Positions 1 to 64,000 of a stretch of 64,000 nucleotides of DNA are shown piece by piece. The position numbers and the translations under genes are program-made. Within the stretch, counting starts at the first letter, position 1, and every line of letters begins with the position of its first letter. This DNA is from Caldicellulosiruptor bescii DSM 6725 (GTDB lineage: Bacteria > Bacillota > Thermoanaerobacteria > Caldicellulosiruptorales > Caldicellulosiruptoraceae). The notes under the pieces are model-generated. The model was not told the origin of the DNA, made no database searches, and saw nothing but the letters and a program-made list of their open reading frames with translations. The DNA lies in assembly GCF_000022325.1 (NCBI RefSeq), contig NC_012034.1, positions 2,355,501 through 2,419,500 of the forward strand, written 5' to 3'.

Positions 1-721
1 TATTCGCAAAAATATAAGGATAGAGATTTTCTTCTGAAATTGGATTTTTTATTTCACCAGTAGCAGCTCTGTATAATTTTAGTACTGCTTCAATTGCTTT
101 TTCACGCGTTAATTTCTCATTTGGCTCAATACATCCATTACTATCGGTGTTAAAAACACCTATTCTATAAAGATAGTTAATTGCTTCCCTTGCTGATGGC
201 AGAATATTAACACCATCATAAAAATCTTCTGGTAAAATTTCTGTCTCGGTGGGACATTTAAGCTGAATCTTGTAATATTGTTTTATTTGCGGTATTCTTT
301 TACAAAGAGTGACTGTTGAAAAAAGCATTTTTGCAGCTTCTTGTTTTGTAATAGTTTTATTTGGATAGAACATTCCTTTTTCTTCTACATTTACTACTCC
401 TAAGGTTGCTAATACTCTTACTTTATAATCATTCGTATCAGAAAAAATTGGTATAAAATTTGACTTTAATATCTGGTTTGAATCAAAACCTAAAGAACAT
501 AAAAGATTCCATAATAAGTAACAAAACTCCAACCGAGTTATAGGTTTTTGGTAATCTCCCCTCAACTCTTGTGGGACAATTCTCAAGGCTATTGATTTGC
601 TAATTTCATTTTGTGCTGCATTACAATTATAATTTACAACTCCACCATAAAAGAATAACAGAAGAAAAATGGTAAATATTATAGTAAATTTTTCAAATTC
701 TTTATTAATTATCCTCATCAT
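1..721 (-). CDS. Secreted S-layer homology (SLH) domain protein, 3' end outside window
   Basis: Read on the minus strand from an ATG ATG pair at 719-721/716-718, preceded by AAAGGATG. It opens with a charged start and a hydrophobic stretch (FTIIFTIFLLLFFYGGVV), a likely signal peptide. The rest resembles SLH repeats: a segment ending near GVVNVEEKGMFYPNKTITKQEAAKML and another with GVFNTDSNGCIEPNEKLTREKAIEAV. SLH domains anchor exported proteins to secondary cell-wall polymer. The frame is still open at base 1, so any C-terminal functional domain is unseen. It follows the 836-1849 gene on the same strand by about 115 bp and may be co-transcribed with it. Confidence 0.75.
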   Translation of the reverse strand, partial: MMRIINKEFEKFTIIFTIFLLLFFYGGVVNYNCNAAQNEISKSIALRIVPQELRGDYQKPITRLEFCYLLWNLLCSLGFDSNQILKSNFIPIFSDTNDYKVRVLATLGVVNVEEKGMFYPNKTITKQEAAKMLFSTVTLCKRIPQIKQYYKIQLKCPTETEILPEDFYDGVNILPSAREAINYLYRIGVFNTDSNGCIEPNEKLTREKAIEAVLKLYRAATGEIKNPISEENLYPYIFAN

Positions 722-835
722 TGTAAATCATCCTTTTTTATGATAAAGCTTAATCTTTTTCAGCAACGCTCAAGATAAGTGCTATAAAACTATATTACTT
801 CTCTTTATTTCATTTATTTAACAAATACCTATTTA

Positions 836-1849
836 TCACAAAGTTGTTTTAAATGATATTTCTACATCACCATATGATCCACCTGGTAATACAAACCAAA
901 AAGAATTTCCGCCAATTAACTCAAAGGAAAATGGATTTGATTTTGAGGCTGTAACTGTTTGCCATATTCCATTAATTTTTAGTGTATATTTTTGAGGTAT
1001 ATCTACCTGCTGAGGTGTAACTGTAACATATTTTGCATTAGCTTCAGGATAATAAAAGGTATATACAATTCCATAGTTCCCTAGATTCCCATTATTTGAA
1101 AACGGCAGTGGATATATTGGACTTTCAAACTCACCAATATTATATCTATCCACTACTTGGTTATTTTCGATTTTCCCCATTGCAAAACGCACAGTGTTGT
1201 TCCCAACAGGTAAATCCACATGACGTCTAATGTGTTGATATAATCCCGTTTGAGACAAACTTTTATCATAAGGTTGGCCAGTAGCTGGATCTATTTTTTT
1301 TAAATCTTCCGCGGAAATTAAATTTGTCCAACCTGCATATTTTTCCCAATTAGGTTGATCTTTAACAACATAAACTTTTAAAAACAACTTTTCTCCTGAA
1401 TTTACCTTAAAACGAACTCGTCCATTTACAAGCGTTGTACTAGATACAAGAGTAGATAATAAATCTGTGAATCCTTGGGTAGGATTACTTGTTATTCGAG
1501 GAGGGATATTCAGTGGGATATTGAAATTGCTTTGCATAAAAGCTGTAGTCATTATAGGTCCGCAACCACTACCTGTTCGTACATCTTTTTTAAGAATTGT
1601 AATTGATGCAGGAGTTGTTGTACTTTCGTTTTTAATTCCGACACCAATATGAACTGCTTGTCCACTGTAGTTCCACTCATAAAATTCACATTCATATATT
1701 TTCCCAACTATTAATGGAATAATTGTAAATGCACGCCCATATGCTGCACTATCGAGCAGATTGGCACCAATATTCTCCATACCATTAACGTAGATAAATC
1801 CTTCTATTGGAGTACCATCATATTCTTTAGATTTTGTAAATGTAACCAT
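836..1849 (-). CDS. Unrecognised 337-aa protein, possibly a surface or structural protein
   Basis: An intact frame with a GAGGAG ribosome binding site about 12 nt before the ATG. I do not recognise the family. It is rich in beta-forming and aromatic residues, Asn, Gly and Pro, with no transmembrane segment and no signal peptide at the chosen start. The C-terminal ~70 residues (QKYTLKINGIWQTVTASKSN onward) look like a small beta-sandwich. The lack of a signal peptide is odd beside an exported SLH protein; it may be a cytoplasmic structural or phage-like protein, or a gene that lost its export signal. A promoter with a ~90-nt leader precedes it. The function is unknown. Confidence 0.6.
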   Translation of the reverse strand: MVTFTKSKEYDGTPIEGFIYVNGMENIGANLLDSAAYGRAFTIIPLIVGKIYECEFYEWNYSGQAVHIGVGIKNESTTTPASITILKKDVRTGSGCGPIMTTAFMQSNFNIPLNIPPRITSNPTQGFTDLLSTLVSSTTLVNGRVRFKVNSGEKLFLKVYVVKDQPNWEKYAGWTNLISAEDLKKIDPATGQPYDKSLSQTGLYQHIRRHVDLPVGNNTVRFAMGKIENNQVVDRYNIGEFESPIYPLPFSNNGNLGNYGIVYTFYYPEANAKYVTVTPQQVDIPQKYTLKINGIWQTVTASKSNPFSFELIGGNSFWFVLPGGSYGDVEISFKTTL

Positions 1850-1943
1850 TTTATTTCTAATCTCCTCTCACTTTAATGTTTACTTAAATACTTTCATATA
1901 TCTCTTGAATAACAAAAAATAATAACTCATATATCTCTTCTCA

Positions 1944-1971
1944 AGTATAACTCTTATTTTTTTTCTGTCAA
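1944..1971 (-). promoter_or_regulatory. Sigma-A type promoter for the 836-1849 gene
   Basis: On the minus strand TTGACA (1966-1971), a 16-bp spacer and TATACT (1944-1949). The leader of about 90 nt contains two direct copies of GAGATATATGA. The rest of the 1850-2249 gap is AT-rich with no gene seen. Confidence 0.6.
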
Positions 1972-2249
1972 CTATATATTTACAGGATAATAGTGTTATT
2001 TTGAGAAAGTTCAAATTATTCTGTGTAAGCATAAAACCGACTTATTAGTAAAAATTATAATATAAAGCGATAAACACCCAATAACATTTTTTATTTAATT
2101 GTTAGTGCCTTGCCACTTCTCTCTTTCTGATATTCTCCTATAAAAATTATTTACTCTACTTTGGTTCAATTTCCAACAAAAGTAATATAGACTGAAATTT
2201 TTTTAATTTAAAATCACACTCAGTGAAGACACATTTGCCACATTATTTA

Positions 2250-3170
2250 TTACAGAAATGATAATAAAAAGTACTCATTTTTTTTCAGAATCTCTTTGAG
2301 AAGTAACGCAGAATACTGAAAAAAATGAGAGGAGACCAAAGACTTCGAATCTATGAATTTTTCAAATGGTGTCTTCCCACTCATTCCTTTACCATTATGA
2401 AGTCTAAAAAAGTTCCACGTATCCTGCCACGTTTGAGCTCTCTGAATAAATTCTTCCTTGTTTTTGCATCTCTCAGCATGAATCATTAAAAAATATTCGT
2501 CATCTGCTCGATGTGAATTTTCAATTATACCCATTAAGTTTTTTGCTTTTGTTACAATAGGGTTTAATTCTACTCCCAAAAGTGACAGAATCTTATACTA
2601 CTTCCTTTAACTTTCTTTCACTTCCTCAACAAAATTCTTCTCCATTATCCAATCGGATTTTTATTAGGGTTCTCACACTATGTGTTCTTAGTCACAAAGC
2701 AACCAAGGATATAAACATAAAGCCAATTTCTCTTTTTTGTCTTCCTTGTTTTTCTTAGGTAACAGCATTTCTTTTGAGAATAGACTTTATTGTGTTTTCG
2801 CTTATTTTAACCCCATATTTTCTGAACAAATAAAGTGAAAGACGTCTGTATTTTCATACCAGTTCATTTAGATTCCTCAATAATGAGATTTTCAAGTTCA
2901 GAAGAAAGTTTTCTTGGACAAGTTTTAGGCTTTCTGGATTTATCCTCAAGAGGACCGTAAATTGCTCTTCTTATAGTAGCTCTTGATACACCTAATATTT
3001 TAGCAGTTTCTGATACGTTTTTGTTATTCGCGGTCTGTTACTTTTCGAATTAATTCTTTAGCTTTTTTGAGCAGATTGTTATTTCGTGATATGAGATATA
3101 AATATTCATAGTAGGCTACCCTCCCATCCTGGTAGTTTATGAATGTTTCTTTTGAATGGTATATTACACT
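2250..3170 (-). pseudogene. Degraded DDE-type (IS481/IS3-like) transposase
   Basis: Translating the minus strand in several frames recovers one damaged transposase. From the N-terminal side: a helical region (AYYEYLYLISRNNNLLKKAK), a helix-turn-helix (VSETAKILGVSRATIRRAI), a linker (KPKTCPRKLSSELENLIIEE), a broken NTIKSILKRNAVT segment, a trace of the catalytic-core IRLDNGEEF motif, and an integrase-like C-terminus (QTWQDTWNFFRLHNGKGMSG) in a 109-codon open stretch at 2250-2579. At least three frameshifts and stops, plus apparent internal loss, make it non-functional. No clear terminal inverted repeats were found. Confidence 0.75.
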
Positions 3171-3301
3171 TTTTAATTATATTCATGTCAGGATAGAGGT
3201 AACCTCAATTCTTTTTATAACCTTCTCCTTAGTATTTTCGCACATTTTTTCGCTGTGGTAAATATTCTGCATACCTATTTGAGGATATTAATTTGAATCT
3301 C

Positions 3302-3330
3302 TTGATAGTTCTCTTTTTCTTTGGTATCAT
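3302..3330 (+). promoter_or_regulatory. Promoter of the c-di-AMP riboswitch transcript
   Basis: TTGATA (3302-3307), a 17-bp spacer and TATCAT (3325-3330), ending about 15 nt before the riboswitch. The -10 match is imperfect; TCATAATG just downstream is an alternative. Confidence 0.45.
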
Positions 3331-3345
3331 AATGTTATCACAATA

Positions 3346-3484
3346 TCAAAAAAGCTGAATTCCTGTGTAAAAAGCACAGGATAGGGGGGACCCATTTTTT
3401 GGGGTGAATCAAGGCATTTTTGCCTTGTAGGGCAAACGTCCCTTTCTGCCCGAACCCGTCAGCTAACCCCCGAAGCTTTGAAAG
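3346..3484 (+). ncRNA. c-di-AMP riboswitch (ydaO/yuaA type), copy 1
   Basis: Conserved ydaO-class blocks occur in order: a 5' P1 strand TCAAAAAAGCTGAA, GGGGGACCCA, GGGGTGAATC, a variable AAGGCATTTTTGCCTT hairpin, GTAGGGC, the hallmark CCGAACCCGTCAGCTAACC, and the 3' P1 strand AAGCTTTGA. It lies directly in front of the Re-citrate-synthase-like gene in the same direction. No terminator separates it from the gene, and the ribosome binding site AAGGGAGG abuts the 3' strand of P1, so control is probably at translation initiation (inference). Known members of this class turn expression off when c-di-AMP is high. Confidence 0.9.
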
Positions 3485-3499
3485 GGAGGTTTGTTTTTT

Positions 3500-4858
3500 A
3501 TGAATGTAAAATTTAATCAAAAGACTCACATTCTTGAGATTGAGTATCAGTTCAGGGATGTTGAAGAGCCAAATCTTTTCAGGAACATCTATCCTTACAA
3601 TGAGGTACCAAGGCTTGTTTTCAACCACAGAATTGTGCCAATGAATGTTCCTGAGCGGCTTTACATCACAGACACAACTTTCAGAGACGGCCAGCAATCA
3701 CGCTCACCGTACACTGTTGATCAAATTTGTAGAATTTATGACTACTTACATGAACTTGACAATGGGAGTGGCGTTATTCTTCACACAGAGTTTTTTGTGT
3801 ACTCAAAACAGGATAAAGAAGCAGTTTTAAAGTGTTTAGAAAAAGGTTATGATTTTCCAAAAGTCACCGCTTGGATTCGGGCAAAAAAAGAGGATTTTGA
3901 GATTGTAAAGAACCTTGGTATCAAGGAAACAGGAATTTTGGTTTCATGTTCTGACTATCATATCTTCAAAAAATTAAAGATGACAAGAAGTCAAGCAATG
4001 AAGCAATACTTAGAAATTGTGTCGGCAGCTTTAGAGGCAGGAATCATACCACGCTGCCATTTTGAAGACATCACAAGAGCTGATTTTTACGGATTTGTCT
4101 TGCCGTTTATTAATGAGCTTATGAAACTTTCAAAAGAGGCAAATATGCCTGTGAAAATCAGAGCCTGTGACACGCTGGGGCTTGGATCACCAATACCGGG
4201 TGTGGCTCTCCCAAGAAGTGTGCCTCAAATAATCTATGGTATTGTCAACTATGGTGAAGTGCCATCTGAGTGGCTTGAGTGGCACGGTCACAACGATTTT
4301 TACAAGGCAGTCATAAACTCAACAATGGCATGGCTGTACGGTGCTTCAATGGTAAACACATCACTTTTGGGAATAGGTGAGCGCACGGGTAACACCCCAT
4401 TAGAGGCAATGGTGATGGAATACATTCAGATAAGAGGCAGCGCAGATGGCATGAATGTTGCTGTAATATCTGAGATTGCTGAGTATTTCAAAAAAGAAAT
4501 CGGGTATGAAATTCCTCCAATGACGCCTTTTGTTGGTGAGAACTTTAACGCAACACGGGCTGGAATTCATGCAGATGGACTTATGAAAGATGAGGAGATT
4601 TACAATATATTTGATACAGGAAAGATTCTGGGGAAGCCTCCTAAGGTGATTATAGATGCATACTCAGGCATTGCAGGAATTGTAATCTGGATAAATAGGT
4701 ATTTCAAAGATAGCGGCATTGACATTCAGGTTGACAAAAAAGACCCAAGGGTTCAGAAGGTCAAAGAGTGGGTAGACAGTCAATATGAAAATGGAAGAAA
4801 TACATCAATAAGTGATGAAGAGCTAAAAGAGGTTGTAACCAGAATATTTGGACTGTAA
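3500..4858 (+). CDS. (Re)-citrate synthase-like HMGL-family enzyme
   Basis: A 452-aa enzyme of the DRE-TIM (HMG-CoA lyase/isopropylmalate synthase) superfamily. The metal-site motif ITDTTFRDGQQSR starts near residue 53, with CHFEDITRADFYGF and the metal-binding HGHNDF motif further on. The pattern resembles clostridial Re-citrate synthases, which condense acetyl-CoA and oxaloacetate, more than LeuA: it lacks a C-terminal leucine-binding domain and has no leu neighbours. ATG at 3500 is chosen because AAAGGGAGG (3481-3489) lies 10 nt upstream; the in-frame TTG at 3491 abuts that site. Citrate leads to 2-oxoglutarate and glutamate, which fits c-di-AMP control. Homocitrate synthase-like activity cannot be excluded. 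Confidence 0.75.
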   Translation: MNVKFNQKTHILEIEYQFRDVEEPNLFRNIYPYNEVPRLVFNHRIVPMNVPERLYITDTTFRDGQQSRSPYTVDQICRIYDYLHELDNGSGVILHTEFFVYSKQDKEAVLKCLEKGYDFPKVTAWIRAKKEDFEIVKNLGIKETGILVSCSDYHIFKKLKMTRSQAMKQYLEIVSAALEAGIIPRCHFEDITRADFYGFVLPFINELMKLSKEANMPVKIRACDTLGLGSPIPGVALPRSVPQIIYGIVNYGEVPSEWLEWHGHNDFYKAVINSTMAWLYGASMVNTSLLGIGERTGNTPLEAMVMEYIQIRGSADGMNVAVISEIAEYFKKEIGYEIPPMTPFVGENFNATRAGIHADGLMKDEEIYNIFDTGKILGKPPKVIIDAYSGIAGIVIWINRYFKDSGIDIQVDKKDPRVQKVKEWVDSQYENGRNTSISDEELKEVVTRIFGL

Positions 4859-4867
4859 AAGACAAGC

Positions 4868-4895
4868 AAGGCTGCCACATGAAAACGGCAGCCTT
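4868..4895. terminator. Hairpin between convergent genes
   Basis: AAGGCTGCC and GGCAGCCTT form a 9-bp stem around a 10-nt loop between the 3' ends of the citrate synthase-like gene and araD. The T tracts are weak on both sides, so termination strength is uncertain. Confidence 0.6.
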
Positions 4896-4941
4896 ATGTT
4901 GTATTAACAACCCTTTCTTGTGCTGGGGGAAAAGTAATTTT

Positions 4942-5586
4942 TTATTTTTGCCCATATTTTGTCATGTACCTCTCATGAGCTCTTTTTACCTCATCAAGCG
5001 GAATCTCGATAGGCTCGCCCATCATCTTTGCAATAAACACTGTTTTTGCCACATCTTCTACCATAACAGCCGCTTTTACAGCCTCATCAACTGTCTTGCC
5101 TATCGTAAAAACTCCATGGTTCTGAAGAAGAATTGCCGGACTTTCTCCTATATACTCAACTATCACCTTGCCTATGTCCTCACCACCAATCTGAGCATAC
5201 GGTCCGCACGGAATCTCACAGCCGAACTCATCAGCAATTGCTGTCAAATACACCTTTATTGGCTGACCCAAGGCTGCAAACGCTGTTGCATAGTTTGAAT
5301 GTGTATGAACAACAGCATTTATGTGCGGCATGTGTTTGTATACATAAAGATGAGTTAGTGTATCTGTTGACGGCTTTAAATCTCCTTCAACAACATTTCC
5401 GTCCATGTCAACAACAACCATTTTGTCAGGTGTCAAATCATCATACATCACACCAGAGGGTTTTATAACAACAAGGTTTGTCTCAGGGTCGCGTGCTGAG
5501 ACATTACCAGATGTCCATGTGACAAGACCAAATTTTGGAAGATAAAGATTGTATTTGCAAACAATCTCTTTTAAGCTTTCAAGCAT
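4942..5586 (-). CDS. araD: L-ribulose-5-phosphate 4-epimerase
   Basis: A 214-aa class II aldolase-fold enzyme converting L-ribulose 5-phosphate to D-xylulose 5-phosphate, the last arabinose-specific step before the pentose phosphate pathway. Visible motifs are TSGNVSARD (phosphate binding), KPSGVMYDDL, KPSTDTLTH, the zinc-site VVHTHSNYA and NHGVFTIG. The length is close to the family norm. The start overlaps the last 16 bp of araR, so the two genes are translationally coupled and share a transcript. Fuculose-phosphate aldolase is the main alternative from sequence alone, but the araB/araR neighbours argue for AraD. Confidence 0.88.
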   Translation of the reverse strand: MLESLKEIVCKYNLYLPKFGLVTWTSGNVSARDPETNLVVIKPSGVMYDDLTPDKMVVVDMDGNVVEGDLKPSTDTLTHLYVYKHMPHINAVVHTHSNYATAFAALGQPIKVYLTAIADEFGCEIPCGPYAQIGGEDIGKVIVEYIGESPAILLQNHGVFTIGKTVDEAVKAAVMVEDVAKTVFIAKMMGEPIEIPLDEVKRAHERYMTKYGQK

Positions 5587-6644
5587 TCCTGTATTCCTCC
5601 TCTTGTGGAATTCCTGTAAATAATCTCACACTCTATTTCTTCACTTACATGCACTTTATTTTTCTTTATCATTGCAATAGTGGCTTTTGCTGCCATCTCA
5701 CCAAGCTTTTCCTTAGGATGTTCAACTGTTGTGAGCTTTATATCTGTTAATGTTGCTAAAAGTGAATTGTCAAACCCTGTAACAGATATATCATGGGGAA
5801 TCCTAAAACCCATTTCCTTTAGCTTTACACAAAGAGGAAGAGCAATCTTGTCGTTGTAACAGACAGCTGCATCAAACTTTCCTCTTGATATAACCTCTGC
5901 TGCCCTTTTGTGAACAAAATTGTATTCCTCACTTGTGAAAAAGATTACATCAAATTCTACATCGGCTTCTTTGCAGGCTTTTTCAAACCCACGGTACCTT
6001 TTTATTCCTTGCAGGTCATCACCTTTGAACACACCAAAAAGTCTTTTACACCCATTTTTTATAAGGTTGGTTGTAAGTTTATATACAGCCGATTGGTCTT
6101 TTGTTATTATATAGTTTTGAGCCACTTCTTCTAAGATGGTGTTTATGAATATAACAGGTATGTCTTTTTGTATAAGCTTTTTGTAAAGTTCCAGATTTTT
6201 GGAAGGCAGCGCACTTTTTGTGGGTTCTATTATAACAGCATCAATATTGGGGTTGTTGATTATACTTTCCAAGTGGTATCTTTCAAACTCGTAACTATTG
6301 TCTGTTGAAAATAGTAAAAGTCCGTAACCTTCATGTGCTATCACCTTTTCAATTCCTCTTATAATTAGTGGAAAGATATAGTCAGAGATAAATGTTGTAA
6401 GAACTGCAATGCATTTAGAACTGTCTGCACTCTTTTTTGCAACAAACGTGCCTCTTCCTTTTAGCGATACCAAAAGCCCTTCAAATTCAAGCTCCATTAT
6501 AGCTCTTCTTACAGTGTGCCGCGAAACTTTGAACTTCCTTGCAAGCATATTCTCTGAATAAATCTTTTCTCCCTCTTTAAATTTACCAGAATTAATACCC
6601 TCAATTATGAAATCCTTTATCAATTCATATTTTGTTTTACTCAT
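5571..6644 (-). CDS. araR: AraR-type arabinose repressor (GntR-LacI hybrid)
   Basis: A 357-aa regulator with an N-terminal GntR winged helix (KFKVSRHTVRRAIMELEFEG, then GRGTFVAKK) and a C-terminal LacI/periplasmic-binding-type effector domain (CIAVLTTFISDYIFPLIIRG onward, ending with DISVTGFDNSLLA). AraR proteins bind L-arabinose and release DNA. ATG at 6644 is preferred over the in-frame ATG at 6683, because the latter lies inside the promoter -10 box and upstream of the palindromic operator. It is co-transcribed with araD and probably autoregulated. In B. subtilis araR stands alone, so the araR-araD coupling is a local arrangement. Confidence 0.88.
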   Translation of the reverse strand: MSKTKYELIKDFIIEGINSGKFKEGEKIYSENMLARKFKVSRHTVRRAIMELEFEGLLVSLKGRGTFVAKKSADSSKCIAVLTTFISDYIFPLIIRGIEKVIAHEGYGLLLFSTDNSYEFERYHLESIINNPNIDAVIIEPTKSALPSKNLELYKKLIQKDIPVIFINTILEEVAQNYIITKDQSAVYKLTTNLIKNGCKRLFGVFKGDDLQGIKRYRGFEKACKEADVEFDVIFFTSEEYNFVHKRAAEVISRGKFDAAVCYNDKIALPLCVKLKEMGFRIPHDISVTGFDNSLLATLTDIKLTTVEHPKEKLGEMAAKATIAMIKKNKVHVSEEIECEIIYRNSTRGGIQECLKA

Positions 6645-6655
6645 TTTACCATCAT

Positions 6656-6669
6656 CTTGTATATACAAG
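6656..6669. promoter_or_regulatory. AraR operator in the araR leader
   Basis: A perfect 14-bp palindrome, CTTGTATATACAAG, starts about 10 bp downstream of the araR -10 box. It resembles the TTGTA(n)TACAA core of known AraR boxes, implying autoregulation. Confidence 0.75.
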
Positions 6670-6678
6670 TTTATTTTA

Positions 6679-6707
6679 ATCATACCATTTCTAAATTTTC
6701 AAATCAA
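6679..6707 (-). promoter_or_regulatory. araR-araD promoter
   Basis: On the minus strand TTGATT (6702-6707), a 17-bp spacer and TATGAT (6679-6684). Transcription would begin just before the 6656-6669 operator. The -10 box overlaps the upstream ATG, which rules out that start. Confidence 0.65.
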
Positions 6708-6721
6708 TCTATAATTATAAC

Positions 6722-6771
6722 CTGCAGGCTGTCGGAAATTGTAAAATTTTAAAAATAGCCTGCAAGTTACA
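6722..6771. terminator. Inverted repeat between araB and araR
   Basis: AACCTGCAGGCT and AGCCTGCAAGTT pair over 11 of 12 positions around an AT-rich 26-nt loop. It lies just after the araB stop, so it may end the araB transcript, but no long T tract follows. Confidence 0.4.
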
Positions 6772-6786
6772 AATTAAATGCATTTG

Positions 6787-8457
6787 TTATATTTTCGAAA
6801 CTTCATCTTTTATCTCTTTTAATCTCTTCATTACATCATTTGCTCCTCTTCCAAAATAGTCATGAAGTATTCTGTATTCTCTGTATAGCTTTTTGTAAAT
6901 CTCATGGTTTTGCGGATTTGGTTTATAAGAATAGTCTTTAAGTTTTGCCATTTTCTTTGCAGCTTCAAATATGCTATCATAACCACCTCTTTCTTTTCCT
7001 GCAGCAACAGCACCAAACATTGCAGAACCAAGTGCCGGTGTTTGAGGTGATGCAGAAACCTTTATTTCAAGCCCTGTCACATCAGCATAAATCTGCATCA
7101 AAAGCTCATCTTTTTCAGCAATTCCTCCACACGCATAAAGCTCTCTTACTTCAACACCGTGCTCATTGAAGTTATCAATTATTATCTTTGTGCCATATGC
7201 CGTTGCCTCAATCAGTGCTCTGTACATCTCCTCTGGCTTTGTAGTCAAGGTCATGCCAAGCATCATACCAGTGAGGTCTGCATCAACCAGAATTGACCTG
7301 TTGCCATTCCACCAGTCAAGCGCCAAAAGACCGCTCTGGCCAGGCTTTAAAGCCTTTGCTTTTTCTTTGAGTAGCTGATATATGTTGAGTCCTTTTTGTT
7401 TTGCCTCATCGTGATATTGAGCTGGCACGCAGTTTTCAACAAACCACTCAAAATGATCTCCAACACAGCTCTGTCCTGCCTCATACCCATAAAAACCAGG
7501 TAAAATTCCATCTTCAACATATCCGCAAATTCCTGGTACCATCTTCTCTTCATTCCACAAAAGCATGTGGCATGTAGATGTTCCAATTATCATCAGCATC
7601 TTGCCAATATCAGTAATCCCAACAGCAGGAACTGACACATGAGCATCAACATTTGCAATTGCAACAGCTGTCCCAGGATTTAATCCCATAAGCTTTGCCA
7701 TCTCTTCTGTGAGCTCACCAGCTTTTTGCCCAATCGGGTATATCTCGCGTGATAGCTTTTCATCAACAACATTTTCAAGCCTTGGATGAAGTGCTTTGAA
7801 AAACTCTTTTGAAGGATACCCTTCCCTCTTGCTCCAGATAGCTTTATATCCTGCTGTACATGAGTTTCTCTTCTCAACCCCTGTCATCTTAAACACAATC
7901 CAGTCAGCTGCTTCTATAAATTTGTCTGCCTCTTCATAGACTTCTGGTGCTTCTTCTAAAATCTGCATGATTTTGGGGAATAGCCATTCGGATGAAATCT
8001 TTCCGCCATATCTTTGTAAAAACTTCTCTCCTCTTTCTTGAGCTATTCTATTTAGCCTATTTGCATACTTTTGAGCAGCATGGTGTTTCCACAGCTTAAC
8101 ATAGGCATGAGGATTTGATTTGAACTTGGGAAGCTCACAAAGCGGTGTCCCATCCTTTTTGATAGGAAGCATTGTACAGGCTGTAAAGTCAATTCCTATT
8201 CCAATCACATCGTCTTTGGAAACTCCTGCTTTTTTCAAGACATCTGGAACAGTTGTTGCCAAGACTTCTATATAATCCTGTGGATGTTGAAGTGCCCAGT
8301 CATGAGGAAGTTTTGTACCATCTGGCAAGCTCTCGTCCATAACTCCATGAGTGTACTCTTTCACACTTGTTGCAACCTCTTCACCTGTCTCAACATTAAC
8401 AAGCACTGCCCTTCCTGACTGTGTTCCAAAATCAATTCCTATACTGAACTTTGCCAT
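6787..8457 (-). CDS. araB: L-ribulokinase
   Basis: A 556-aa FGGY-family sugar kinase phosphorylating L-ribulose with ATP. The N-terminal ATPase motif [15 protein letters not shown] is followed by [82 protein letters not shown] and ACGGIAEKD. All are close to Bacillus AraB along the full length. ATG at 8457 follows AAGGGGGA; 30 in-frame codons further upstream are leader. The promoter is flanked by two AraR-like operators. No araA isomerase gene is in the window, so it must lie elsewhere. Confidence 0.95.
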
Positions 8458-8480
8458 AAAAATCCCCCTTTTCCCCTTTG

Positions 8481-8494
8481 CTTGTGCATACATG
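8481..8494. promoter_or_regulatory. AraR-like operator downstream of the araB promoter
   Basis: CATGTATGCACAAG on the minus strand matches the araR operator at 11 of 14 positions. It lies 10-20 nt downstream of the likely transcription start. Confidence 0.55.
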
Positions 8495-8503
8495 TTTCTT
8501 AAA

Positions 8504-8533
8504 AATATAGTATCATATATGCAAAAAGAACAA
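8504..8533 (-). promoter_or_regulatory. araB promoter
   Basis: On the minus strand TTGTTC (8528-8533), an 18-bp spacer and TATATT (8504-8509). It is weak, and is flanked by the two operator-like palindromes. Confidence 0.5.
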
Positions 8534-8553
8534 AAGAGAAGGAGCAAAAAAAG

Positions 8554-8567
8554 TTGTACGCGGACAA
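8554..8567. promoter_or_regulatory. Second AraR-like operator upstream of the araB promoter
   Basis: TTGTACGCGGACAA is a near-palindrome with TTGT and ACAA ends, about 70 bp from the 8481-8494 site. Two operators flanking a promoter fit cooperative looping repression as known for AraR, but the inner spacing differs from the araR operator. Confidence 0.4.
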
Positions 8568-8585
8568 TTTAATGCTCTTTCTCTT

Positions 8586-10364
8586 TTAGAGCCTAAAATA
8601 TTCTGGATTCAATACAAGTATCACATTGCCTTCATAATCAATTGTTGTTCCTAAAAGAAGTTTGTTGTTTTCCAGAAACTTGGGAAGAGGTTTTAAAACA
8701 AATTCTTCATTTTGCATTAGTTTTTCAACACATATAGCTATTTTTACACCCCTTATATTCAAAATTACAACTGAAACTTCATCATCTTTTGTAAATCTTT
8801 TAACAACATCTTCACTACAAGAATCTTCCTGATAAAGCACATATGAAATGGGATAAAGGGGAATTGGTTCATCTCTTACATCAATAATAAGTTTATCAAC
8901 ATACCCATATACATTTTTCATACTTATTTTTACAGTCTCTTCAATATATTCGAATGGTATTATAAACTTTTGCGAATTATAAACAACTACAATACCCTGT
9001 GAAACAGCAGCTGTTGTTGGAATTTCAAGTATGAATTTACTTCCTTTACTTTTTTCTGTTTTAACTTCAACCTTTCCTTTTAACGCTTCAACAGTATTTT
9101 TTACAACATCCATTCCTACTCCCCTGCCAGAAATTTCATCTGCAATATCCTTTGTAGAAAACCCAGGTTCAAAAATTAATTTTATTACTTCATCGGCTGT
9201 GAGACTTTTTGCCTTTTCATCAGATATAATTCCCTTTTCTATCGCTTTTCGTGTTACTCTTTCAACATCTATTCCTTTGCCATCATCAATTATCTCTATA
9301 ACAATGTTCTGCCCCCTATAGTATGAAATAAGCTCTACTTTCCCATGCTCTGGTTTGCCAATCTTTTTCCTTTCGGAAGCACTTTCAATACCATGGTCTA
9401 TACAATTTCTGATTATGTGCATAAGCGGTTCGCTTAGTTTTTCTGCAACACCTTTATCTATTACCACATCATTACATGTAAATATAAATTTAACTTTCTT
9501 GCCTGTCTTTTTAGCAGTCTCTCTTACAAGTCTATTAAATCTTTTTACAACCAGCTCAAAAGGAATCATTCTTATCTTCATAATGTTATCCTGAAGAATC
9601 TCAGAGGTTCGATGTATAAAACGGAAAAGCTCTTTGAATTTTTTAGAAAGTTCAGCATCATATTTTTCAAGTTCTTTTGAAAGATAATAAAACGTGCTTT
9701 TAGTTGTTATAATCTCACCAACAAGCCCAAGCATTTCGTCAATTTTTTCATAACTAATTTTTACCTCATTAAATTCAGAAGAAAGTGCTGATGTCGTCGA
9801 TTCGATAATCTTTTCAATATTATCTTTCCTTTCAATATTGTCATAAAATTCCTCCTTGCCTTCCTCTTTTGCTTCAAAATCTTTTTCAAAATATTCATCC
9901 TTGGTTTCTTTTTCTTCAACCTTAGACTTTAAAATTTCAGTCTCTATAAGACTTTCTTTTTCCTTTTCAAATAGTTCTAAATTAAATTCTTCCTCAATCT
10001 CAATATTTCTCTTCCCGGTTTTCCGTATCTCACTGAGACCAAATACAATCTTTTTTATGACATCGCTTCCTTTAAGAAGAAAATCTATAACGTCACTGCT
10101 AACATTTATTGTTCTGTTTCTTATTTTTGCTAACACATCCTCAATAATCTGACATAATTTTGTAAATTCATTCATTCCTTCAAAAAATCCTGACAATCCT
10201 TTTATAGAATGATATTTTCTAAATAAACTATTCACAAGCTCTTCATCGGTAACTCTTTCCTCCAATGCTAAAATTTCTGCTTCTATATTGTTGAGATACT
10301 CACACGACTCAGATAAAAAATCATCCAATATCTCAAGTTCATCTTCTTTTACTACAACTTTCAT
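8586..10364 (-). CDS. cheA: Chemotaxis histidine kinase CheA
   Basis: A 592-aa kinase. The P1 phosphotransfer domain has the phospho-accepting His52 in FRKYHSIKG. An acidic linker (about residues 120-200) replaces a clear P2 domain. P3 dimerisation helices follow (YEKIDEMLGLVGEIITTKS), then P4 ATPase boxes (HIIRNCIDHGIE, IDDGKGIDVERV, GRGVGMDVV) and a C-terminal P5/CheW-like domain. Start 10364 is chosen because GGTGAT precedes it and it lies 4 nt after the cheR stop. The short linker suggests CheY or CheB docks differently from enteric CheA. It is the last gene of the cluster. Confidence 0.93.
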   Translation of the reverse strand: MKVVVKEDELEILDDFLSESCEYLNNIEAEILALEERVTDEELVNSLFRKYHSIKGLSGFFEGMNEFTKLCQIIEDVLAKIRNRTINVSSDVIDFLLKGSDVIKKIVFGLSEIRKTGKRNIEIEEEFNLELFEKEKESLIETEILKSKVEEKETKDEYFEKDFEAKEEGKEEFYDNIERKDNIEKIIESTTSALSSEFNEVKISYEKIDEMLGLVGEIITTKSTFYYLSKELEKYDAELSKKFKELFRFIHRTSEILQDNIMKIRMIPFELVVKRFNRLVRETAKKTGKKVKFIFTCNDVVIDKGVAEKLSEPLMHIIRNCIDHGIESASERKKIGKPEHGKVELISYYRGQNIVIEIIDDGKGIDVERVTRKAIEKGIISDEKAKSLTADEVIKLIFEPGFSTKDIADEISGRGVGMDVVKNTVEALKGKVEVKTEKSKGSKFILEIPTTAAVSQGIVVVYNSQKFIIPFEYIEETVKISMKNVYGYVDKLIIDVRDEPIPLYPISYVLYQEDSCSEDVVKRFTKDDEVSVVILNIRGVKIAICVEKLMQNEEFVLKPLPKFLENNKLLLGTTIDYEGNVILVLNPEYFRL

Positions 10365-10368
10365 CAAA

Positions 10369-11208
10369 TCACCATCCACTTTCGCATTCTTTATAATAGA
10401 AAAAGTAATCATTTATTCTTCTTACATTGAACTTGTCAGAAAGCCTTCCAACAGATTCTGAATGCCCTAAAAAAAGATACCCTCCACAGTTTAAAATTTC
10501 ATACATCTTGTCAATAACTTTTTTTCTCTGCTCATCACCAAAGTATATAAGAACATTTCGACAAAATATAAAATCAGATTTTGAAAAAATAAAGTATTTG
10601 GCAAAATCAATCAAATTGTGATGTATATACTTTATATTTCTCTTTATTTGGTCCTTAACTTTGAACTTACCATCATTTGTAATATCAAAGTACCTATTTA
10701 AATAATGATGATGTACAAATCTCACATTTCTCATTTCATAGATGCCTAATTCTGCTATTTTTAATGCCTCTGTATCAATGTCAGATGCAAAAATCTCAAA
10801 CTTAATACCATCTTCTAAAAATTCATTTAAAATTATAGAAATTGTATATGCTTCATCACCTGTTGCACATCCCGCAACCCATATTTTTATTTTATCTTCT
10901 CCATTTTTCTTTTTAAACTCTATAACTTCAGGTAGTATCACTTCTGCAAAAGCCTTTAACTGTTCAAACTCTCTAAAAAAGTATGTTTCATTTACTGTCA
11001 AAAAATTTATAAAATCTTGAAGAACTTTCTCATCTGTCATAAGATTATAATAGAAATGATTCAAATCTTTTATAGTACCTTCATTTATTTGCTTTTTTAG
11101 CTTTTGCAATACAATACTAATTTTCTGGTCGTTTAAGTATATCCCAGTTTTATCAAGAATAAACCTTTTTATTTTGTCAATCGAAGCAGCATCAATATCT
11201 TGTATCAT
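10369..11208 (-). CDS. cheR: Chemoreceptor methyltransferase CheR
   Basis: A 279-aa SAM-dependent methyltransferase that adds methyl groups to receptor glutamates. It has an N-terminal helical domain (about residues 1-75), the contact TYFFREFEQL, SAM-binding WVAGCATGDEAYT, FASDIDTEAL and FCRNVLIYFGDEQRK, and a C-terminal GHSESVGRLS. No C-terminal receptor-tethering extension is evident. It starts 3 nt after the first CheX-like gene and is followed immediately by cheA, consistent with one operon. Confidence 0.93.
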   Translation of the reverse strand: MIQDIDAASIDKIKRFILDKTGIYLNDQKISIVLQKLKKQINEGTIKDLNHFYYNLMTDEKVLQDFINFLTVNETYFFREFEQLKAFAEVILPEVIEFKKKNGEDKIKIWVAGCATGDEAYTISIILNEFLEDGIKFEIFASDIDTEALKIAELGIYEMRNVRFVHHHYLNRYFDITNDGKFKVKDQIKRNIKYIHHNLIDFAKYFIFSKSDFIFCRNVLIYFGDEQRKKVIDKMYEILNCGGYLFLGHSESVGRLSDKFNVRRINDYFFYYKECESGW

Positions 11209-11211
11209 ATA

Positions 11212-11688
11212 CTAATCTTTCCCCCATATGCTTATATTAATACCTATAGAACCCTTTTCTGACGAAAATTTTATGTCAACAGATTCATATCTTGTCATCA
11301 TTATATAGACTTCATTCCCCATAACAAGTGTGGGTGGTGTTATATCCACCTTTTCACCACCAAGTTCAGCAGACATATTATTTGCAATATAAGCAGAAAG
11401 CATATTACCAAGTTCCAAAATGGTGCTTCTTGCCATGGGATCATCCAATGTGTTCAAAAACCCACCTGTCATAATGCTAACAAGTTCTTCTGCTATGTGT
11501 TCATTCAATCCAACTATCACATATCCGTTAATTTTCCCAAGAAATCCTATTGTAACATTTACAGGATAGTCACTTTCATTATTTTCCTTTTGCTGATAAT
11601 AAGAAAGCCTTATATCACTTACGCCAAACTGTTGCAGGATTGCAATGGTTGCATTTTTTACAGCTTCAATAATATTCTTATTCACCAT
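11212..11688 (-). CDS. CheX/CheC-like phosphatase-fold protein 1
   Basis: A 158-aa protein of the CheX/CheC fold. The signature ARSTILELGNMLSAYIANNM carries the Glu and Asn that, in CheC and CheX, attack phospho-CheY, followed by the expected ITPPTLVMGN. It lies upstream of cheR and overlaps the preceding gene by 7 bp. It probably removes phosphate from the adjacent CheY. Only one full E-x2-N helix is obvious, so it is closer to CheX than to CheC. Confidence 0.8.
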   Translation of the reverse strand: MVNKNIIEAVKNATIAILQQFGVSDIRLSYYQQKENNESDYPVNVTIGFLGKINGYVIVGLNEHIAEELVSIMTGGFLNTLDDPMARSTILELGNMLSAYIANNMSAELGGEKVDITPPTLVMGNEVYIMMTRYESVDIKFSSEKGSIGINISIWGKD

Positions 11689-12155
11689 TTAAAACCCCTT
11701 TCAAAACCAACCTCAATAAACATTTTTCCATACTCAAATGCATACTCAATTTTCTTTCTTTGAATCTTGGGTGAAACAATCAACATATTGTCACCAAGAA
11801 AAATTGAAGGTGGAGTTGGTCGCAAGATAGTATTATAGCTTTTTTTGTACTCAACTAATGTATTTCCTACAATCATGTTGAAAATCTCATACGCAACATC
11901 AAGGATATCACTGTTTGTAACAATATCCTGGTCATAGACCATTTTTACAAAATATGTAGAAAGTTTAAAATCAATACCTATTATTACTCTCCCCTTAACT
12001 TCCCCCATAATGCCCAAAACTCCAACAACACCAGAGTGCCAAAATTCATCAAGTTCAGGAACAATCTCTTGTTTGTTATTTGCTTCAATATTAAAATTTT
12101 CTGAGATTATTTTTTTCAAAACATCATCAGCTATATTCAACGCTTCATCTATCAC
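11682..12155 (-). CDS. CheX/CheC-like phosphatase-fold protein 2
   Basis: A 157-aa paralogue of the next gene, with the helix DVAYEIFNMIVGNTLVEYKK holding the Glu/Asn pair and RPTPPSIFLGDN after it. It begins with GTG 6 nt after the cheY stop, with a weak ribosome binding site. Two divergent CheX-like proteins side by side might form a heterodimer or act on different response regulators (inference). The N-terminal ~30 residues carry an extra helical stretch. Confidence 0.75.
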   Translation of the reverse strand: MIDEALNIADDVLKKIISENFNIEANNKQEIVPELDEFWHSGVVGVLGIMGEVKGRVIIGIDFKLSTYFVKMVYDQDIVTNSDILDVAYEIFNMIVGNTLVEYKKSYNTILRPTPPSIFLGDNMLIVSPKIQRKKIEYAFEYGKMFIEVGFERGFKW

Positions 12156-12161
12156 TTTTGC

Positions 12162-12524
12162 CTAACCCCCAAACGCCTTATTTATAGCATTTTGTATGTC
12201 CTCACTTTTGAAAGGCTTTCTTATAATTGCTACTATATTTGAAGGGTCATTCACATTTAAAAGTTCCTTATCCCCGATTGCACTTAAAAATATAACTTTA
12301 CATGATTTATCCTTTTCGATAATTTTATTGTACGCTGCATCACCCTCTAAAACTGGCATAGTAACGTCCATGAAAATAAGGTCTGGCTTTAGTTCAAAAT
12401 ACTTTTCAACAGCTTCTTGCCCATTTGTTGCACAAAAACACACTTCATGACCTAATTTTTCTATCTCCTTTTTTAAAAGTTTGTGAATCATCGGTGAATC
12501 ATCAACTATCATAATCCTTTTCAT
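12162..12524 (-). CDS. cheY: Single-domain response regulator CheY
   Basis: A 120-aa receiver domain with the acidic pocket Asp8/Asp9, phospho-acceptor Asp53 (DLIFMDVTMP), switch Ser81 (VIFLSA) and Lys103 (IIRKPF). GGAGGAGATAA precedes the ATG. CheA-phosphorylated CheY normally signals a motor; no flagellar or pilus motor gene is in the window, so the output target is unknown. Confidence 0.92.
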   Translation of the reverse strand: MKRIMIVDDSPMIHKLLKKEIEKLGHEVCFCATNGQEAVEKYFELKPDLIFMDVTMPVLEGDAAYNKIIEKDKSCKVIFLSAIGDKELLNVNDPSNIVAIIRKPFKSEDIQNAINKAFGG

Positions 12525-12545
12525 AACTGTTATCTCCTCCCTATT

Positions 12546-13613
12546 TTAATATTCTTGCCCAACAAGCTCAATAAGTTTTTCTGCTATTTTATACGATGGA
12601 AGAACATAATCAGCACCACCGCGCAAAATCGCCTCTCTCGGCATTCCAAAAACAATTGCCGTCTCCTCAGATTCTGCAATTGTAATACCGCCTCTTTGTC
12701 TTATTTTCACCATTGCATCAGCTCCATCATCACCCATACCCGTCATAAGTACCCCAATTGTATTTTCCTGAAACTTCTCAAGCACAGACATCATACATAC
12801 ATCCACAGATGGCATAAATCTATGTTCTGGTTTTTGTGTAAGTCTTATCCTTAAATCTTCAATATTTGTGCCGTATAATGTGAGATGGTATCCGCCTTTT
12901 CCTACATAACATTTTGACTTTTCTACTTTCATACCAGCTGATGCCTCAATAACTTCAATCTGGCAGTTTTCATTGAGTCTTTTTGCATACTGAGCAGTAA
13001 AAGTAGGCGGCATATGTTGAATTAGAAATACACATGCGTTCAAGTTTGATGGAAGGTAAGGCAAAACATCCATAATTGTTTTGGGTCCACCTGTTGAAAT
13101 ACCTATAACAATAGCTTTAAATGGCTTTTGTTCTTCATGTTGAGTTGATATTGTCGGCCTTGCAGATACATCAAACAAGGTTTTCTTGGCAAGTTCTTTC
13201 CTGACAACAAACTTTTTTGAAGATGTTGCTGCAGCTTTGACTTTTTCAATAATATCCTCTTTTACCTTATCAATGTCAAGTGAAATAGTTCCGCCAGGTT
13301 TAGGAACAAAATCAAATGCGCCCATTTCAAGAGCTTTTAAAGTAATCTCAGCACCTTCTTGTGTGAGAGAGGATACCATCACAACTGGTGCAATCTTTTT
13401 TTGCATCAGAATCCTCAGTGCAGTAAGCCCATCCATCCTTGGCATGTTGATATCAAGAGTTATCACATCAGGTAAATACTCTTCAGCTTTTCTGATGGCA
13501 TCCTCTCCATCCCTTGCAGTTGCAATAACTTCAATCTCAGGGTCACTTTCTAAAATCTCTGTTAACTTTTTTCGCATGAAAGCTGAGTCGTCAACAACTA
13601 AAACTTTTATCAT
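12546..13613 (-). CDS. cheB: Receptor methylesterase/glutamine deamidase CheB
   Basis: A 355-aa two-domain protein. The receiver domain (residues 1-~120) has phospho-site Asp54 in DVITLDINMPRMDG. The C-terminal methylesterase has the catalytic triad visible as Ser173 (GISTGGPKTI), His200 (LIQHMPPTFTA) and Asp296 (TGMGDDGADAM). It removes methyl groups added by CheR and can deamidate receptor glutamines. The absence of a cheD gene beside it makes CheB the likely deamidase here. Confidence 0.94.
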   Translation of the reverse strand: MIKVLVVDDSAFMRKKLTEILESDPEIEVIATARDGEDAIRKAEEYLPDVITLDINMPRMDGLTALRILMQKKIAPVVMVSSLTQEGAEITLKALEMGAFDFVPKPGGTISLDIDKVKEDIIEKVKAAATSSKKFVVRKELAKKTLFDVSARPTISTQHEEQKPFKAIVIGISTGGPKTIMDVLPYLPSNLNACVFLIQHMPPTFTAQYAKRLNENCQIEVIEASAGMKVEKSKCYVGKGGYHLTLYGTNIEDLRIRLTQKPEHRFMPSVDVCMMSVLEKFQENTIGVLMTGMGDDGADAMVKIRQRGGITIAESEETAIVFGMPREAILRGGADYVLPSYKIAEKLIELVGQEY

Positions 13614-13644
13614 GAATCTTACTCCTTAACCCCTGTCAAGTTTT

Positions 13645-15081
13645 TTATTCATCAAGAATTATCTCAGGGTCAATTTGGATAATTAAATCATCGTTATGTT
13701 TTATTATAGCTTTTATATATTTTATATCCAAGTTGCTTAGTTTTTCTTTCATTTGATCATTTTCAATAGAGTTATCAACTTCAATAATATTTTCTGCAGA
13801 AACCTTTGAAACACTCAATACCTTCTTTGCCAGAATTCCAAATCTTTCCCCTCTTAACTCGACAATTATTACTCTGGATGAATCATTAATTTGTGTCTCT
13901 CCACCGTATAAAAGTATGCCAAGGTCAATAATAGCTATAATGTCTCCGCGCAAATTTGCAATTCCTTTTAAATACACTTTTTCGTTTGGCACTTTAACAA
14001 TACTTGGTATTCGATTTATTTCTTTTACCTTCTGAATGTCTATTGCAAACTTCTGATTATTTATTTCAAACAGCACAACCTGTTTTTCATCACTGGTCTT
14101 CAACATTTCCAAAGCCTCTTCTCCCTGATTTTTAATCTCTTCATAAATAGCACTGCTAACTTTTTCAAAAATTTTGTTTATACTCAAAATAATAAACATT
14201 CTTTCATCAGATTTAATTGTTCCAGTAAAAATATCTTTATAGTTTGCAATTGTTGGAAGTGGTTTTATTTCATATTCGTTAACTGAAATTACAGACAAAA
14301 TTTTGTCAACTATAAATCCAAATTTAAACCCTGAATTATATGCTATAATAATCTTTGTTTCATCATCTATTTCTTTGCTTTCTGCTTTAAGAAGTTTTTG
14401 AATGTTAATAATAGGAATTATTTCGTTTCTTAAATTTATAATACCCAGAACATCATCACTCTCAGATGGAACTGTTGAAAAATCAGAAAATCGTATTATT
14501 TCTTGAATATTGGCAATATTAAGTGCATAGTTTTGACCATCAATCTGGACTAAAATATACCTTTCCTGTTTTAACACTTTTTGTTCAGTCTCGTCTGTCT
14601 CTGAAATGCTCGATTCTATGTTAATCTTCTGAAAAACTGAAAGTTCAAGGTTCTCTTCAAGAATTTTATCAGTGTCAATGAACGTAATTAACTTATCTTC
14701 TTCTTTCTGCTTAATAACAGCCTTTACCTCTTCAAGTGTTGTAACTTTACACTCGTTTACCTGCGATTGATCAATGCTGCTTATATTCAAAACCTTGTCA
14801 ACAAGCATACCAATTTTTACGTTATTCTTTTCTATGATAATTATTCTTGCATCTTCACTTTTAATGTAACTTTCTATTCTGTACTTTTCTCTTAAATTTA
14901 AAACAGGAATAACATCACCTCTTAAATTTATAAGTCCTGCAACATGGCTTTTTGTAAGTGGAACTGGAGTGATAGATGGAACCTTTATAATCTCCTTTAC
15001 ATTGTCAAGGCTAAAAGCAAAGTTCTGCTTACCTATCTGAAATACAATTACATTTAAGTCAAGTGTTCCTATCTTGCTCAT
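13645..15081 (-). CDS. Triple-domain CheW coupling protein
   Basis: A 478-aa protein made of three consecutive CheW domains, roughly residues 8-150, 170-310 and 330-475. Each has the IxxIxxVP / GxxNLRGxxIPxxxL core (VAGLINLRGDVIPVLNL, VLGIINLRNEIIPIINI, LKGIANLRGDIIAIIDL). Ordinary CheW has one domain of about 150 residues. CheW links receptors to CheA, so a three-domain form could bridge several receptor or kinase units. ATG at 15081 lies 9 nt after AAGGA; an in-frame TTG two codons earlier is too close to it. Confidence 0.92.
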   Translation of the reverse strand: MSKIGTLDLNVIVFQIGKQNFAFSLDNVKEIIKVPSITPVPLTKSHVAGLINLRGDVIPVLNLREKYRIESYIKSEDARIIIIEKNNVKIGMLVDKVLNISSIDQSQVNECKVTTLEEVKAVIKQKEEDKLITFIDTDKILEENLELSVFQKINIESSISETDETEQKVLKQERYILVQIDGQNYALNIANIQEIIRFSDFSTVPSESDDVLGIINLRNEIIPIINIQKLLKAESKEIDDETKIIIAYNSGFKFGFIVDKILSVISVNEYEIKPLPTIANYKDIFTGTIKSDERMFIILSINKIFEKVSSAIYEEIKNQGEEALEMLKTSDEKQVVLFEINNQKFAIDIQKVKEINRIPSIVKVPNEKVYLKGIANLRGDIIAIIDLGILLYGGETQINDSSRVIIVELRGERFGILAKKVLSVSKVSAENIIEVDNSIENDQMKEKLSNLDIKYIKAIIKHNDDLIIQIDPEIILDE

Positions 15082-15098
15082 ACTCAATCATCCTTTCG

Positions 15099-16994
15099 CT
15101 ACATGGCTAAAATTTCTTCAGCCAAGCTTGCAACATCCTGTATAGCCGAAAGTAGTTCATCAGCACCAAGTCTTTGTTCATTTACAGCTCTTGTTGCTTC
15201 TTCAAGTGATGCAAGGTTTTCTTGTGCTGCTGCTGAAATATTCTCTATTCCTTTTGTAAGCTGCTCTAAAGCAGATTGAATCTGCAGTATCTCCATGTTT
15301 ATAGAATTTGTTGCTTGTTTCATGTCCTTTATCATGCCCATTGTTTGGTCTAAAACTCCTATGTCTCGTTTTGATCTTTCAACCATATTTGATGTCGAAA
15401 GAGTTAAATTTTCTATATCGCTTGTAAATCTTAAAACCTTCCTTTGAGTGCTTTTTACTATATCTTTCATCTTTTGAGCATTTTCAGAAGATTCATAAGC
15501 TAAGTTTCTCACATCATTAGCAACAACAGAAAATCCTCTTCCATATTCTCCAGCTCTTGCTGCCTCAATTGATCCATTTACAGAAAGCATATTTGTCTGA
15601 ACAGTTACCAAAGAAATTTGCTCAATAAGTTTTTCTAAATCAGCAATATAGTTATCCAAACTTTCAATAAACTTCAAAACCTTGTTATTTGATTCTAAAA
15701 CATTTGACAGCTCTGATATAAGACCTACAGTTTTTTCAATTACCTCACCCATCTGGTCATTAAATGTATTGATTATATCATTTAACTCATTTGAAAGGTC
15801 TTTATTCTTTCTTGATTCTACTACTATTTCATTTATGTTGTTCCTTGCAAGGTTAGCGTTTTCAACCTGAATTTTTGAACCACTCTCAACCTGAGAAAAT
15901 GCCTCGGCTATCTGGCTCAAAGACTGAGAAATTTCTTCAACAGCAGAGGAAAGCTCATCAGATGATGCTGAAATTTTTGTTGCATCTTTTTCTACAGCAG
16001 TTGAAACTCTCATCTCTTCTGCCAGCTGATTCAAATCTTCTGCTTTTTCACTTGCAATCTTGTATGCTTTCACCTGTTCATTTACTGTCTGGCTTATCTC
16101 TTCAATTGCAGCTCCTATTTGTTCTGATGCTGAAGCAATATTTGTCATAAGTTTTAAAAACTCATCCATAGAGTTAGAAGTTTTCTGTGAAGATTTTTGT
16201 ATTTCATTCGCATTTGTTAAAACCTTTTCGAAAATCTTTGTAGTTTCCAAAAGTTTTGTGAGAATTTCCTCGCCTGTTGCTGCTTTTGAATTTTCATATT
16301 CAACAGACTCTTTTATCTCATTATCTATATTCTGAATTTCTTCATTAATCTTATTGACATTTTTTCTCACTGAATCTGTAAGTTTTTCAACAACCTCAGC
16401 TAAATTTCTTATTTCATCAGCAACAACAGCAAAACCTCTTCCATACTCACCAGCTCTTGCAGCTTCAATTGCAGCATTTAGCGCTAACAGATTAATCTGG
16501 TCAGCAATCTTTCCAACCGAAATCACAATATCATTTATATCCTTTGCAGACTCGTTCAGCTGTTTCATAAACTCGCTCGCCTGAAGTTTTTTGTAAGCAG
16601 AAAGCTTTACTTCTTCAATAATTTCCTGAATTTTTCGAGTTGTGTCCATAACAGATATGTTTAACGTCTTTGCCCTGTCGACAAGGTCAATTGCATTTTG
16701 AAATGCTGTGTTTGCAGATTTTTTAATCTCATCTGTTGCAGTTTTTGATTCTTCAACAGCAGCCGCTGTCTCTTCTGCAGCAGCCGCAAGCTGCTCAACA
16801 TTTTTGTTCAGTTCTTCAACAGCTGCAGTTGACTGTTCAATCCCCGCCATAAGCTGAGCTGCTGCAGCAGCAAGCCTTTCTGAAAGCTGTTGCTGACGAA
16901 GAAGTACTTTTGTTTTTGCCTTTTCCTCTGCTTGTTTTTTGCTTTCAACCTTCTTTGTTGTAGCAATATCATTCTTCAAAAGCTTCTTTTCCAT
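15099..16994 (-). CDS. Soluble methyl-accepting chemotaxis protein with two signalling tips
   Basis: A 631-aa, almost entirely helical protein without transmembrane segments, HAMP or a recognisable sensor domain. Two receptor hairpin tips are present: one with [20 protein letters not shown] and [12 protein letters not shown] (about residues 165-205) and one with [20 protein letters not shown] and [15 protein letters not shown] (about 465-505). It therefore looks like a tandem duplication of the MA signalling domain. Start ATG 16994 follows GTGGGGAGGT. It sits upstream of the triple CheW and heads the che genes. Its stimulus may be cytoplasmic or delivered by a partner. Confidence 0.88.
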
Positions 16995-17085
16995 ATACAA
17001 ACCTCCCCACCTACAAAAATTTTTATTGACAATTTAAAAATATTTCTCATAAAAATATATACCCTCTTTTTGAGCTACTGTAAAC

Positions 17086-17111
17086 TTTTTTTTTTTTTTT
17101 TTTTTTTTTTT
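17086..17111. repeat. 26-nt homopolymer T tract (A26 on the gene strand)
   Basis: Twenty-six consecutive T residues lie between the GGDEF-EAL gene and the receptor gene, about 90 bp upstream of the latter. Such a tract is prone to slippage and may vary in length between cells or be misassembled. Confidence 0.9.
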
Positions 17112-17142
17112 ACAATAATGGAATTTTGTTTATATATTATTA

Positions 17143-18858
17143 TTAGTTATCATTATTGCTAACTACAACCTCTTCTATACTTACAGGTTTTGAAAAATAA
17201 TAACCCTGAAATTGGTCACAACCAAGCTCTCGCAATATATCATATTGTTCTTTATTTTCAACACCCTCTGCAATTGTCTTTAAATTCATTTCCTTTGCCA
17301 TGTAAATTATATTCTTTACAATTATATATTCATTGCCAAATAAGTGTATTTTATTAATAAATTTCTTGTCAATTTTAAGAGCATAAATTGGAAGCTGCAG
17401 AAGAAGTTCAAATGAAGAATATCCTGTGCCAAAGTCATCTATAGATATTTTTATACCTTTCTCATGTAAGCTATTTAAAATTTGTTTTGTTAATTCCACA
17501 TTGTTTAATATTACCCTTTCTGTAACTTCAATCTCAATATCTTCAGGTAGAAGACTATGTGCTTTTAGACGTTCATTTAAAACTCCAATCATATTGTACA
17601 TTGCAAATTCCTTACCAGACAAATTTACAGCAACAGGAATAGTTTTTGAAGTTTTTTGCTTAATGTACTTTATATCTTTACAAACAATATCAAGCACAAG
17701 CCTGTTCAAATCATACACAAGCCCGCTCTCTTCTGCAATTTGAATAAATTTGTCCGGAGTTAAAATTCCTTTTTGGGAGTTCCACCTAAGAAGTGATTCA
17801 AACCCGACTACCGTTCTACCATCATAAGATACCTTCGGCTGATAAACCAAAAAGAACTGTCTTTCCTGAATTCCTCTTGAAATTTCTGACTCAATCTCAA
17901 CTCTTCTCAAAATCTCTTCTTCCATTGAGATTTTATAAAATTCATATTGGCTCTTTCCAAAATCTCTTCCATGTTTTTTAGCTGCGGTCAGAGCAATCTC
18001 TGCATTTTTTAAAAGCGTATCAGCAAACTCTCCATCCTGCGGATACCCTGAAATCCCAACGTTTATGTTTGCATATAACCACTTTCCCATCACATTCCAT
18101 GGTCTTGAAAATCTTTCTATGAGGTTTTCAACTACCATTGCAACAGAAGTTCTCTGTATGTTTGATGTCAAAACAACAAATTCATCTCCACCAAATCTGC
18201 AAAATGTCCAATCCCTTGGCAAAAACTTTTTTATCTCAAATGTTACAGCTTTTAAAAACTCGTCCCCTACTGAATGACCAAATAGCTCATTTATATACCC
18301 AAAGTTACTTACCTCTATAAATATTACCCAAAAGCCAGAATTATCTTTTTTGCTCTTATCAATTTTTTCTCTCAAGACTTCATTCAAAAAGTTCCTGTTA
18401 GGAAGACCGGTTATTTCATCATAATATGCTATAAGTTCAATATATCTACTTAATCTCAAATCACACGAAACATGTGGAGTTACATCCTCAAATGTCCCAA
18501 CTATCTTTAAAGGCTCCTGTTCACTATACAAAATAGTAGCACATACAAAAATCCATCTACCATCCTTCAGTTTTATTCTTCCCGAAAAACCATTTTGCCC
18601 TTTTTCTATGCTGTCTCTTACAAGCTTTTTAAGATGTTCAAACTCACTTTCAGTCATTACATCTTGGATAAAATTAATGCTACCATTTATTTGGATAGAA
18701 ATGTATTCAAAGCCGTTTGAAATGTAAACTCCTTTTTTTTCTATATCATAGAGCCAAAATCCTCTTTCTGATTTAATTAGTTGTACTAATCTTTCATAAT
18801 TACCTTCTATTATGTTTTTAAAATTATTAACCCAAAAATCATTAGAAGATTCACTCAT
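17143..18858 (-). CDS. PAS-GGDEF-EAL c-di-GMP turnover protein
   Basis: A 571-aa cytoplasmic protein. The N-terminal ~130 residues look PAS-like (RGFWLYDIEKKGVYIS; GRIKLKDGRWIFVCATILY). A GGDEF domain follows with the intact active-site loop CRFGGDEFVVL. The C-terminal EAL domain has FESLLRW in place of EALLRW but keeps VNLSG, EVTERV, DDFGTGYSS, KIDK and AEGVEN, so phosphodiesterase activity is plausible. It could make or break c-di-GMP, with GGDEF perhaps only regulatory. It lies directly upstream of the chemosensory genes on the same strand, suggesting a link between the two signalling systems. Confidence 0.9.
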   Translation of the reverse strand: MSESSNDFWVNNFKNIIEGNYERLVQLIKSERGFWLYDIEKKGVYISNGFEYISIQINGSINFIQDVMTESEFEHLKKLVRDSIEKGQNGFSGRIKLKDGRWIFVCATILYSEQEPLKIVGTFEDVTPHVSCDLRLSRYIELIAYYDEITGLPNRNFLNEVLREKIDKSKKDNSGFWVIFIEVSNFGYINELFGHSVGDEFLKAVTFEIKKFLPRDWTFCRFGGDEFVVLTSNIQRTSVAMVVENLIERFSRPWNVMGKWLYANINVGISGYPQDGEFADTLLKNAEIALTAAKKHGRDFGKSQYEFYKISMEEEILRRVEIESEISRGIQERQFFLVYQPKVSYDGRTVVGFESLLRWNSQKGILTPDKFIQIAEESGLVYDLNRLVLDIVCKDIKYIKQKTSKTIPVAVNLSGKEFAMYNMIGVLNERLKAHSLLPEDIEIEVTERVILNNVELTKQILNSLHEKGIKISIDDFGTGYSSFELLLQLPIYALKIDKKFINKIHLFGNEYIIVKNIIYMAKEMNLKTIAEGVENKEQYDILRELGCDQFQGYYFSKPVSIEEVVVSNNDN

Positions 18859-18917
18859 ACATCTTTTTCATCCTTTCTAAATGATTAATTTAAACTTTCT
18901 TTATTTATACAAGACTT

Positions 18918-18946
18918 ATTTTAATCTTTTCTGTATTCCATTTCAA
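18918..18946 (-). promoter_or_regulatory. Promoter of the GGDEF-EAL gene
   Basis: On the minus strand TTGAAA (18941-18946), a 17-bp spacer and TAAAAT (18918-18923); the -35 lies in the palindrome CCATTTCAATGG. Nothing else recognisable was seen in 18859-19221; no c-di-GMP riboswitch core was found. Confidence 0.45.
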
Positions 18947-19221
18947 TGGTTTTAAAATAGTTTCGAAATTTATATTGTTCTTGAATTAGTACATTAGTTG
19001 ACTATAATTATAACTTATGTATACCAATTTGTTTTGTTTAGTTAATCTATTATTAAACTTTATTGGTTATTTATGACATCCACTGACTTATGTCAACTTA
19101 AACAAAAAAATTTGATAACAAAATTTTTGTAGGTGAGTGCCTGACCGGGCTTTTTCCAAGACTGTGGCTGTTATACTAACCTTGAATAAATAAGATTGCT
19201 TTTGAAATGGGGGTTTGATGT

Positions 19222-19749
19222 ATGTATGAAATGAACGAAAAAGAGGCAGTTATTCTGGAAAGATTCATAAACTTGCTCAAAGAGGCACCTCAGATGCTTG
19301 AAAGGCAAAAAGACTTAGATAAGTTTGCCGAAGAGGTAAGTAAAATTCTCTATAGTCTATTGATTGAAATCATTGTTTATTCAATTGAAAAACTTGATGA
19401 CAAAATCAAGGAGTCTGAAGATGTCAAAGAAAATTGGAAAAATATAAAAAGAGATTATAGAACTATCCTCATGCCTCATGCAGTTGTGGTTTACAAAAGA
19501 CGATACTATCAGCACAAACAAACCGGTGAGTATGCATACCTCGTAGACAAATTTTTAGGAATTGATAGTTATCAGCGTCTCAGCCAGCATTATGAAGAAA
19601 AAATAAAAAGTCTTTTTAGAGTCCACAAATCCTTTGCTGGCGTTTTAAAAGAACTTGCTAAAGCCTCAAGCTCTACCGAAATAAGTGCACAAACCATTAG
19701 AAATAAAGTTTTTAAAGATAAAAAGAAAGAAGAAAAAAAACAAAACTAA
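19222..19749 (+). pseudogene. N-terminal fragment of an ISLre2-family (UPF0236) transposase
   Basis: A 175-codon open frame resembling only the N-terminal third of ISLre2 transposases: a helical start, LDDKIKESEDVKENWKNIKR, then VVYKRRYYQHKQTGEYAYLV and SAQTIRNKVFK. The catalytic DDE region is missing; the frame ends in a Lys/Glu-rich tail and a different gene begins 77 bp later. It looks like the remains of an insertion sequence cut off at its 3' side. An intact ribosome-binding-like GGGGG precedes the ATG, so a short protein may still be made. Confidence 0.7.
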
Positions 19750-19825
19750 TAGTCATTTTTCAGAAAAAGTGATATAATAAATATAAGATAAAATTAAGTC
19801 AATCGATATTTTGGGAGGTGAAAAA

Positions 19826-20878
19826 ATGAAAAGATTATCAAGACTTATATCAAGCTTATTAGTTGTTTTAATTTTACTTTCTATGTCTGTATCCTACATT
19901 TTAGGTGCATCAAATCAGCAATCACAGACATCTTTACTTGAAAAAAGTTTCAAAGCAGAGCTTGCAAAAATACTAAACCCTGACTCGCCTCTTTCTTGTG
20001 ACATAATTTCTTCATCATCCGGGCAAAAGTCACTTGGTTATGGTCTGAATCTTGCCATTAACGATATGAAAACATACAAAATAGCTTTTGATAGAAAAAA
20101 TAAAAAACTTTATGTGCAGACTAAAAAAGACAATGTAAATCAAGCTGTTTTTATAAACGGGCAAAATGTTTATACGCTTGACCCAAAAGATAATAAATAT
20201 ACTCTTTCAAACATACCAGCAAATTTATGGATGAGCATAATTATGATTGACAGTACACTTTCTCAACCTGTGAATAAGCTATATCAGAACATTTTAAACT
20301 ATCTTGGTTCTCAGTCATCTTCAATTGTAAAAAGCGCAGTAAAGACAACAACATCTGTAGGTTCAAAAAATATAACCTGCTGGCAGCTTAGCGCTAACCT
20401 GCCAAGCAAGATATTAGAGCCTGCATTTAAAGAATTTTTATTTACATCTTCAAAATCTGTTATTTCTCAGCTTGAACTTATGTTTGACATCTATTTAAAG
20501 TCATTGACTGATGATGAGAAAAAGGCTTTAACTTCACTGAACATTGATGTCAATAAAATATCATCTGCTGATATATCCAAACAGCTTGAAACTAATTTGT
20601 CTAAGATTATCGCTTCATTAAAATTAGATGACTATAAGATTATTTTCTATATTGACGAAAAGACAGGCAAAATTGTTAAATTAATAATAAAAAATCTGCC
20701 TTCAACCGGTAGCGGCATTCTGTCAAGAGTGGAGATTTCAAATATTCAAACAGGAAACGATGTAAAGTTCCCTCAAATTCCTCAGAACATAATAAAAACT
20801 CAGTCAAACCAAGTAGATATAGTTGGTATTTTAAAACTGATTGAAAATTTTGTTTCAAAAATGCAGCAAATTAAATAA
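19826..20878 (+). CDS. Secreted protein of unknown function
   Basis: A 350-aa protein with a clear signal peptide (KRLSRLISSLLVVLILLSMS, cleaved near LGA). The mature part alternates beta strands and Ser/Lys-rich loops (KTYKIAFDRKNKKLYVQTKK; VFINGQNVYTLDPKDNKYTL), suggesting a LolA-like or other beta-rich fold, but I do not recognise a family. ATG 19826 follows GGGAGGTGAAAAA; the in-frame TTG at 19811 lies inside that ribosome binding site. It is followed by a strong terminator, so it is probably monocistronic. It has no lipobox cysteine. Confidence 0.75.
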   Translation: MKRLSRLISSLLVVLILLSMSVSYILGASNQQSQTSLLEKSFKAELAKILNPDSPLSCDIISSSSGQKSLGYGLNLAINDMKTYKIAFDRKNKKLYVQTKKDNVNQAVFINGQNVYTLDPKDNKYTLSNIPANLWMSIIMIDSTLSQPVNKLYQNILNYLGSQSSSIVKSAVKTTTSVGSKNITCWQLSANLPSKILEPAFKEFLFTSSKSVISQLELMFDIYLKSLTDDEKKALTSLNIDVNKISSADISKQLETNLSKIIASLKLDDYKIIFYIDEKTGKIVKLIIKNLPSTGSGILSRVEISNIQTGNDVKFPQIPQNIIKTQSNQVDIVGILKLIENFVSKMQQIK

Positions 20879-20903
20879 AGCTGTAGAAAATTAAAAAGCA
20901 TGG

Positions 20904-20955
20904 AGACTGCCACATAAGGTTACCAAATAAAAAAGGTGGCAGTCTTTTTATTTTT
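20904..20955 (+). terminator. Rho-independent terminator
   Basis: AGACTGCCAC (20904-20913) pairs with GTGGCAGTCT (20936-20945), followed by TTTTATTTTT. Confidence 0.85.
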
Positions 20956-21088
20956 AGATAAAACAACTATTGCGATAAATTATCTATTTTTTGTAACATT
21001 CTTTTAAAAATAATCACACAAAATATCTTTATAATCTTGTAATTGTGAGGCAACATATGATCATCTAAAAAAGAAGGTGAAATTGCAA

Positions 21089-21982
21089 ATGAAAGTTAGA
21101 TTTGTCTCAGCATTTTTTGCAGTAATATTAATTTATACACTTATTTCTTCTGATTTAGTTTTCGCACAACCTCAGCAAATAAAGATACCAGTACTTGTAT
21201 ACCACTATTTTGCAAAGGACCAAAAAGAAGCTCAAGATTATAATTCTTCAACAGTTGTAGATATTCAAAATTTTGAAGGACAAATGGAATATTTGTATAA
21301 AAATAATTTTAAAATACTGACAATGGAGGAATTATACAAATTCTTGAAAGGCGAGTATACTCCCCCTAAAAAATCAGTTGTGATTACAATGGATGATGGT
21401 TACAAAAACAATATTACCTTAGCATATCCTATCTTAAAAAAATATAGGTTTAGAGCATGTATATTTGTAATTGGAAAATTTTTAATATCTAAAAATTTCT
21501 CAAATGAATTTGAGTATCTTTCATTTGAAGACACTCTTAAATATACGGACGTCTTTGAGTTTGGTTCCCACACATATGATATGCATAGGCTGCTAAATGG
21601 AATGCCTATTCTCCTTCAGGCTAACATGCTGGACATCATTTTTGATTTTGTAAACAATCAAATGCTTATAAATTCTCCTTATTTTGCTTATCCGTTTGGC
21701 GCATATGACGAAAGAGTAATAGAAGTTTTAAGGTCTTTTAACTACAAATTAGCTTTTACTACTAAAAAAGGATATGTAACATCTTCTACTGACCCGTATG
21801 AGGTACCGCGGTTTACTATCTCACAGAAAACTACTTTTGACCAGTTTGTAAAAATTGTAAATGGTGAATATCCTGATATCTATGTTCACAATCCCAGTCA
21901 CAAAACTTCCAAGGAAAAACAGTCTGTTAAAACATTGACCGAAAAGAAGACAAAACAAAACTTATTGCAAAAAAGAGGCTAA
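21089..21982 (+). CDS. Exported polysaccharide deacetylase (NodB-fold, CE4)
   Basis: A 297-aa protein with a signal peptide (RFVSAFFAVILIYTLISSDL ending near VFA). NodB motifs are visible: KIPVLVYHYF at the N-terminus, the catalytic VVITMDDGYKNN (Asp-Asp), metal-binding FGSHTYDMH, and YFAYPFGAYDERVIEVL. Such enzymes remove acetyl groups from cell-wall glycans or plant polysaccharides such as xylan. The Lys/Thr-rich C-terminus (SHKTSKEKQSVKTLTEKKTK) may hold it at the wall. ATG 21089 follows AGAAGGTGA by 9 nt; an in-frame GTG at 21077 overlaps that site. The substrate cannot be told from sequence. Confidence 0.85.
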   Translation: MKVRFVSAFFAVILIYTLISSDLVFAQPQQIKIPVLVYHYFAKDQKEAQDYNSSTVVDIQNFEGQMEYLYKNNFKILTMEELYKFLKGEYTPPKKSVVITMDDGYKNNITLAYPILKKYRFRACIFVIGKFLISKNFSNEFEYLSFEDTLKYTDVFEFGSHTYDMHRLLNGMPILLQANMLDIIFDFVNNQMLINSPYFAYPFGAYDERVIEVLRSFNYKLAFTTKKGYVTSSTDPYEVPRFTISQKTTFDQFVKIVNGEYPDIYVHNPSHKTSKEKQSVKTLTEKKTKQNLLQKRG

Positions 21983-21998
21983 AAAGCCTCTTTTTTAC
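21971..21998. terminator. Bidirectional terminator
   Basis: AAAGAGGC and GCCTCTTT form a hairpin with A and T tracts on both sides, shared by the convergent deacetylase and GH127 genes. Confidence 0.8.
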
Positions 21999-23953
21999 TT
22001 GCCAAATAGCCACACCTTCATCTCGCCAACTCCCCTATTTGCCCAAGCATAATAAGGAATGAGCTTTATTCTTACAGGAACAAACTTCGGTCTGTGGCTC
22101 TTGTAAAGCTCTTCTCCAAAATCATCTTCCGCCATCCTAAAACCATCTACTTCAACTGTGTACAAACCTCCTAAAATATTGCTATCGAATTCTAACTTGC
22201 ACTTGCTGTTTACATCAACAAAAAGCAGATGCAAATTCTTGCCATTGTCTGCTTCTTCTGCACAAAATACAACAGGGCCTTTCACAACTGCCACTTTACC
22301 TACATTGCTCCTCACTTGCGGGTGTGAACTTACCATTTTAACCTCTGTTGGTATCTTTAATACAACTTGGTCATTTTCTTTCCACAACCTCTCAATGCAA
22401 ACATAGCCGCTGGGCGGTTCTTCTGGCTCTTCTTTCTTCCCATTTACATAAACCTCATAGCTTTCACACCAACCTGGAATCCTAAGATAAAGCTTAAATC
22501 TTGCTTCTTTTGAAGGTTTTAAATCTATCTTGACCATGTCTTCAAAAGGATAACTTGACACTTGCTGGAGCAAAACCTTAATACCACCTACTTCAACCTG
22601 GACACTGCTGCCAATGTATAAATTCACGTAAATCCCATCATGGTTGTAGCTATAAACATACCTTCCCAAAGACGCTAAAAGCCTTGCAACATTTGGCGGA
22701 CAGCACGCACATCCAAACCAAGGTTGACGTTCGGGTTTTACGTGGTGTCTGTCAAACCTCTTTTCCACTTCTTTCGGATATACCTCAAGAGGATTCACAT
22801 AAAAATACTTTTTACCATCCTGCGACATAGAACCAATAACGGTGTTATAAAGAGCCCTTTCTACAACATCGTAATACTTAGCATGCGGCTCTATTTTGTT
22901 TAAGCGATGTGCAAAAAAGATAAGACCTACAGATGCACAAGTCTCAGCATACGCTGTATCATTTGGCAAATCATACTCAAATGTAAATGCCTCACCATGA
23001 GCAGATGATCCAATTGCACCGGTGATATACATCTTCCTCTTGACTATGTCATCAAAGAGAGTCTTGCACACATCAAAAAGCTCTTTATCCTGTGTATATG
23101 CTGCAACATCTGCCATACCAGAATAAAGATAAACTGCTCTGACTGCATGACCAACAGCCTCTTTCTGCTGCCGAACAGGCCTGTAGACCTGCAAATACTC
23201 TCTGCCAAGCCTTTTGAATCCTTGCCAGTGCTCTTTTCTACCTCTTTTCTCCCATTCGATGTCAAAGTAATACGGCTCTTGACCTCTTTCATCAATAAAA
23301 AACTTCGCAAGCTCTAAATATTTTCTGTCCCCTGTCACTTCATAGAGCTTTACAAGCGCAAGTTCAATTTCCGGATGACCATCATACCCAGGGATTTTAC
23401 CTTCTTCTTTGCCAAAAATGCTGTATACGTGGTCTGCAAGCTTTTTTATAATCTCCAAAAGACTTGTTTTTCCAGTTGCCAGAAAATGCGCAACACCAGC
23501 TTCTATCATGTGCCCTGCAGTGTAAAGCTCATGACACTCTTCTAAATTGGTCCACCTTTTACCCTTTTCTTTGATGGTAAAATATGTATTCAAATACCCA
23601 TCTTCCCATTGAGCCTTTTCAATTATATCAATGACCTCATCAACCTTTTTCTCCAAATCAGGATTTGGATACTTTTCAAGAATATATGATGCTGCTTCTA
23701 ACCACTTTGCAACATCGCTATCTTGAAAAACAAACCCTTCAAATTCGCCTTCCTCAAGTCCTGCTGCTATCTTGAAATTCTTTATTGCATGGCTTTTGAC
23801 GGGAATATCAACATTATCATTGAGTATCTCCCATTGATATGGAACTACAACATCTTTTATAAGGTCTACATATTTTCCCCAAAAAGGTTCTGTGATTGAA
23901 ATATCTTTTATTCTGGGAGAATCCAAATATACTAAAAAATCTTTATCACTCAT
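21995..23953 (-). CDS. GH127 beta-L-arabinofuranosidase
   Basis: A 652-aa enzyme with no signal peptide, so cytoplasmic. With ATG 23953 (preceded by AGGTAGGTG), the family metal/catalytic residues fall at Glu337 and Cys339 (YAETCAS) and Cys417-Cys418 (CACCPPNVARLL). In the founding GH127 enzyme these are Glu338, Cys340, Cys417 and Cys418, with a cysteine nucleophile. An alpha/alpha-barrel (residues ~30-430) is followed by beta-sandwich domains. It would release L-arabinose from imported beta-linked arabino-oligosaccharides, feeding the araB/araD pathway in this window. Related GH families such as GH146 share the cysteine motif. Confidence 0.88.
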   Translation of the reverse strand: MSDKDFLVYLDSPRIKDISITEPFWGKYVDLIKDVVVPYQWEILNDNVDIPVKSHAIKNFKIAAGLEEGEFEGFVFQDSDVAKWLEAASYILEKYPNPDLEKKVDEVIDIIEKAQWEDGYLNTYFTIKEKGKRWTNLEECHELYTAGHMIEAGVAHFLATGKTSLLEIIKKLADHVYSIFGKEEGKIPGYDGHPEIELALVKLYEVTGDRKYLELAKFFIDERGQEPYYFDIEWEKRGRKEHWQGFKRLGREYLQVYRPVRQQKEAVGHAVRAVYLYSGMADVAAYTQDKELFDVCKTLFDDIVKRKMYITGAIGSSAHGEAFTFEYDLPNDTAYAETCASVGLIFFAHRLNKIEPHAKYYDVVERALYNTVIGSMSQDGKKYFYVNPLEVYPKEVEKRFDRHHVKPERQPWFGCACCPPNVARLLASLGRYVYSYNHDGIYVNLYIGSSVQVEVGGIKVLLQQVSSYPFEDMVKIDLKPSKEARFKLYLRIPGWCESYEVYVNGKKEEPEEPPSGYVCIERLWKENDQVVLKIPTEVKMVSSHPQVRSNVGKVAVVKGPVVFCAEEADNGKNLHLLFVDVNSKCKLEFDSNILGGLYTVEVDGFRMAEDDFGEELYKSHRPKFVPVRIKLIPYYAWANRGVGEMKVWLFGK

Positions 23954-24232
23954 CTTTTTCACCTACCTAAAATATTTTTTGTTTTTCTAAACTAATTTTA
24001 TTTTCTAATATTTTTATTCACTTTTCAAGATGAATAATTAAATGAAAAATATAAATTTTAGACAAACTAACCTCTTAATTTTTGTACATATTTTTATTAC
24101 CTTATTTTACCTTTTATTTGAAAAAAATAAGTAAAATCAAGCCCTCTGCTCGTCTTTTGAAACTATTTATTCTTAGTGCAAAATCTCTACAATTCCTTGT
24201 ATTCCTCTCATCTTAAAACATCAAAATAACAA

Positions 24233-24261
24233 TTGAAATAAAGCTTTCAGGGGAATATAAT
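24233..24261 (+). promoter_or_regulatory. Promoter of the KimA-like gene
   Basis: TTGAAA (24233-24238), a 17-bp spacer and TATAAT (24256-24261). The 5' leader of about 50 nt has no room for the c-di-AMP riboswitch often found before kimA. The remainder of 23954-24232 is AT-rich with nothing else recognised. Confidence 0.65.
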
Positions 24262-24315
24262 TTTGTAATCATCTGAAATCAACTTAAATCACTAAGTTAA
24301 AGGAGGAATTTTAGC

Positions 24316-26205
24316 TTGTTTGAGAAGATCAAAAGAATTCTCATAGGAAAACCTCTACCAAACGAAGCTGAAAAGACAGAAAAGTATGGTGTGCTGTGGG
24401 GCCTTCCCATTTTGTCAAGCGATGCTATATCATCTGTTGCATACGCTGGACAAGAAATTTTGTATGTCCTCTTGCCTGCAATAGGATTTCTTGCTTTTAA
24501 AGAAATATCTGTTGTAACTACCGCAATTATAATACTTCTTTTTATTTTAATGCTCTCTTACAGACAAACTATTGAAAACTATCCAAATGGCGGCGGTGCT
24601 TTCATTGTCGCGAAGGACAACCTCGGCGTTTTGGCAGGCATTGTGGCAGGAGCAGCTTTGTCAGTTGACTACATCCTGACAGTGGCAGTTTCTATTTCTT
24701 CAGGTGTTGACCAGATTGTAACCGCACTTGAATTTTTAAAGCCTTATAAGATTGCCCTGTGTCTATTTTTAGTTCTATTTTTGATGATTGGAAATTTGCG
24801 AGGAATAAGAGAATCATCCAGAATATTTGGTATACCTGCTTATGCTTTTATGTTTTCAATTTTGGCTTTAATTATAGGGGGATATATAAAGCTAAAGATG
24901 GGATATGTTCCGCCAGAGCCAAAGATAAACTATTCCTCTCATCCTGTTACTTTAGTTTTGCTTTTGAAGGCATTTGCAAGCGGGTGCACAGCACTGACTG
25001 GTATTGAAGCTGTATCAAATGCTGTTCCAAACTTTAAAGACCCGGCAACAAAACATGCTAAAACTGTTTTGCTTTTATTATCTTTAATAATCCTCGTGTT
25101 ATTTGGCGGAACAACACTTTTGGCAACACACTACCATATAGTTCCTACTGAAGGTGCCATGCTTGTTTTGATGGCGCAAGAAATTTTTGGCAAAAGCTTT
25201 ATGTATTACATTGTTGCTGCAACAACCTTTATAATCCTTGTTTTTGCTGCAAACACTGCATTTTCGGGTTTCCCAATGCTTGTCGCTGTCATGGCAAAAG
25301 AAGAATTTGTTCCAAGGCAGCTCAGCCTTAAAGGTGATAAGCTTAGCTACTCAAATGGAATTATCATCCTTGCTTTGGTATCCGCCCTTTTGATTGTAGC
25401 ATTTAATGGTAACGTCACAGCACTCATTGGACTTTATGCGGTTGGTGTTTTTATATCATTTACACTATCTCAATCAGGTATGTTTGTAAGATGGCTTAAG
25501 AACAAAGGCAGTCATTGGCACATAAAAGCATTTATAAACGGATTTGGTGCACTCACAACATTTGTTGTTGTCATTATAATTGCAATAACTAAATTCAAAG
25601 AAGGTGCGTGGATTGTTGTTCTTTTAATTCCTCTACTTGTCTTTGCAATGATAAAGGTAAAGCTTCATTATATTGCCGTTGCCGACCAGCTGAGAGTAAC
25701 GCCTGAAGATAAAGAACTTTTGGATGTTGAACACAATATATATAGAAACAGGGTTATTGTTCCAATTGAAAGTTTAAACAAGGCAAGCATTCGTGCTTTG
25801 AGATTTGCAAAGACAATCTCAGACAATGTAATTGCTTTTAATGTATCAATAAATGAAGAGCAGGCAAAAAAGCTCCAAGAAAGATATAAAATGCTCAACT
25901 GCTCCATCCCACTTGTAATAAGGTATTCACCTTATAGAAAAATATTAGAACCGCTTTTAGAGTATATAAAGTCAGAAGAGTACAACTATCAAAAGGGGGA
26001 CATGATAACAGTCATCATACCCAAATTTACCGTACAGCGCTGGTGGCAAAAGATTTTGCACAACCATACATGGCTGTTTATAGAAAAAGAACTTTTAAAA
26101 CACAAGCACATTGTTGTATCTGTCATGCCACTGCAGCTGAAAGATGATGATGTGGTTTTGAAGAAAAAGAACAAACCTTTGTGGAAGATATTAGAGGAAG
26201 ACTAA
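24316..26205 (+). CDS. kimA: KimA-like APC-superfamily potassium importer
   Basis: A 629-aa protein with about 12 membrane segments (residues ~30-460) and a ~170-aa soluble C-terminal domain. It matches B. subtilis KimA (YdaO) along its length: IGKPLPN at the N-terminus, LSSDAISSVAYAGQEIL, SYRQTIENYPNGGGAFIVAK, VDYILTVAVSISSGVDQI, ALTGIEAVSNAVPNF, NTAFSGFPMLVA and the C-terminal IVPIESLNKASIRALRFAK. KimA is a high-affinity K+/H+ symporter inhibited by c-di-AMP in other species. The start is TTG 9 nt after AGGAGG. A general amino-acid permease is less likely given the long C-terminal domain. Confidence 0.85.
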   Translation: MFEKIKRILIGKPLPNEAEKTEKYGVLWGLPILSSDAISSVAYAGQEILYVLLPAIGFLAFKEISVVTTAIIILLFILMLSYRQTIENYPNGGGAFIVAKDNLGVLAGIVAGAALSVDYILTVAVSISSGVDQIVTALEFLKPYKIALCLFLVLFLMIGNLRGIRESSRIFGIPAYAFMFSILALIIGGYIKLKMGYVPPEPKINYSSHPVTLVLLLKAFASGCTALTGIEAVSNAVPNFKDPATKHAKTVLLLLSLIILVLFGGTTLLATHYHIVPTEGAMLVLMAQEIFGKSFMYYIVAATTFIILVFAANTAFSGFPMLVAVMAKEEFVPRQLSLKGDKLSYSNGIIILALVSALLIVAFNGNVTALIGLYAVGVFISFTLSQSGMFVRWLKNKGSHWHIKAFINGFGALTTFVVVIIIAITKFKEGAWIVVLLIPLLVFAMIKVKLHYIAVADQLRVTPEDKELLDVEHNIYRNRVIVPIESLNKASIRALRFAKTISDNVIAFNVSINEEQAKKLQERYKMLNCSIPLVIRYSPYRKILEPLLEYIKSEEYNYQKGDMITVIIPKFTVQRWWQKILHNHTWLFIEKELLKHKHIVVSVMPLQLKDDDVVLKKKNKPLWKILEED

Positions 26206-26218
26206 GTAATAAAAAAAG

Positions 26219-26268
26219 GACATAGCCAACTGCTTTGCGCAAGCTGGCTATGTCTTTTTAATTTTTTC
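26219..26268. terminator. Bidirectional terminator
   Basis: GACATAGCCA and TGGCTATGTC pair around a GC-containing loop, with A and T tracts on the outside, between the convergent kimA-like and alcohol dehydrogenase genes. Confidence 0.8.
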
Positions 26269-26288
26269 TGCCAACTCTCTACACACAT

Positions 26289-27476
26289 TTATTTATAAGC
26301 CTTTCTCATAATTCCTACTGTCTCTTCAAAAGAAAGCTTATATGGATCAACCTCAAAAAGTCCGCCCATTGTTTTTATAGCATTATCAGCAAGCTTTTCA
26401 ATCTCATCCTCTTTAATTCCATAGTCAGACATCTTTAAATTCCCAACTCCACACTCTTCCTGAAGCTTTTTCATTGCCTTGACAAATGCAAACGGTCTTT
26501 CATCTTCTGGAAGTTGTTCTACATCAACACCCATTGCTCTTGCAAGCTGAATGTATTTTTTAGGCACTTTTGATGCAAAGAATGTATGATAAGCTTCAGA
26601 TAGCATTATAAGTCCTGCACCATGTGGCAAATCTGGATAAAATGCAGAGAGGGCATGTTCCATTGAATGCTCTGATGTACAGCTGGAAGTCGACTCAACA
26701 AACCCTGCCAACGTGTTCGCAAGTGCAACATATGTTCTTGCCTCTATATTTGTCCCATCTTTTACACAAATCGGCAAGTACTTTGCTATAAGCTCAACGC
26801 TTTTGAGTGCAAACATGCTACTGACTGGAGTTGCAATCTTTGCAATATACCCTTCAACTGCATGGAAGAAAGCATCAAACCCTTGGTAAGCAGTAAGGTG
26901 CGGAGGTACACTTAGCATAAGCTCTGGGTCTACAACCGACAAAGTTGGGAATGTGTACTGGTTGCCATAACCTATCTTCTCGTTTGTCTCTTCATTTGTT
27001 ATAACAGTCCAAGGGTCAGCCTCTGTTCCAGTTCCAGCTGTTGTGGTTATTGCAACAATTGGAAGTGCACCATTTACAGGTACTTTGCCTTTGCCTGTCC
27101 CGCCTACTATATAGTCCCAGTAATCACCATCGTGTTTTGCCATCAGAGCAATACTTTTTGCAGAGTCAATGCTACTTCCTCCACCAAGACCAATTACAAA
27201 GTCGCAGCCTTCTTCTTTTGCTAATTTTGCCCCTTCCATAACATGTTTCTTGATAGGATTGGGCAAAATCTTATCAAATACAACATACTCAATTCCCTTT
27301 TCTTTTAATATCGCTGTAAGCCTGTCCAGATAACCATACTTTTTCATAGATGTTCCAGCAGATATTACAATCAGAGCTTTCTTTCCGGGCAAATTTTCGT
27401 CTTTGAGTCTGTTCAAACTTCTTGGTCCAAACAAGATCTTTGTGGGTATAAAATAATTGAAAACCAAGTTTTCCAT
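26289..27476 (-). CDS. Iron-dependent alcohol dehydrogenase
   Basis: A 395-aa group III alcohol dehydrogenase. The NAD(P)-binding GLGGGSSIDSAKSIAL and TTAGTGTEADPWTVI are followed by metal ligands in the GFDAFFHAVEGY helix and EHSMEHALSAFYPDLPHGAGL (three histidines plus the Asp of VVDPELML-type spacing). It resembles butanol/1,3-propanediol-type dehydrogenases and probably reduces aldehydes during fermentation. ATG 27476 follows GGAGGG by 8 nt. The divergent HxlR-type redox regulator may control it. The exact substrate is not predictable. Confidence 0.85.
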   Translation of the reverse strand: MENLVFNYFIPTKILFGPRSLNRLKDENLPGKKALIVISAGTSMKKYGYLDRLTAILKEKGIEYVVFDKILPNPIKKHVMEGAKLAKEEGCDFVIGLGGGSSIDSAKSIALMAKHDGDYWDYIVGGTGKGKVPVNGALPIVAITTTAGTGTEADPWTVITNEETNEKIGYGNQYTFPTLSVVDPELMLSVPPHLTAYQGFDAFFHAVEGYIAKIATPVSSMFALKSVELIAKYLPICVKDGTNIEARTYVALANTLAGFVESTSSCTSEHSMEHALSAFYPDLPHGAGLIMLSEAYHTFFASKVPKKYIQLARAMGVDVEQLPEDERPFAFVKAMKKLQEECGVGNLKMSDYGIKEDEIEKLADNAIKTMGGLFEVDPYKLSFEETVGIMRKAYK

Positions 27477-27586
27477 TACGTATTCCCTCCAAATTTTTAA
27501 TCTGTAAATGCCAAAACACAATCTCTTTTAAGTTTAGTATAATATACTTGATGTCATTTACAAAGAGCGCACTTTTTTAATATTAA

Positions 27587-27602
27587 GTATCATAGATGAT
27601 AC
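27587..27602. promoter_or_regulatory. 16-bp perfect palindrome between the ADH and HxlR genes
   Basis: GTATCATAGATGATAC lies between the divergent genes, about 20 bp before the regulator start. It is a candidate operator for the HxlR protein. Confidence 0.55.
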
Positions 27603-27622
27603 CAAAGGAAGGTGTTTTTTCT

Positions 27623-28009
27623 ATGTCCCAAAAGCAGAAGGTCAAAGAAGCAACGTGCGAGATTGAAGTTGCATTTGAAGTAATAGGTGGAAAATGGAAA
27701 CCTTTGATTTTGTGGTATTTGGGAGAATACGGAACACTTAGATTTGCTCAGATTCAGCACCTTATTCCTGACATCACTCACCGCATATTAACCAAGCAGC
27801 TGAGAGAACTTGAAGAGCATGGACTAATTAGAAGAAAGGTGTATCCTGAAGTCCCTGTGAAAGTAGAGTACAGCCTCACTGAAAAAGGAAAAGAAGTCTT
27901 GCCAATTTTGGATTTGATGTGCGACTGGGCTGACAAGTATGATTACTTTGGGTATAAGATAAAGTACAATTTATGCAATGAAGAGCTGTGCAATCTACAA
28001 GAAGAGTAG
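27623..28009 (+). CDS. HxlR-family transcriptional regulator
   Basis: A 128-aa winged-helix protein with the HxlR core: CEIEVAFEVIGGKWKPLILW, RFAQIQHLIPDITHRILTKQLRELEEHGLI and KVEYSLTEKGKEVLPILDLM. One cysteine lies just before the HTH (position ~11) and two near the C-terminus (KYNLCNEELC). Conserved cysteines before the HTH are redox or aldehyde sensors in several HxlR proteins. ATG 27623 follows GGAAGGTG. It is divergent from the alcohol dehydrogenase, so aldehyde or redox control of that gene is a reasonable inference. Confidence 0.85.
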   Translation: MSQKQKVKEATCEIEVAFEVIGGKWKPLILWYLGEYGTLRFAQIQHLIPDITHRILTKQLRELEEHGLIRRKVYPEVPVKVEYSLTEKGKEVLPILDLMCDWADKYDYFGYKIKYNLCNEELCNLQEE

Positions 28010-28064
28010 TTTCTTTAAAATGCAAAAAATCTTAACAAAGAAGATTTGGGGGTAGTTCACAAAA

Positions 28065-28421
28065 ATGTACCTTTTTGTATACGGTTCTCTTCTTTCTCAT
28101 AACAGCCATAATTATCTTTTAAGCAGATGTAAATTTATTGGAAAAGCGGTGTTAGAAGGCTATGGACTCTACAAAGTCAGCTGGTACCCTGCAATTGTAC
28201 CAAAAGAGGACTCAAAAGTAGCAGGAGAGGTATATGAGGTTGATGAGAAAACAATAAAGGAAATAGACAATTTTGAAGATGAAGGTGTGCTTTACAGACG
28301 GCAAGAGGTAGATGTCATTCTAAATGATGCTGAAGTTCTGAGGACGTGGACATATGTGTATTTACTTGATGTTGATGAAAAAAATTACATTCCTTTTGAA
28401 AAACAGCCGTGGAGAGAATAG
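28065..28421 (+). CDS. Gamma-glutamylcyclotransferase-like (AIG2/GGCT-fold) protein
   Basis: A 118-aa protein with the family N-terminal motif LFVYGSLLSHNSHNYLLSR (YGSL glycine loop), GYGLYKVSWYPAIVP and GEVYEVDEKTIKEIDNFEDE, the last holding the usual acidic residue. Members cleave gamma-glutamyl amines or amides, often as repair or housekeeping enzymes; the substrate here is unknown. GGGGG precedes the ATG. It follows the HxlR gene by 55 bp on the same strand. Confidence 0.8.
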   Translation: MYLFVYGSLLSHNSHNYLLSRCKFIGKAVLEGYGLYKVSWYPAIVPKEDSKVAGEVYEVDEKTIKEIDNFEDEGVLYRRQEVDVILNDAEVLRTWTYVYLLDVDEKNYIPFEKQPWRE

Positions 28422-28440
28422 GTAAATACCTTATTCTCTC
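28413..28440. terminator. Bidirectional terminator
   Basis: GGAGAGAATA and TATTCTCTCC-type arms flank a short loop, followed by TTTTTATT, between convergent genes. The arms overlap the 3' end of both coding regions. Confidence 0.7.
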
Positions 28441-28943
28441 CTTTTTATTCTCACTGGTATTTTCTTTTTAACATACTCACTTTCAGCTCTTTCAGAAATA
28501 ATGCTGATATTGCCATCCATCTCAAAAACAGCAAGCTCAACATCGTCAAGTGAAGCAACACCGTGCTCTCTAACTGCCTCAAGCAGCTCATCTTTTGTAA
28601 TCTTTGCTTTAGCTAAATTTTTTTCATTGATTTTTCCTTTATACACCAATAATAGAGGCTCTCCCTCAATCAAACGTTCTATCTTGGGAAACCTGTACAC
28701 AATGAGCTTTATAATATAGTTTACAACAAACAATGATGTTGCAGCAACAAGCCCGCCTGCCAGACTCGAATCTGCTCCCACCATGGCATTTTGCACAGAA
28801 TTGCTAAGAAGCAGGACAAAAACTAAATCGCTAATTGAGAGCTGCGAAACATCTTTTTTGCCAAACAGCCTGATGGCAAAGATAATAAACAGGTATATTG
28901 AAATTGAACTAAAAGCTATATAGAGATATCTTAACATTTTCAT
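28431..28943 (-). CDS. DUF421 (YetF-like) membrane protein
   Basis: A 170-aa protein with three N-terminal membrane segments (YIAFSSISIYLFIIFAIRLF, ISDLVFVLLLSNSVQNAM, LVAATSLFVVNYIIKLIVYR) and a soluble C-terminal domain carrying EPLLLVYKGKINEKNL and LLEAVREHGVASLDDVELAVFE, hallmarks of the family. YetF-type proteins are of unclear function; some are spore-associated. ATG 28943 follows GAGGAG; the TTG 6 codons earlier overlaps it. Confidence 0.85.
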   Translation of the reverse strand: MKMLRYLYIAFSSISIYLFIIFAIRLFGKKDVSQLSISDLVFVLLLSNSVQNAMVGADSSLAGGLVAATSLFVVNYIIKLIVYRFPKIERLIEGEPLLLVYKGKINEKNLAKAKITKDELLEAVREHGVASLDDVELAVFEMDGNISIISERAESEYVKKKIPVRIKRRE

Positions 28944-29072
28944 TTGACTCCTCTTCCCCAAGTTTTAAATGGTGATCTTCTCATCTTGTCTGACTTTGAA
29001 ATATTCTTTTTCTTCTAATTTATCAAATCGCCCTTCAAGCTACAATACTTTCAAAAAGTTTCTACAAAAAGC

Positions 29073-29101
29073 TTTACACTTTGCAAAAAATCATTTATAA
29101 T
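29073..29101 (+). promoter_or_regulatory. Promoter of the YtrA-type ABC operon
   Basis: TTTACA (29073-29078), a 17-bp spacer and TATAAT (29096-29101), a strong match just upstream of the operator. Confidence 0.75.
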
Positions 29102-29105
29102 ATAA

Positions 29106-29137
29106 CTGTATTAATACTCATGGTACAGTTAATACAG
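29106..29137. promoter_or_regulatory. Inverted-repeat operator, probably for the GntR/YtrA regulator
   Basis: Perfect 9-bp arms CTGTATTAA (29106-29114) and TTAATACAG (29129-29137), 14 bp apart, cover the start of transcription just before the regulator gene. Autoregulation is inferred. Confidence 0.65.
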
Positions 29138-29153
29138 AAAAGTGGTGAAGTGA

Positions 29154-29540
29154 ATGTTCGAGATTGACTGGAAAAGTAGAGTGCCTATCTACAAACAGCT
29201 TGTAGAGAGGATAAAAGAGCTAATCTTAAAGGAGGTTTTGAAAGAAAATGAACAGTTACCATCGGTGAGGTCTCTTTCAAAAGAGCTCACAATCAATCCA
29301 AATACAATCCAAAAAGCATATCAAGAGCTTGAAAGAGAAGGTTATATTTACTCAATCCCTGGTAAAGGAAACTTTGTTGCCCCTGTAAAATCAAAGATAA
29401 AAGCCGAAAAGGAAGAAAAGATAAAATCTCAGTTCAAAAAAATTGTTTTTGAGGCATTTTTCATTGGAATTTCGAAGGATGAACTTATCAAACTTATTGA
29501 GGAAATTGAAAAAGAGCTAAAAGGAGGCGATAACTCTTGA
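29154..29540 (+). CDS. GntR-family (YtrA subfamily) regulator
   Basis: A 128-aa protein: a winged-helix domain (PIYKQLVERIKELILKEVL, LPSVRSLSKELTINPNTIQK, GYIYSIPGKGNFVA) and a short C-terminal dimerising helix pair. The small size is typical of YtrA repressors of ABC transporter operons that respond to cell-wall antibiotics. It overlaps the next gene by 4 bp and lies behind an inverted-repeat operator. Confidence 0.88.
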   Translation: MFEIDWKSRVPIYKQLVERIKELILKEVLKENEQLPSVRSLSKELTINPNTIQKAYQELEREGYIYSIPGKGNFVAPVKSKIKAEKEEKIKSQFKKIVFEAFFIGISKDELIKLIEEIEKELKGGDNS

Positions 29541-30436
29541 TAAATGTAGAAAATGTTTATAAAAGATTTGACGAGGTTGAGGCATTAAAGGGAGTAACTC
29601 TGAAAATTCAAAGAGGTTCTATCTTTGGGATTGCCGGGAGAAACGGTGCTGGCAAAACTACCTTGTTAAAAATTCTGACAGGGGTGTACAAACAGGACAG
29701 TGGCACAGTTTCTATTGAGAGCAAATCTGTGTTTGAAAATCCGCAGGTAAAGTCAAAAATATTTTTTGTACCAGACAATCCATACTTTTTTGGAAGCTTT
29801 TCAATTTATGATATGGCAAATTTTTATAAAGGAATTTATAATAGCTGGGACAGCCGCCACTTTGAAAATCTTTTGAAGATTTTTAATCTTCCATTGAGAA
29901 AAAGAATCTCAAAATTCTCAAAGGGTATGCAAAAACAATGCGCAATTCTCTTTGCTCTCTCTTCACGTCCAGAGCTGCTTGTGCTGGATGAACCTTTTGA
30001 TGGTCTTGACCCTGTTATAAGGCAGAGTGTAAAAAAGCTGCTAATAGAAGATGTTGCCGATAGAAGCACAACAGTAATAATATCATCCCACAATTTAAGA
30101 GAACTTGAAGATTTCTGCGACACTATTGCAATTCTTCATGAAGGAAAAGTGTTGCTTTGCAGCAATATAGAGGAGTTGAAATTGGATACTTGCAAAATTC
30201 AAGCTGTGTTCAAAAAGAATTTTCTACCTGAAAGTTTGAGTAGATTCAAGGTAATCTCTTACTCTAAAAAAAGTAATATTGAGGTAATCATTATAAAGGG
30301 CAACAGAGAAGAAATCTTAGATACATTAAAAGAGTTTGAACCGATGGTACTTGATATACTGCCCCTTTCGCTTGAGGAGATATTTATCTACGAAATGGGA
30401 GGGTTGAAAGATGAGCTTGTCCAAATCTTGGATTAA
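29537..30436 (+). CDS. ABC transporter ATP-binding protein
   Basis: A 299-aa ATPase with Walker A GRNGAGKTTLL, signature FSKGMQKQCAIL, Walker B LLVLDEPFDGLDP and switch His in IISSHNLREL. The C-terminal ~90 residues are an accessory domain. The start is TTG, with GGAGG upstream and the regulator stop overlapping; there is no nearby ATG. It pairs with the permease that overlaps it by 26 bp. Similar GntR-ATPase-permease sets respond to peptide antibiotics; the substrate here is unknown. Confidence 0.9.
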   Translation: MINVENVYKRFDEVEALKGVTLKIQRGSIFGIAGRNGAGKTTLLKILTGVYKQDSGTVSIESKSVFENPQVKSKIFFVPDNPYFFGSFSIYDMANFYKGIYNSWDSRHFENLLKIFNLPLRKRISKFSKGMQKQCAILFALSSRPELLVLDEPFDGLDPVIRQSVKKLLIEDVADRSTTVIISSHNLRELEDFCDTIAILHEGKVLLCSNIEELKLDTCKIQAVFKKNFLPESLSRFKVISYSKKSNIEVIIIKGNREEILDTLKEFEPMVLDILPLSLEEIFIYEMGGLKDELVQILD

Positions 30437-32420
30437 TAAAAGATTCTTTTTTGTGACTCTTAAAAGGTTTTGGTTCGTAGGAGTAATATATTTTTTGGCT
30501 TTGTCAGTAATTCCATTTTCTATTATTCTATTCGATTTGCCTTCAATTTCAAAATATCCCGACAGTTATATAGTTTCTAAGTCTATTGTGACAAAAACTC
30601 AAGGATACTGTATTTTTGTAAGTTTACTTATCTGTTTTGCTCTCAGTGCACTTGTATTTAACTATCTTCATTCAAAAGATGCCGCAGACCAGCTTCATAG
30701 TCTTCCTCCAAAGCGAATAGCACTTTATATCTCCAACACTTTAGCTTCTTTTTTATTGCTTTTACTTCCCATTATACTCAACACAGTAATTTTATTAATA
30801 TTGAAATTAAATCTGGCAGATAAATTTGAAATACAGTTAAAAGAGATATTCTTCTGGGGCTTAAATATAACTGCCGTCTCAAGTTTATTTTTTTCAATTG
30901 CAACGTGCTGCGCAATTATCACAGGCACACCTTTTGTCCAAATTTTCTTGAGCTTTGTTGTACTTATGCTGCCATCATTTTTATACTATACTTTCATTTC
31001 AAATCTCAAAAACTGGTTATATGGCTATTATCCCTCACCAAGCAGCGCTGTTGTTGAAAGAATAAATCCTCTTTTAAGAATGTTTACACCTGTACCACCT
31101 TCTTCTCCACTAAAGCCTATGGAATATACCGGCTTCTTTAGTATTGCCTTTTTTTTGATTGTCCTCGGTAGCATATTATATAATTTTCGCAAAATTGAAA
31201 GTGCTGGGCAATCCATAGTATTTGAGTTTTTCAAACACATCTTCAGATATGGAGCTGCTCTGTGTGGTGCACTTTTGGTAGGACTTTATTTTCCTTACAT
31301 TGAACAAGGAAAATCTTACAGCTTGGCAATATCAGGATATTTGATTGTTTCTTTCGTATGCTTTTTAATTGCTGAAATGATTCTGAACAAAAAAATCAAT
31401 GTTTTCAATAAATCTCTTTTGAGATATGGCTATTTTGTAATATTTTTGTTCTTTGTAATAGGGATTATAAAACTGGACCTGTTCGGATTTGAAAAGTATG
31501 TCCCGCAGGAAAGGGAAATAAAAAGTGTTGTGTTTAAAGACTACTTTTTTATAGGAAATTATTCTGAAGATATAAGTACTTTTGAAAATCCCGAAATAGT
31601 AAAAATGGTTGTAAACCTTCACAGGCAGATTATTAAACAAAAACAGGAAATTACAAAGGAAAAAGATTCAAATTCTCCATACAAAACTACTCTTTATATA
31701 AGCTATAACTTGAAAAATGGGAAAAAGATACAAAGAATATATGATGTTGATATTCAAAAGCTTTCTCATTATTTAAAACCTCTTTATGAAAATCGTACTT
31801 TCAAATATAACCTTTACGGTATTTTTAAGATATTTCCTACAAATGTTAAATCGGTATCATTGAGTAAATACGGTAACTATTCTTCAACATCAGATACTTC
31901 TTCAAAACCTACTATTAAATCCTCTGATATACCTGAACTATTAGAGGTTCTAAAAGAAGAGATATACAATAGGAAATTTGAAGATATTATAAACAATACA
32001 AAAGACCCATGGGGTGACATTGTAATTGACTTGAAAACACCTATTTACCATGGCAAAACTCCATTTTCGTACATTCCAATATTATTTGAAAAAAACTTTA
32101 CAAAGTTAGAAAAATGGTTGACTAAAAAAGGATACATTAGATTTGCCCGCATCATGCCAGATGAGATAAGTTATGCTATCATAGGAAAATCAAACAATCC
32201 AGATAAACTGAAAAATACACTAATGGGTAACATAAATCTGGAGAAAATCAAAGGTGGGAAAAAGATAATAGACAAAGTCTTGATAGACAAATATCTGCGC
32301 ATGTGTGAAAATCCATATCATTTTGGTAGTTATATGACTTCAAAAAAGGAGATATATTACATTATCTTTTTTGGAAAATCTCCGAGAATCCTCCACGTAG
32401 GGATTTTGAAAGATTTATAA
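30411..32420 (+). CDS. ABC-2 type permease with large C-terminal domain
   Basis: A 669-aa membrane protein with an N-terminal half of about ten hydrophobic segments (GVIYFLALSVIPFSIILFDL through YGYFVIFLFFVIGIIKL, up to residue ~360). A ~300-aa soluble C-terminal part follows (KSVVFKDYFFIGNYSEDIST to the end), probably outside the membrane, and resembles the C-terminal domains of YtrC-like permeases. The N-terminal QLHSLPPKR motif is frequent in this family. It likely exports or flips a cell-envelope-active compound with the adjacent ATPase. Confidence 0.8.
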   Translation: MSLSKSWINKRFFFVTLKRFWFVGVIYFLALSVIPFSIILFDLPSISKYPDSYIVSKSIVTKTQGYCIFVSLLICFALSALVFNYLHSKDAADQLHSLPPKRIALYISNTLASFLLLLLPIILNTVILLILKLNLADKFEIQLKEIFFWGLNITAVSSLFFSIATCCAIITGTPFVQIFLSFVVLMLPSFLYYTFISNLKNWLYGYYPSPSSAVVERINPLLRMFTPVPPSSPLKPMEYTGFFSIAFFLIVLGSILYNFRKIESAGQSIVFEFFKHIFRYGAALCGALLVGLYFPYIEQGKSYSLAISGYLIVSFVCFLIAEMILNKKINVFNKSLLRYGYFVIFLFFVIGIIKLDLFGFEKYVPQEREIKSVVFKDYFFIGNYSEDISTFENPEIVKMVVNLHRQIIKQKQEITKEKDSNSPYKTTLYISYNLKNGKKIQRIYDVDIQKLSHYLKPLYENRTFKYNLYGIFKIFPTNVKSVSLSKYGNYSSTSDTSSKPTIKSSDIPELLEVLKEEIYNRKFEDIINNTKDPWGDIVIDLKTPIYHGKTPFSYIPILFEKNFTKLEKWLTKKGYIRFARIMPDEISYAIIGKSNNPDKLKNTLMGNINLEKIKGGKKIIDKVLIDKYLRMCENPYHFGSYMTSKKEIYYIIFFGKSPRILHVGILKDL

Positions 32421-32427
32421 AAAAAGA

Positions 32428-32545
32428 GGCTGTCTAAAAACAAAATTTTAAAATTCTTATTTCGCAATATATAGGTAAAACTAAATAAATCAAAAACTAT
32501 ATATTTTAAGAAAGGGGCTATCCAATTATCTTTTTGGACAGCCCC
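32428..32545. repeat. Short element with inverted ends, containing a terminator
   Basis: GGCTGTCTAAAAA (32428-32440) and TTTTTGGACAGCC (32531-32543) are inverted over 12 of 13 bp. Inside, GGGGCTATCCAA and TTGGACAGCCCC (up to 32545) form a hairpin followed by T-rich DNA that can terminate the ABC operon. The outer repeat suggests a tiny MITE-like remnant. Confidence 0.5.
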
Positions 32546-32591
32546 GTTTATTTTCTTTATTTTATTGTAACTCCCTTAAAACTTGATAAAA

Positions 32592-32860
32592 TCAGTGTAA
32601 ATCTTTATTTTCTAAATTTTCAAAGCTTTTTGTAAACAAATCTTTACCATACTTTTTCTTTCGCTTTTCTGCCACCTTATAGCAATATTCATCCTCTCTT
32701 GGCAACACTACAACAATATTCATTACTTTCTTTGATGGAATAAGTGAGAAAGTGGATTTTTGCTAACTTTCCATATACCAGCCAAGACTATTTTCTGAGT
32801 TTGTTTATCAAGTTTAAAAAGTTCTTTTTTAGCTTCTGGCAAAAAAGTTACTTGCCACAT
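32592..32860 (-). pseudogene. RelE/ParE-type toxin with internal deletion
   Basis: Starts 1 nt after the antitoxin stop. The first 38 codons read like an intact RelE-like toxin (MWQVTFLPEAKKELFKLDKQ and onward to WKVSKNPLS), then the frame breaks and ends. The proper C-terminal piece resumes in another frame (MNIVVVLPREDEYCYKVAEK). Roughly 40 central residues, which carry the strands and basic catalytic residues of the fold, are missing. The toxin should be inactive. Confidence 0.75.
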
Positions 32861-32861
32861 T

Positions 32862-33227
32862 TTATTCTATCTCCACCGATTCTGCTAACTTATCAATTTC
32901 TTCAAGTGTAAAGCCAGCTTCTTCAACCACTTGTTCGAAAGTAGAACAATCTTCTTGTTTTAAATTTTCAGTTCTTTTGAGGGCCAGAAGCAGGAGCTTA
33001 TAGTCCTCATGTGCCTGTATAAGTTGGTCATATAAATCAATAGGTATTATAACTGCCTGTGGCTTGTTGTTTTTGATAACGAGAAAATTCTTTTTCTTTT
33101 TAGCAACTTCATCAATAATTTTTGAAGCTCTGCCTCTCGAAAGTTCACTTATCGAAATCATATGCGAAACCAATTCTTTCAAGTTGTAGAATTTCATTTG
33201 TTGAGTACTTAATTTGACTTCCGACAT
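32862..33227 (-). CDS. Phd/YefM-type antitoxin
   Basis: A 121-aa protein with the Phd/YefM dimer-DNA-binding core (KFYNLKELVSHMISISELSR; KKKKNFLVIKNNKPQAVIIP) and a C-terminal toxin-binding helix (VVEEAGFTLEEIDKLAESVE). GGTGGT lies 7 nt before the ATG at 33227, so the 29 in-frame codons upstream are not used. Its partner toxin is broken, so it may persist as a regulator or as an antidote to related toxins. Confidence 0.8.
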   Translation of the reverse strand: MSEVKLSTQQMKFYNLKELVSHMISISELSRGRASKIIDEVAKKKKNFLVIKNNKPQAVIIPIDLYDQLIQAHEDYKLLLLALKRTENLKQEDCSTFEQVVEEAGFTLEEIDKLAESVEIE

Positions 33228-33340
33228 TTTCATACCACCATTCATCGCTCTTCTATTTGAAATTATACATGAAGGACACAAGAATTTCAATAAAAAGTTA
33301 ATGAAAATTTTCATGATTTTTTAAGATAATACTTTAAAAA

Positions 33341-33384
33341 AATAGGCCGCCAGAGCTAAGATATTTGATATACTGGCAGCCTTT
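33341..33384. terminator. Terminator after cysS
   Basis: GGCCGCCAG and CTGGCAGCC pair around an AT-rich loop, with TTTTTTT on the plus side and ATTTTTTTA on the minus side, so it can work in both directions. Confidence 0.75.
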
Positions 33385-33391
33385 TTTTGTT

Positions 33392-34789
33392 TTATTTTAT
33401 CCTCTCAATCTTTGTCCCCTGAGGGGTGTCAAGAACGATATAGCCCAAGCTTTTGAGCTCATCTCTTATTCTATCTGCCTCGGCAAAGTTTTTCGCCTTT
33501 CGTGCCTGATTTCTTTTTTCAACCAGTTCCAGAATTTGTTGTGGAATAGCCTCTTCTTTTGCGCTATATTGCTCCAAGATTCCCAGTATACTGCAAAGCT
33601 CTTTCAATGTATCTTTTGCAAAAGTTAAAGTTTCTTTTGAGCAAGAATTAGCATATGTGTTAATTTCTCTTACCATTTCGAACAAATACCCTGTTGCCTC
33701 GGCAGTATTCAAGTCATCTTCCATTGCATCTATAAACTTTGCTTTTAGCTCTTCAATCGCAGCTTTTAGCTTATCATCATTTTCAGATGAAGAGGCTGCA
33801 TTTTGAATCAAAAACTCAAGATTTTCATAGCAGGTATAAATTCTTTTGAGTGCCACCTCTGCCTGTTCAATAAGGTCTATACTGAAGTTAAGAGGTTTTC
33901 TGTAATGAGCCTGGAGCATAAAAAGCCTCAGTGCCTCAGGGTGATATTTTTCAATGATTTCACGCACAGTAAAGAAATTCCCAAGCGACTTTGACATCTT
34001 TTCATTGTTTATATTCACATACCCATTGTGAAGCCAAAAACGTGCAAAAGGTTTTCCTGTTGCAGCCTCGCTCTGTGCAATCTCATTTTCATGATGAGGA
34101 AAGATCAAATCCTGCCCGCCTGCGTGAATGTCTATAGTCTGCCCAAGGTATTTCATTGCCATAACAGAGCACTCTATATGCCAGCCGGGCCTGCCCTCAC
34201 CCCAAGGTGAACTCCATGCAGGCTCGCCTTCTTTTTTAGCCTTCCACAGAGCAAAATCAAGCGGGTCTTCTTTCTTTTCGTTCGGGTCAACGCGCGCGCC
34301 AGCCATCAGCTCTTCAATGTTCTTGTGAGAAAGCTTTCCATACTCAGCAAATTTTCTTGTTCTAAAATACACATCACCATCAACAACATATGCATAACCT
34401 TTGTCAATCAGCCTTTGTATCAGGGCTATCATATCTTCAATTTCTTCTGTTGCCCTTGGATTTTTGGTTGCTCGCTTGACATTTAGCCTGTCTGCGTCTT
34501 TGTAATACTCTTGTATGAATCTTTCAGCAAGTTCAAAGACGGTTATGCCCTCTTTGTTTGCTCTGTTTATCATCTTGTCTTCTACATCTGTAAAGTTTTG
34601 AATGTAGATAACCTCATATCCTTTGTATTCAAAATACCGCCTCAAAGTATCAAACACAATCAAAGGCCTTGCATTGCCGATGTGGATAAAATCATAAACA
34701 GTTGGACCGCATACGTACATCTTTACTTTGCCTTCTTCTAAGGGTTCAAACTCCTCTTTTGTCATTGTCAGAGTGTTGTAAAGCTTCAT
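33392..34789 (-). CDS. cysS: Cysteinyl-tRNA synthetase
   Basis: A 465-aa class I aminoacyl-tRNA synthetase charging tRNA-Cys. Visible are [16 protein letters not shown] (zinc cysteine and HIGH-type motif), [29 protein letters not shown] (zinc ligands), [12 protein letters not shown] and the C-terminal [19 protein letters not shown]. Length and motifs are standard. It overlaps the end of cysE by 44 bp, completing the classic gltX-cysE-cysS order of Firmicutes. Confidence 0.97.
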
Positions 34790-35450
34790 ACTCTTTTAAT
34801 CTCCTTTCGTACTCGGCAAGTTTTTTCTCCAAAGCCTCTATCTTGGCCTCAAGCCTGCAAATCTGCATTGCAAGCGGGTCGGGAAATCTAATCTGGTCAA
34901 GCTGTTCTTCAACAGTTGGCTTTTCCTTTTTCTCTTTTCTTACAACTCTTCCTGGTACCCCAACTACTGTTGAGTTGTCTTCAACCTCACGAAGAACAAC
35001 TGCATTTGCACCGATTTTGGTATTGTCTCCTACTTTGAATGGTCCTAAAACCTTTGCACCAGCACCAATTAAGACGTTGTTTCCAATTGTTGGATGACGC
35101 TTACCTTTTTCTTTTCCTGTTCCACCTAATGTAACGCCTTGATAAATCAGCACATCATCGCCAATCTCAGCTGTCTCACCAATTACAACACCCATGCCAT
35201 GGTCTATAAATACCCTTCGACCAATCTTGGCACCGGGATGTATCTCAATACCAGTTTTGTGCCTTGCACGCTGGGAAATCCACCTTGCAATGAAGTACAT
35301 TCTGCGGTTGTAAAACCAGTGAGCTATTCTGTGGTATATAATAGCCCACAGGCTTGGATATAAAAGAGTTTCCAGCCTGCTCTTGCAAGCCGGGTCCTTT
35401 TCCATGATAACATCCATCTCTTCTTTAATCATCTTGAAAAATCTAAACAT
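34746..35450 (-). CDS. cysE: Serine O-acetyltransferase
   Basis: A 234-aa left-handed beta-helix acetyltransferase making O-acetylserine for cysteine synthesis. Motifs are [19 protein letters not shown] (N-terminal helices), [20 protein letters not shown], the active-site His of [36 protein letters not shown] and GAGAKVLG. A charged coiled-coil tail ([20 protein letters not shown]) extends beyond the usual end. It is translationally coupled to cysS, tying cysteine supply to its tRNA charging. Confidence 0.95.
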
Positions 35451-35491
35451 ACTCTCAAAAACTCCTTTACAAACCTATAAAAATTCTTAAT

Positions 35492-36949
35492 TTAATTATA
35501 CCACGTTTTGAAGAATTCCAATCGTTTTAGTATGTTTTCTTTACCCACAATCTCTATTATCTCAACAAGCTCGGGTCCGTGAGTTTTGCCAGTCAACGCA
35601 ACTCTTATTGGCATAAACAGGTTTTTGCCCTTGTAACCTGTCTCTTTTTGAATCTCTTTGAAAAGTAGCTTAATAGCTTCAGGAGTCAATTCATTCATCT
35701 GCCTTATCTTATTTTCAAACACATTAATTAAATCATTCACATGATCCCATTTTAAGACCTCTTTTGCCTCATCTTCTTCTATTTTGACTTCATTGTTAAA
35801 GAAGATATCAACCCTGTCTTTGATCTGAGATAGATAATCCAGTCCTTCATACACAGATTTTACTATCTTCTTGAGCCATTCAAATTTGGACTTTGCCTCA
35901 TCCTCTTTGATATATCCTGCTTCAACAAAGTACGGTATGCACATCTGGGTAAGTTCATCCAATGATTTTAGTTTAATGTGCTGAGAGTTTATATAATTTA
36001 GCTTATCAATGTCAAATATTGCAGGATTTTTAGAAACTCTTTCTAATGAGAAATTCTCAATTAGATATTTCATGTCAAATATTTCTTTATCCTCTGGTGG
36101 TGACCAACCAAGCAGAGCCAAGAAGTTTATAAGTCCTTCTTTTAAATACCCTTGCTCTTTGTACTGCTCAACCCAAGTAGAGCCGTGACGCTTCGACATC
36201 TTTGTTCTGTCTTTTCCAAGTATAAGCGAAACATGAGCAAACTGCGGAAGTCCAAATCCAAGCGCATTGTAAATTAGAATCTGTCGAGGAGTGTTTGAAA
36301 GATGCTCTTCGCCTCTTATAACATGCGAAATCTTCATCAAGTGGTCATCTATGACAACTGCAAAGTTATATGTGGGAATTCCATCAGATTTGACAATTAC
36401 AAAGTCGCCTATGTCATCTGACAAAAACTCAACATCTCCACGCACAAGGTCATGGACAACTATCTTAACACCTTCTGGCACTTTGAACCTGACAGTTGGT
36501 TTTCTCCCCTCCTGCTCAAATCTTCTTTTTTGCTCCTCTGTTAAATTCCTGCACTTACCAAGATATCTTGGCATCTGACCTTTTGATAAAAGCTCTTGTC
36601 TTTGAGCCTCAAGCTCCTCTTCTGTGCAGTAACAATAGTATGCGTAGCCTTTTTCAAAAAGAACATCAACATATTTTTTGTAAATATCCACTCTTTCTGT
36701 TGATCTATAAGGCCCATAAGGTCCCCCTACCTCAACACCTTCATCCCACTCAATCCCAAGCCATCTTAAGCTTTCGATGATAACCTTCTCGGACTCAATA
36801 GACGATCTTTCTAAGTCTGTGTCTTCTATCCTTAATATAAACTTTCCAGCATATCTTTTGGCAAAAAGGTAATTAAAAAGAGCAGTTCTTGCGCCTCCTA
36901 TGTGAAGGTGCCCTGTCGGGCTTGGTGCAAACCTTGTTCTTACTTCCAC
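35492..36949 (-). CDS. gltX: Glutamyl-tRNA synthetase
   Basis: A 485-aa class I synthetase with TRFAPSPTGHLHIGGARTAL, the zinc-knuckle-like CYCTEEELEAQR region, VIRGEEHLSNTPRQI, LGKDRTKMSKRHGS (KMSKS) and a C-terminal anticodon-binding helical region. The start is GTG 12 nt after AAGGA; no better start was seen. Non-discriminating activity (also charging tRNA-Gln) is common in this group but cannot be judged here. It is the first gene of gltX-cysE-cysS. Confidence 0.96.
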   Translation of the reverse strand: MEVRTRFAPSPTGHLHIGGARTALFNYLFAKRYAGKFILRIEDTDLERSSIESEKVIIESLRWLGIEWDEGVEVGGPYGPYRSTERVDIYKKYVDVLFEKGYAYYCYCTEEELEAQRQELLSKGQMPRYLGKCRNLTEEQKRRFEQEGRKPTVRFKVPEGVKIVVHDLVRGDVEFLSDDIGDFVIVKSDGIPTYNFAVVIDDHLMKISHVIRGEEHLSNTPRQILIYNALGFGLPQFAHVSLILGKDRTKMSKRHGSTWVEQYKEQGYLKEGLINFLALLGWSPPEDKEIFDMKYLIENFSLERVSKNPAIFDIDKLNYINSQHIKLKSLDELTQMCIPYFVEAGYIKEDEAKSKFEWLKKIVKSVYEGLDYLSQIKDRVDIFFNNEVKIEEDEAKEVLKWDHVNDLINVFENKIRQMNELTPEAIKLLFKEIQKETGYKGKNLFMPIRVALTGKTHGPELVEIIEIVGKENILKRLEFFKTWYN

Positions 36950-37008
36950 TGTATACTTCAGTCCTTTCTTCTTGAGATTTTAAAGACTATCGAAAGGCTA
37001 TTTATCTT

Positions 37009-37069
37009 GTTTTGCACGAGCAAAACATCTCTCTTTTTAAAGTATAAACTTTGAAAAATCTGCAGTCAA
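37009..37069 (-). promoter_or_regulatory. gltX operon promoter and leader hairpin
   Basis: On the minus strand TTGACT (37064-37069), a 17-bp spacer and TATACT (37041-37046). The leader has a small hairpin, GTTTTGC/GCAAAAC (37009-37026). No T-box elements were recognised. Confidence 0.6.
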
Positions 37070-37117
37070 TCAAAAAAATAAGGGCTAAACTTAAAACTCT
37101 CTCTTTATTTTGAAATA

Positions 37118-37300
37118 TCACCTCAAATGAGACTCCTCTTTAGACCCTGCAACAAACCTAACTGCCATGTGCCATGCTCTTACCTCTTCAGGCGTATAGT
37201 TTTCATGAATGTTTCGATGGTCGTTCTTTTCTTCAATCTTCTCAAATAGCAAATTATACACTTATCTTCTTTGAAGTTTTCTATCATTTCAAAATACACA
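37118..37300 (-). pseudogene. Internally deleted DUF6062 gene copy
   Basis: The first ~17 codons (VYFEMIENFKEDKCIIC) and the last ~35 (ending with TPEEVRAWHMAVRFVAG in another frame) match the 41493-42128 gene, but about 155 codons between them are gone and the join is out of frame. The flanking DNA, including the riboswitch upstream, is also duplicated. Confidence 0.85.
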
Positions 37301-37356
37301 TATCAAAGGTTCATCCCCCCAAAGCCTTCAAAAAGGCTTAAAACTCTTTAAGAAAA

Positions 37357-37452
37357 CAAAAAACTCCTGCCCGCACTCTTTACGGACAGGAGTTATCAGC
37401 CACAAGGTATTTGAACTTCTTGTGGCAATTTAAAGCGAATTCCATCGCCTTA
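37357..37452 (-). ncRNA. Fluoride (crcB-type) riboswitch, decayed copy
   Basis: Same layout as the 42179-42275 copy: AAGGCGATGGAATTCGC, AAATTGCCACAAG ... CTTGTGGCTGATAACTCC and the overlapping terminator AACTCCTGTCC ... GCAGGAGTTTTTT. Two changes weaken it: the loop GGAATT no longer pairs perfectly with AACTCC in the pseudoknot, and the closing pair of the first stem is lost (GGCGA against TCGCT). It heads the DUF6062 pseudogene. A promoter TTGACT-17-CATAAT lies upstream. Confidence 0.8.
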
Positions 37453-37529
37453 GTATTTAACTTTTCTTCTATAAATTAATTATGCCAAGTTTTGAGAAAC
37501 AAGTCAATTTAGGAACTTGTTTTTTCAAT

Positions 37530-38477
37530 TTATACCTTCTTCAATTTTTTTATCTCTTCAGGTGTAAGACCAGTATACTTTGAAATAAGCTCTATAGGCT
37601 GATTATCTTTTAGCATCTGTTTTGCGATTAATTTTATTGCGCGTTTCATACCTTGTTTCATACCTTGTTTCATGCCTTGCTTCATGCCTTGCTTCATTGC
37701 CTCTTTAGCAATTTTTTTCTTTTCTCTCTCAATTCCTTGCTTTATCTTTTCAGCTGTGCTCGAAAACAACTCATCCACCTCCAGTCCTGATTTTTTAAAC
37801 ATTTCTTCTGCTTCTTCTTCACTAACACCATAAGATCTTAAAATAACCTCATACAACCAATCAGCTAATTCTTCTCTTTGTTCCCAGTTAAGATGTATTT
37901 TCCCTCTTAAATTCAATATCCTATTTAGTACCCTTTCAGGATTATTAGATACCTGGTCAATATACACTGCTATTGCTAATACGTTTGCCGCACTAATTAA
38001 CTTCTCCTCAGGTATACTTTTGATATCTAAGAATATTATCTTGAAATTTTGTGCATACTCTGGAAAATCTTTTGCAAATAGAATAATTTCGTTATACTGT
38101 TCATTAGGTTTCCAATGACTTATACCATTATACAGCACAATTGGCACAACTACTGGTATTTCACCATTCACTTTGTTCTTGAGTTGAATGAGATGCATAT
38201 ATTCATATAATCTGTGTAAAATTTTCTTGTCCTCTCTACTTTGAAATTCAATGGTCAAACAAAAGAAAGAATCTTTATATTTTATCTTATACACTATGTC
38301 TGAGATTTTCTTTTGCCACTTTTTATTTATCGACTCGGTTGCAATAATCTCTACATCACTTTTTTCTATTTTCTTAAATCTCTCTTCATTTAAAACATTC
38401 TGTAAAAACCAAATTAGATTTTCCTTGTTAGAAAACAATTTTTTGTATCCTTCATCATACTTTTTATAAGTCTTCAT
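37530..38477 (-). CDS. Rpn-family PD-(D/E)XK nuclease (recombination-promoting/transposase-like)
   Basis: A 315-aa protein. The N-terminus (YDEGYKKLFSNKENLIWFLQ) and nuclease core (KISDIVYKIKYKD then FFCLTIEFQSREDKKILHRL, giving the D...ExQ signature), PVVVPIVLYNG and a C-terminal helical domain are typical of Rpn/YhgA-like proteins. Four tandem MKQG repeats lie at about residues 262-277. AAAGGAG precedes the ATG. It sits between the two fluoride-riboswitch copies, so it may have taken part in the duplication (inference). Rpn proteins also appear in phage-defence contexts. Confidence 0.85.
   Translation of the reverse strand: MKTYKKYDEGYKKLFSNKENLIWFLQNVLNEERFKKIEKSDVEIIATESINKKWQKKISDIVYKIKYKDSFFCLTIEFQSREDKKILHRLYEYMHLIQLKNKVNGEIPVVVPIVLYNGISHWKPNEQYNEIILFAKDFPEYAQNFKIIFLDIKSIPEEKLISAANVLAIAVYIDQVSNNPERVLNRILNLRGKIHLNWEQREELADWLYEVILRSYGVSEEEAEEMFKKSGLEVDELFSSTAEKIKQGIEREKKKIAKEAMKQGMKQGMKQGMKQGMKRAIKLIAKQMLKDNQPIELISKYTGLTPEEIKKLKKV
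37647..37694. repeat. Four 12-bp tandem repeats inside the Rpn gene
   Basis: Two copies of cataccttgttt followed by two of catgccttgctt, encoding MKQG repeats. Copy number could vary without breaking the frame. Confidence 0.9.
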
Positions 38478-38529
38478 ACTTTTCTCCTTTTTGCAAAGTC
38501 ATATTTATTGCAAAAACCAGGATATTTTT

Positions 38530-38559
38530 ATTATACCTCATTTCAATTATCGATAACAA
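38530..38559 (-). promoter_or_regulatory. Promoter of the Rpn gene
   Basis: On the minus strand TTGTTA (38554-38559), an 18-bp spacer and TATAAT (38530-38535), about 50 nt before the ATG. The rest of 38560-38921 is AT-rich with no gene; 38824-38891 resembles 54185-54248. Confidence 0.5.
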
Positions 38560-38921
38560 TAAACTTTTGCATCTAAGGAAGTCTTAAAAATTATTTTAAT
38601 ACTCCTATCATCTTGCCCTACAACCTCATATCTTTTTTATATCTCTTCCCTTCAATTTCATTGAATACATCGCCATTTTTTCTCACCTTTTAATATCTCA
38701 ACTTTCTTTTCTCAAAAATTATCTAAAGTTTCCTAAATTTTGCTATAATATTCATAGTCGTTTTGCACCTTTCTTTGATTTGTTCTTCCTTTTGTTTCCT
38801 TTTTACTTTTCTTTTTTATCTATCATTTTATATTATTCTCTTCTTTTTAAAATGAGGAAGTTTTCCCATCTAAAGCCTTATAAATATTTTAATCCATTAA
38901 TAAAGGAACTTGTGCAAAAAT

Positions 38922-39326
38922 TTAAGAAATGTATATTCTGCCTTTAATTTTTTCCAAAGAAATCTCAGCGGTAGTTTTTGTTATAACTGAAAATTTATCC
39001 TTATTTTCTAATAAAAACTTATATGCCTCTTTTCCACCAATCTCCCCAAGAGCAAAGACCATAACTTGTTCAAGGTAGGGGTCTTTTTTATTTAAAAGAT
39101 TTTTGCAAAGCTGTTCTATCAATGATTTTTCTGCTCTTTTTATTTTCAATTCTCCAATTATTTTTGCAGCCATATAAGCCACATTATAGTCTGGGTGTCT
39201 CAAGGCTTTGATTAGCTTTTCAGTGTACTTTTCATTTGATATATGCTCAAAATCATAGCCGCAGTTTGAACAGAATTTTTCTCCAACATCTGCTACTTTA
39301 AAGCATTTAGGACATATATATCTCAT
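38922..39326 (-). CDS. Zinc-ribbon plus HEAT-repeat protein
   Basis: A 134-aa protein. The N-terminal zinc ribbon (YICPKCFKVADVGEKFCSNCGYDFE) is followed by two or three HEAT-like helical repeats (LIKALRHPDYNVAYMAAKII; LEQVMVFALGEIGGKEAYKF). HEAT repeats serve as protein-binding scaffolds. It is the last gene of the fluoride-riboswitch operon and overlaps the preceding gene by 4 bp, implying coupled translation. Its exact function is unknown. Confidence 0.75.
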   Translation of the reverse strand: MRYICPKCFKVADVGEKFCSNCGYDFEHISNEKYTEKLIKALRHPDYNVAYMAAKIIGELKIKRAEKSLIEQLCKNLLNKKDPYLEQVMVFALGEIGGKEAYKFLLENKDKFSVITKTTAEISLEKIKGRIYIS

Positions 39327-40087
39327 TTTTTCTCACTCTTTATACCTAAGAGCTTTCTAAGAAATCTGTTTTCTGCCTCGCAGCTGCTTAAGCTCATTTC
39401 AAGTAATCTATTTTCTTTTTCTAATTGAAAGTTTTTAAACTTGATAACTGAATACTGTGAAGAAAGCAGGAGAAGCTGCCTTCTTAAATCATCTTCCTCA
39501 TAATTACATTGCTGTAATTGATATGCCATTATCCCCATTTCAAAAATAGCTCGATAGGCATCTTCTTCAGTGTACGAGTCCTCTTCAAAATCTTTTACCA
39601 ACTCTTTAATCTTTTCCAAGCCTTCCTCACTAATTTCAAAAGAAATTCTTACCACAATTACCACCTTAAACTCAGTTAATTTATATTTTGTTAAGTCGAG
39701 AATTACTTGGAAAATTCCGTTTTTAAGTTGTAAAATTTTTTCTATAATTTTCCTATTATGTACCATTTTTCTCTCAAGTTCATCTTTGTTTTTGTTAAGA
39801 TCATCTCTTGTATTTTTCAGAAGATCTGATATAAGACAGCAAACATGTGATATTTTGTCTTCCATATCAGTTTTAAAAGCCTCGAAGCTTTCTTCCATTC
39901 TCCTCAAAAGATCATACCTGATTCTGCCAATGTTTCTGTCAACATCAATTTCAACCCTGTCAAGTACTCTCTTTAAAATAATCTTTTGAGCAAGTTTTTT
40001 AGGCAAAAGATAAGTAAAATACACAGGATCAATCTCAAGCGCACCAGCTTCATAGCCTATTTTATAAGTAAACTTGCTCTGAGCCAC
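39323..40087 (-). CDS. Probable C-terminal half of the dynamin-like GTPase (separate frame)
   Basis: A 254-codon stretch, mostly helical and coiled-coil (MEESFEAFKTDMEDKISHVC; LEKENRLLEMSLSSCEAENR). The only start, a GTG at 40087, has no properly spaced ribosome binding site. Reading upstream in the same frame continues without a stop through IEISYYEGLQRLVAQSKF to a T7 run at 40126-40132, where it would join the GTPase frame. It is therefore most likely the C-terminal stalk of that protein, made by frameshifting or lost to mutation, rather than an independent protein. Confidence 0.65.
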   Translation of the reverse strand: MAQSKFTYKIGYEAGALEIDPVYFTYLLPKKLAQKIILKRVLDRVEIDVDRNIGRIRYDLLRRMEESFEAFKTDMEDKISHVCCLISDLLKNTRDDLNKNKDELERKMVHNRKIIEKILQLKNGIFQVILDLTKYKLTEFKVVIVVRISFEISEEGLEKIKELVKDFEEDSYTEEDAYRAIFEMGIMAYQLQQCNYEEDDLRRQLLLLSSQYSVIKFKNFQLEKENRLLEMSLSSCEAENRFLRKLLGIKSEKK

Positions 40088-40118
40088 AAGCCTCTGCAGT
40101 CCCTCATAGTAGCTAATC

Positions 40119-41453
40119 TCAATAGAAAAAAAGCTCTTTTGCCGTGTCTTTGATACTCTTTATCAGCTCATTTATCTTTTCGCAATATCTTGAAAGAAGA
40201 AAGGCAAACTGGTCTTCTACATACTTTTCAAGACCTCTTTTTTGAAACTCAAACTCTTGCACAATAGCCTCCTCAAGATACCTTTCAAGATATTCTTTCT
40301 GTTTGAGCCTTTTAAATCTTGCAATTGAGGGATAATAATCTTTTACCTTTTTTGTAATATTTATTGTAATCTCTTTCTTTATTTTTTCTATTTGCTCATC
40401 AAAACTTGTCAGAATATCATTCATCTCCACCTTAAATAACTTATAGATTTCAATCTTGTTCCGATTTATTTTATCTAAAAACTCATCAAACTTTTCAATG
40501 TTTTCTTCAAGCTGTTTTAATGGCATAACTTTGAGTTTCATATCACTTTCCAAAAATGTTCTGCAAACTTCTAAAAAGCTATCTAAACTTTTCAAATTAC
40601 TTAAGAATTGCACTTTTTCTTTTTCATTTCTTAAAAATCGTTTTAGTTCCTCTTCAAAAATCTCTATGCCACTTTTTTTGATAACTTCTCTTCTATCCTG
40701 CACCTTGCCTTCAAGTGCCATCTTTGCTGAAAGAGGAAAGATATTTATATTTTCTTTCTTTGTTATATCTCTGATTACATTTTTTGTAAAAGTTACTATC
40801 TCCTCTAATTCATTTCTGTTTGTCAAGTCACATTTGTTAATTACAAAGAATATCTTATCTACACTTTCAGCAATCTTAAGTAGAAACTGTTTTTCAACTT
40901 CAGTAATTGGTGGGTCAACAGACAATACAAATATGACTGCATCTGACTTGTCAATAAATTCATATGTCACATCTGTGTTGTGCTGATATATAGAACCAAT
41001 TCCTGGTGTGTCAACAATTACAACATCCCTGTTCAAAAAATCAAACGGATACCCTATCTCAATTGTATCAACACCTTTTTGATTCTTAGGATTCCTTTTT
41101 TCTGTGCAGTAAAGCTCAAGTTTATCAACTGGAATTTCTTTTTTTACACCATTGTTAAAAATTACATCTATTTTAACCTCAGGACTGTAATAAATCTTTG
41201 TTATACTTGATGTCAAAGGAAGAACCCCTGTTGGTAATAAATTTGTTCCAAGCATGTAATTTATTAGCGTAGATTTTCCTCTTTTGAACTGACCCAACAC
41301 AACAAGGTAAAATGCATCTTTTTTTATTTTTTCCTCAATGCTACTTGCCAATCTCTTGATAGATTCTGAATCAATCTCCTCTGATAGGTTTTTAATTTGC
41401 TTGAGAAAGTTTTTAATATTCTCCTGCATGATATCATACGCTGTGTCCCTCAT
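40119..41453 (-). CDS. Dynamin-family GTPase, N-terminal part
   Basis: A 444-aa protein with a complete GTPase domain: P-loop GQFKRGKSTLINYMLG, switch I PLTSSITKI, DTPGIG and NKCDL. Long helices follow, typical of bacterial dynamin-like proteins that act at membranes. GAGGTG lies 7 nt before the ATG, 39 bp after the DUF6062 gene. The frame stops right after a T7 run (ELFFY stop); one T fewer would fuse it with the next frame into a protein of roughly 710 residues. Expression would depend on the fluoride riboswitch upstream. Confidence 0.85.
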   Translation of the reverse strand: MRDTAYDIMQENIKNFLKQIKNLSEEIDSESIKRLASSIEEKIKKDAFYLVVLGQFKRGKSTLINYMLGTNLLPTGVLPLTSSITKIYYSPEVKIDVIFNNGVKKEIPVDKLELYCTEKRNPKNQKGVDTIEIGYPFDFLNRDVVIVDTPGIGSIYQHNTDVTYEFIDKSDAVIFVLSVDPPITEVEKQFLLKIAESVDKIFFVINKCDLTNRNELEEIVTFTKNVIRDITKKENINIFPLSAKMALEGKVQDRREVIKKSGIEIFEEELKRFLRNEKEKVQFLSNLKSLDSFLEVCRTFLESDMKLKVMPLKQLEENIEKFDEFLDKINRNKIEIYKLFKVEMNDILTSFDEQIEKIKKEITINITKKVKDYYPSIARFKRLKQKEYLERYLEEAIVQEFEFQKRGLEKYVEDQFAFLLSRYCEKINELIKSIKDTAKELFFY

Positions 41454-41492
41454 CGCCTCTCACCTCATTTTGAAATGTCAGCTCAAATACAC

Positions 41493-42128
41493 TTACTCAT
41501 TAGACCCTGCAACAAACTCAACAGCCATGTGCCATGCTCTTACCTCTTCAGGAGTATAGCTTTCATGAATGTTTCGATAGTCGTTCTTTTCTTTTATTTT
41601 CTCAAGGTGATACAAGATTATATCAATTTTGTGACTTACAACTGATAATAGTTCTTTTTGAGCAGTTATTGATGTAATTTTTACTAATACTTGTTTTAAA
41701 TGCCTTTGACATATAAAACCTTTTTCTGAAAATGCTGATTTAAATTGCGGCTGTGCTGTAAAGTAGTGAGAAAACGCTTTTGTGTAAGTATCTTCAAAGC
41801 CACTTTCCTTTTCACAAAAGACACACACATTTTGATCTTGAATTTTTCTTTTACGGGGTAATGTTTCAATATGGTGGTTGTTTTTAAAATTAATTAGCAA
41901 ATCAGAATATATAATGGCATGGGCAAGTACATCACCTAACGACTCTAACTTTCTTGCATGTATAGGACAAATTCCACCTTCCCTAATTCTGCTTCGCAGA
42001 CTATAGTCATTTACGGATTCGTACAGAAAATCGTCAAAGAATTTGTTCATTGCCTTGTTTTTAAGATGGCATATAATACACTTATCTTCTTTAAAGTTTT
42101 CTATCATTTCAAAATACACGATATCCAA
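41493..42128 (-). CDS. DUF6062-type protein with two CxxC...CxxH zinc modules
   Basis: About 211 aa. Two similar modules: CIICHLK ... EGGICPIHARKL, and CVFCEKE ... EKGFICQRHLKQV; each CxxC plus CxxH set could hold a zinc ion. This is the first gene after the intact fluoride riboswitch. The start is uncertain: TTG 42128 has GGGGGGA 6 nt upstream, while GTG 42119, ATG 42107 and TTG 42143 are alternatives; the deleted copy has a stop just before the position matching 42119. Its role is unknown; zinc-finger scaffolding or RNA binding is possible. Confidence 0.75.
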   Translation of the reverse strand: MDIVYFEMIENFKEDKCIICHLKNKAMNKFFDDFLYESVNDYSLRSRIREGGICPIHARKLESLGDVLAHAIIYSDLLINFKNNHHIETLPRKRKIQDQNVCVFCEKESGFEDTYTKAFSHYFTAQPQFKSAFSEKGFICQRHLKQVLVKITSITAQKELLSVVSHKIDIILYHLEKIKEKNDYRNIHESYTPEEVRAWHMAVEFVAGSNE

Positions 42129-42178
42129 GGTCCATCCCCCCAAAAAGCCTTTAAAAAGGCTTAAAACTCTTTAAGAAA

Positions 42179-42275
42179 GCAAAAAACTCCTGCCCGCATC
42201 CTATACGGACAGGAGTTATCAGCCACAAGGTATTTGAACTTCTTGTGGCAATTTAAGGCGAACTCCATCGCCTTA
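42179..42275 (-). ncRNA. Fluoride (crcB-type) riboswitch with overlapping terminator
   Basis: The RNA shows the fluoride aptamer: stem GGCGA/UCGCC closing the loop UGGAGU, AAAUUGCC, stem CCACAAG/CUUGUGG, then CUGAUAACUCCU. Loop GGAGUU pairs with AACUCC to form the diagnostic pseudoknot, very like the Bacillus cereus crcB leader. The same AACTCCTG is the 5' arm of a terminator (AACTCCTGTCCG ... GGGCAGGAGTT, then TTTTTT), so fluoride binding should prevent termination and switch the operon on. Control of transcription is thus readable from the sequence. Confidence 0.93.
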
Positions 42276-42300
42276 GTATTTACTTTTTTCCTCTATATTT

Positions 42301-42329
42301 ATTATATGAGGTTTTGAAAGATAAATCAA
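42301..42329 (-). promoter_or_regulatory. Promoter of the fluoride-riboswitch operon
   Basis: On the minus strand TTGATT (42324-42329), a 17-bp spacer and TATAAT (42301-42306), about 25 bp before the aptamer. Confidence 0.75.
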
Positions 42330-42372
42330 TATGGGCATTTTACCACTTACAAATTTAGTTTAAACATCTTCT

Positions 42373-42954
42373 TTACTTCGACAAAGGCTGCAACTTTCCC
42401 TTTTTAATTTTATCTACACCATTTATAAACTCTTGTTGCTTCAAAAATGTAATTGCCTCCATTATTTGTTGCTCAGAATACTTATTGCCTTTTAATTTAA
42501 TAACCTTTTCTATAACTACTTTTTGATTCTCCTCATCAATTTTGTTAATCCTCATTTGATTAATAATATAGTCTACAGTCGCAATAAGTTCTAAATCTCT
42601 AGCACTAAAGCTACATAATTTTTTTATCAGATCTCTATTTTTATCTTCCATTACCTCAGCTAATTTTAAATTATCTACTATATTTTGGGCAGGAGTTATC
42701 TTATGAGTATATCCATTATTTTCAACATTTACCAAACCATGTATCTCTAATCTATAAACATCATATTCCAGCTGACTACTGTATGGTCCGTAATAATGAA
42801 TGGAAAAATTGTACCCCAAATTTAAACCCTTCCTCTGGAGCAAATATATAATCTTTTGAAGCAGTTTTTTCCCAACTTTATTCCCTGTATGTGTGCAATA
42901 CTTTGAAATTTCACTTATTAATCCCAAAAGTCTTTCTATGCGAACATCTGTCAT
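42373..42954 (-). CDS. YwgA/SocA-like (Panacea-related) protein
   Basis: A 193-aa protein. The N-terminal region (VGKKLLQKIIYLLQRKGLNL, then FSIHYYGPYSSQLEYDVYRL) matches YwgA-like proteins, which share the fold of the SocA/Panacea antitoxin family. A ribosome binding site GGGGGAG precedes the ATG, 18 bp after the HD-domain gene. YwgA-like genes often neighbour HD hydrolases of this type, suggesting a functional pair, possibly housekeeping or a chaperone/toxin-neutralising relation. Confidence 0.7.
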   Translation of the reverse strand: MTDVRIERLLGLISEISKYCTHTGNKVGKKLLQKIIYLLQRKGLNLGYNFSIHYYGPYSSQLEYDVYRLEIHGLVNVENNGYTHKITPAQNIVDNLKLAEVMEDKNRDLIKKLCSFSARDLELIATVDYIINQMRINKIDEENQKVVIEKVIKLKGNKYSEQQIMEAITFLKQQEFINGVDKIKKGKLQPLSK

Positions 42955-42972
42955 GGGCTTCTCCCCCTCATT

Positions 42973-44256
42973 TTATTTACTCATTTTTTCCATCATCTCA
43001 TTCACAATTTTTATTGCTTCTTCTTTCTTATCTTCGTAAACGTATATTCTTTTTATGTTTATAGGCTCTGTCATTTTTCTTATAACTTCAGAGGCAACAC
43101 TAACTGGTATCACTTTTTTGTCATTTTCAGTAATTACAGGAATTGCTTTCTCGCTATCAAGCTCATACCTCACTGGCATTTGATGTACAAGTTTATCGGC
43201 TGAATCTAAAATAAGATATTCTTCGCCAATCCTTTCCACCAAGTTGTTTTTAACTAAGTTGAAAATTTGTTGATCTTTTTCAGAAGCATGAACAGGAGTT
43301 TCATAGACTTTGCTTAGTATTTTTCTTTTTAAAATTCGTTCTGCCCATTCATTTTGTTTTATATTTTGTTTCATAAGTTCTAACACATAAATATCATCGT
43401 ACTTCAAAAATTCTTGAATATCTTCTGGATACTTTCCATTTGGAAGCACTCCTTTTAAAAAATACAAAAGAGCATTATCTAAAAACCTTCTTGTTTTATA
43501 AAAATAAACTTGGGTAAACATAAAATATCTTGCAAGAACAAATTCTTCGAAAGCATGCATTCCACCTTTTTCAATAGCAAGGTAAAGCACTCCTTCTTCA
43601 TTTTCCCAAACAGTGAGAGTATTAATAAGCCTTTCTAAATCAAATTTTCCATAACTAACTCCACAATATAATGAGTCTCGTAATAAATAATCCATTTTAT
43701 CGCAATCGAGTTCGCTATCCATAAACTTCTTCAGAAATATAAAATCAGGATTTTCTATGTTTTCTCCTTTATATATGGAAGATATCAATTCTGGTGTAAT
43801 ATCATACTCTTCACCATATTGCTTTTTAAACCATTCCCCAATCTCACTAATACAATCAGCAACTTCCGTTTGTGTTACTATCATATGGGTATAGTCTTCA
43901 TGTGAAAAACCATCCGGCAAAAGCTCTTCAGAAGCATGAGAAAATGGTGCATGTCCCAAATCATGAACTAATGCTATAATTCTCAATATTTGAGTATACC
44001 ACTCTTTCGTAGCAATATCAAAGATTTTTGTTTTTTCAGTTACTGTATTAAAAGCTCTTGTAACAAGATGCATAACTCCTAATGAATGTCCAAACCTCGA
44101 ATGTTCAGCACCATGGTAGATATAATGTGAAAAGGCTAACTGTTTTATGTTTCGCAATCTCTGAAATGGAAAAGAATCAATGAGCTTAAGTTCTAAAGGT
44201 CGAACATAAATGAAACCGTGAACTGGGTCACGAAACTCATATAATTTTTCACTCAT
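42973..44256 (-). CDS. HD-domain phosphohydrolase (YwfO/SAMHD1-like)
   Basis: A 427-aa protein. Metal-binding HD motifs are SRFGHSLGVMHL, IIALVHDLGHAPFSHASEEL and DSELDCDKMDYLLRDSLYCG, the last typical of dNTP triphosphohydrolase-like and SAMHD1-like enzymes. The opening FRDPVHGFIYV is also characteristic. It may cleave dNTPs or another nucleotide. ATG 44256 is used rather than the TTG four codons upstream; both have weak ribosome binding sites. Confidence 0.85.
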   Translation of the reverse strand: MSEKLYEFRDPVHGFIYVRPLELKLIDSFPFQRLRNIKQLAFSHYIYHGAEHSRFGHSLGVMHLVTRAFNTVTEKTKIFDIATKEWYTQILRIIALVHDLGHAPFSHASEELLPDGFSHEDYTHMIVTQTEVADCISEIGEWFKKQYGEEYDITPELISSIYKGENIENPDFIFLKKFMDSELDCDKMDYLLRDSLYCGVSYGKFDLERLINTLTVWENEEGVLYLAIEKGGMHAFEEFVLARYFMFTQVYFYKTRRFLDNALLYFLKGVLPNGKYPEDIQEFLKYDDIYVLELMKQNIKQNEWAERILKRKILSKVYETPVHASEKDQQIFNLVKNNLVERIGEEYLILDSADKLVHQMPVRYELDSEKAIPVITENDKKVIPVSVASEVIRKMTEPINIKRIYVYEDKKEEAIKIVNEMMEKMSK

Positions 44257-44317
44257 TTTTTCTATCAAATTTTTAATTTTCAGAAATTTCCAATTTTTAT
44301 AATATTTTGTTCATAAA

Positions 44318-44578
44318 TCAAAGTGAAAATTTGTTCACTATTTTTATTATACTAAAAGGTTTACACCTGAGCAATAGGTTTGTTGAAAAACAAACAGAAA
44401 AAATTATCATGCTCGTTGTAAAATTAAATGCAATTAATTCTACATCATTAAGAATCTCGTTTTCTTCTTTTTCATCTTTAAATTTTAAATTTTTTATAAA
44501 ATTAACAACTCCCACAAATTCGCCCTCACTAACATTATCAATAACTTCTATCAACCTGTTTTTCAACAAATTACGCAC
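44318..44578 (-). CDS. Small protein with antitoxin-like N-terminus, probably truncated
   Basis: An 86-codon frame starting at GTG, with GGTGGTG 7 nt upstream. Residues 1-50 (LLKNRLIEVIDNVSEGEFVG; KNLKFKDEKEENEILNDVEL) resemble small helical antitoxins of the DUF2281/Phd-like kind. After ILNDVELI the expected tail is replaced by a hydrophobic, low-quality sequence, suggesting a frameshift. No toxin gene is beside it. Function is doubtful. Confidence 0.4.
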   Translation of the reverse strand: MRNLLKNRLIEVIDNVSEGEFVGVVNFIKNLKFKDEKEENEILNDVELIAFNFTTSMIIFSVCFSTNLLLRCKPFSIIKIVNKFSL

Positions 44579-44676
44579 TTCTTTTCACCACCATCTTTCT
44601 TGTTCACTTTTATTATAACTCTTTTTATTCCAAAATAAACATTATTAACCTTTATACACTTTTAACATATAACAAA

Positions 44677-44718
44677 AAGAGCCTCACTACCCAAAATGGG
44701 TAGAAGGCTTTTTAAGAT
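44677..44718 (-). terminator. Terminator of the sugar transporter operon
   Basis: On the minus strand AAAAAGCCT ... AGGCTCTTTTTG with an inner CTACCC/GGGTAG stem, just after the binding-protein gene. Confidence 0.8.
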
Positions 44719-44732
44719 ACATCTCAGTTCAT

Positions 44733-45770
44733 TTACTTAATCACATTAACCTTATAGAACGCATCCACATTCTGTTTTGTTACAACCATTGTACCTGTGT
44801 CGACGTATGGTGGGAGTGGATTTATACCATACTTCTGCCAGTTGTCAACAGGATTTACTATACCATGTTTGAGATAGAACAGGAATGTCATGCCCCAGAA
44901 TCCCATGTTCCATGTACCTTGCGCGATTGATGCGTCAATGATTCCTTGCTTTATGAGGTCAAGTGTTCCTTTGTCGGTGTCAAAGCTTACTATTTTAACC
45001 TTGCCAACCTTGTTAGCTTCTTTGATGGCTGTTGCAGCACCAACACCACCAAGTGCGTCTGTGCAGAAAATTCCTTTGATATTTGGATGAGCCTGGAGCA
45101 TAGCAGAAATCTGTCTTGCAGCTTTTGTCTGGTCGTTTTCATCGTTTACAATTGCAACAACCTTAATTCCTGGAAACTCTTTCTTGAGAGTATCAATAAA
45201 CCCTTGTTTTCTCTGCTCATGGTTGAGCTGTGCAGCAACTGTTGAGATGCCAACCTCGCCTTTGCCACCCAAAAGCTTGCCAAGATATCTTGCAGCCATT
45301 GCACCTGCGTTATAGTTTCCAGTTTCCAAAACTGAATATCTGCTTGACTTTGGTGAATCTGCGTCAAATGTTATAACAGGAATTCCTTTCTTAATCGCCT
45401 CATCAATTGGGGCTTTTAGAGCGTCAGGGTTTGCACAAGTGACCAAAATTCCAGCTGGTTTTTTAGCAATAACCTGACGAAGAACAGTAACTTCTTGGTT
45501 TACATCAAACTGTGGTGCACCTGTGTAGATTGCTTTTACACCGTACAGGTCTGCTGCAGCCTTCATACCTTTAAAGCAACCTTTCCAGTACTCAATACCA
45601 GAAACAAATGTCACCATGTAATACTCTTCATTTGGACTTCCTTTTAACTTTGGATTGCCGCTGCTTGCTTGAGTAATGTCCTTTGAGCTTGGAACAAGAG
45701 CATAAGCTAAAGACACAATGAGCGCAATCGCCAAAAAGATCGAAAGGTACTTGTAAAAATTCTTCTTCAT
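44733..45770 (-). CDS. Sugar-binding protein of a CUT2 ABC transporter
   Basis: A 345-aa RbsB/XylF-like binding protein. A signal sequence (YKYLSIFLAIALIVSLAYAL) precedes a two-lobed periplasmic-binding fold: GMKAAADLYGVKAIYTG, ITFDADSPKSSRYSVLETGN, GISTVAAQLNHEQRKQGF and IKGIFCTDALGGVGAATAIK. There is no lipobox cysteine, so it may be held by an uncleaved signal anchor. It ends the operon after the ATPase and permease genes. Monosaccharides such as xylose, glucose, ribose or fructose are plausible ligands. Confidence 0.9.
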   Translation of the reverse strand: MKKNFYKYLSIFLAIALIVSLAYALVPSSKDITQASSGNPKLKGSPNEEYYMVTFVSGIEYWKGCFKGMKAAADLYGVKAIYTGAPQFDVNQEVTVLRQVIAKKPAGILVTCANPDALKAPIDEAIKKGIPVITFDADSPKSSRYSVLETGNYNAGAMAARYLGKLLGGKGEVGISTVAAQLNHEQRKQGFIDTLKKEFPGIKVVAIVNDENDQTKAARQISAMLQAHPNIKGIFCTDALGGVGAATAIKEANKVGKVKIVSFDTDKGTLDLIKQGIIDASIAQGTWNMGFWGMTFLFYLKHGIVNPVDNWQKYGINPLPPYVDTGTMVVTKQNVDAFYKVNVIK

Positions 45771-45885
45771 AGCCTACCAAACCTCCTCAAATATAATTTT
45801 TATTTATTTTAACCCCTGTTGCCTACAAACTTTTCTCAATGTAGGCAACAAGAAGCTAAAACCAAACCTTTAATTTTAAAATCTT

Positions 45886-46872
45886 CTATGATTTTTTCTG
45901 ATGTGTAAGATAGTCAATTGTCACAGCTGCAATCAAAATTACACCACTTACTAAGTTCTGCCAGTAGACAGAGACGTTCAAAAGCACAAGCGCGTTGTTG
46001 ATAATACCTACCAGGATTGTACCAAGAATTGCGCCAAGAACTGTTCCTTCACCGCCTGCCAGTGATGCTCCGCCAATGACACATGCTGAAATAGCATTGA
46101 GCTCTGAGCCATTTCCAGCTGTTGGTGCAGCAACCGAAAACCTTGAAAGTGTAAATATTCCAGCAATTCCTGCTAAGACTGACATTAAAACATATACAGA
46201 AATCTTTACCTTTGGAACATTTATACCAGAAAGCTTTGCTGCATTTTCGTTACTACCAACATAGTACACAAGCCTGAACGGTGCTGACTTTCTCATCAAA
46301 AAGTCAAATAGGATTATGAGTATGATAAAAAACAGGATGAAAAATGGAATCCCCAAAACCTTACCCTGACCAAGAAAATCAAAGCCTTTTAAGTTCCCGT
46401 AAAGTGAAAGAGGCGAACCTTGAGTCAGAACATACGCAGCACCTCTTGCAATACCCATCATAGCAAGCGTAACAATAAGAGGTGGAATTCCAATTCGCGC
46501 TATAAAATATCCATTGAAAAGCCCAATCAGAGCACAGATAACAAGAGCTATCAAAGAACCTATCCAGATGTTCACACCATAGCTAAGATAAAGCCCACCT
46601 GCAATGACAGCCGAAAGCCCCAGAACAGAACCAACAGAAAGATCTACCCCGCCTGAGACAAGTACAACTGTCATCCCTATTGCCAAGATACCATCTGCTG
46701 CAAGACCTAAAGCTGTTGTTATCAAGTTTTCTGCAGTCAAGAAGTTTGGACTTAGGACCGATATAATAGCACTTATTACAATTATGATGAAAATCAAAGT
46801 AATTTCCCTAAATCCCATCAATTTTTTTAGTAAGCTTTTGTTAGATGATGTATTTAAAGTAGTATTTGACAT
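45886..46872 (-). CDS. CUT2 sugar ABC transporter permease
   Basis: A 328-aa RbsC-like permease with 8-10 membrane segments. Family motifs are LVSGGVDLSVGSVLGLS, GLFNGYFIARIGIPPLIVTL, SNENAAKLSGINV and ISACVIGGASLAGGEGTVLG. ATG 46872 follows AGGAGGAG. It lies between the ATPase and binding-protein genes. As usual for CUT2 systems it would form a homodimer channel. Confidence 0.93.
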   Translation of the reverse strand: MSNTTLNTSSNKSLLKKLMGFREITLIFIIIVISAIISVLSPNFLTAENLITTALGLAADGILAIGMTVVLVSGGVDLSVGSVLGLSAVIAGGLYLSYGVNIWIGSLIALVICALIGLFNGYFIARIGIPPLIVTLAMMGIARGAAYVLTQGSPLSLYGNLKGFDFLGQGKVLGIPFFILFFIILIILFDFLMRKSAPFRLVYYVGSNENAAKLSGINVPKVKISVYVLMSVLAGIAGIFTLSRFSVAAPTAGNGSELNAISACVIGGASLAGGEGTVLGAILGTILVGIINNALVLLNVSVYWQNLVSGVILIAAVTIDYLTHQKKS

Positions 46873-46909
46873 TTTTAAAATACTCCTCCTTTCTCGCAAT
46901 TAAGTTAAA

Positions 46910-48409
46910 TTACTTGTGTGCAGCAAGCTGCATGATGTTCTCTTCTGTGATTTTTTCTCCAGAGAGTTCTCCAGTTATCCTTCCTTCTCTCATGACAAGT
47001 ACCCTGTCACACATTCCAATTATCTCGGGAAGCTCAGATGAGATTAGAATAATCCCTATTCCGTTTTTTGCAAGCTCTCTTAAAAGACTATGAATTTCTG
47101 CCTTTGCACCAACATCTATTCCACGTGTAGGCTCATCCAAAATCAAAATCTTTGGATTTATAGCAAGCCATTTTGCTATCATTACCTTTTGCTGATTCCC
47201 ACCTGAAAGACTCATAACAAGCTGTACATATGATGAAGTTTTTACATTTAGTTTTTTAACATACTTATCTGCAAGCGAAAGTTCATGATTTTTGTCAATC
47301 AAAAACTTTTTGTAATCATATTTGAGATGTATTGCCGAGACATTGTGCGCAACAGGAAGTTTTAGAAAAAGACCAAACTGTTTTCTGTCTTCTGTAACAT
47401 AACCGATTTTATGCCAGATAGCATCTTCAAACGAGCTTATCTCAATCCTTTTTCCTTCAAGATAAATTTCCCCACAATGCTTTGGCAAAATTCCGCAGAT
47501 TGTCTGGGCAAGCTCAGTTCTTCCGCTTCCTACAAGCCCTGCAAAACCTAAAATTTCACCTTCTCTGAGCGAAAATGAAACATTGTAAACCTTGTCAGAG
47601 CTAATGTTTTCCACCCTGAAGATCTCTTTGCCAACATATGTGCTCTTTGGCGGGTACATCTCTTTGATTTCTCTTCCCACCATCAGGCTTACAACCTGGT
47701 CAGGGTTTGTCTCAGACGTATTCAGCGTTTTGATGTATCTGCCATCGCGAAGGACAGTGATTCTGTCTGCAAGCTCAAAAATCTCACGTAGCCTGTGAGA
47801 AATGTAAAGAATGCTTATTCCTTTTGCCTTTAAATCTTTTATGATTTTAAAGAGCACTGCTGCATCAGCTTCAGATAAAGCCGATGTTGGCTCATCCAAA
47901 ATCAAAAGTTTGCAGTTAAATGTAATTGCCTTTGCAATCTCAACAATCTGCTGTTGCGCAACGTTCAAGTTTGCAACCTTGTCAGTTGGCTTTATGTTCA
48001 CCTCATCAAACAAAGACAAGACCTCTTGCGACATCTTGTTGAGCGTCTTATAATCCACAATCTTTGCTGACTTTTCTGGAAGCCTCCCTATATATATATT
48101 CTCAGCAACAGTAAGATGCGGACAGAGCGCAAGCTCCTGGTGAACTATGCTAATGCCAAGATTTTGTGCATCCCTTGGTGACCTTATGTTGACTTTCTTG
48201 CTTTCAAGGTATATCTCACCTTTGTCTGGAAGAAGACTTCCTGATATGATATTCATCAAAGTTGATTTTCCAGCACCGTTTTCACCAACTATCGCATGAA
48301 TTTCAGCTTTGTTTACAGAAAACGAAACATCAGAAAGTGCAACTGTCCCTGGAAAAATCTTTGTAATTCCATGCAGCCTTAAAAGTTCGCTATCAGTGGA
48401 GCTTTTCAT
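46910..48409 (-). CDS. CUT2 sugar ABC transporter ATPase
   Basis: A 499-aa double-domain RbsA/XylG-like ATPase. The first half has GENGAGKSTLMNII, LNVAQQQIVEIAKAI and LLILDEPTSALSE; the second has GLVGSGRTELAQTI (degenerate Walker A), LSGGNQQKVMIAKWL and ILILDEPTRGIDVG, as is normal for the family. AGGTGAG precedes the ATG. It is the first gene of the three-gene transporter operon, divergent from the DeoR regulator. Confidence 0.94.
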   Translation of the reverse strand: MKSSTDSELLRLHGITKIFPGTVALSDVSFSVNKAEIHAIVGENGAGKSTLMNIISGSLLPDKGEIYLESKKVNIRSPRDAQNLGISIVHQELALCPHLTVAENIYIGRLPEKSAKIVDYKTLNKMSQEVLSLFDEVNIKPTDKVANLNVAQQQIVEIAKAITFNCKLLILDEPTSALSEADAAVLFKIIKDLKAKGISILYISHRLREIFELADRITVLRDGRYIKTLNTSETNPDQVVSLMVGREIKEMYPPKSTYVGKEIFRVENISSDKVYNVSFSLREGEILGFAGLVGSGRTELAQTICGILPKHCGEIYLEGKRIEISSFEDAIWHKIGYVTEDRKQFGLFLKLPVAHNVSAIHLKYDYKKFLIDKNHELSLADKYVKKLNVKTSSYVQLVMSLSGGNQQKVMIAKWLAINPKILILDEPTRGIDVGAKAEIHSLLRELAKNGIGIILISSELPEIIGMCDRVLVMREGRITGELSGEKITEENIMQLAAHK

Positions 48410-48567
48410 GCAAATCTCACCTCGCTTTGTTAAAAATTATTGTAGTTTTGGTAAATCTATTTACTCTGATTTATCATTTGCTTTTCTATTTATATATATT
48501 CTACACCAAAATCAAAAATCCTTCTTTTTTAATCAAAAAATTTTTATTATTTTGAACGATGTTATCA

Positions 48568-48599
48568 AAAGTGTTCAGATTGTTGACAGGCTTGATAAA
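48568..48599. promoter_or_regulatory. Inverted repeat in the divergent transporter/regulator region
   Basis: TTATCAA and TTGATAA arms about 18 bp apart lie between the transporter operon and the DeoR gene; a candidate DeoR operator. The wider gap (48410-48698) also has a TTGATT-containing AT-rich stretch that could be the transporter promoter. Confidence 0.35.
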
Positions 48600-48637
48600 A
48601 TGTAATACACTGAAGAAAAGAAAACGTATTAAACTTG

Positions 48638-48666
48638 TTCACATACAACTTTTTCGGTGATATAAT
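48638..48666 (+). promoter_or_regulatory. Promoter of the DeoR-ATPase operon
   Basis: TTCACA (48638-48643), a 17-bp spacer and TATAAT (48661-48666), about 33 nt before the start codon. Confidence 0.65.
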
Positions 48667-48698
48667 TTTCATATAACTTGCAAAAGTGGTGAATATTG

Positions 48699-49478
48699 AT
48701 GCTTGTTGCAGAAAGGCTAAAAAAGATAAAGGAAATACTTCTTCAGAAAAAGCACATTGACGTTGCAACACTTGCAGAACTTCTGAGCGTTTCAGAGGTA
48801 ACAATCAGGCGTGACTTAGACAGGCTTGAGAGCGAAGGATTTTTGATAAAAACTTACGGCGGGGCAATCTTGAAAGAAGAGGCAGCAAAGATTCTATCAC
48901 CTACAATATCAGAAGACTCTGAAAAAGAAGCAATAGCAAAAGTATGCTCTTACATGATAGAAAGTAATCAGGCGATAATCCTTGCTGGTGGAAATATATT
49001 AAGGCTTGTTCCAAAGTATATAAAGGAAAAACAAAACATAATAGTTTTGACAAACGACCTTCTTTTGGCAATAGAGTGTGGAAAGCTTTCCATCCAGACA
49101 ATTGTGACAGGTGGTTATATTGTTGGAAATACCTTCACCTTGGCAGGGCCTATGCTTGTAAATCCAAATCTTGATATTTTTGTTGACAAGGCATTTATTG
49201 AGGTTGACGGAGTGTCTTTAGAGCGTGGTTTTACTGTCAACAATGTTGAGTTTGCAAATGCATATAAGTATTTTAAGTCAATTGCCAAAGAAACAATTAT
49301 TGTTGCTGACTCCTCCAAGTTTGATAAAATTTCACTTTTTCAGATTGCAAAGGTTGATGAGATCAAAAAGGTTATAAGCGACACAAATGTACCTGATGAG
49401 TATAAATCATTTTTCTTTGAAAACGGCACACAGATATTTTGCAGTTTTGACTTTTCTGACCTTGAAAGAGAGGTTTGA
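48699..49478 (+). CDS. DeoR-family sugar regulator
   Basis: A 259-aa repressor with an N-terminal DeoR HTH (VATLAELLSVSEVTIRRDLDRLESEGFLIKTYGGA) and a C-terminal phosphosugar-sensing domain (ILAGGNILRLVPKYI, VVADSSKFDKISLFQIAKVDE). Such regulators usually respond to a phosphorylated sugar. ATG 48699 follows GGTGAA; an adjacent TTG precedes it. It is divergent from the CUT2 operon and ahead of a second sugar ATPase, so it probably controls both. Confidence 0.88.
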   Translation: MLVAERLKKIKEILLQKKHIDVATLAELLSVSEVTIRRDLDRLESEGFLIKTYGGAILKEEAAKILSPTISEDSEKEAIAKVCSYMIESNQAIILAGGNILRLVPKYIKEKQNIIVLTNDLLLAIECGKLSIQTIVTGGYIVGNTFTLAGPMLVNPNLDIFVDKAFIEVDGVSLERGFTVNNVEFANAYKYFKSIAKETIIVADSSKFDKISLFQIAKVDEIKKVISDTNVPDEYKSFFFENGTQIFCSFDFSDLEREV

Positions 49479-49485
49479 AGCTGTT

Positions 49486-50973
49486 ATGTCAATTGTCTTA
49501 GAAAACGTATCAAAGAAGTTTGAAGAATTTTATGCCTTAAAGAGAATTAACCTTGAATTTTTTGAGGGCGAAGTGCATGTAATATTAGGTAAAAACGGTT
49601 CTGGCAAGACTACTCTAACAAAGGTTATCAACGGAACATACCAGCCATCTGAAGGAAAAGTTATAATAAACGGCAAGGCTTTTTCAAGTCTAAATCCGCT
49701 TTTGGCAAAGTCGCTTGGGATTTTCACTGTGCATCAGGAACTTTTGTACTTTCCGCACCTTTCTGTTGCAGAAAATATCTTCATTGAAAACAAGCCGAAA
49801 AATAGCCTTGGATTTATTAGCACTAAAAAGATGATAAAGCTCTCTTCTGAAATCCTTGCTAAAATGGGTGTTAACATAAATCCAGAGGCAAGTTGCAAAA
49901 ACCTTGGCACATCTCAGCTTCAGGTGATAGAGATTTGCCGTGCACTTGTGCAAGATGCAAAGGCTATTATATTCGATGAGCCAACAGCCGGTCTTACTTC
50001 GTATGAGATAGAAAACCTTTTTAGAATTATCAAGGAGCTAAAGCAAAAAGGAATCATCATAATATTTGTCACAAATATGGTAGAGGAAGCACTCTCCATT
50101 GCTGATAGAATAACAATCCTGCGCGACGGCGAGGTTGTGGCATCTGATAAAGTAACAAGCTTTAATCTGAACAGGGCAATTTCCCTCATCTTTGGAAGCA
50201 TAAACAGAACATATCCAAAGCTAAAAGTAGAAAAGGGGCCGGTCATTTTTAGCGTCAAAAATTTAACAAAGTCTGGGATAATTGAGGACATATCATTTGA
50301 TGTAAGAAGCGGCGAGGTGTATGGAATAGCAGGGCTTGTTGGCTCTGGTCGAAGCTTTTTGGCAAAAGCACTTTTTGGTGCTGAAAAAGTAGACTCGGGA
50401 GAGATTTTTATTAAAGGAAATTTTTTGAAGCTTTCAAGCCCATCTGATGCAATAAAAAATGGCATTGCATTTATGAGCGAAGATAGGATTGGCACAGGAC
50501 TTTTTAAGACTTTGAACATTGCAGATAACATCATCTCATCTAATATTTGGAATATTGTAAATGGGTTTTTCATTGACTCATCACGTCAAGAGAAGATTGC
50601 AAATTTTTTTATAAAGCGGCTTGGGATAAAGCCAAAGGAAATCTCACAAAAGATAGCAACTCTATCTGGAGGTAATCAGCAAAAGGTTTTGATCGCCAAG
50701 TGGTTATTTTCCCAGTCTTTAGTATTTATTCTTGATGAGCCAACAAAGGGTTTGGATTTGGCATCTAAGGTTGAGGTGTACAACATCATAAACGAGCTTG
50801 CGCGAATTGGCTGTGCAATTATTTTCATCTCCTCTGAATTTTCAGAGCTAATTGGCATGTGCGATAGGATTTTGGTTTTGAGAGAAGGCAAAAAAGTTCA
50901 TGAGTTTTCTAAGAAGGAAATGGATTATGATAGAATTTTAAAAAGTGCGATGGGAATTTTAGAAAGCAAATAA
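49486..50973 (+). CDS. Orphan second sugar ABC ATPase (RbsA/MglA-like)
   Basis: A 495-aa double ATPase. The N-terminal domain has GKNGSGKTTLTKVI and IIFDEPTAGLTSYE, with a weakened signature LGTSQLQVIEI. The C-terminal domain has GLVGSGRSFLAKAL, LSGGNQQKVLIAKWL and FILDEPTKGLDLAS. ATG 49486 is 7 nt after the DeoR stop; the frame is open further upstream but overlaps the regulator. No permease or binding protein follows on this strand, so it may energise the divergent transporter or one encoded elsewhere, or act with the regulator. Confidence 0.88.
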   Translation: MSIVLENVSKKFEEFYALKRINLEFFEGEVHVILGKNGSGKTTLTKVINGTYQPSEGKVIINGKAFSSLNPLLAKSLGIFTVHQELLYFPHLSVAENIFIENKPKNSLGFISTKKMIKLSSEILAKMGVNINPEASCKNLGTSQLQVIEICRALVQDAKAIIFDEPTAGLTSYEIENLFRIIKELKQKGIIIIFVTNMVEEALSIADRITILRDGEVVASDKVTSFNLNRAISLIFGSINRTYPKLKVEKGPVIFSVKNLTKSGIIEDISFDVRSGEVYGIAGLVGSGRSFLAKALFGAEKVDSGEIFIKGNFLKLSSPSDAIKNGIAFMSEDRIGTGLFKTLNIADNIISSNIWNIVNGFFIDSSRQEKIANFFIKRLGIKPKEISQKIATLSGGNQQKVLIAKWLFSQSLVFILDEPTKGLDLASKVEVYNIINELARIGCAIIFISSEFSELIGMCDRILVLREGKKVHEFSKKEMDYDRILKSAMGILESK

Positions 50974-51015
50974 CAAAAAATCTTGATGGTATAACACCAC
51001 CAAGATTAAAACTTT

Positions 51016-51363
51016 TCACTCTTCATTGTCATATTGCGGCATAGCATGATAAGGATGAGGTTTTTCTTTCTTTATTATAGTTGCCTTAAACTCTCTTATC
51101 ATATCAAGCTTTTTGATTATGATATTTTGCTTTTGAATGAGCTTTTCTAAAATCTCTGCAACAAGCTTTTGAAGACTAAGTAGCTGCGAAAAATCCTCAG
51201 CTTTTGGAAGATCATGGCTCCCAACAACTCTTTTTATCTTCTCAGCCTCAGCGTTCATAAGATTTGCAATAGCCATCTCTTCCTTTGCAATAGACTCTAA
51301 AATCTCATTTATAATTTCATCCCTTGGCTTTCTGACAAACTCTGGACCACTCAAAGCTATCAT
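51016..51363 (-). CDS. Helical protein of unknown function in the DUF3794 cluster
   Basis: A 115-aa, mainly helical protein (PRDEIINEILESIAKEEMAI; LLSLQKLVAEILEKLIQKQN) ending in PHPYHAMPQYDNEE. I do not recognise a family, though the helix pattern resembles small ferritin-like or coat-associated proteins. ATG 51363 follows AAGGA; its ribosome binding site overlaps the end of the upstream DUF3794 gene 8 bp away, so it is co-transcribed. Confidence 0.6.
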   Translation of the reverse strand: MIALSGPEFVRKPRDEIINEILESIAKEEMAIANLMNAEAEKIKRVVGSHDLPKAEDFSQLLSLQKLVAEILEKLIQKQNIIIKKLDMIREFKATIIKKEKPHPYHAMPQYDNEE

Positions 51364-51370
51364 CACTTCC

Positions 51371-51841
51371 TTACTTTACAGACTTGCACTTGGCAGTTAT
51401 CAACACTAAAAAGCATCCTTTGATTCTTCTTTTGTCTACTACCTCAAGATCAGCCCACTCAATATACATCTTAACATCGCAGCAGCCACAAAAGCTTTTG
51501 TGAGTTTCTTCCAAGCATTTGATGTTTATAAAAGCATCAACATCATGGCATAAATGTACATTGTGGACAGATTGCTGTGGATTTGCAGCTGTGTACATCA
51601 CATTTAAGTTTATTGTCCCTGTGACAACTATTTTGTCACCAAGTGGCCCGCAGATTAGCTTGCACTTTTTTCTTGTAATTTGCATCACTACCGACGAAAA
51701 ATCTTCTATCTCTGGCTTTGACTCTGGAATTTCAAACTCTGCCTTTGTCAGCACTTGTTTATAAACGTGTGTCTTTTTTACATCGTCATACTCATGTGGC
51801 TCAATTATCCCTAAGTATGCACAACCTTTTTGTATTTCCAT
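51371..51841 (-). CDS. DUF3794 (SPOCS-domain) protein 1
   Basis: A 156-aa SPOCS-type protein: ITRKKCKLICGPLGDKIVVTGTINLNVMYTAA matches the core strands, followed by SVHNVHLCHDVDAFINI. It is cysteine-rich (CGCC at ~125), unlike its two neighbours. SPOCS domains occur in SipL/SpoIVA-interacting and coat-like proteins of spore formers. Two further copies lie just upstream, so this is a tandem family. Confidence 0.8.
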   Translation of the reverse strand: MEIQKGCAYLGIIEPHEYDDVKKTHVYKQVLTKAEFEIPESKPEIEDFSSVVMQITRKKCKLICGPLGDKIVVTGTINLNVMYTAANPQQSVHNVHLCHDVDAFINIKCLEETHKSFCGCCDVKMYIEWADLEVVDKRRIKGCFLVLITAKCKSVK

Positions 51842-51916
51842 CTTTTCCTATAGACCTTTTTAACATTGTTCTAATGTTGATTTTATGGCAACTTCTCCTA
51901 TTTTATGATACTAAAT

Positions 51917-52438
51917 TTAGCCAAGTACAGATGATAGTGCGCTATTTAATGTTGCCCAGATGAAAAGGACTGTGCATTTTTCAATTGTTCTTGGGTCAAG
52001 AAGTGATACTGTCACATCTTCAATCAGCACGTTAGGTTTCCCAACCAAAACATCGTTTAAAGTGATACCCAATGTCTGCAGAAGCTGTAATGTGTTTGTA
52101 CCAGCAGGAAGCTTAAGTGGCACTTCAATGAATGTGCAAAATGGTTCAACATACAAAACTGAGTGAACAGACTGCTCAGGGACATTGGCTGTGTATATGA
52201 TCTTTTGTTTGAGCTCACCATCAACAACAATTTTCAGTCCAACAGGTGTTGGAATTACTCTCGAGTCTGTCACCTTTGCTTCAATCAAAACTGTGTTTAT
52301 TTGCTCAACGTCAGGTTTTTCCTGAGGAATTGTGAGTTTTTCTTCTACAATATATTCTGTGTTAGGATTTGTCGGAAGTAAAGTTGGAAAGCTTGACGCA
52401 TCAGCAATTCCGATTATGTCAACAAAATTTCTAAGCAT
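51917..52438 (-). CDS. DUF3794 (SPOCS-domain) protein 2
   Basis: A 173-aa protein. The core EEKLTIPQEKPDVEQINTVL, VIPTPVGLKIVVDGELKQKI and VHSVLYVEPFCTFIEVPLKL define the SPOCS fold. It is closely similar to the next gene and begins with an N-terminal NFVDIIGIADASSFP that both share. No membrane segment or signal peptide is seen. Confidence 0.85.
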   Translation of the reverse strand: MLRNFVDIIGIADASSFPTLLPTNPNTEYIVEEKLTIPQEKPDVEQINTVLIEAKVTDSRVIPTPVGLKIVVDGELKQKIIYTANVPEQSVHSVLYVEPFCTFIEVPLKLPAGTNTLQLLQTLGITLNDVLVGKPNVLIEDVTVSLLDPRTIEKCTVLFIWATLNSALSSVLG

Positions 52439-52469
52439 TCTTTCTCACACCTCCATAAAATCAATTGTT

Positions 52470-52994
52470 CTAAGCTGGCAAGTAGGTTGCCAATAGCGCG
52501 TTTACTCTTACCCATGCAAAAAGTATTGCACATTTTTTGGCTTTTCTTGTGTCAATCTGGGATATAGAAAAGTCTTCTATAATGATATTTGGTGGTGCGC
52601 TGACTACATCATCTAAGGTAATTCCAAGGGTTTGTAAAAGGTTTAGCACATTCTGACCAGATGGAAGATTGAGTGGTATATCTATAAAGTTGCAAAAGCC
52701 TGTTATAAACATTGCTGAGTGAATAGACTGTGTTGGCTCATTTGCAACATATGTTATCTTTTGCTTAAGTTCACCTTCGATAATTACTTTTAGCCCGGTT
52801 GGTGTTGCAATTGCATAGTAGTTTTTTATACTTGCCTCTACCATAACAGAGACAATTTGTTCCATCTCAGGCTTTTCTGCAGGTATTGTAACTTGTTCCT
52901 CTACCTCAAACTGGTTGTATCTGTCAAGAGTTGTAAGTGTGGGAAACTCAGATACATTTGCAATCCCTTCGATACTGATAAAGTTTTTGAGCAT
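52470..52994 (-). CDS. DUF3794 (SPOCS-domain) protein 3
   Basis: A 174-aa paralogue of the preceding gene (EEQVTIPAEKPEMEQIVSVM, IATPTGLKVIIEGELKQKI, TLGITLDDVV). ATG 52994 is used; the 19 upstream in-frame codons lack a ribosome binding site of their own. It heads the four-gene cluster. The genus suggested by the window is described as non-sporulating, so the role is unclear. Confidence 0.85.
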   Translation of the reverse strand: MLKNFISIEGIANVSEFPTLTTLDRYNQFEVEEQVTIPAEKPEMEQIVSVMVEASIKNYYAIATPTGLKVIIEGELKQKITYVANEPTQSIHSAMFITGFCNFIDIPLNLPSGQNVLNLLQTLGITLDDVVSAPPNIIIEDFSISQIDTRKAKKCAILFAWVRVNALLATYLPA

Positions 52995-53136
52995 CAAACC
53001 ATCATCTCCGTTTTTATTGTGTTTACATAAGCATAATATGAAATGGAGCAAAAATGTGTGATAGGAATTTTTAGAAAGAAAAAATATAATTCTAAAATAG
53101 CATAAAAAATGAAATGGGTTGGGAGTTAAAATAAAA

Positions 53137-54172
53137 TTGTGTCCACTGTATAATGAGTATTGAAATAATCACCAAAGGGGGTTCACGATTATGGAGAAAA
53201 ATGAAATTTTTGAAACCGCTAAAAATATGGCTATCGAACAAGTGCTAAATATGTATTGCTTCCTGTGATGATCCTACTCGCCCAGCTCTAAAACAGCTAA
53301 AAGTAAAACTTGCTCGATTGCTTTATGTTATCAGAAAGAACTGTTTACCTTGCTAAAAACGAAAACGACAAAGGCAATGGCTTCTATGAAAGAAAACTTG
53401 CAACACCTGCTATGTAGTTTGAAATTTCTGTCCCTCGCAGACGCCCTTAGAATTTCCGACCTTCTATTCTCTTCTTTCCGCTACAAAAGAGTTGATAGCT
53501 TATCTACTTCCCTGCTTATGTCGCAAGTACCTCAATGGTTACTCTTGAGCGTTCTCTTGTCCAAACTCTTAAAAGCATGAATTTGCCTTATTCTGAAGAC
53601 GAAATCGAAAAAATCAAAAACGATCTAAAAAACGAGCTTCAACTCTTTAAACAAAGAGAACTTCCTGAAAGTACTTTTGCTCTCATCATTGACGGTTATT
53701 CAAAAGCGAAATTAAAGATAACTCAAAAGTTAAACAAGCTACTTGCTATGTTGTCCTCGGTATTGATTTAGAAGGCAAAAAAGATATCTTCGTATTCTGC
53801 TCTTTCTGCAGTTTTAAAGTTTAAAGAACTTTGTAATCAATATTCCTCAAAATACCCCAGATTCTTAAAGGGTATTTGCGAAAAAGCAGAGTTCTATCTT
53901 GCACATATGAAGTATCCTGAAGATTTAAGAAAGCATATCTATACTTACCTGTGCAGTAGAAAGTGTTAACAGTATAATTGAAAAAATAAGAATAAAATCA
54001 GGCGGTTATTTTCAATCTGTAGAAATTTTAGAAATAAACATTTACTTACAAAGAGAAAACTTGCGTCGTGGCAAGTGGAAAAACGGAATACCTATTCTTA
54101 AAAAATGCAGTTACAATATATTACAGCTCTACAATATGCGCTATTGATGTGGAAACACAAAATTCTTGACAA
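53137..54172 (+). mobile_element. Dead IS256-family (mutator-type) insertion sequence
   Basis: A transposase-like reading runs from ATGGAGAAAAATG at 53191 with many stops and frameshifts. Recognisable parts are LPYSEDEIEKIKNDLKNELQ, FALIIDGYSKAKLKI (a DDE Asp region), FLKGICEKAEFYLAHMKYPE, an ESVNSIIEKIRIKSGGYFQS catalytic Glu region and INIYLQRENLRRGKWKNGIP. TTGTGTCCAC near 53140 and the inverted TTGTGTTTCCAC near 54150 look like the terminal repeats. It cannot move on its own. Confidence 0.8.
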
Positions 54173-54349
54173 GTCTCTTCTACTTCATTTTTTCTCTTCT
54201 ACCAAGAGGAGGGAGCTTTTTTCCATCTAATGTCCTATAAATATTTTACACTAAGCACCATTTTTAAGCATAATTTTGCATAATTCGCATTAATATTTTC
54301 ACATTTTTGTAATATTACTGTAATACTTTTAACACAGATTTACAAACTT

Positions 54350-55573
54350 CTATCCATTCTCCACTTCAAACATCTCACCTTCCCAGTTTCTAAAAACCAC
54401 TTTGTCTTTACCAAAGTAAAGAAGATAATTTGGCATGATTGGAGTTTTTCCTTTGCCCTTTGGTGCATTTATGATATATGTTGGAACTGCCATGCCTGAG
54501 GTTCTTCCTCTAAGGCTCTCAATAATCTCCATACCCTCTTCAATTGTCACCCAAAAGTGGGATGTCCCTTTTACTCTTTTTGGATGAAAGATATAGTATG
54601 GCTTTACTCTGATTTTTAAAAGTTCTTGATTGAGTTTTCGAACAACATACATATCATTGTTGACCCCATTTAACAAAACCATCTGGTTGCCAAGTGGCAC
54701 CCCAGCATCTGAGAGCATCTCGCAAGCTCTTTTTGAGTCTTTTGTTATTTCACGTGGGTGGTTAAAGTGAGTGTTTATATAAATAGGATGATACTTTTTT
54801 AGCATATCAACAAGTTCTTTTGTAATTCTTTGTGGCAAAGTCACAGGTGCTCGTGTACCAATTCTGATTATCTCAACATGAGGTATTTGCCTGAGTGACC
54901 TTAAAATCCACTCCAAAACCTCATCAGAAAGCATCAAAGCATCGCCACCTGTGATAAGTACATCTCTGATATTTGGATTTTGTGCCACATATTCAATTGC
55001 ATCAGTAATGTCATCTAAGGATGCGTGTGTGTCAGTCTCACCAATGAGCCTTCTTCGCTGGCAAAACCTGCAAAACATCCCACATATATTTGTAACCTTT
55101 ATTATGAGCCTATCTGGATAGCGCTGAGTTACTATCTTGGTAGGTGATGTGTGCTCTTCGTCCATTGGGTCAAGCTCTCCTTTTTCTATCAGCTCTAAAC
55201 TGCTTGGAACAGATTGCTTTTTTATTGGGCAGTTTGGGTCATTTGGGTCAATTAACGACAAATAGTAAGGTGAGATTGCAAAGCGATAAATCTTACCCAC
55301 TTGCTCTATTTGCTGTGCTTCTTTTTCATCAAGGTTTAGAAGATCTTTTAATATTTTGGCTGAGGCAATTCTATTTTTCAGTTGCCATTTATAATTTCCC
55401 CAGTCATTTTCACTGGCACCAAAGTAAGAAAGTATTTTTTTCTTTTGATATTCAATTTTTTCCTCATCCTCTATACCAGTCTTGATTGTGTCTTTGACAT
55501 CTAAATAGTCTTGAATTGCTTCTTTTAGCTTTTCAAACCTCTCCTTGTTGTTAACAATATCTAACCTTTCCAT
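54350..55573 (-). CDS. eam: Glutamate 2,3-aminomutase (radical SAM, KamA family)
   Basis: A 407-aa radical SAM/PLP enzyme. The 4Fe-4S motif is Cys164-Cys168-Cys171 (CGMFCRFC), with LITGGDALMLSDE and GTRAPVTLPQRI. In lysine 2,3-aminomutase two Asp residues hold the substrate amino group; here Lys332 (FHPKRVKG) and Asn369 (YIINAPKG) occupy those positions, as reported for glutamate 2,3-aminomutase. It would convert L-glutamate to beta-glutamate, a compatible solute. AAAGGAGGT precedes the ATG. A c-di-AMP riboswitch and terminator lie upstream, tying it to osmotic control. Confidence 0.85.
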   Translation of the reverse strand: MERLDIVNNKERFEKLKEAIQDYLDVKDTIKTGIEDEEKIEYQKKKILSYFGASENDWGNYKWQLKNRIASAKILKDLLNLDEKEAQQIEQVGKIYRFAISPYYLSLIDPNDPNCPIKKQSVPSSLELIEKGELDPMDEEHTSPTKIVTQRYPDRLIIKVTNICGMFCRFCQRRRLIGETDTHASLDDITDAIEYVAQNPNIRDVLITGGDALMLSDEVLEWILRSLRQIPHVEIIRIGTRAPVTLPQRITKELVDMLKKYHPIYINTHFNHPREITKDSKRACEMLSDAGVPLGNQMVLLNGVNNDMYVVRKLNQELLKIRVKPYYIFHPKRVKGTSHFWVTIEEGMEIIESLRGRTSGMAVPTYIINAPKGKGKTPIMPNYLLYFGKDKVVFRNWEGEMFEVENG

Positions 55574-55620
55574 TTGCTAAATACCTCCTTTCAAAATCTT
55601 GACACACAGGTTTATCAGCA

Positions 55621-55663
55621 AAAATAAAAGCAGCCAAACTCCATAACCTCGGAATTTGGCTGC
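55621..55663 (-). terminator. Riboswitch-controlled terminator before the aminomutase gene
   Basis: On the minus strand GCAGCCAAATTCC pairs with GGAGTTTGGCTGC (13-bp stem, one G-U), followed by TTTTATTTT. It sits between the c-di-AMP aptamer and the gene. The loop and 5' arm repeat the CCGAGGTTA seen in the aptamer, so an antiterminator could form. Confidence 0.85.
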
Positions 55664-55699
55664 TTTGAAATCAAAGGCAAAGGAATGCCTTCCCTTTTA

Positions 55700-55875
55700 A
55701 AAAAAGGCATAAAAAAACTCCTTTTGCCTCCCCTTTCAAAGCTTCCGAGGTTAGCTGACGGGTTCGGGCCGAAAGGGTTAGCCCTACAGAAGCTTTTGGC
55801 TTCTGATTCACCCCAAAAAGGTTGGGTCCCCCGTATCCCAGGGCTTACCTGGGAATTCAGCTTTTCAAAAGGAGT
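55700..55875 (-). ncRNA. c-di-AMP riboswitch (ydaO/yuaA type), copy 2
   Basis: On the minus strand the ydaO-class blocks occur in order: CTTTTGAAAAGCTGAATTCC, GGGGGACCCAACC, GGGGTGAATC, GTAGGGC, CCGAACCCGTCAGCTAACC and GGAAGCTTTGAAAGG. It precedes glutamate 2,3-aminomutase, with a factor-independent terminator between them, so it probably works by ligand-induced termination. Copy 1 (3346-3484) shares the core but lacks a terminator. Confidence 0.92.
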
Positions 55876-55911
55876 GCTAAGATTTTATATTTATTTTTAT
55901 ATTTTTGGTCT

Positions 55912-56193
55912 CTACTTTTTATATATATCCCCTCTTGGACCAATCTCATATATGTAAACTGTAAGCTGTTCTTTTTCCACCTTATATATTATCCTTAAAT
56001 CACTTTCTTTGTATCTATAAAAACCTTCTAATTTACCATGTAATGGTTTAATTTTAGAGGAGGAAAATGGATCTTGTGATAATTCTTCTTCTATAATAGT
56101 TGCAATTCTCTTCCTGATATTTTGCGGTAACCTTTGCAAATATTTATATGCACTTTTAGAAAGTATTATATTGAATTTGTCGGATGTTCCCAT
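55912..56193 (-). CDS. RelE/ParE-family toxin
   Basis: A 93-aa protein of the RelE/ParE fold: FNIILSKSAYKYLQRLPQNI, IKPLHGKLEGFYRYKESDLRIIYKVEKEQ and VYIYEIGPRGDIYKK. The arginine/lysine positions typical of RelE (RYKESDLRIIYK) are present, and unlike the copy near 32700 it is full length. It starts inside the end of the antitoxin gene, so the two are translated together. Confidence 0.85.
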   Translation of the reverse strand: MGTSDKFNIILSKSAYKYLQRLPQNIRKRIATIIEEELSQDPFSSSKIKPLHGKLEGFYRYKESDLRIIYKVEKEQLTVYIYEIGPRGDIYKK

Positions 56194-56474
56194 TTAATAC
56201 CGCCACCTGATTTGAACTCTTCCTCTGCTTCTTTTATTCTGTCCATAAGTTTATCATCAAGGCAAATTTCAGCTGTCTCCGCCCATTCAATTAACATATC
56301 TTTTAGGCTTGCAGGGAGTAAATCAAAAGGTATCTCCTTCAAAGTATCTAACAAGGAAATTACAAAAGAAAGGAGATTTTCCTTCGTTTCAGTTTCTAAA
56401 TATTTCTTAATCAATTCCAAATTTGGTACGTCTGATTCTGCAATGTGAATCTTCATTTTTTTTCTTGAAATCAA
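56166..56474 (-). CDS. Antitoxin of the RelE pair
   Basis: About 102 aa, acidic and mostly helical, ending in LMDRIKEAEEEFKSGGGIKW, a pattern found at the C-terminus of RelE partners; I do not recognise its DNA-binding family. It overlaps the toxin by 28 bp. The start is uncertain: TTG 56474 has GAGGTG 6 nt upstream, while ATG 56456 has only an A-rich leader. Confidence 0.65.
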   Translation of the reverse strand: MISRKKMKIHIAESDVPNLELIKKYLETETKENLLSFVISLLDTLKEIPFDLLPASLKDMLIEWAETAEICLDDKLMDRIKEAEEEFKSGGGIKWEHPTNSI

Positions 56475-56658
56475 TTTAAACACCTCAAAAAATAAGTTGA
56501 CTTCTTTTAATTTTAATTATACCACATTTGAAGCTCAATTAACAACCCTCTGCAAATCATATAGTTTTTGAATAAAACTCTGTCTACCAATATCTTGCAA
56601 CGCATAATTTTTTCATGGTATCATTATATAAGATTCTTAATATGGAGTTGAAGAGACC

Positions 56659-56856
56659 ATGCTAAACGTAGATAATAAACTTCCTGATCTTATTAGTTTT
56701 TTCAAAGCGCGAGATGATATAGTAGCCGTTTGGATAGTGGGGGAGGCAGACTTTGAAGAAGTAGTCCTGGGTTTGTATCAAGACCATGAGTACTTTTACA
56801 GGAAATTCTATGAAGAATTAAAGGAGAGAAATCATCATGAGTCTCAATATAGATAA
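56659..56856 (+). pseudogene. Remnant of an MNT-type nucleotidyltransferase
   Basis: A 65-codon frame. The first half (LPDLISFFKARDDIVAVWIV) is like the start of minimal nucleotidyltransferases of MNT/HEPN pairs, but the following GS...DxD catalytic stretch is missing and it jumps to a C-terminal-like FYRKFYEELKERN. An in-frame internal deletion explains this. A complementary HEPN gene is absent. Confidence 0.5.
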
Positions 56857-56871
56857 GGAGGATTCCCTACC

Positions 56872-57951
56872 ATGGTTGACATATTGCTGATAATAATCCT
56901 GTTGCTTGTCTTTTTACTGCCGTTTATTTTTCGGAAAATTGAGCACAATTTGGAGCTATTTTTGCTTGTAATGGGTTTGTTGGCAACTGTAGTTTCTAAA
57001 ACCTTATCATTTCATCTTCTGGGACATGTATTTAGCAATTATCTTCTTTATCTTGTTACCGCAGTTGTTCTTGTAATGGGTTTTGTGTTTAACCTCACAG
57101 TCAGCAAACTTAAAACTGCAATAAACTCTATTTTGAGCAGGATAAAAATAGAGCTCTTCGTGTCCCTTGTGATTTTATTTCTTGGGCTTATATCAAGTAT
57201 CATCACTGCAATTGTTGCCACATTGATACTGGTGGAAATCATTCACCTTCTGCCACTGAAACACAAAACAAAGGTTAAAGTAGCAATAATAGGCTGCTTT
57301 TCTATAGGATTTGGTGCAGCTTTAACTCCCCTTGGAGAGCCACTTTCAACAATTGTGGTAAGTTCATTGAATGCTGAATTTTTGTATATACTTAAAAATC
57401 TTGGAATGTATATAGTACCCACAATAATCATCTTATCACTTTTAAGCTACTTTATTCTGCTGCATGAAAGAAAAAAAGGGCATATTTTACCTACTTACGA
57501 ACAACTGTTGACAGAAGAAGAGGCTATTGTGAAAGCTGAAGAGAGTGCTATTTTAGCGCTTGAAGCAAGGAAAGATGTGATACTGCGTGCTGGAAAAATT
57601 TTTATGTTCATAGTTGCATTGGAACTATTGTGCAATGGTTTTAAGCCTTTTATTGATAAGTACATTGTGAAGCTGGGAGATAGACTATTGTTCTGGATAA
57701 ACATCATCTCAGCAGCCCTCGACAATGCAACCATTGCAGCTGCTGAGATCACACCAAGCCTTTCAACTGGTCAAGTAAAAGCAATACTGCTCAGCCTTCT
57801 TGCAAGTGGCGGTATTTTAATTCAGGGCAACATTCCAAACATAATTGCAGCAAATAAATTGGAAATAAAGAGCAAGGAATGGGTACAGCTGGGACTGCCA
57901 CTGGGACTAATATTGCTCCTTGCATTCTACTTGCTCCTTTTTGTAGTTTAA
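56872..57951 (+). CDS. DUF1646-family membrane protein (possible cation transporter)
   Basis: A 359-aa protein with about ten membrane segments (DILLIIILLLVFLLPFIF through LGLPLGLILLLAFYLLLFVV). DUF1646 motifs are GFGAALTPLGEPLSTIVVSS, LDNATIAAAEITPSLS and GGILIQGNIPNIIAANKL; the last recalls ion-transporter (NhaD/ArsB-like) hairpins. Transport of Na+ or another cation is inferred. AAGGAGG lies 10 nt before the ATG. A strong hairpin follows. Confidence 0.85.
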   Translation: MVDILLIIILLLVFLLPFIFRKIEHNLELFLLVMGLLATVVSKTLSFHLLGHVFSNYLLYLVTAVVLVMGFVFNLTVSKLKTAINSILSRIKIELFVSLVILFLGLISSIITAIVATLILVEIIHLLPLKHKTKVKVAIIGCFSIGFGAALTPLGEPLSTIVVSSLNAEFLYILKNLGMYIVPTIIILSLLSYFILLHERKKGHILPTYEQLLTEEEAIVKAEESAILALEARKDVILRAGKIFMFIVALELLCNGFKPFIDKYIVKLGDRLLFWINIISAALDNATIAAAEITPSLSTGQVKAILLSLLASGGILIQGNIPNIIAANKLEIKSKEWVQLGLPLGLILLLAFYLLLFVV

Positions 57952-57977
57952 ATGGGAAGAAGAATAGTTTAAAAAAT

Positions 57978-58004
57978 ATAGAGGCTGGCTTATTGCCAGC
58001 CTCT
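57978..58004. terminator. Bidirectional terminator
   Basis: TAGAGGCTGGC and GCCAGCCTCTA pair around TTATT between the convergent DUF1646 and copZ genes. Confidence 0.85.
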
Positions 58005-58212
58005 ATTCTATCCTCGCAACCTCATACCCTGCATCATCAATTGCTCGAACAAACTCTTCATCTTTTACATCTTTATTTAGCTCCACAGTTGCAACTTTGC
58101 CCTGCAGATCAACCTTCACAGAGCTTACACCTTCTATGGCTTTTAAACTGTTTTCCACTCTTCTTACGCAGTGGTCACAAGTCATGCCTTTAATATAAAT
58201 TTTCTTTGTCAT
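58003..58212 (-). CDS. copZ: Copper chaperone (heavy-metal-associated domain)
   Basis: A 69-aa CopZ-like protein with a single HMA domain; the metal-binding CxxC is in KGMTCDHCVRRVE. The rest (VKVDLQGKVATVELNKDV, FVRAIDDAGYEVARIE) fits the ferredoxin-like fold. It passes Cu+ to the adjacent CopA. ATG 58212 is 11 nt after AAGGA; a second ATG four codons upstream overlaps that site. It lies 47 bp downstream of copA and is probably co-transcribed. Confidence 0.9.
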   Translation of the reverse strand: MTKKIYIKGMTCDHCVRRVENSLKAIEGVSSVKVDLQGKVATVELNKDVKDEEFVRAIDDAGYEVARIE

Positions 58213-58259
58213 TTCAAGACTCATCCTTTCTTTTATTTTTTTTATATTATATTAAAATT

Positions 58260-60716
58260 TTAACTTACAGGCTTAAATCTTTTTAGCCTCAGAGCGTTTG
58301 AAACCACAGAGACTGAAGAAAACGCCATAGCGAGACCCGCTATAATTGGATTCAAAAGTGGGCCACCAAATATGTGTAAAACTCCTGCTGCAATCGGAAT
58401 GCCCAATGTGTTGTAGAAAAATGCCCAGAATAGATTCTGTTTGATGTTCTGTATTGTCTTTTTGCTAAGCAGTATTGCATTTACAACGTCCAATATATCG
58501 CTTTTCATAAGAACCACATCAGCAGACTCGATTGCAACATCTGTTCCAGACCCAATTGCTATACCCACGTCAGCTTGAGCTAAAGCTGGTGCATCGTTGA
58601 TACCATCGCCCACCATCGCAACCTTTTTACCTTCTCCCTGAAGTTTTTTTACTTCATTTGCCTTATCCTGTGGCAAGACCTCTGGTAAAACCCTATCTAT
58701 TCCAACCTGTTTTGCAATTGCTTTTGCTGTTCTGCTATTATCCCCTGTTATCATTGCTACCTCAATACCCATGCTATGCAAAAGTTCAATTGCCCGTTTA
58801 GCATTTGGCTTTATCACGTCTGATACTGCTATGATTCCAGCAAACTTTCCATTCAGCGCTATAAACATAGGCGTCTTTGCCTGCTGTGAAAGCTTTTCTA
58901 CATCAAGTAAGAAATCTATCTCAATGCCTTTATCTTTCATAAGTTTTTCATTACCAACAAGAACTGTTTGTCCATCTACCACTGCCTCTATTCCATGCCC
59001 TGAAATTGCTTCAAACTGACTTGCTTCAAAAAGCTGCAGATTCTTTTCCTTTGCTGCCAAAGCTATTGCTTCACCTAAAGGATGTTCAGAGAGCCTTTCT
59101 GCCGACGCTACTATTTGCAGCAGCATTTCTCTTTCCCACCCATTTGCTGGAATTATGTCAGTTACTTTTGGCTTACCTTCAGTGATTGTTCCCGTTTTGT
59201 CGAATACAACCATTGTGATCTTGTGCAAGGTTTCTAATGCGTCACCACTTTTTATCAAAATTCCATGTTCTGCGCCTTTTCCTGTTGAGACCATAATAGC
59301 AGTGGGTGTTGCAAGTCCCAAAGCGCACGGGCATGCGATAACTAAGACGGTAATAAATATTCTCAAAGCAAAAATAAATGAACTGCCAGCAAAGTACCAT
59401 GCAAGAGCTGAAATTACAGCAATGAAAATGACAATTGGTACAAAATACCCTGAGATTACATCTGCCAACCTTGCGATTGGTGCTTTAGAGCTTTGAGCAT
59501 CCTCAACCAGTTTTATAATCTGTGCTATGACTGTATCCTTGCCGACCTTTGTAGCTTTTATCTTTAGCGTGCCATTTTTGTTTATTGTAGCCCCAATAAC
59601 CTTGCTTCCAGGTGTTTTTTCAACTGGGATGCTTTCACCTGTCAGCATTGATTCATCAACAAAGCTTCTACCTTCAATTACTTCTCCATCAACGGGAATC
59701 TTTTCCCCGGGCTTTACTAAGAGTATATCCCCTACTTCAACTTCTTCTATTGGAATGACTATTTCATTATCACCTTGAATAACTACCGCAGTTTTTGGGG
59801 CAAGTCCCATTAATTTTTTTATGGCTTCCGAGGCTTTGCCTTTGGAAACTGTTTCTAAGTATTTGCCCAGTAAAACAAGGGCTATAATTACACCTGCAGT
59901 CTCAAAATACAGTTCTTTTACATACTGGTAGTGACCAATTGCAATTTGGTATATAGCAAAAAGTCCATAAAGAAAAGCAGCTCCTGTCCCAACTGCAATT
60001 AATGAGTCCATGTTTGGGTGAAACTTGAAAAGCCTGCTAAAGCCTACCGTGTAGAACTTATACCCTGCAATGACAATTGGAATTGCCAATATTGCTTGTA
60101 CAAGAGAAAAATTCAAAGGATGTTTTTCAGGCAAAATTATCTCTGGCAGCGGAAGTCCCACTAAATGTGCCATAGCAATCAATAAAAGTGGAACTGCAAA
60201 TATGCTTGCAATGACAAACCTTCTAAAAAGACTATTTATTTCTTTTTGTTTTCGTTCTTGATGCAAATCTCCATAATATGTCTTCTCAATCTCAAGTGGC
60301 GTATATCCGGCTTTTATTATCGCATTTTTTATTTCAGACAGTCTCAACTTAGATGAATCATACACAACTTTTGCTTTTTCACTTGCAAGGTTAACACTTA
60401 CCTCTTTTATTCCATTTAGCTTTGAAATTGATTTTTCGATTGCTCTTGCACATGAAGCACAAGTCATGCCTGAAATGGGAATAGTTACTTCCCTGATAGT
60501 TGTCTCCTCATCATCCAAAACACCATAGCCGGCTCTTTCAACAGCTTCTCTTATCATCTCAATGCTGGCTTTGTTCTCATCAAACTCAACAATAAGTTTC
60601 TCAGTGGCAAAATTAACCGACGCACTACACACTCCTTCTAATTTGCTTACACTTTTTTCAATTGCCCTTGCACAAGAACTACATGTCATACCCGTTATAC
60701 TCAAAGTTTTTTTCAC
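58260..60716 (-). CDS. copA: Cu(+)-exporting P1B-type ATPase
   Basis: An 818-aa pump with two N-terminal HMA domains ([28 protein letters not shown]), eight membrane helices, the ion-gate [20 protein letters not shown] phosphorylation site, SEHPLGEA and [14 protein letters not shown]. These define Cu+ transporters. GTG 60716 is the best start: AGAAGGTG lies 6 nt upstream, and it leaves a normal N-terminus ([12 protein letters not shown]). The promoter carries the TTRGCATATGCYAA palindrome. Confidence 0.93.
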
Positions 60717-60735
60717 ATGTAACACCTTCTTTTTT

Positions 60736-60749
60736 AGCATATGCCAACC
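60736..60749. promoter_or_regulatory. TTRGCATATGCYAA palindrome in the copA leader
   Basis: TTAGCATATGCCAA lies just downstream of the copA -10 box. The same motif appears twice at the DUF5320 promoter (63680-63693, 63713-63726), implying a shared regulator. Confidence 0.6.
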
Positions 60750-60756
60750 CAATTTC

Positions 60757-60784
60757 ATTATACTCAACTATTTCTATATGTCAA
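60757..60784 (-). promoter_or_regulatory. copA promoter
   Basis: On the minus strand TTGACA (60779-60784), a 16-bp spacer and TATAAT (60757-60762), a consensus match. It has the same architecture as the promoter at 63697-63726. Confidence 0.85.
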
Positions 60785-60870
60785 GTAGGAATTATTTAAA
60801 AAATAAAGTTTTCTTTCGCTTTTATTATACCCAACTACTAAAAAATACTATCAGCTATCTTTGCTTATCA

Positions 60871-61293
60871 TCACCACCCTCTGTGGTGCCTGAAGCAGTG
60901 TCCTCTTCCTTTTCCTCTGTGACATACAACCTGAGAAGAGTGGCATTCTGGGCATTCATCCTTGTCTAATTCAAAAACTTTTCCGCAATTTAAGCAAGTA
61001 TACTTGCAGTTTCCAAAAACGTAGTTCCCACCTTCAATTCTGATAGCTTTGCCATTGACAAGCGCATCGGCAACCTTCTTTCTCGCCTCTTCTAATATGA
61101 GCTGAAATGTCTGGCGGGAAACTTGCATCTTTTGCGCACATTCTTCCTGCATGAGCCCTTCTAAGTCTTTAAGTCTTATTGCTTCAAGCTCTTCAACCTT
61201 CAGCTGAACCTCATCGTTTGAACCTTCACGTGGTGAAAAATAATTAAACCTTGGCAAAAACTCTACTCTTCTGCATCTTATTGGTCGTGGCAA
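60871..61293 (-). CDS. DUF134-type DNA-binding protein with zinc ribbon
   Basis: A 140-aa protein. A DUF134/HTH domain (CRRVEFLPRFNYFSP, LEAIRLKDLEGLMQEECAQK, VSRQTFQLILEEARKKVADA) is followed by a zinc ribbon (CLNCGKVF ... CPECHSSQ) and a His/Cys-rich tail (CHRGKGRGHCFRHHRGW). DUF134 genes often accompany NifX-like and Mrp-like genes in anaerobes. The start is TTG 8 nt after AAAGGAGG. It may be the metal-responsive regulator of this locus. Confidence 0.85.
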   Translation of the reverse strand: MPRPIRCRRVEFLPRFNYFSPREGSNDEVQLKVEELEAIRLKDLEGLMQEECAQKMQVSRQTFQLILEEARKKVADALVNGKAIRIEGGNYVFGNCKYTCLNCGKVFELDKDECPECHSSQVVCHRGKGRGHCFRHHRGW

Positions 61294-61334
61294 GTCAAAT
61301 GCCTCCTTTGTCTGAAAATTATTATGAACAAAAA

Positions 61335-61354
61335 GGCAGGATTTTAACCCTGCC
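61335..61354 (-). terminator. Terminator between the NifX-like and DUF134 genes
   Basis: On the minus strand GGCAGG ... CCTGCC followed by TTTTTG, ahead of the DUF134 gene. Confidence 0.7.
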
Positions 61355-61482
61355 CCTCTTAATTGTTGTGTTTTCTTCTTATCTCTTTTCGGCTCATTTC
61401 AATTATACCATAAACTAAAGAGCCGATGTCATTAATTTTTCTCATCTATTTTCAAAACGTCTCTAACAGTAATTTATAATGA

Positions 61483-61881
61483 CTATGAAATATGACGGTG
61501 CCGGTGAGAATGTTCATGCAAATGATGATGCAATTCCTCTTCATGCTCATGTATCTCATTTGCAAGTGCTTCATTTGACTTTAGCTGACCTTTTAATAGT
61601 TTTTCAACTGCTTCATCTGGATTGCCTAAGACACCGATGAAATACTTAATACCAAGATTGTCAAATATATATCTTGCCCGCTCACCAATTGACCCTGCAA
61701 TTACAACGTCTGCACCTTTTTCTTTTATAAACTTTGCAAAAAGTCCAGCCCTGTGCTCTGGCATGTTAAAATATTCTTTTGCTACAATAGCACCATCTTC
61801 AATTGTATAAACGCAAACTTTTTCGCTCCCACCAAAGTGAGGGCTTATTTTGTCACCTATTAGCATAACTGCTATTTTCAT
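61483..61881 (-). CDS. NifX/NafY-like (dinitrogenase cofactor fold) protein with His-rich tail
   Basis: A 132-aa protein of the NifB/NifX-type fold (DKISPHFGGSEKVCVYTIED, VVIAGSIGERARYIFDNLGI) ending in a long histidine stretch (HHLHEHSHRHRH) that could bind metal. No nif genes are present, so it is the generic NifX-like type tied to Mrp-like ATPases and Fe-S or metal handling. AAAGGAGGAG precedes the ATG. It overlaps the end of the Fur-like gene by 29 bp. Confidence 0.85.
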   Translation of the reverse strand: MKIAVMLIGDKISPHFGGSEKVCVYTIEDGAIVAKEYFNMPEHRAGLFAKFIKEKGADVVIAGSIGERARYIFDNLGIKYFIGVLGNPDEAVEKLLKGQLKSNEALANEIHEHEEELHHHLHEHSHRHRHIS

Positions 61882-62335
61882 AATTTGTCTCCTCCTTTTT
61901 TAAACTCAATGGATTTGAACTTTTGGACAGCAAGCAACTTCTGCAAACCCCGTGAAATTCGTACAATACAAATTTTGAATCAAAATCATAAAATTTTTTC
62001 ATCTTTCTGCAAATCTTATCAAGCGCGCTATCGTTCAACTTTAGCCAAAATTTCTGCTTGCAAACATCGCATACAAAGAAGACTAAATTTAAACTTTTAT
62101 TTGGTCTACTACCGATATAGGCAATATATTTATCATTGTCTACATCAAACGCTACTGTCAATCCTTTTTTCTCTAATCTACTTATACCTCTATAAATAGT
62201 GCTCAAACTTGCCCATTTTATTAGGCTCCGAATAAGACTTTGTTTCTTCTCAAAATTGTTATTTTCTTTTAAATAGTATATTATCATTTCACATATCTGA
62301 TTATTCTTTAAATTTCTTTTTTTATAATTTGACAT
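61853..62335 (-). CDS. Fur-family regulator with atypical metal site
   Basis: A 160-aa Fur-like protein: a winged helix (WASLSTIYRGISRLEKKGLT) and a dimer domain with two CxxC pairs (VCDVCKQKFWL; HGVCRSC). The pairs can hold the structural zinc, but the usual HHHH motif before the first pair is replaced by NLVFF, so the sensing site is unusual. It could respond to a metal other than iron, or to something else. GGTGAG precedes the ATG. Its neighbours suggest it controls the metal locus. Confidence 0.75.
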   Translation of the reverse strand: MSNYKKRNLKNNQICEMIIYYLKENNNFEKKQSLIRSLIKWASLSTIYRGISRLEKKGLTVAFDVDNDKYIAYIGSRPNKSLNLVFFVCDVCKQKFWLKLNDSALDKICRKMKKFYDFDSKFVLYEFHGVCRSCLLSKSSNPLSLKKEETNYENSSYANR

Positions 62336-62356
62336 ATACTCTCACCATAGCTAACC

Positions 62357-63319
62357 CTACTCTTCTTCAATACAAATGTTTTTCTTTAAAATATTCGCAA
62401 TTGTTGCACCTGCTAATGTAATAACTACAAAACTTAAAACTACCAAAGAAACACCAAAAATATATTTGAAAACACTCAAGTGGGTCTTACTTAGCATCAC
62501 AAAAGTTGCTATAGAAAAGGCTGCAAGCGGAAAAGAATATGCCCACCAGGAAAGATAGAACTTTGTGCTAAGAAATTTCTTAATTTGGACTATCAAAAGA
62601 AGTATCAAAAACATTGCAAAGAAATAAATAACCTTCGCAAAAGCATCAAGACTATTTGTTAACTTAACATAAGAAATAAGTCCTACACTCGGTGGTGCAA
62701 TCATTATAAAAAATGTGGGAATTAACTTTTGAGGTATTGGATGATGAAAAATTATTCTATAAAATAGTATTGTAAACAACACGATCCAGAAAACTATTCC
62801 TACACTAAAGAAAAACCATGAAAAATATTTGTCTGCATGTTCAACTCCTGCAACTGGTACTAATATATTGCCAACAACTGGTATAAACCAGGAAGGATTG
62901 TAATGCTGAATAGTAAAATGAGTTTGATCAATCCACTGTGAAAGAACAAAAAGAGTAATCATTAAATGTAAAATAGTGCCTACTATTCATAGAAGTTTGG
63001 ATGTTACTTTTGAATATTCTAAATAAGCAATACTAAAAAGCAGAATGCTTATTGAAAAAGTTGGTATGAAATTTATTCTTACGGGGTGGGAAAGTTCTTT
63101 TTTGAATTCTTCAGGAAATTTTAATATTTTTAACGCATAAATAAAAGCAATTAAAACAAAAGCCATTATACTTACGTATAAGATTATTTTGGGGATATAA
63201 CTACTTATTTTTAAAACTTTCTCAGCTTTTTGCAAGGCAATAGTAAATCCTACTAAACCCATGACTACTGAAAAAAATGATACGGGAAAATATTTTATCC
63301 TGCTTGTTTTAGCTTCCAT
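62357..63319 (-). pseudogene. TDT/SLAC1-family transporter interrupted by a nonsense codon
   Basis: A single frame runs from ATG 63319 (AAAGGAGG 9 nt upstream) to 62357, broken by one TGA at 62987-62989 (SKLL stop IVGTILHL). Both parts are normal: PVSFFSVVMGLVGFTIALQK begins the TehA/SLAC1 fold, and VLSQWIDQTHF through LAGATIANILKK ends it. A TGG-to-TGA change would explain it, since Trp is expected there. The family exports anions such as tellurite, malate or sulfite. Confidence 0.8.
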
Positions 63320-63412
63320 GACAATTTTGCCTCCTTTCAAAACTCTGAAAACAGATGGGGGGCATGAAAAATTTGCCTTCTGAAAGCCCCCCTTCAAAGC
63401 AATTCTACTTTT

Positions 63413-63643
63413 TTATTCTTGTTTTTGTTCTTTTGAAAGAAGCTTGTCAATTAGTTTTAACCTTTGCTCTAAAACCTGCTTTTCATACTCCAAAGCTTCC
63501 TTAGCAAAAGGAACCTCACCTGAGCCTGTCAAATACAGCCATTTGCAAATCCCAAGACCTCTGCCAAAGCCACCGCCAAAACCTCTGCCAAAGCCTCTTG
63601 CAGCATTACCCACGCCAAATCCTGGTCCAAAACCCCAAGGCAT
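63413..63643 (-). CDS. DUF5320 protein (Gly/Phe/Arg-rich)
   Basis: A 76-aa protein with the family start MPWGFGPGFGVGNAARGFGR, a single cysteine (GICKWLY) and a short C-terminal coiled coil (YEKQVLEQRLKLIDKLL). DUF5320 proteins neighbour Mrp-like ATPases and NifX-like proteins in anaerobes; function unknown. GGAGGTG precedes the ATG. It heads the run toward the transporter, Fur-like and NifX-like genes. Confidence 0.85.
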   Translation of the reverse strand: MPWGFGPGFGVGNAARGFGRGFGGGFGRGLGICKWLYLTGSGEVPFAKEALEYEKQVLEQRLKLIDKLLSKEQKQE

Positions 63644-63679
63644 CGTTTTTCACCTCCAAAACCATTTTTATTTTTGTTA

Positions 63680-63693
63680 TTAGCATATGCTAA
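63680..63693. promoter_or_regulatory. TTRGCATATGCYAA operator, downstream site
   Basis: TTAGCATATGCTAA, a perfect 14-bp palindrome, lies just after the -10 box of the DUF5320 promoter. Confidence 0.65.
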
Positions 63694-63696
63694 TTA

Positions 63697-63726
63697 TAAT
63701 TATACTCTGTTTTTGGCATATGTCAA
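63697..63726 (-). promoter_or_regulatory. DUF5320 promoter with overlapping operator
   Basis: On the minus strand TTGACA, a 16-bp spacer and TATAAT. The -35 lies within TTGACATATGCCAA (63713-63726), the second copy of the palindrome; a repressor bound there would block RNA polymerase. Confidence 0.8.
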
Positions 63727-63750
63727 TAACTTTTTTGAAAAATTTTTACC

Positions 63751-63774
63751 CTTGCTTTTCACAAGGGTAATAAT
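63751..63774 (-). terminator. Hairpin after the Mrp-like gene
   Basis: TTACCCTTG and CAAGGGTAA form a 9-bp stem around a 6-nt loop; on the minus strand it is followed by AT-rich DNA. It may end the upstream transcript. Confidence 0.5.
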
Positions 63775-63849
63775 TCTACCAAAAAAGAAATTATTGTCCT
63801 GTCCCAGAAATTTTGCAGTTCTATAATACAAAAGTTGTCAAAAATTTTC

Positions 63850-64000
63850 TTATCCTTCTACAACGTCCCTTTTTAAAACCCCTATACAGGAATCCAAGTA
63901 CAAGTTCCTCGCCTTTTCAATTTCGCCCTCATCACAAAGTTTGGTCAGTTCCGAATCTATTGGAATCCGCCCTAAAATCCTCAAATCCAATTGCTCAGCC
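63850..64000 (-). CDS. C-terminal end of an Mrp/NBP35-like P-loop ATPase (partial)
   Basis: Only 49 codons are in the window, entering at 64000. AEQLDLRILGRIPIDSELTK and LCDEGEIEKARN match the end of Mrp/ApbC-like Fe-S carrier ATPases (the common LGRIPIDPE motif). The nucleotide-binding part lies beyond the window. Its position beside DUF5320 and NifX-like genes supports the identification. Confidence 0.7.
   Translation of the reverse strand, partial: AEQLDLRILGRIPIDSELTKLCDEGEIEKARNLYLDSCIGVLKRDVVEG

Follow-up and report, generated by a model that had tools for sequence, protein, structure and literature searches.

A fluoride riboswitch upstream of a DUF6062 and dynamin-like GTPase operon in Caldicellulosiruptor bescii

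The operon and its leader

The window analysed here is a stretch of 64,000 nucleotides from Caldicellulosiruptor bescii DSM 6725 (NC_012034.1, positions 2,355,501 to 2,419,500). On its reverse strand lies an operon coding for a DUF6062 protein, a dynamin-like GTPase, a coiled-coil protein and a zinc-ribbon/HEAT-repeat protein, preceded by a fluoride riboswitch of the crcB-motif type (Table 1).

Table 1. Features of the riboswitch operon and of the second, decayed copy (window positions)
Feature	Position	Strand	Basis or remarks
Fluoride riboswitch aptamer, two stems and pseudoknot	42203..42281	-	RF01734 match; stem and pseudoknot covariation in relatives
Intrinsic terminator, sharing the strand AACTCC with the aptamer pseudoknot	42180..42217	-	
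DUF6062 protein	41493..42128	-	PF19538; TTG start; two CxxC...CxxH sites
Dynamin-like GTPase, N-terminal 444 aa, shortened by a frameshift	40119..41453	-	PF00350
T7 run (T6 in relatives), site of GTPase frame loss	40126..40132	-	Nucleotide alignment
GTPase C-terminal part fused to coiled-coil protein, 254-aa ORF	39323..40087	-	Stop codon lost
Zinc-ribbon/HEAT-repeat protein	38922..39326	-	HEAT_2 above cut-off; zinc-ribbon below cut-off
Second fluoride aptamer, decayed	37380..37458	-	RF01734, 40.7 bits; terminator kept
Remnant of second DUF6062 gene, about 460 nt deleted, upstream of gltX	37122..37320	-	blastn

The aptamer matched the full RF01734 model in Rfam with 47.8 bits (gathering threshold 34, E 3.9e-10), and all five pseudoknot pairs, which join the first loop to the 3' strand, were intact and showed covariation in relatives. 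Across 20 diverse relatives the 13 pairs of the aptamer and pseudoknot were paired in 96.9% of cases, with changes on both sides in eight of them, while slid controls reached only 31–53% and the compensatory changes far exceeded those of both shuffled and slid controls. All pseudoknot pairs were kept in 12 of 14 aligned leaders from the genus and its sister genus; the two damaged ones are decayed copies, the second copy in the window and that of genome G004. The segment AACTCCTGTCC contributes both the pseudoknot strand and the 5' arm of a predicted 15-pair terminator (42217-42185), followed by TTTTTT, with a folding energy of -21 kcal/mol. Fold z-scores were -5.1 for the terminator and -8.2 for aptamer plus terminator. 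A promoter scan gave results at chance level.

In crcB-motif RNAs an overlapping terminator is present and ligand binding is expected to block it (PMC2864571). With its stems, pseudoknot and overlapping terminator the window RNA is a full member of this class, although the targets described for it are transporters, mutS, formate hydrogen lyase and others (Weinberg 2010, PMC2864571), whereas here they are DUF6062 and a dynamin. The predicted layout, in which the terminator is built from the pseudoknot strand, is that of a fluoride-ON switch. In the absence of fluoride the ACUCC strand would pair within the terminator and transcription would stop; with fluoride bound, the pseudoknot would retain this strand and the polymerase would read through, if the RNA switches by the mechanism of its class. 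That the riboswitch regulates the operon is almost certain. A sequence-only reading of this DNA had proposed a complete crcB-type aptamer with an overlapping terminator, which the Rfam score and the shared AACTCC strand bear out, and fluoride-ON logic, which the predicted overlap supports; the interval that it assigned (42179-42275) spans both elements but leaves out 6 nt at the start of the Rfam match.

The DUF6062 protein matched PF19538 along nearly its whole length (54.9 bits against a cut-off of 27, residues 8-190 of 211). Its start and its cysteines are conserved in relatives, an alternative in-frame TTG being available at 42143. The protein is predicted to be all-helical and its paired motifs, shared with the family, probably bind zinc; the riboswitch-linked members are scattered over several branches of the family. 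Comparison of the predicted structure with PDB folds gave no significant match (Foldseek best E 2.2), a second fold comparison reached a best Z of 5.1 over 89 residues, and the profile retrieved only weak matches among PDB sequences, mostly coiled-coil; the missing fold match is neither a functional hint nor proof of a new fold. NCBIfam held no model for the DUF6062, coiled-coil or HEAT protein. A second DUF6062 paralogue is encoded elsewhere in this genome (G000:C1:1607472-1608209, loci L040 and L127); at 232 bits it fits the Pfam model far better than the window protein does, and it has no fluoride switch nearby.

The GTPase carries a Dynamin_N domain (PF00350, 111 bits) with the motifs GQFKRGKST and DTPGIGS, which are invariant, and NKCD in the window protein. 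Relatives encode it as one ORF of about 590 aa, followed by the coiled-coil protein as a separate ORF of 113 aa. Nucleotide alignment with these relatives shows that, owing to the frameshift, roughly the final 150 residues are encoded in a different frame. On the model of an intact relative the break maps to where a long stalk helix ends, ahead of the loop at the distal end of the stalk, so that stalk helices and tip, which form one protein in relatives, are split in the window, where the tip and C-terminal helices are separated off. Because the frameshift precedes the predicted stalk tip, the window GTPase is probably inactive or made only by slippage, unless the extra base is a sequencing error. 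The three genes that the sequence-only reading had placed at 38922-42128 (DUF6062, dynamin and zinc-ribbon/HEAT) are there, but the GTPase ORF is broken and its tail lies in 39323-40087. The same reading held that these are not the known fluoride channels. This stands for the window operon, where no gene had a CrcB/Fluc or ClC-F Pfam match; in relatives, however, the operons and loci also include antiporter, UspA, MutS, enolase or CrcB genes. The CrcB pair of this genome sits behind its own fluoride switch, one of three in the genome together with that of the operon and the decayed one.

Conservation and association with riboswitches

The sequence-only reading had also held that a lack of the leader in orthologous operons would count against it; instead, the leader is conserved. 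All 12 related genomes (G001-G011 of the genus and G012 of the sister genus) have the switch in front of their DUF6062 orthologue, G004 only in a decayed version. The genes further downstream vary: G002 has an antiporter, UspA, the GTPase, the coiled-coil and the HEAT protein; G005 and G010 have the GTPase without these companions; in G011 gltX directly follows switch and DUF6062; in G001 the GTPase is fragmentary; and several relatives without a GTPase keep switch and DUF6062. Another family (f3) has DUF6062, coiled-coil and HEAT genes, usually with an MFS transporter and with no GTPase in the operon. The zinc-ribbon/HEAT protein recurs in the fluoride loci of relatives. Judged by these gene orders, the constant riboswitch target in the genus is DUF6062 and not the GTPase.

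To look beyond the genus we used a sample of 398 genomes spread over the phylum, of which 53 had DUF6062 and at least 156 had fluoride switches. Among 45 DUF6062 genes from this sample (close relatives left out), 20 had a switch no farther than 5 kb away (in 15 cases one scoring at least 34 bits), where about 0.1 would be expected from an estimated switch density. Over half of the DUF6062 genes have no switch nearby, including the second paralogue in C. bescii. In Chloroflexota and Thermotogota the switches near DUF6062 fell below the Rfam threshold where checked, and their proximity is at most suggestive. Looking from the other side, in 79 switch loci picked by switch score, independently of gene content, the first gene was CrcB in 30, a Na+/H+-type exchanger in 23, a dynamin GTPase in 10 and ClC in 3. 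Since Dynamin_N is rare (43 hits in 119 genomes, 97 of which have none), dynamins are about 900-fold enriched as first targets, assuming some 2600 genes per genome, which argues that the link is not a local accident.

The GTPases found in the 398 genomes were placed in a maximum-likelihood tree of 58 rows and their loci scanned for switches. A clade of 39 GTPases (support 100/100) contained 35 switch-linked members (31 at 34 bits or more; the switch model R1 is home-made and switches below 34 bits are provisional), while none of the 19 dynamins that fell outside it, among them two-headed DynA-like proteins, had a switch within the roughly 5 kb on each side covered in most cases. Part of the loci were reached through DUF6062, and related sequences are not independent. 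Three of the four unlinked clade members sit on short contigs or close to a contig end. The switch lies within 250 nt upstream of 17 clade genes (13–14 by strict count), and a clade GTPase from Caldisericota is found 28 nt behind a switch with an Rfam score of 61.7. The search for crcB-type leaders before dynamin genes elsewhere, suggested from the sequence alone, thus found them in many families as well as in Caldisericota.

Gene company and candidate roles

The main explanations of fluoride tolerance are exporters and additional copies of the enzymes that fluoride inhibits. The fluoride-tolerance operon of Enterobacter cloacae FRM comprises ppaC, uspA, eno, gpmA, crcB and orf5249 (PMC5533749). 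It resembles the loci described here in being a multi-gene unit behind a fluoride riboswitch, and UspA, enolase and CrcB are all present in the loci of the window's relatives, but its listed genes include no dynamin and no DUF6062, coiled-coil or HEAT gene. Clade GTPases and DUF6062 share loci with genes for CPA2 antiporters, UspA, MutS-like and MFS proteins, HEAT proteins, enolase and CrcB. One locus (L288, genome G015, 2467-14222) has five fluoride riboswitches over MutS, antiporter-UspA-GTPase, enolase-MFS and coiled-coil-HEAT-MFS units; in L286 the order is switch-GTPase-enolase and in L116 GTPase-DUF6062-CrcB. The classical targets of the crcB motif include mutS and transport genes (PMC2864571), and UspA, enolase and CrcB belong to the E. 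cloacae operon. More than anything else it is these neighbours that speak for a function of the new genes in fluoride tolerance, and the genes of the operon very probably belong to the fluoride regulon. As a separate observation, an ORF in L125 (7489-8187, reverse strand), behind a switch-GTPase pair, is enolase-like at its start and DUF6062 at its end, and may be a genuine fusion or else an artefact of assembly or of a frameshift.

By sequence and by fold of its model, the GTPase is closest to BDLP (2j69) and IniA (6j72), both of which act on membranes. Like these and DynA of B. subtilis it has a Dynamin_N GTPase domain and long stalk helices; the clade differs in being single-headed and linked to fluoride switches, with about 15% identity, and in the window genome it is truncated. 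Since fluoride crosses the membrane into cells as HF, a role in membrane maintenance is plausible, given also the closeness to BDLP and IniA. The single-headed GTPase of the operon would then use GTP to stabilise or repair the membrane crossed by HF, with the DUF6062 and HEAT proteins possibly acting as its partners. We put this membrane role forward tentatively.

Other roles can be imagined for the same genes. In combination with Mg, Al or Be, fluoride acts as a phosphate mimic that can trap GDP-bound GTPases, so the operon might simply provide a spare or fluoride-tolerant GTPase without any specific membrane role, much as the known fluoride operon holds extra copies of inhibited enzymes such as enolase and pyrophosphatase (PMC5533749). 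The enolase genes under the same switches in L286 and L288 fit such a reading, yet in the many genomes devoid of dynamins, and in several clade genomes with a single Dynamin_N hit, a housekeeping copy that it could stand in for is often missing, and we consider this reading quite improbable. Somewhat less so, though still unlikely, is that DUF6062 is the sole fluoride-relevant product in the genus and that the GTPase, coiled-coil and HEAT genes are passengers undergoing loss. The constancy of switch and DUF6062 amid a changing remainder points that way, as do the frameshifted GTPase of the window and the fragmentary one in G001; against it, clade GTPases elsewhere stand directly behind switches of their own (the 13–17 cases within 250 nt), and so does the coiled-coil-HEAT pair in L288. 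The GTPase could also be mobile or defence cargo of the LeoA type, a phage-defence dynamin that landed by chance behind a fluoride switch, given the duplicated and decayed switch-DUF6062 copy and the YhgA-like gene close by. PADLOC models for LeoA (77.5 bits) and LeoBC (47.2 bits) both matched one and the same protein, the GTPase of a relative, while the DUF6062, coiled-coil and HEAT proteins matched none. The spread over many families and Caldisericota, the enrichment among first targets and the nearly exclusive switch linkage of one clade contradict defence cargo as a general explanation and make it highly improbable.

Found under switches across many lineages and with antiporter, UspA, MutS, enolase and CrcB genes as neighbours, the clade GTPases most likely serve fluoride tolerance. 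The explanation as a whole, a fluoride-ON riboswitch controlling an operon of fluoride-tolerance genes with the proposed membrane role included, is the one we favour, with some reserve. Evenly poised is the broader proposal that the distinct dynamin clade, DUF6062 and the zinc-ribbon/HEAT protein make up a widespread fluoride-tolerance module, with a membrane-remodelling arm, that is directly regulated by fluoride riboswitches, the dynamins being the third commonest first target in the phylum sample. This kind of riboswitch is already known. In the literature searched (the supplementary gene list of Baker 2012 lay outside it) we found neither the dynamin clade nor DUF6062 named as a recurrent fluoride target. 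No paper there mentioned DUF6062 and none joined fluoride, riboswitch and dynamin; one match to fluoride, crcB and dynamin proved irrelevant. The pairing of switch with DUF6062 or dynamin across many bacterial families points to an undescribed part of fluoride survival. With a clade so tied to these switches, a family of bacterial dynamins would acquire a defined stress and inducer, and DUF6062, the clade dynamin, the coiled-coil and the HEAT protein, all four uncharacterised, would become named candidates for fluoride genes.

The decayed copy and other elements of the window

In the second aptamer of the window, which the sequence-only reading had missed, one G-C pair of the pseudoknot has become A-C, and the copy, if transcribed, would now terminate with or without fluoride. 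The DUF6062 remnant behind it aligns with the intact copy in two blocks of 89-90% identity, and G004 carries the same remnant. The kept terminator and broken pseudoknot in this region (36950-37495) may insulate gltX, the corresponding arrangement in G011 being an intact switch-DUF6062-gltX. Between the intact operon and the decayed copy there is a YhgA-like gene (PF04754, 37530-38477, reverse strand) with KQGM repeats near its C-terminus.

The window also has two c-di-AMP riboswitches (RF00379, 96 and 100 bits), at 3343-3493 on the forward and 55725-55872 on the reverse strand. One is located just before an ORF of 455 aa of pyruvate-carboxyltransferase type (by eye similar to HMGL and 2-isopropylmalate synthase) and the other before an ORF that, also by eye, resembles lysine-2,3-aminomutase.
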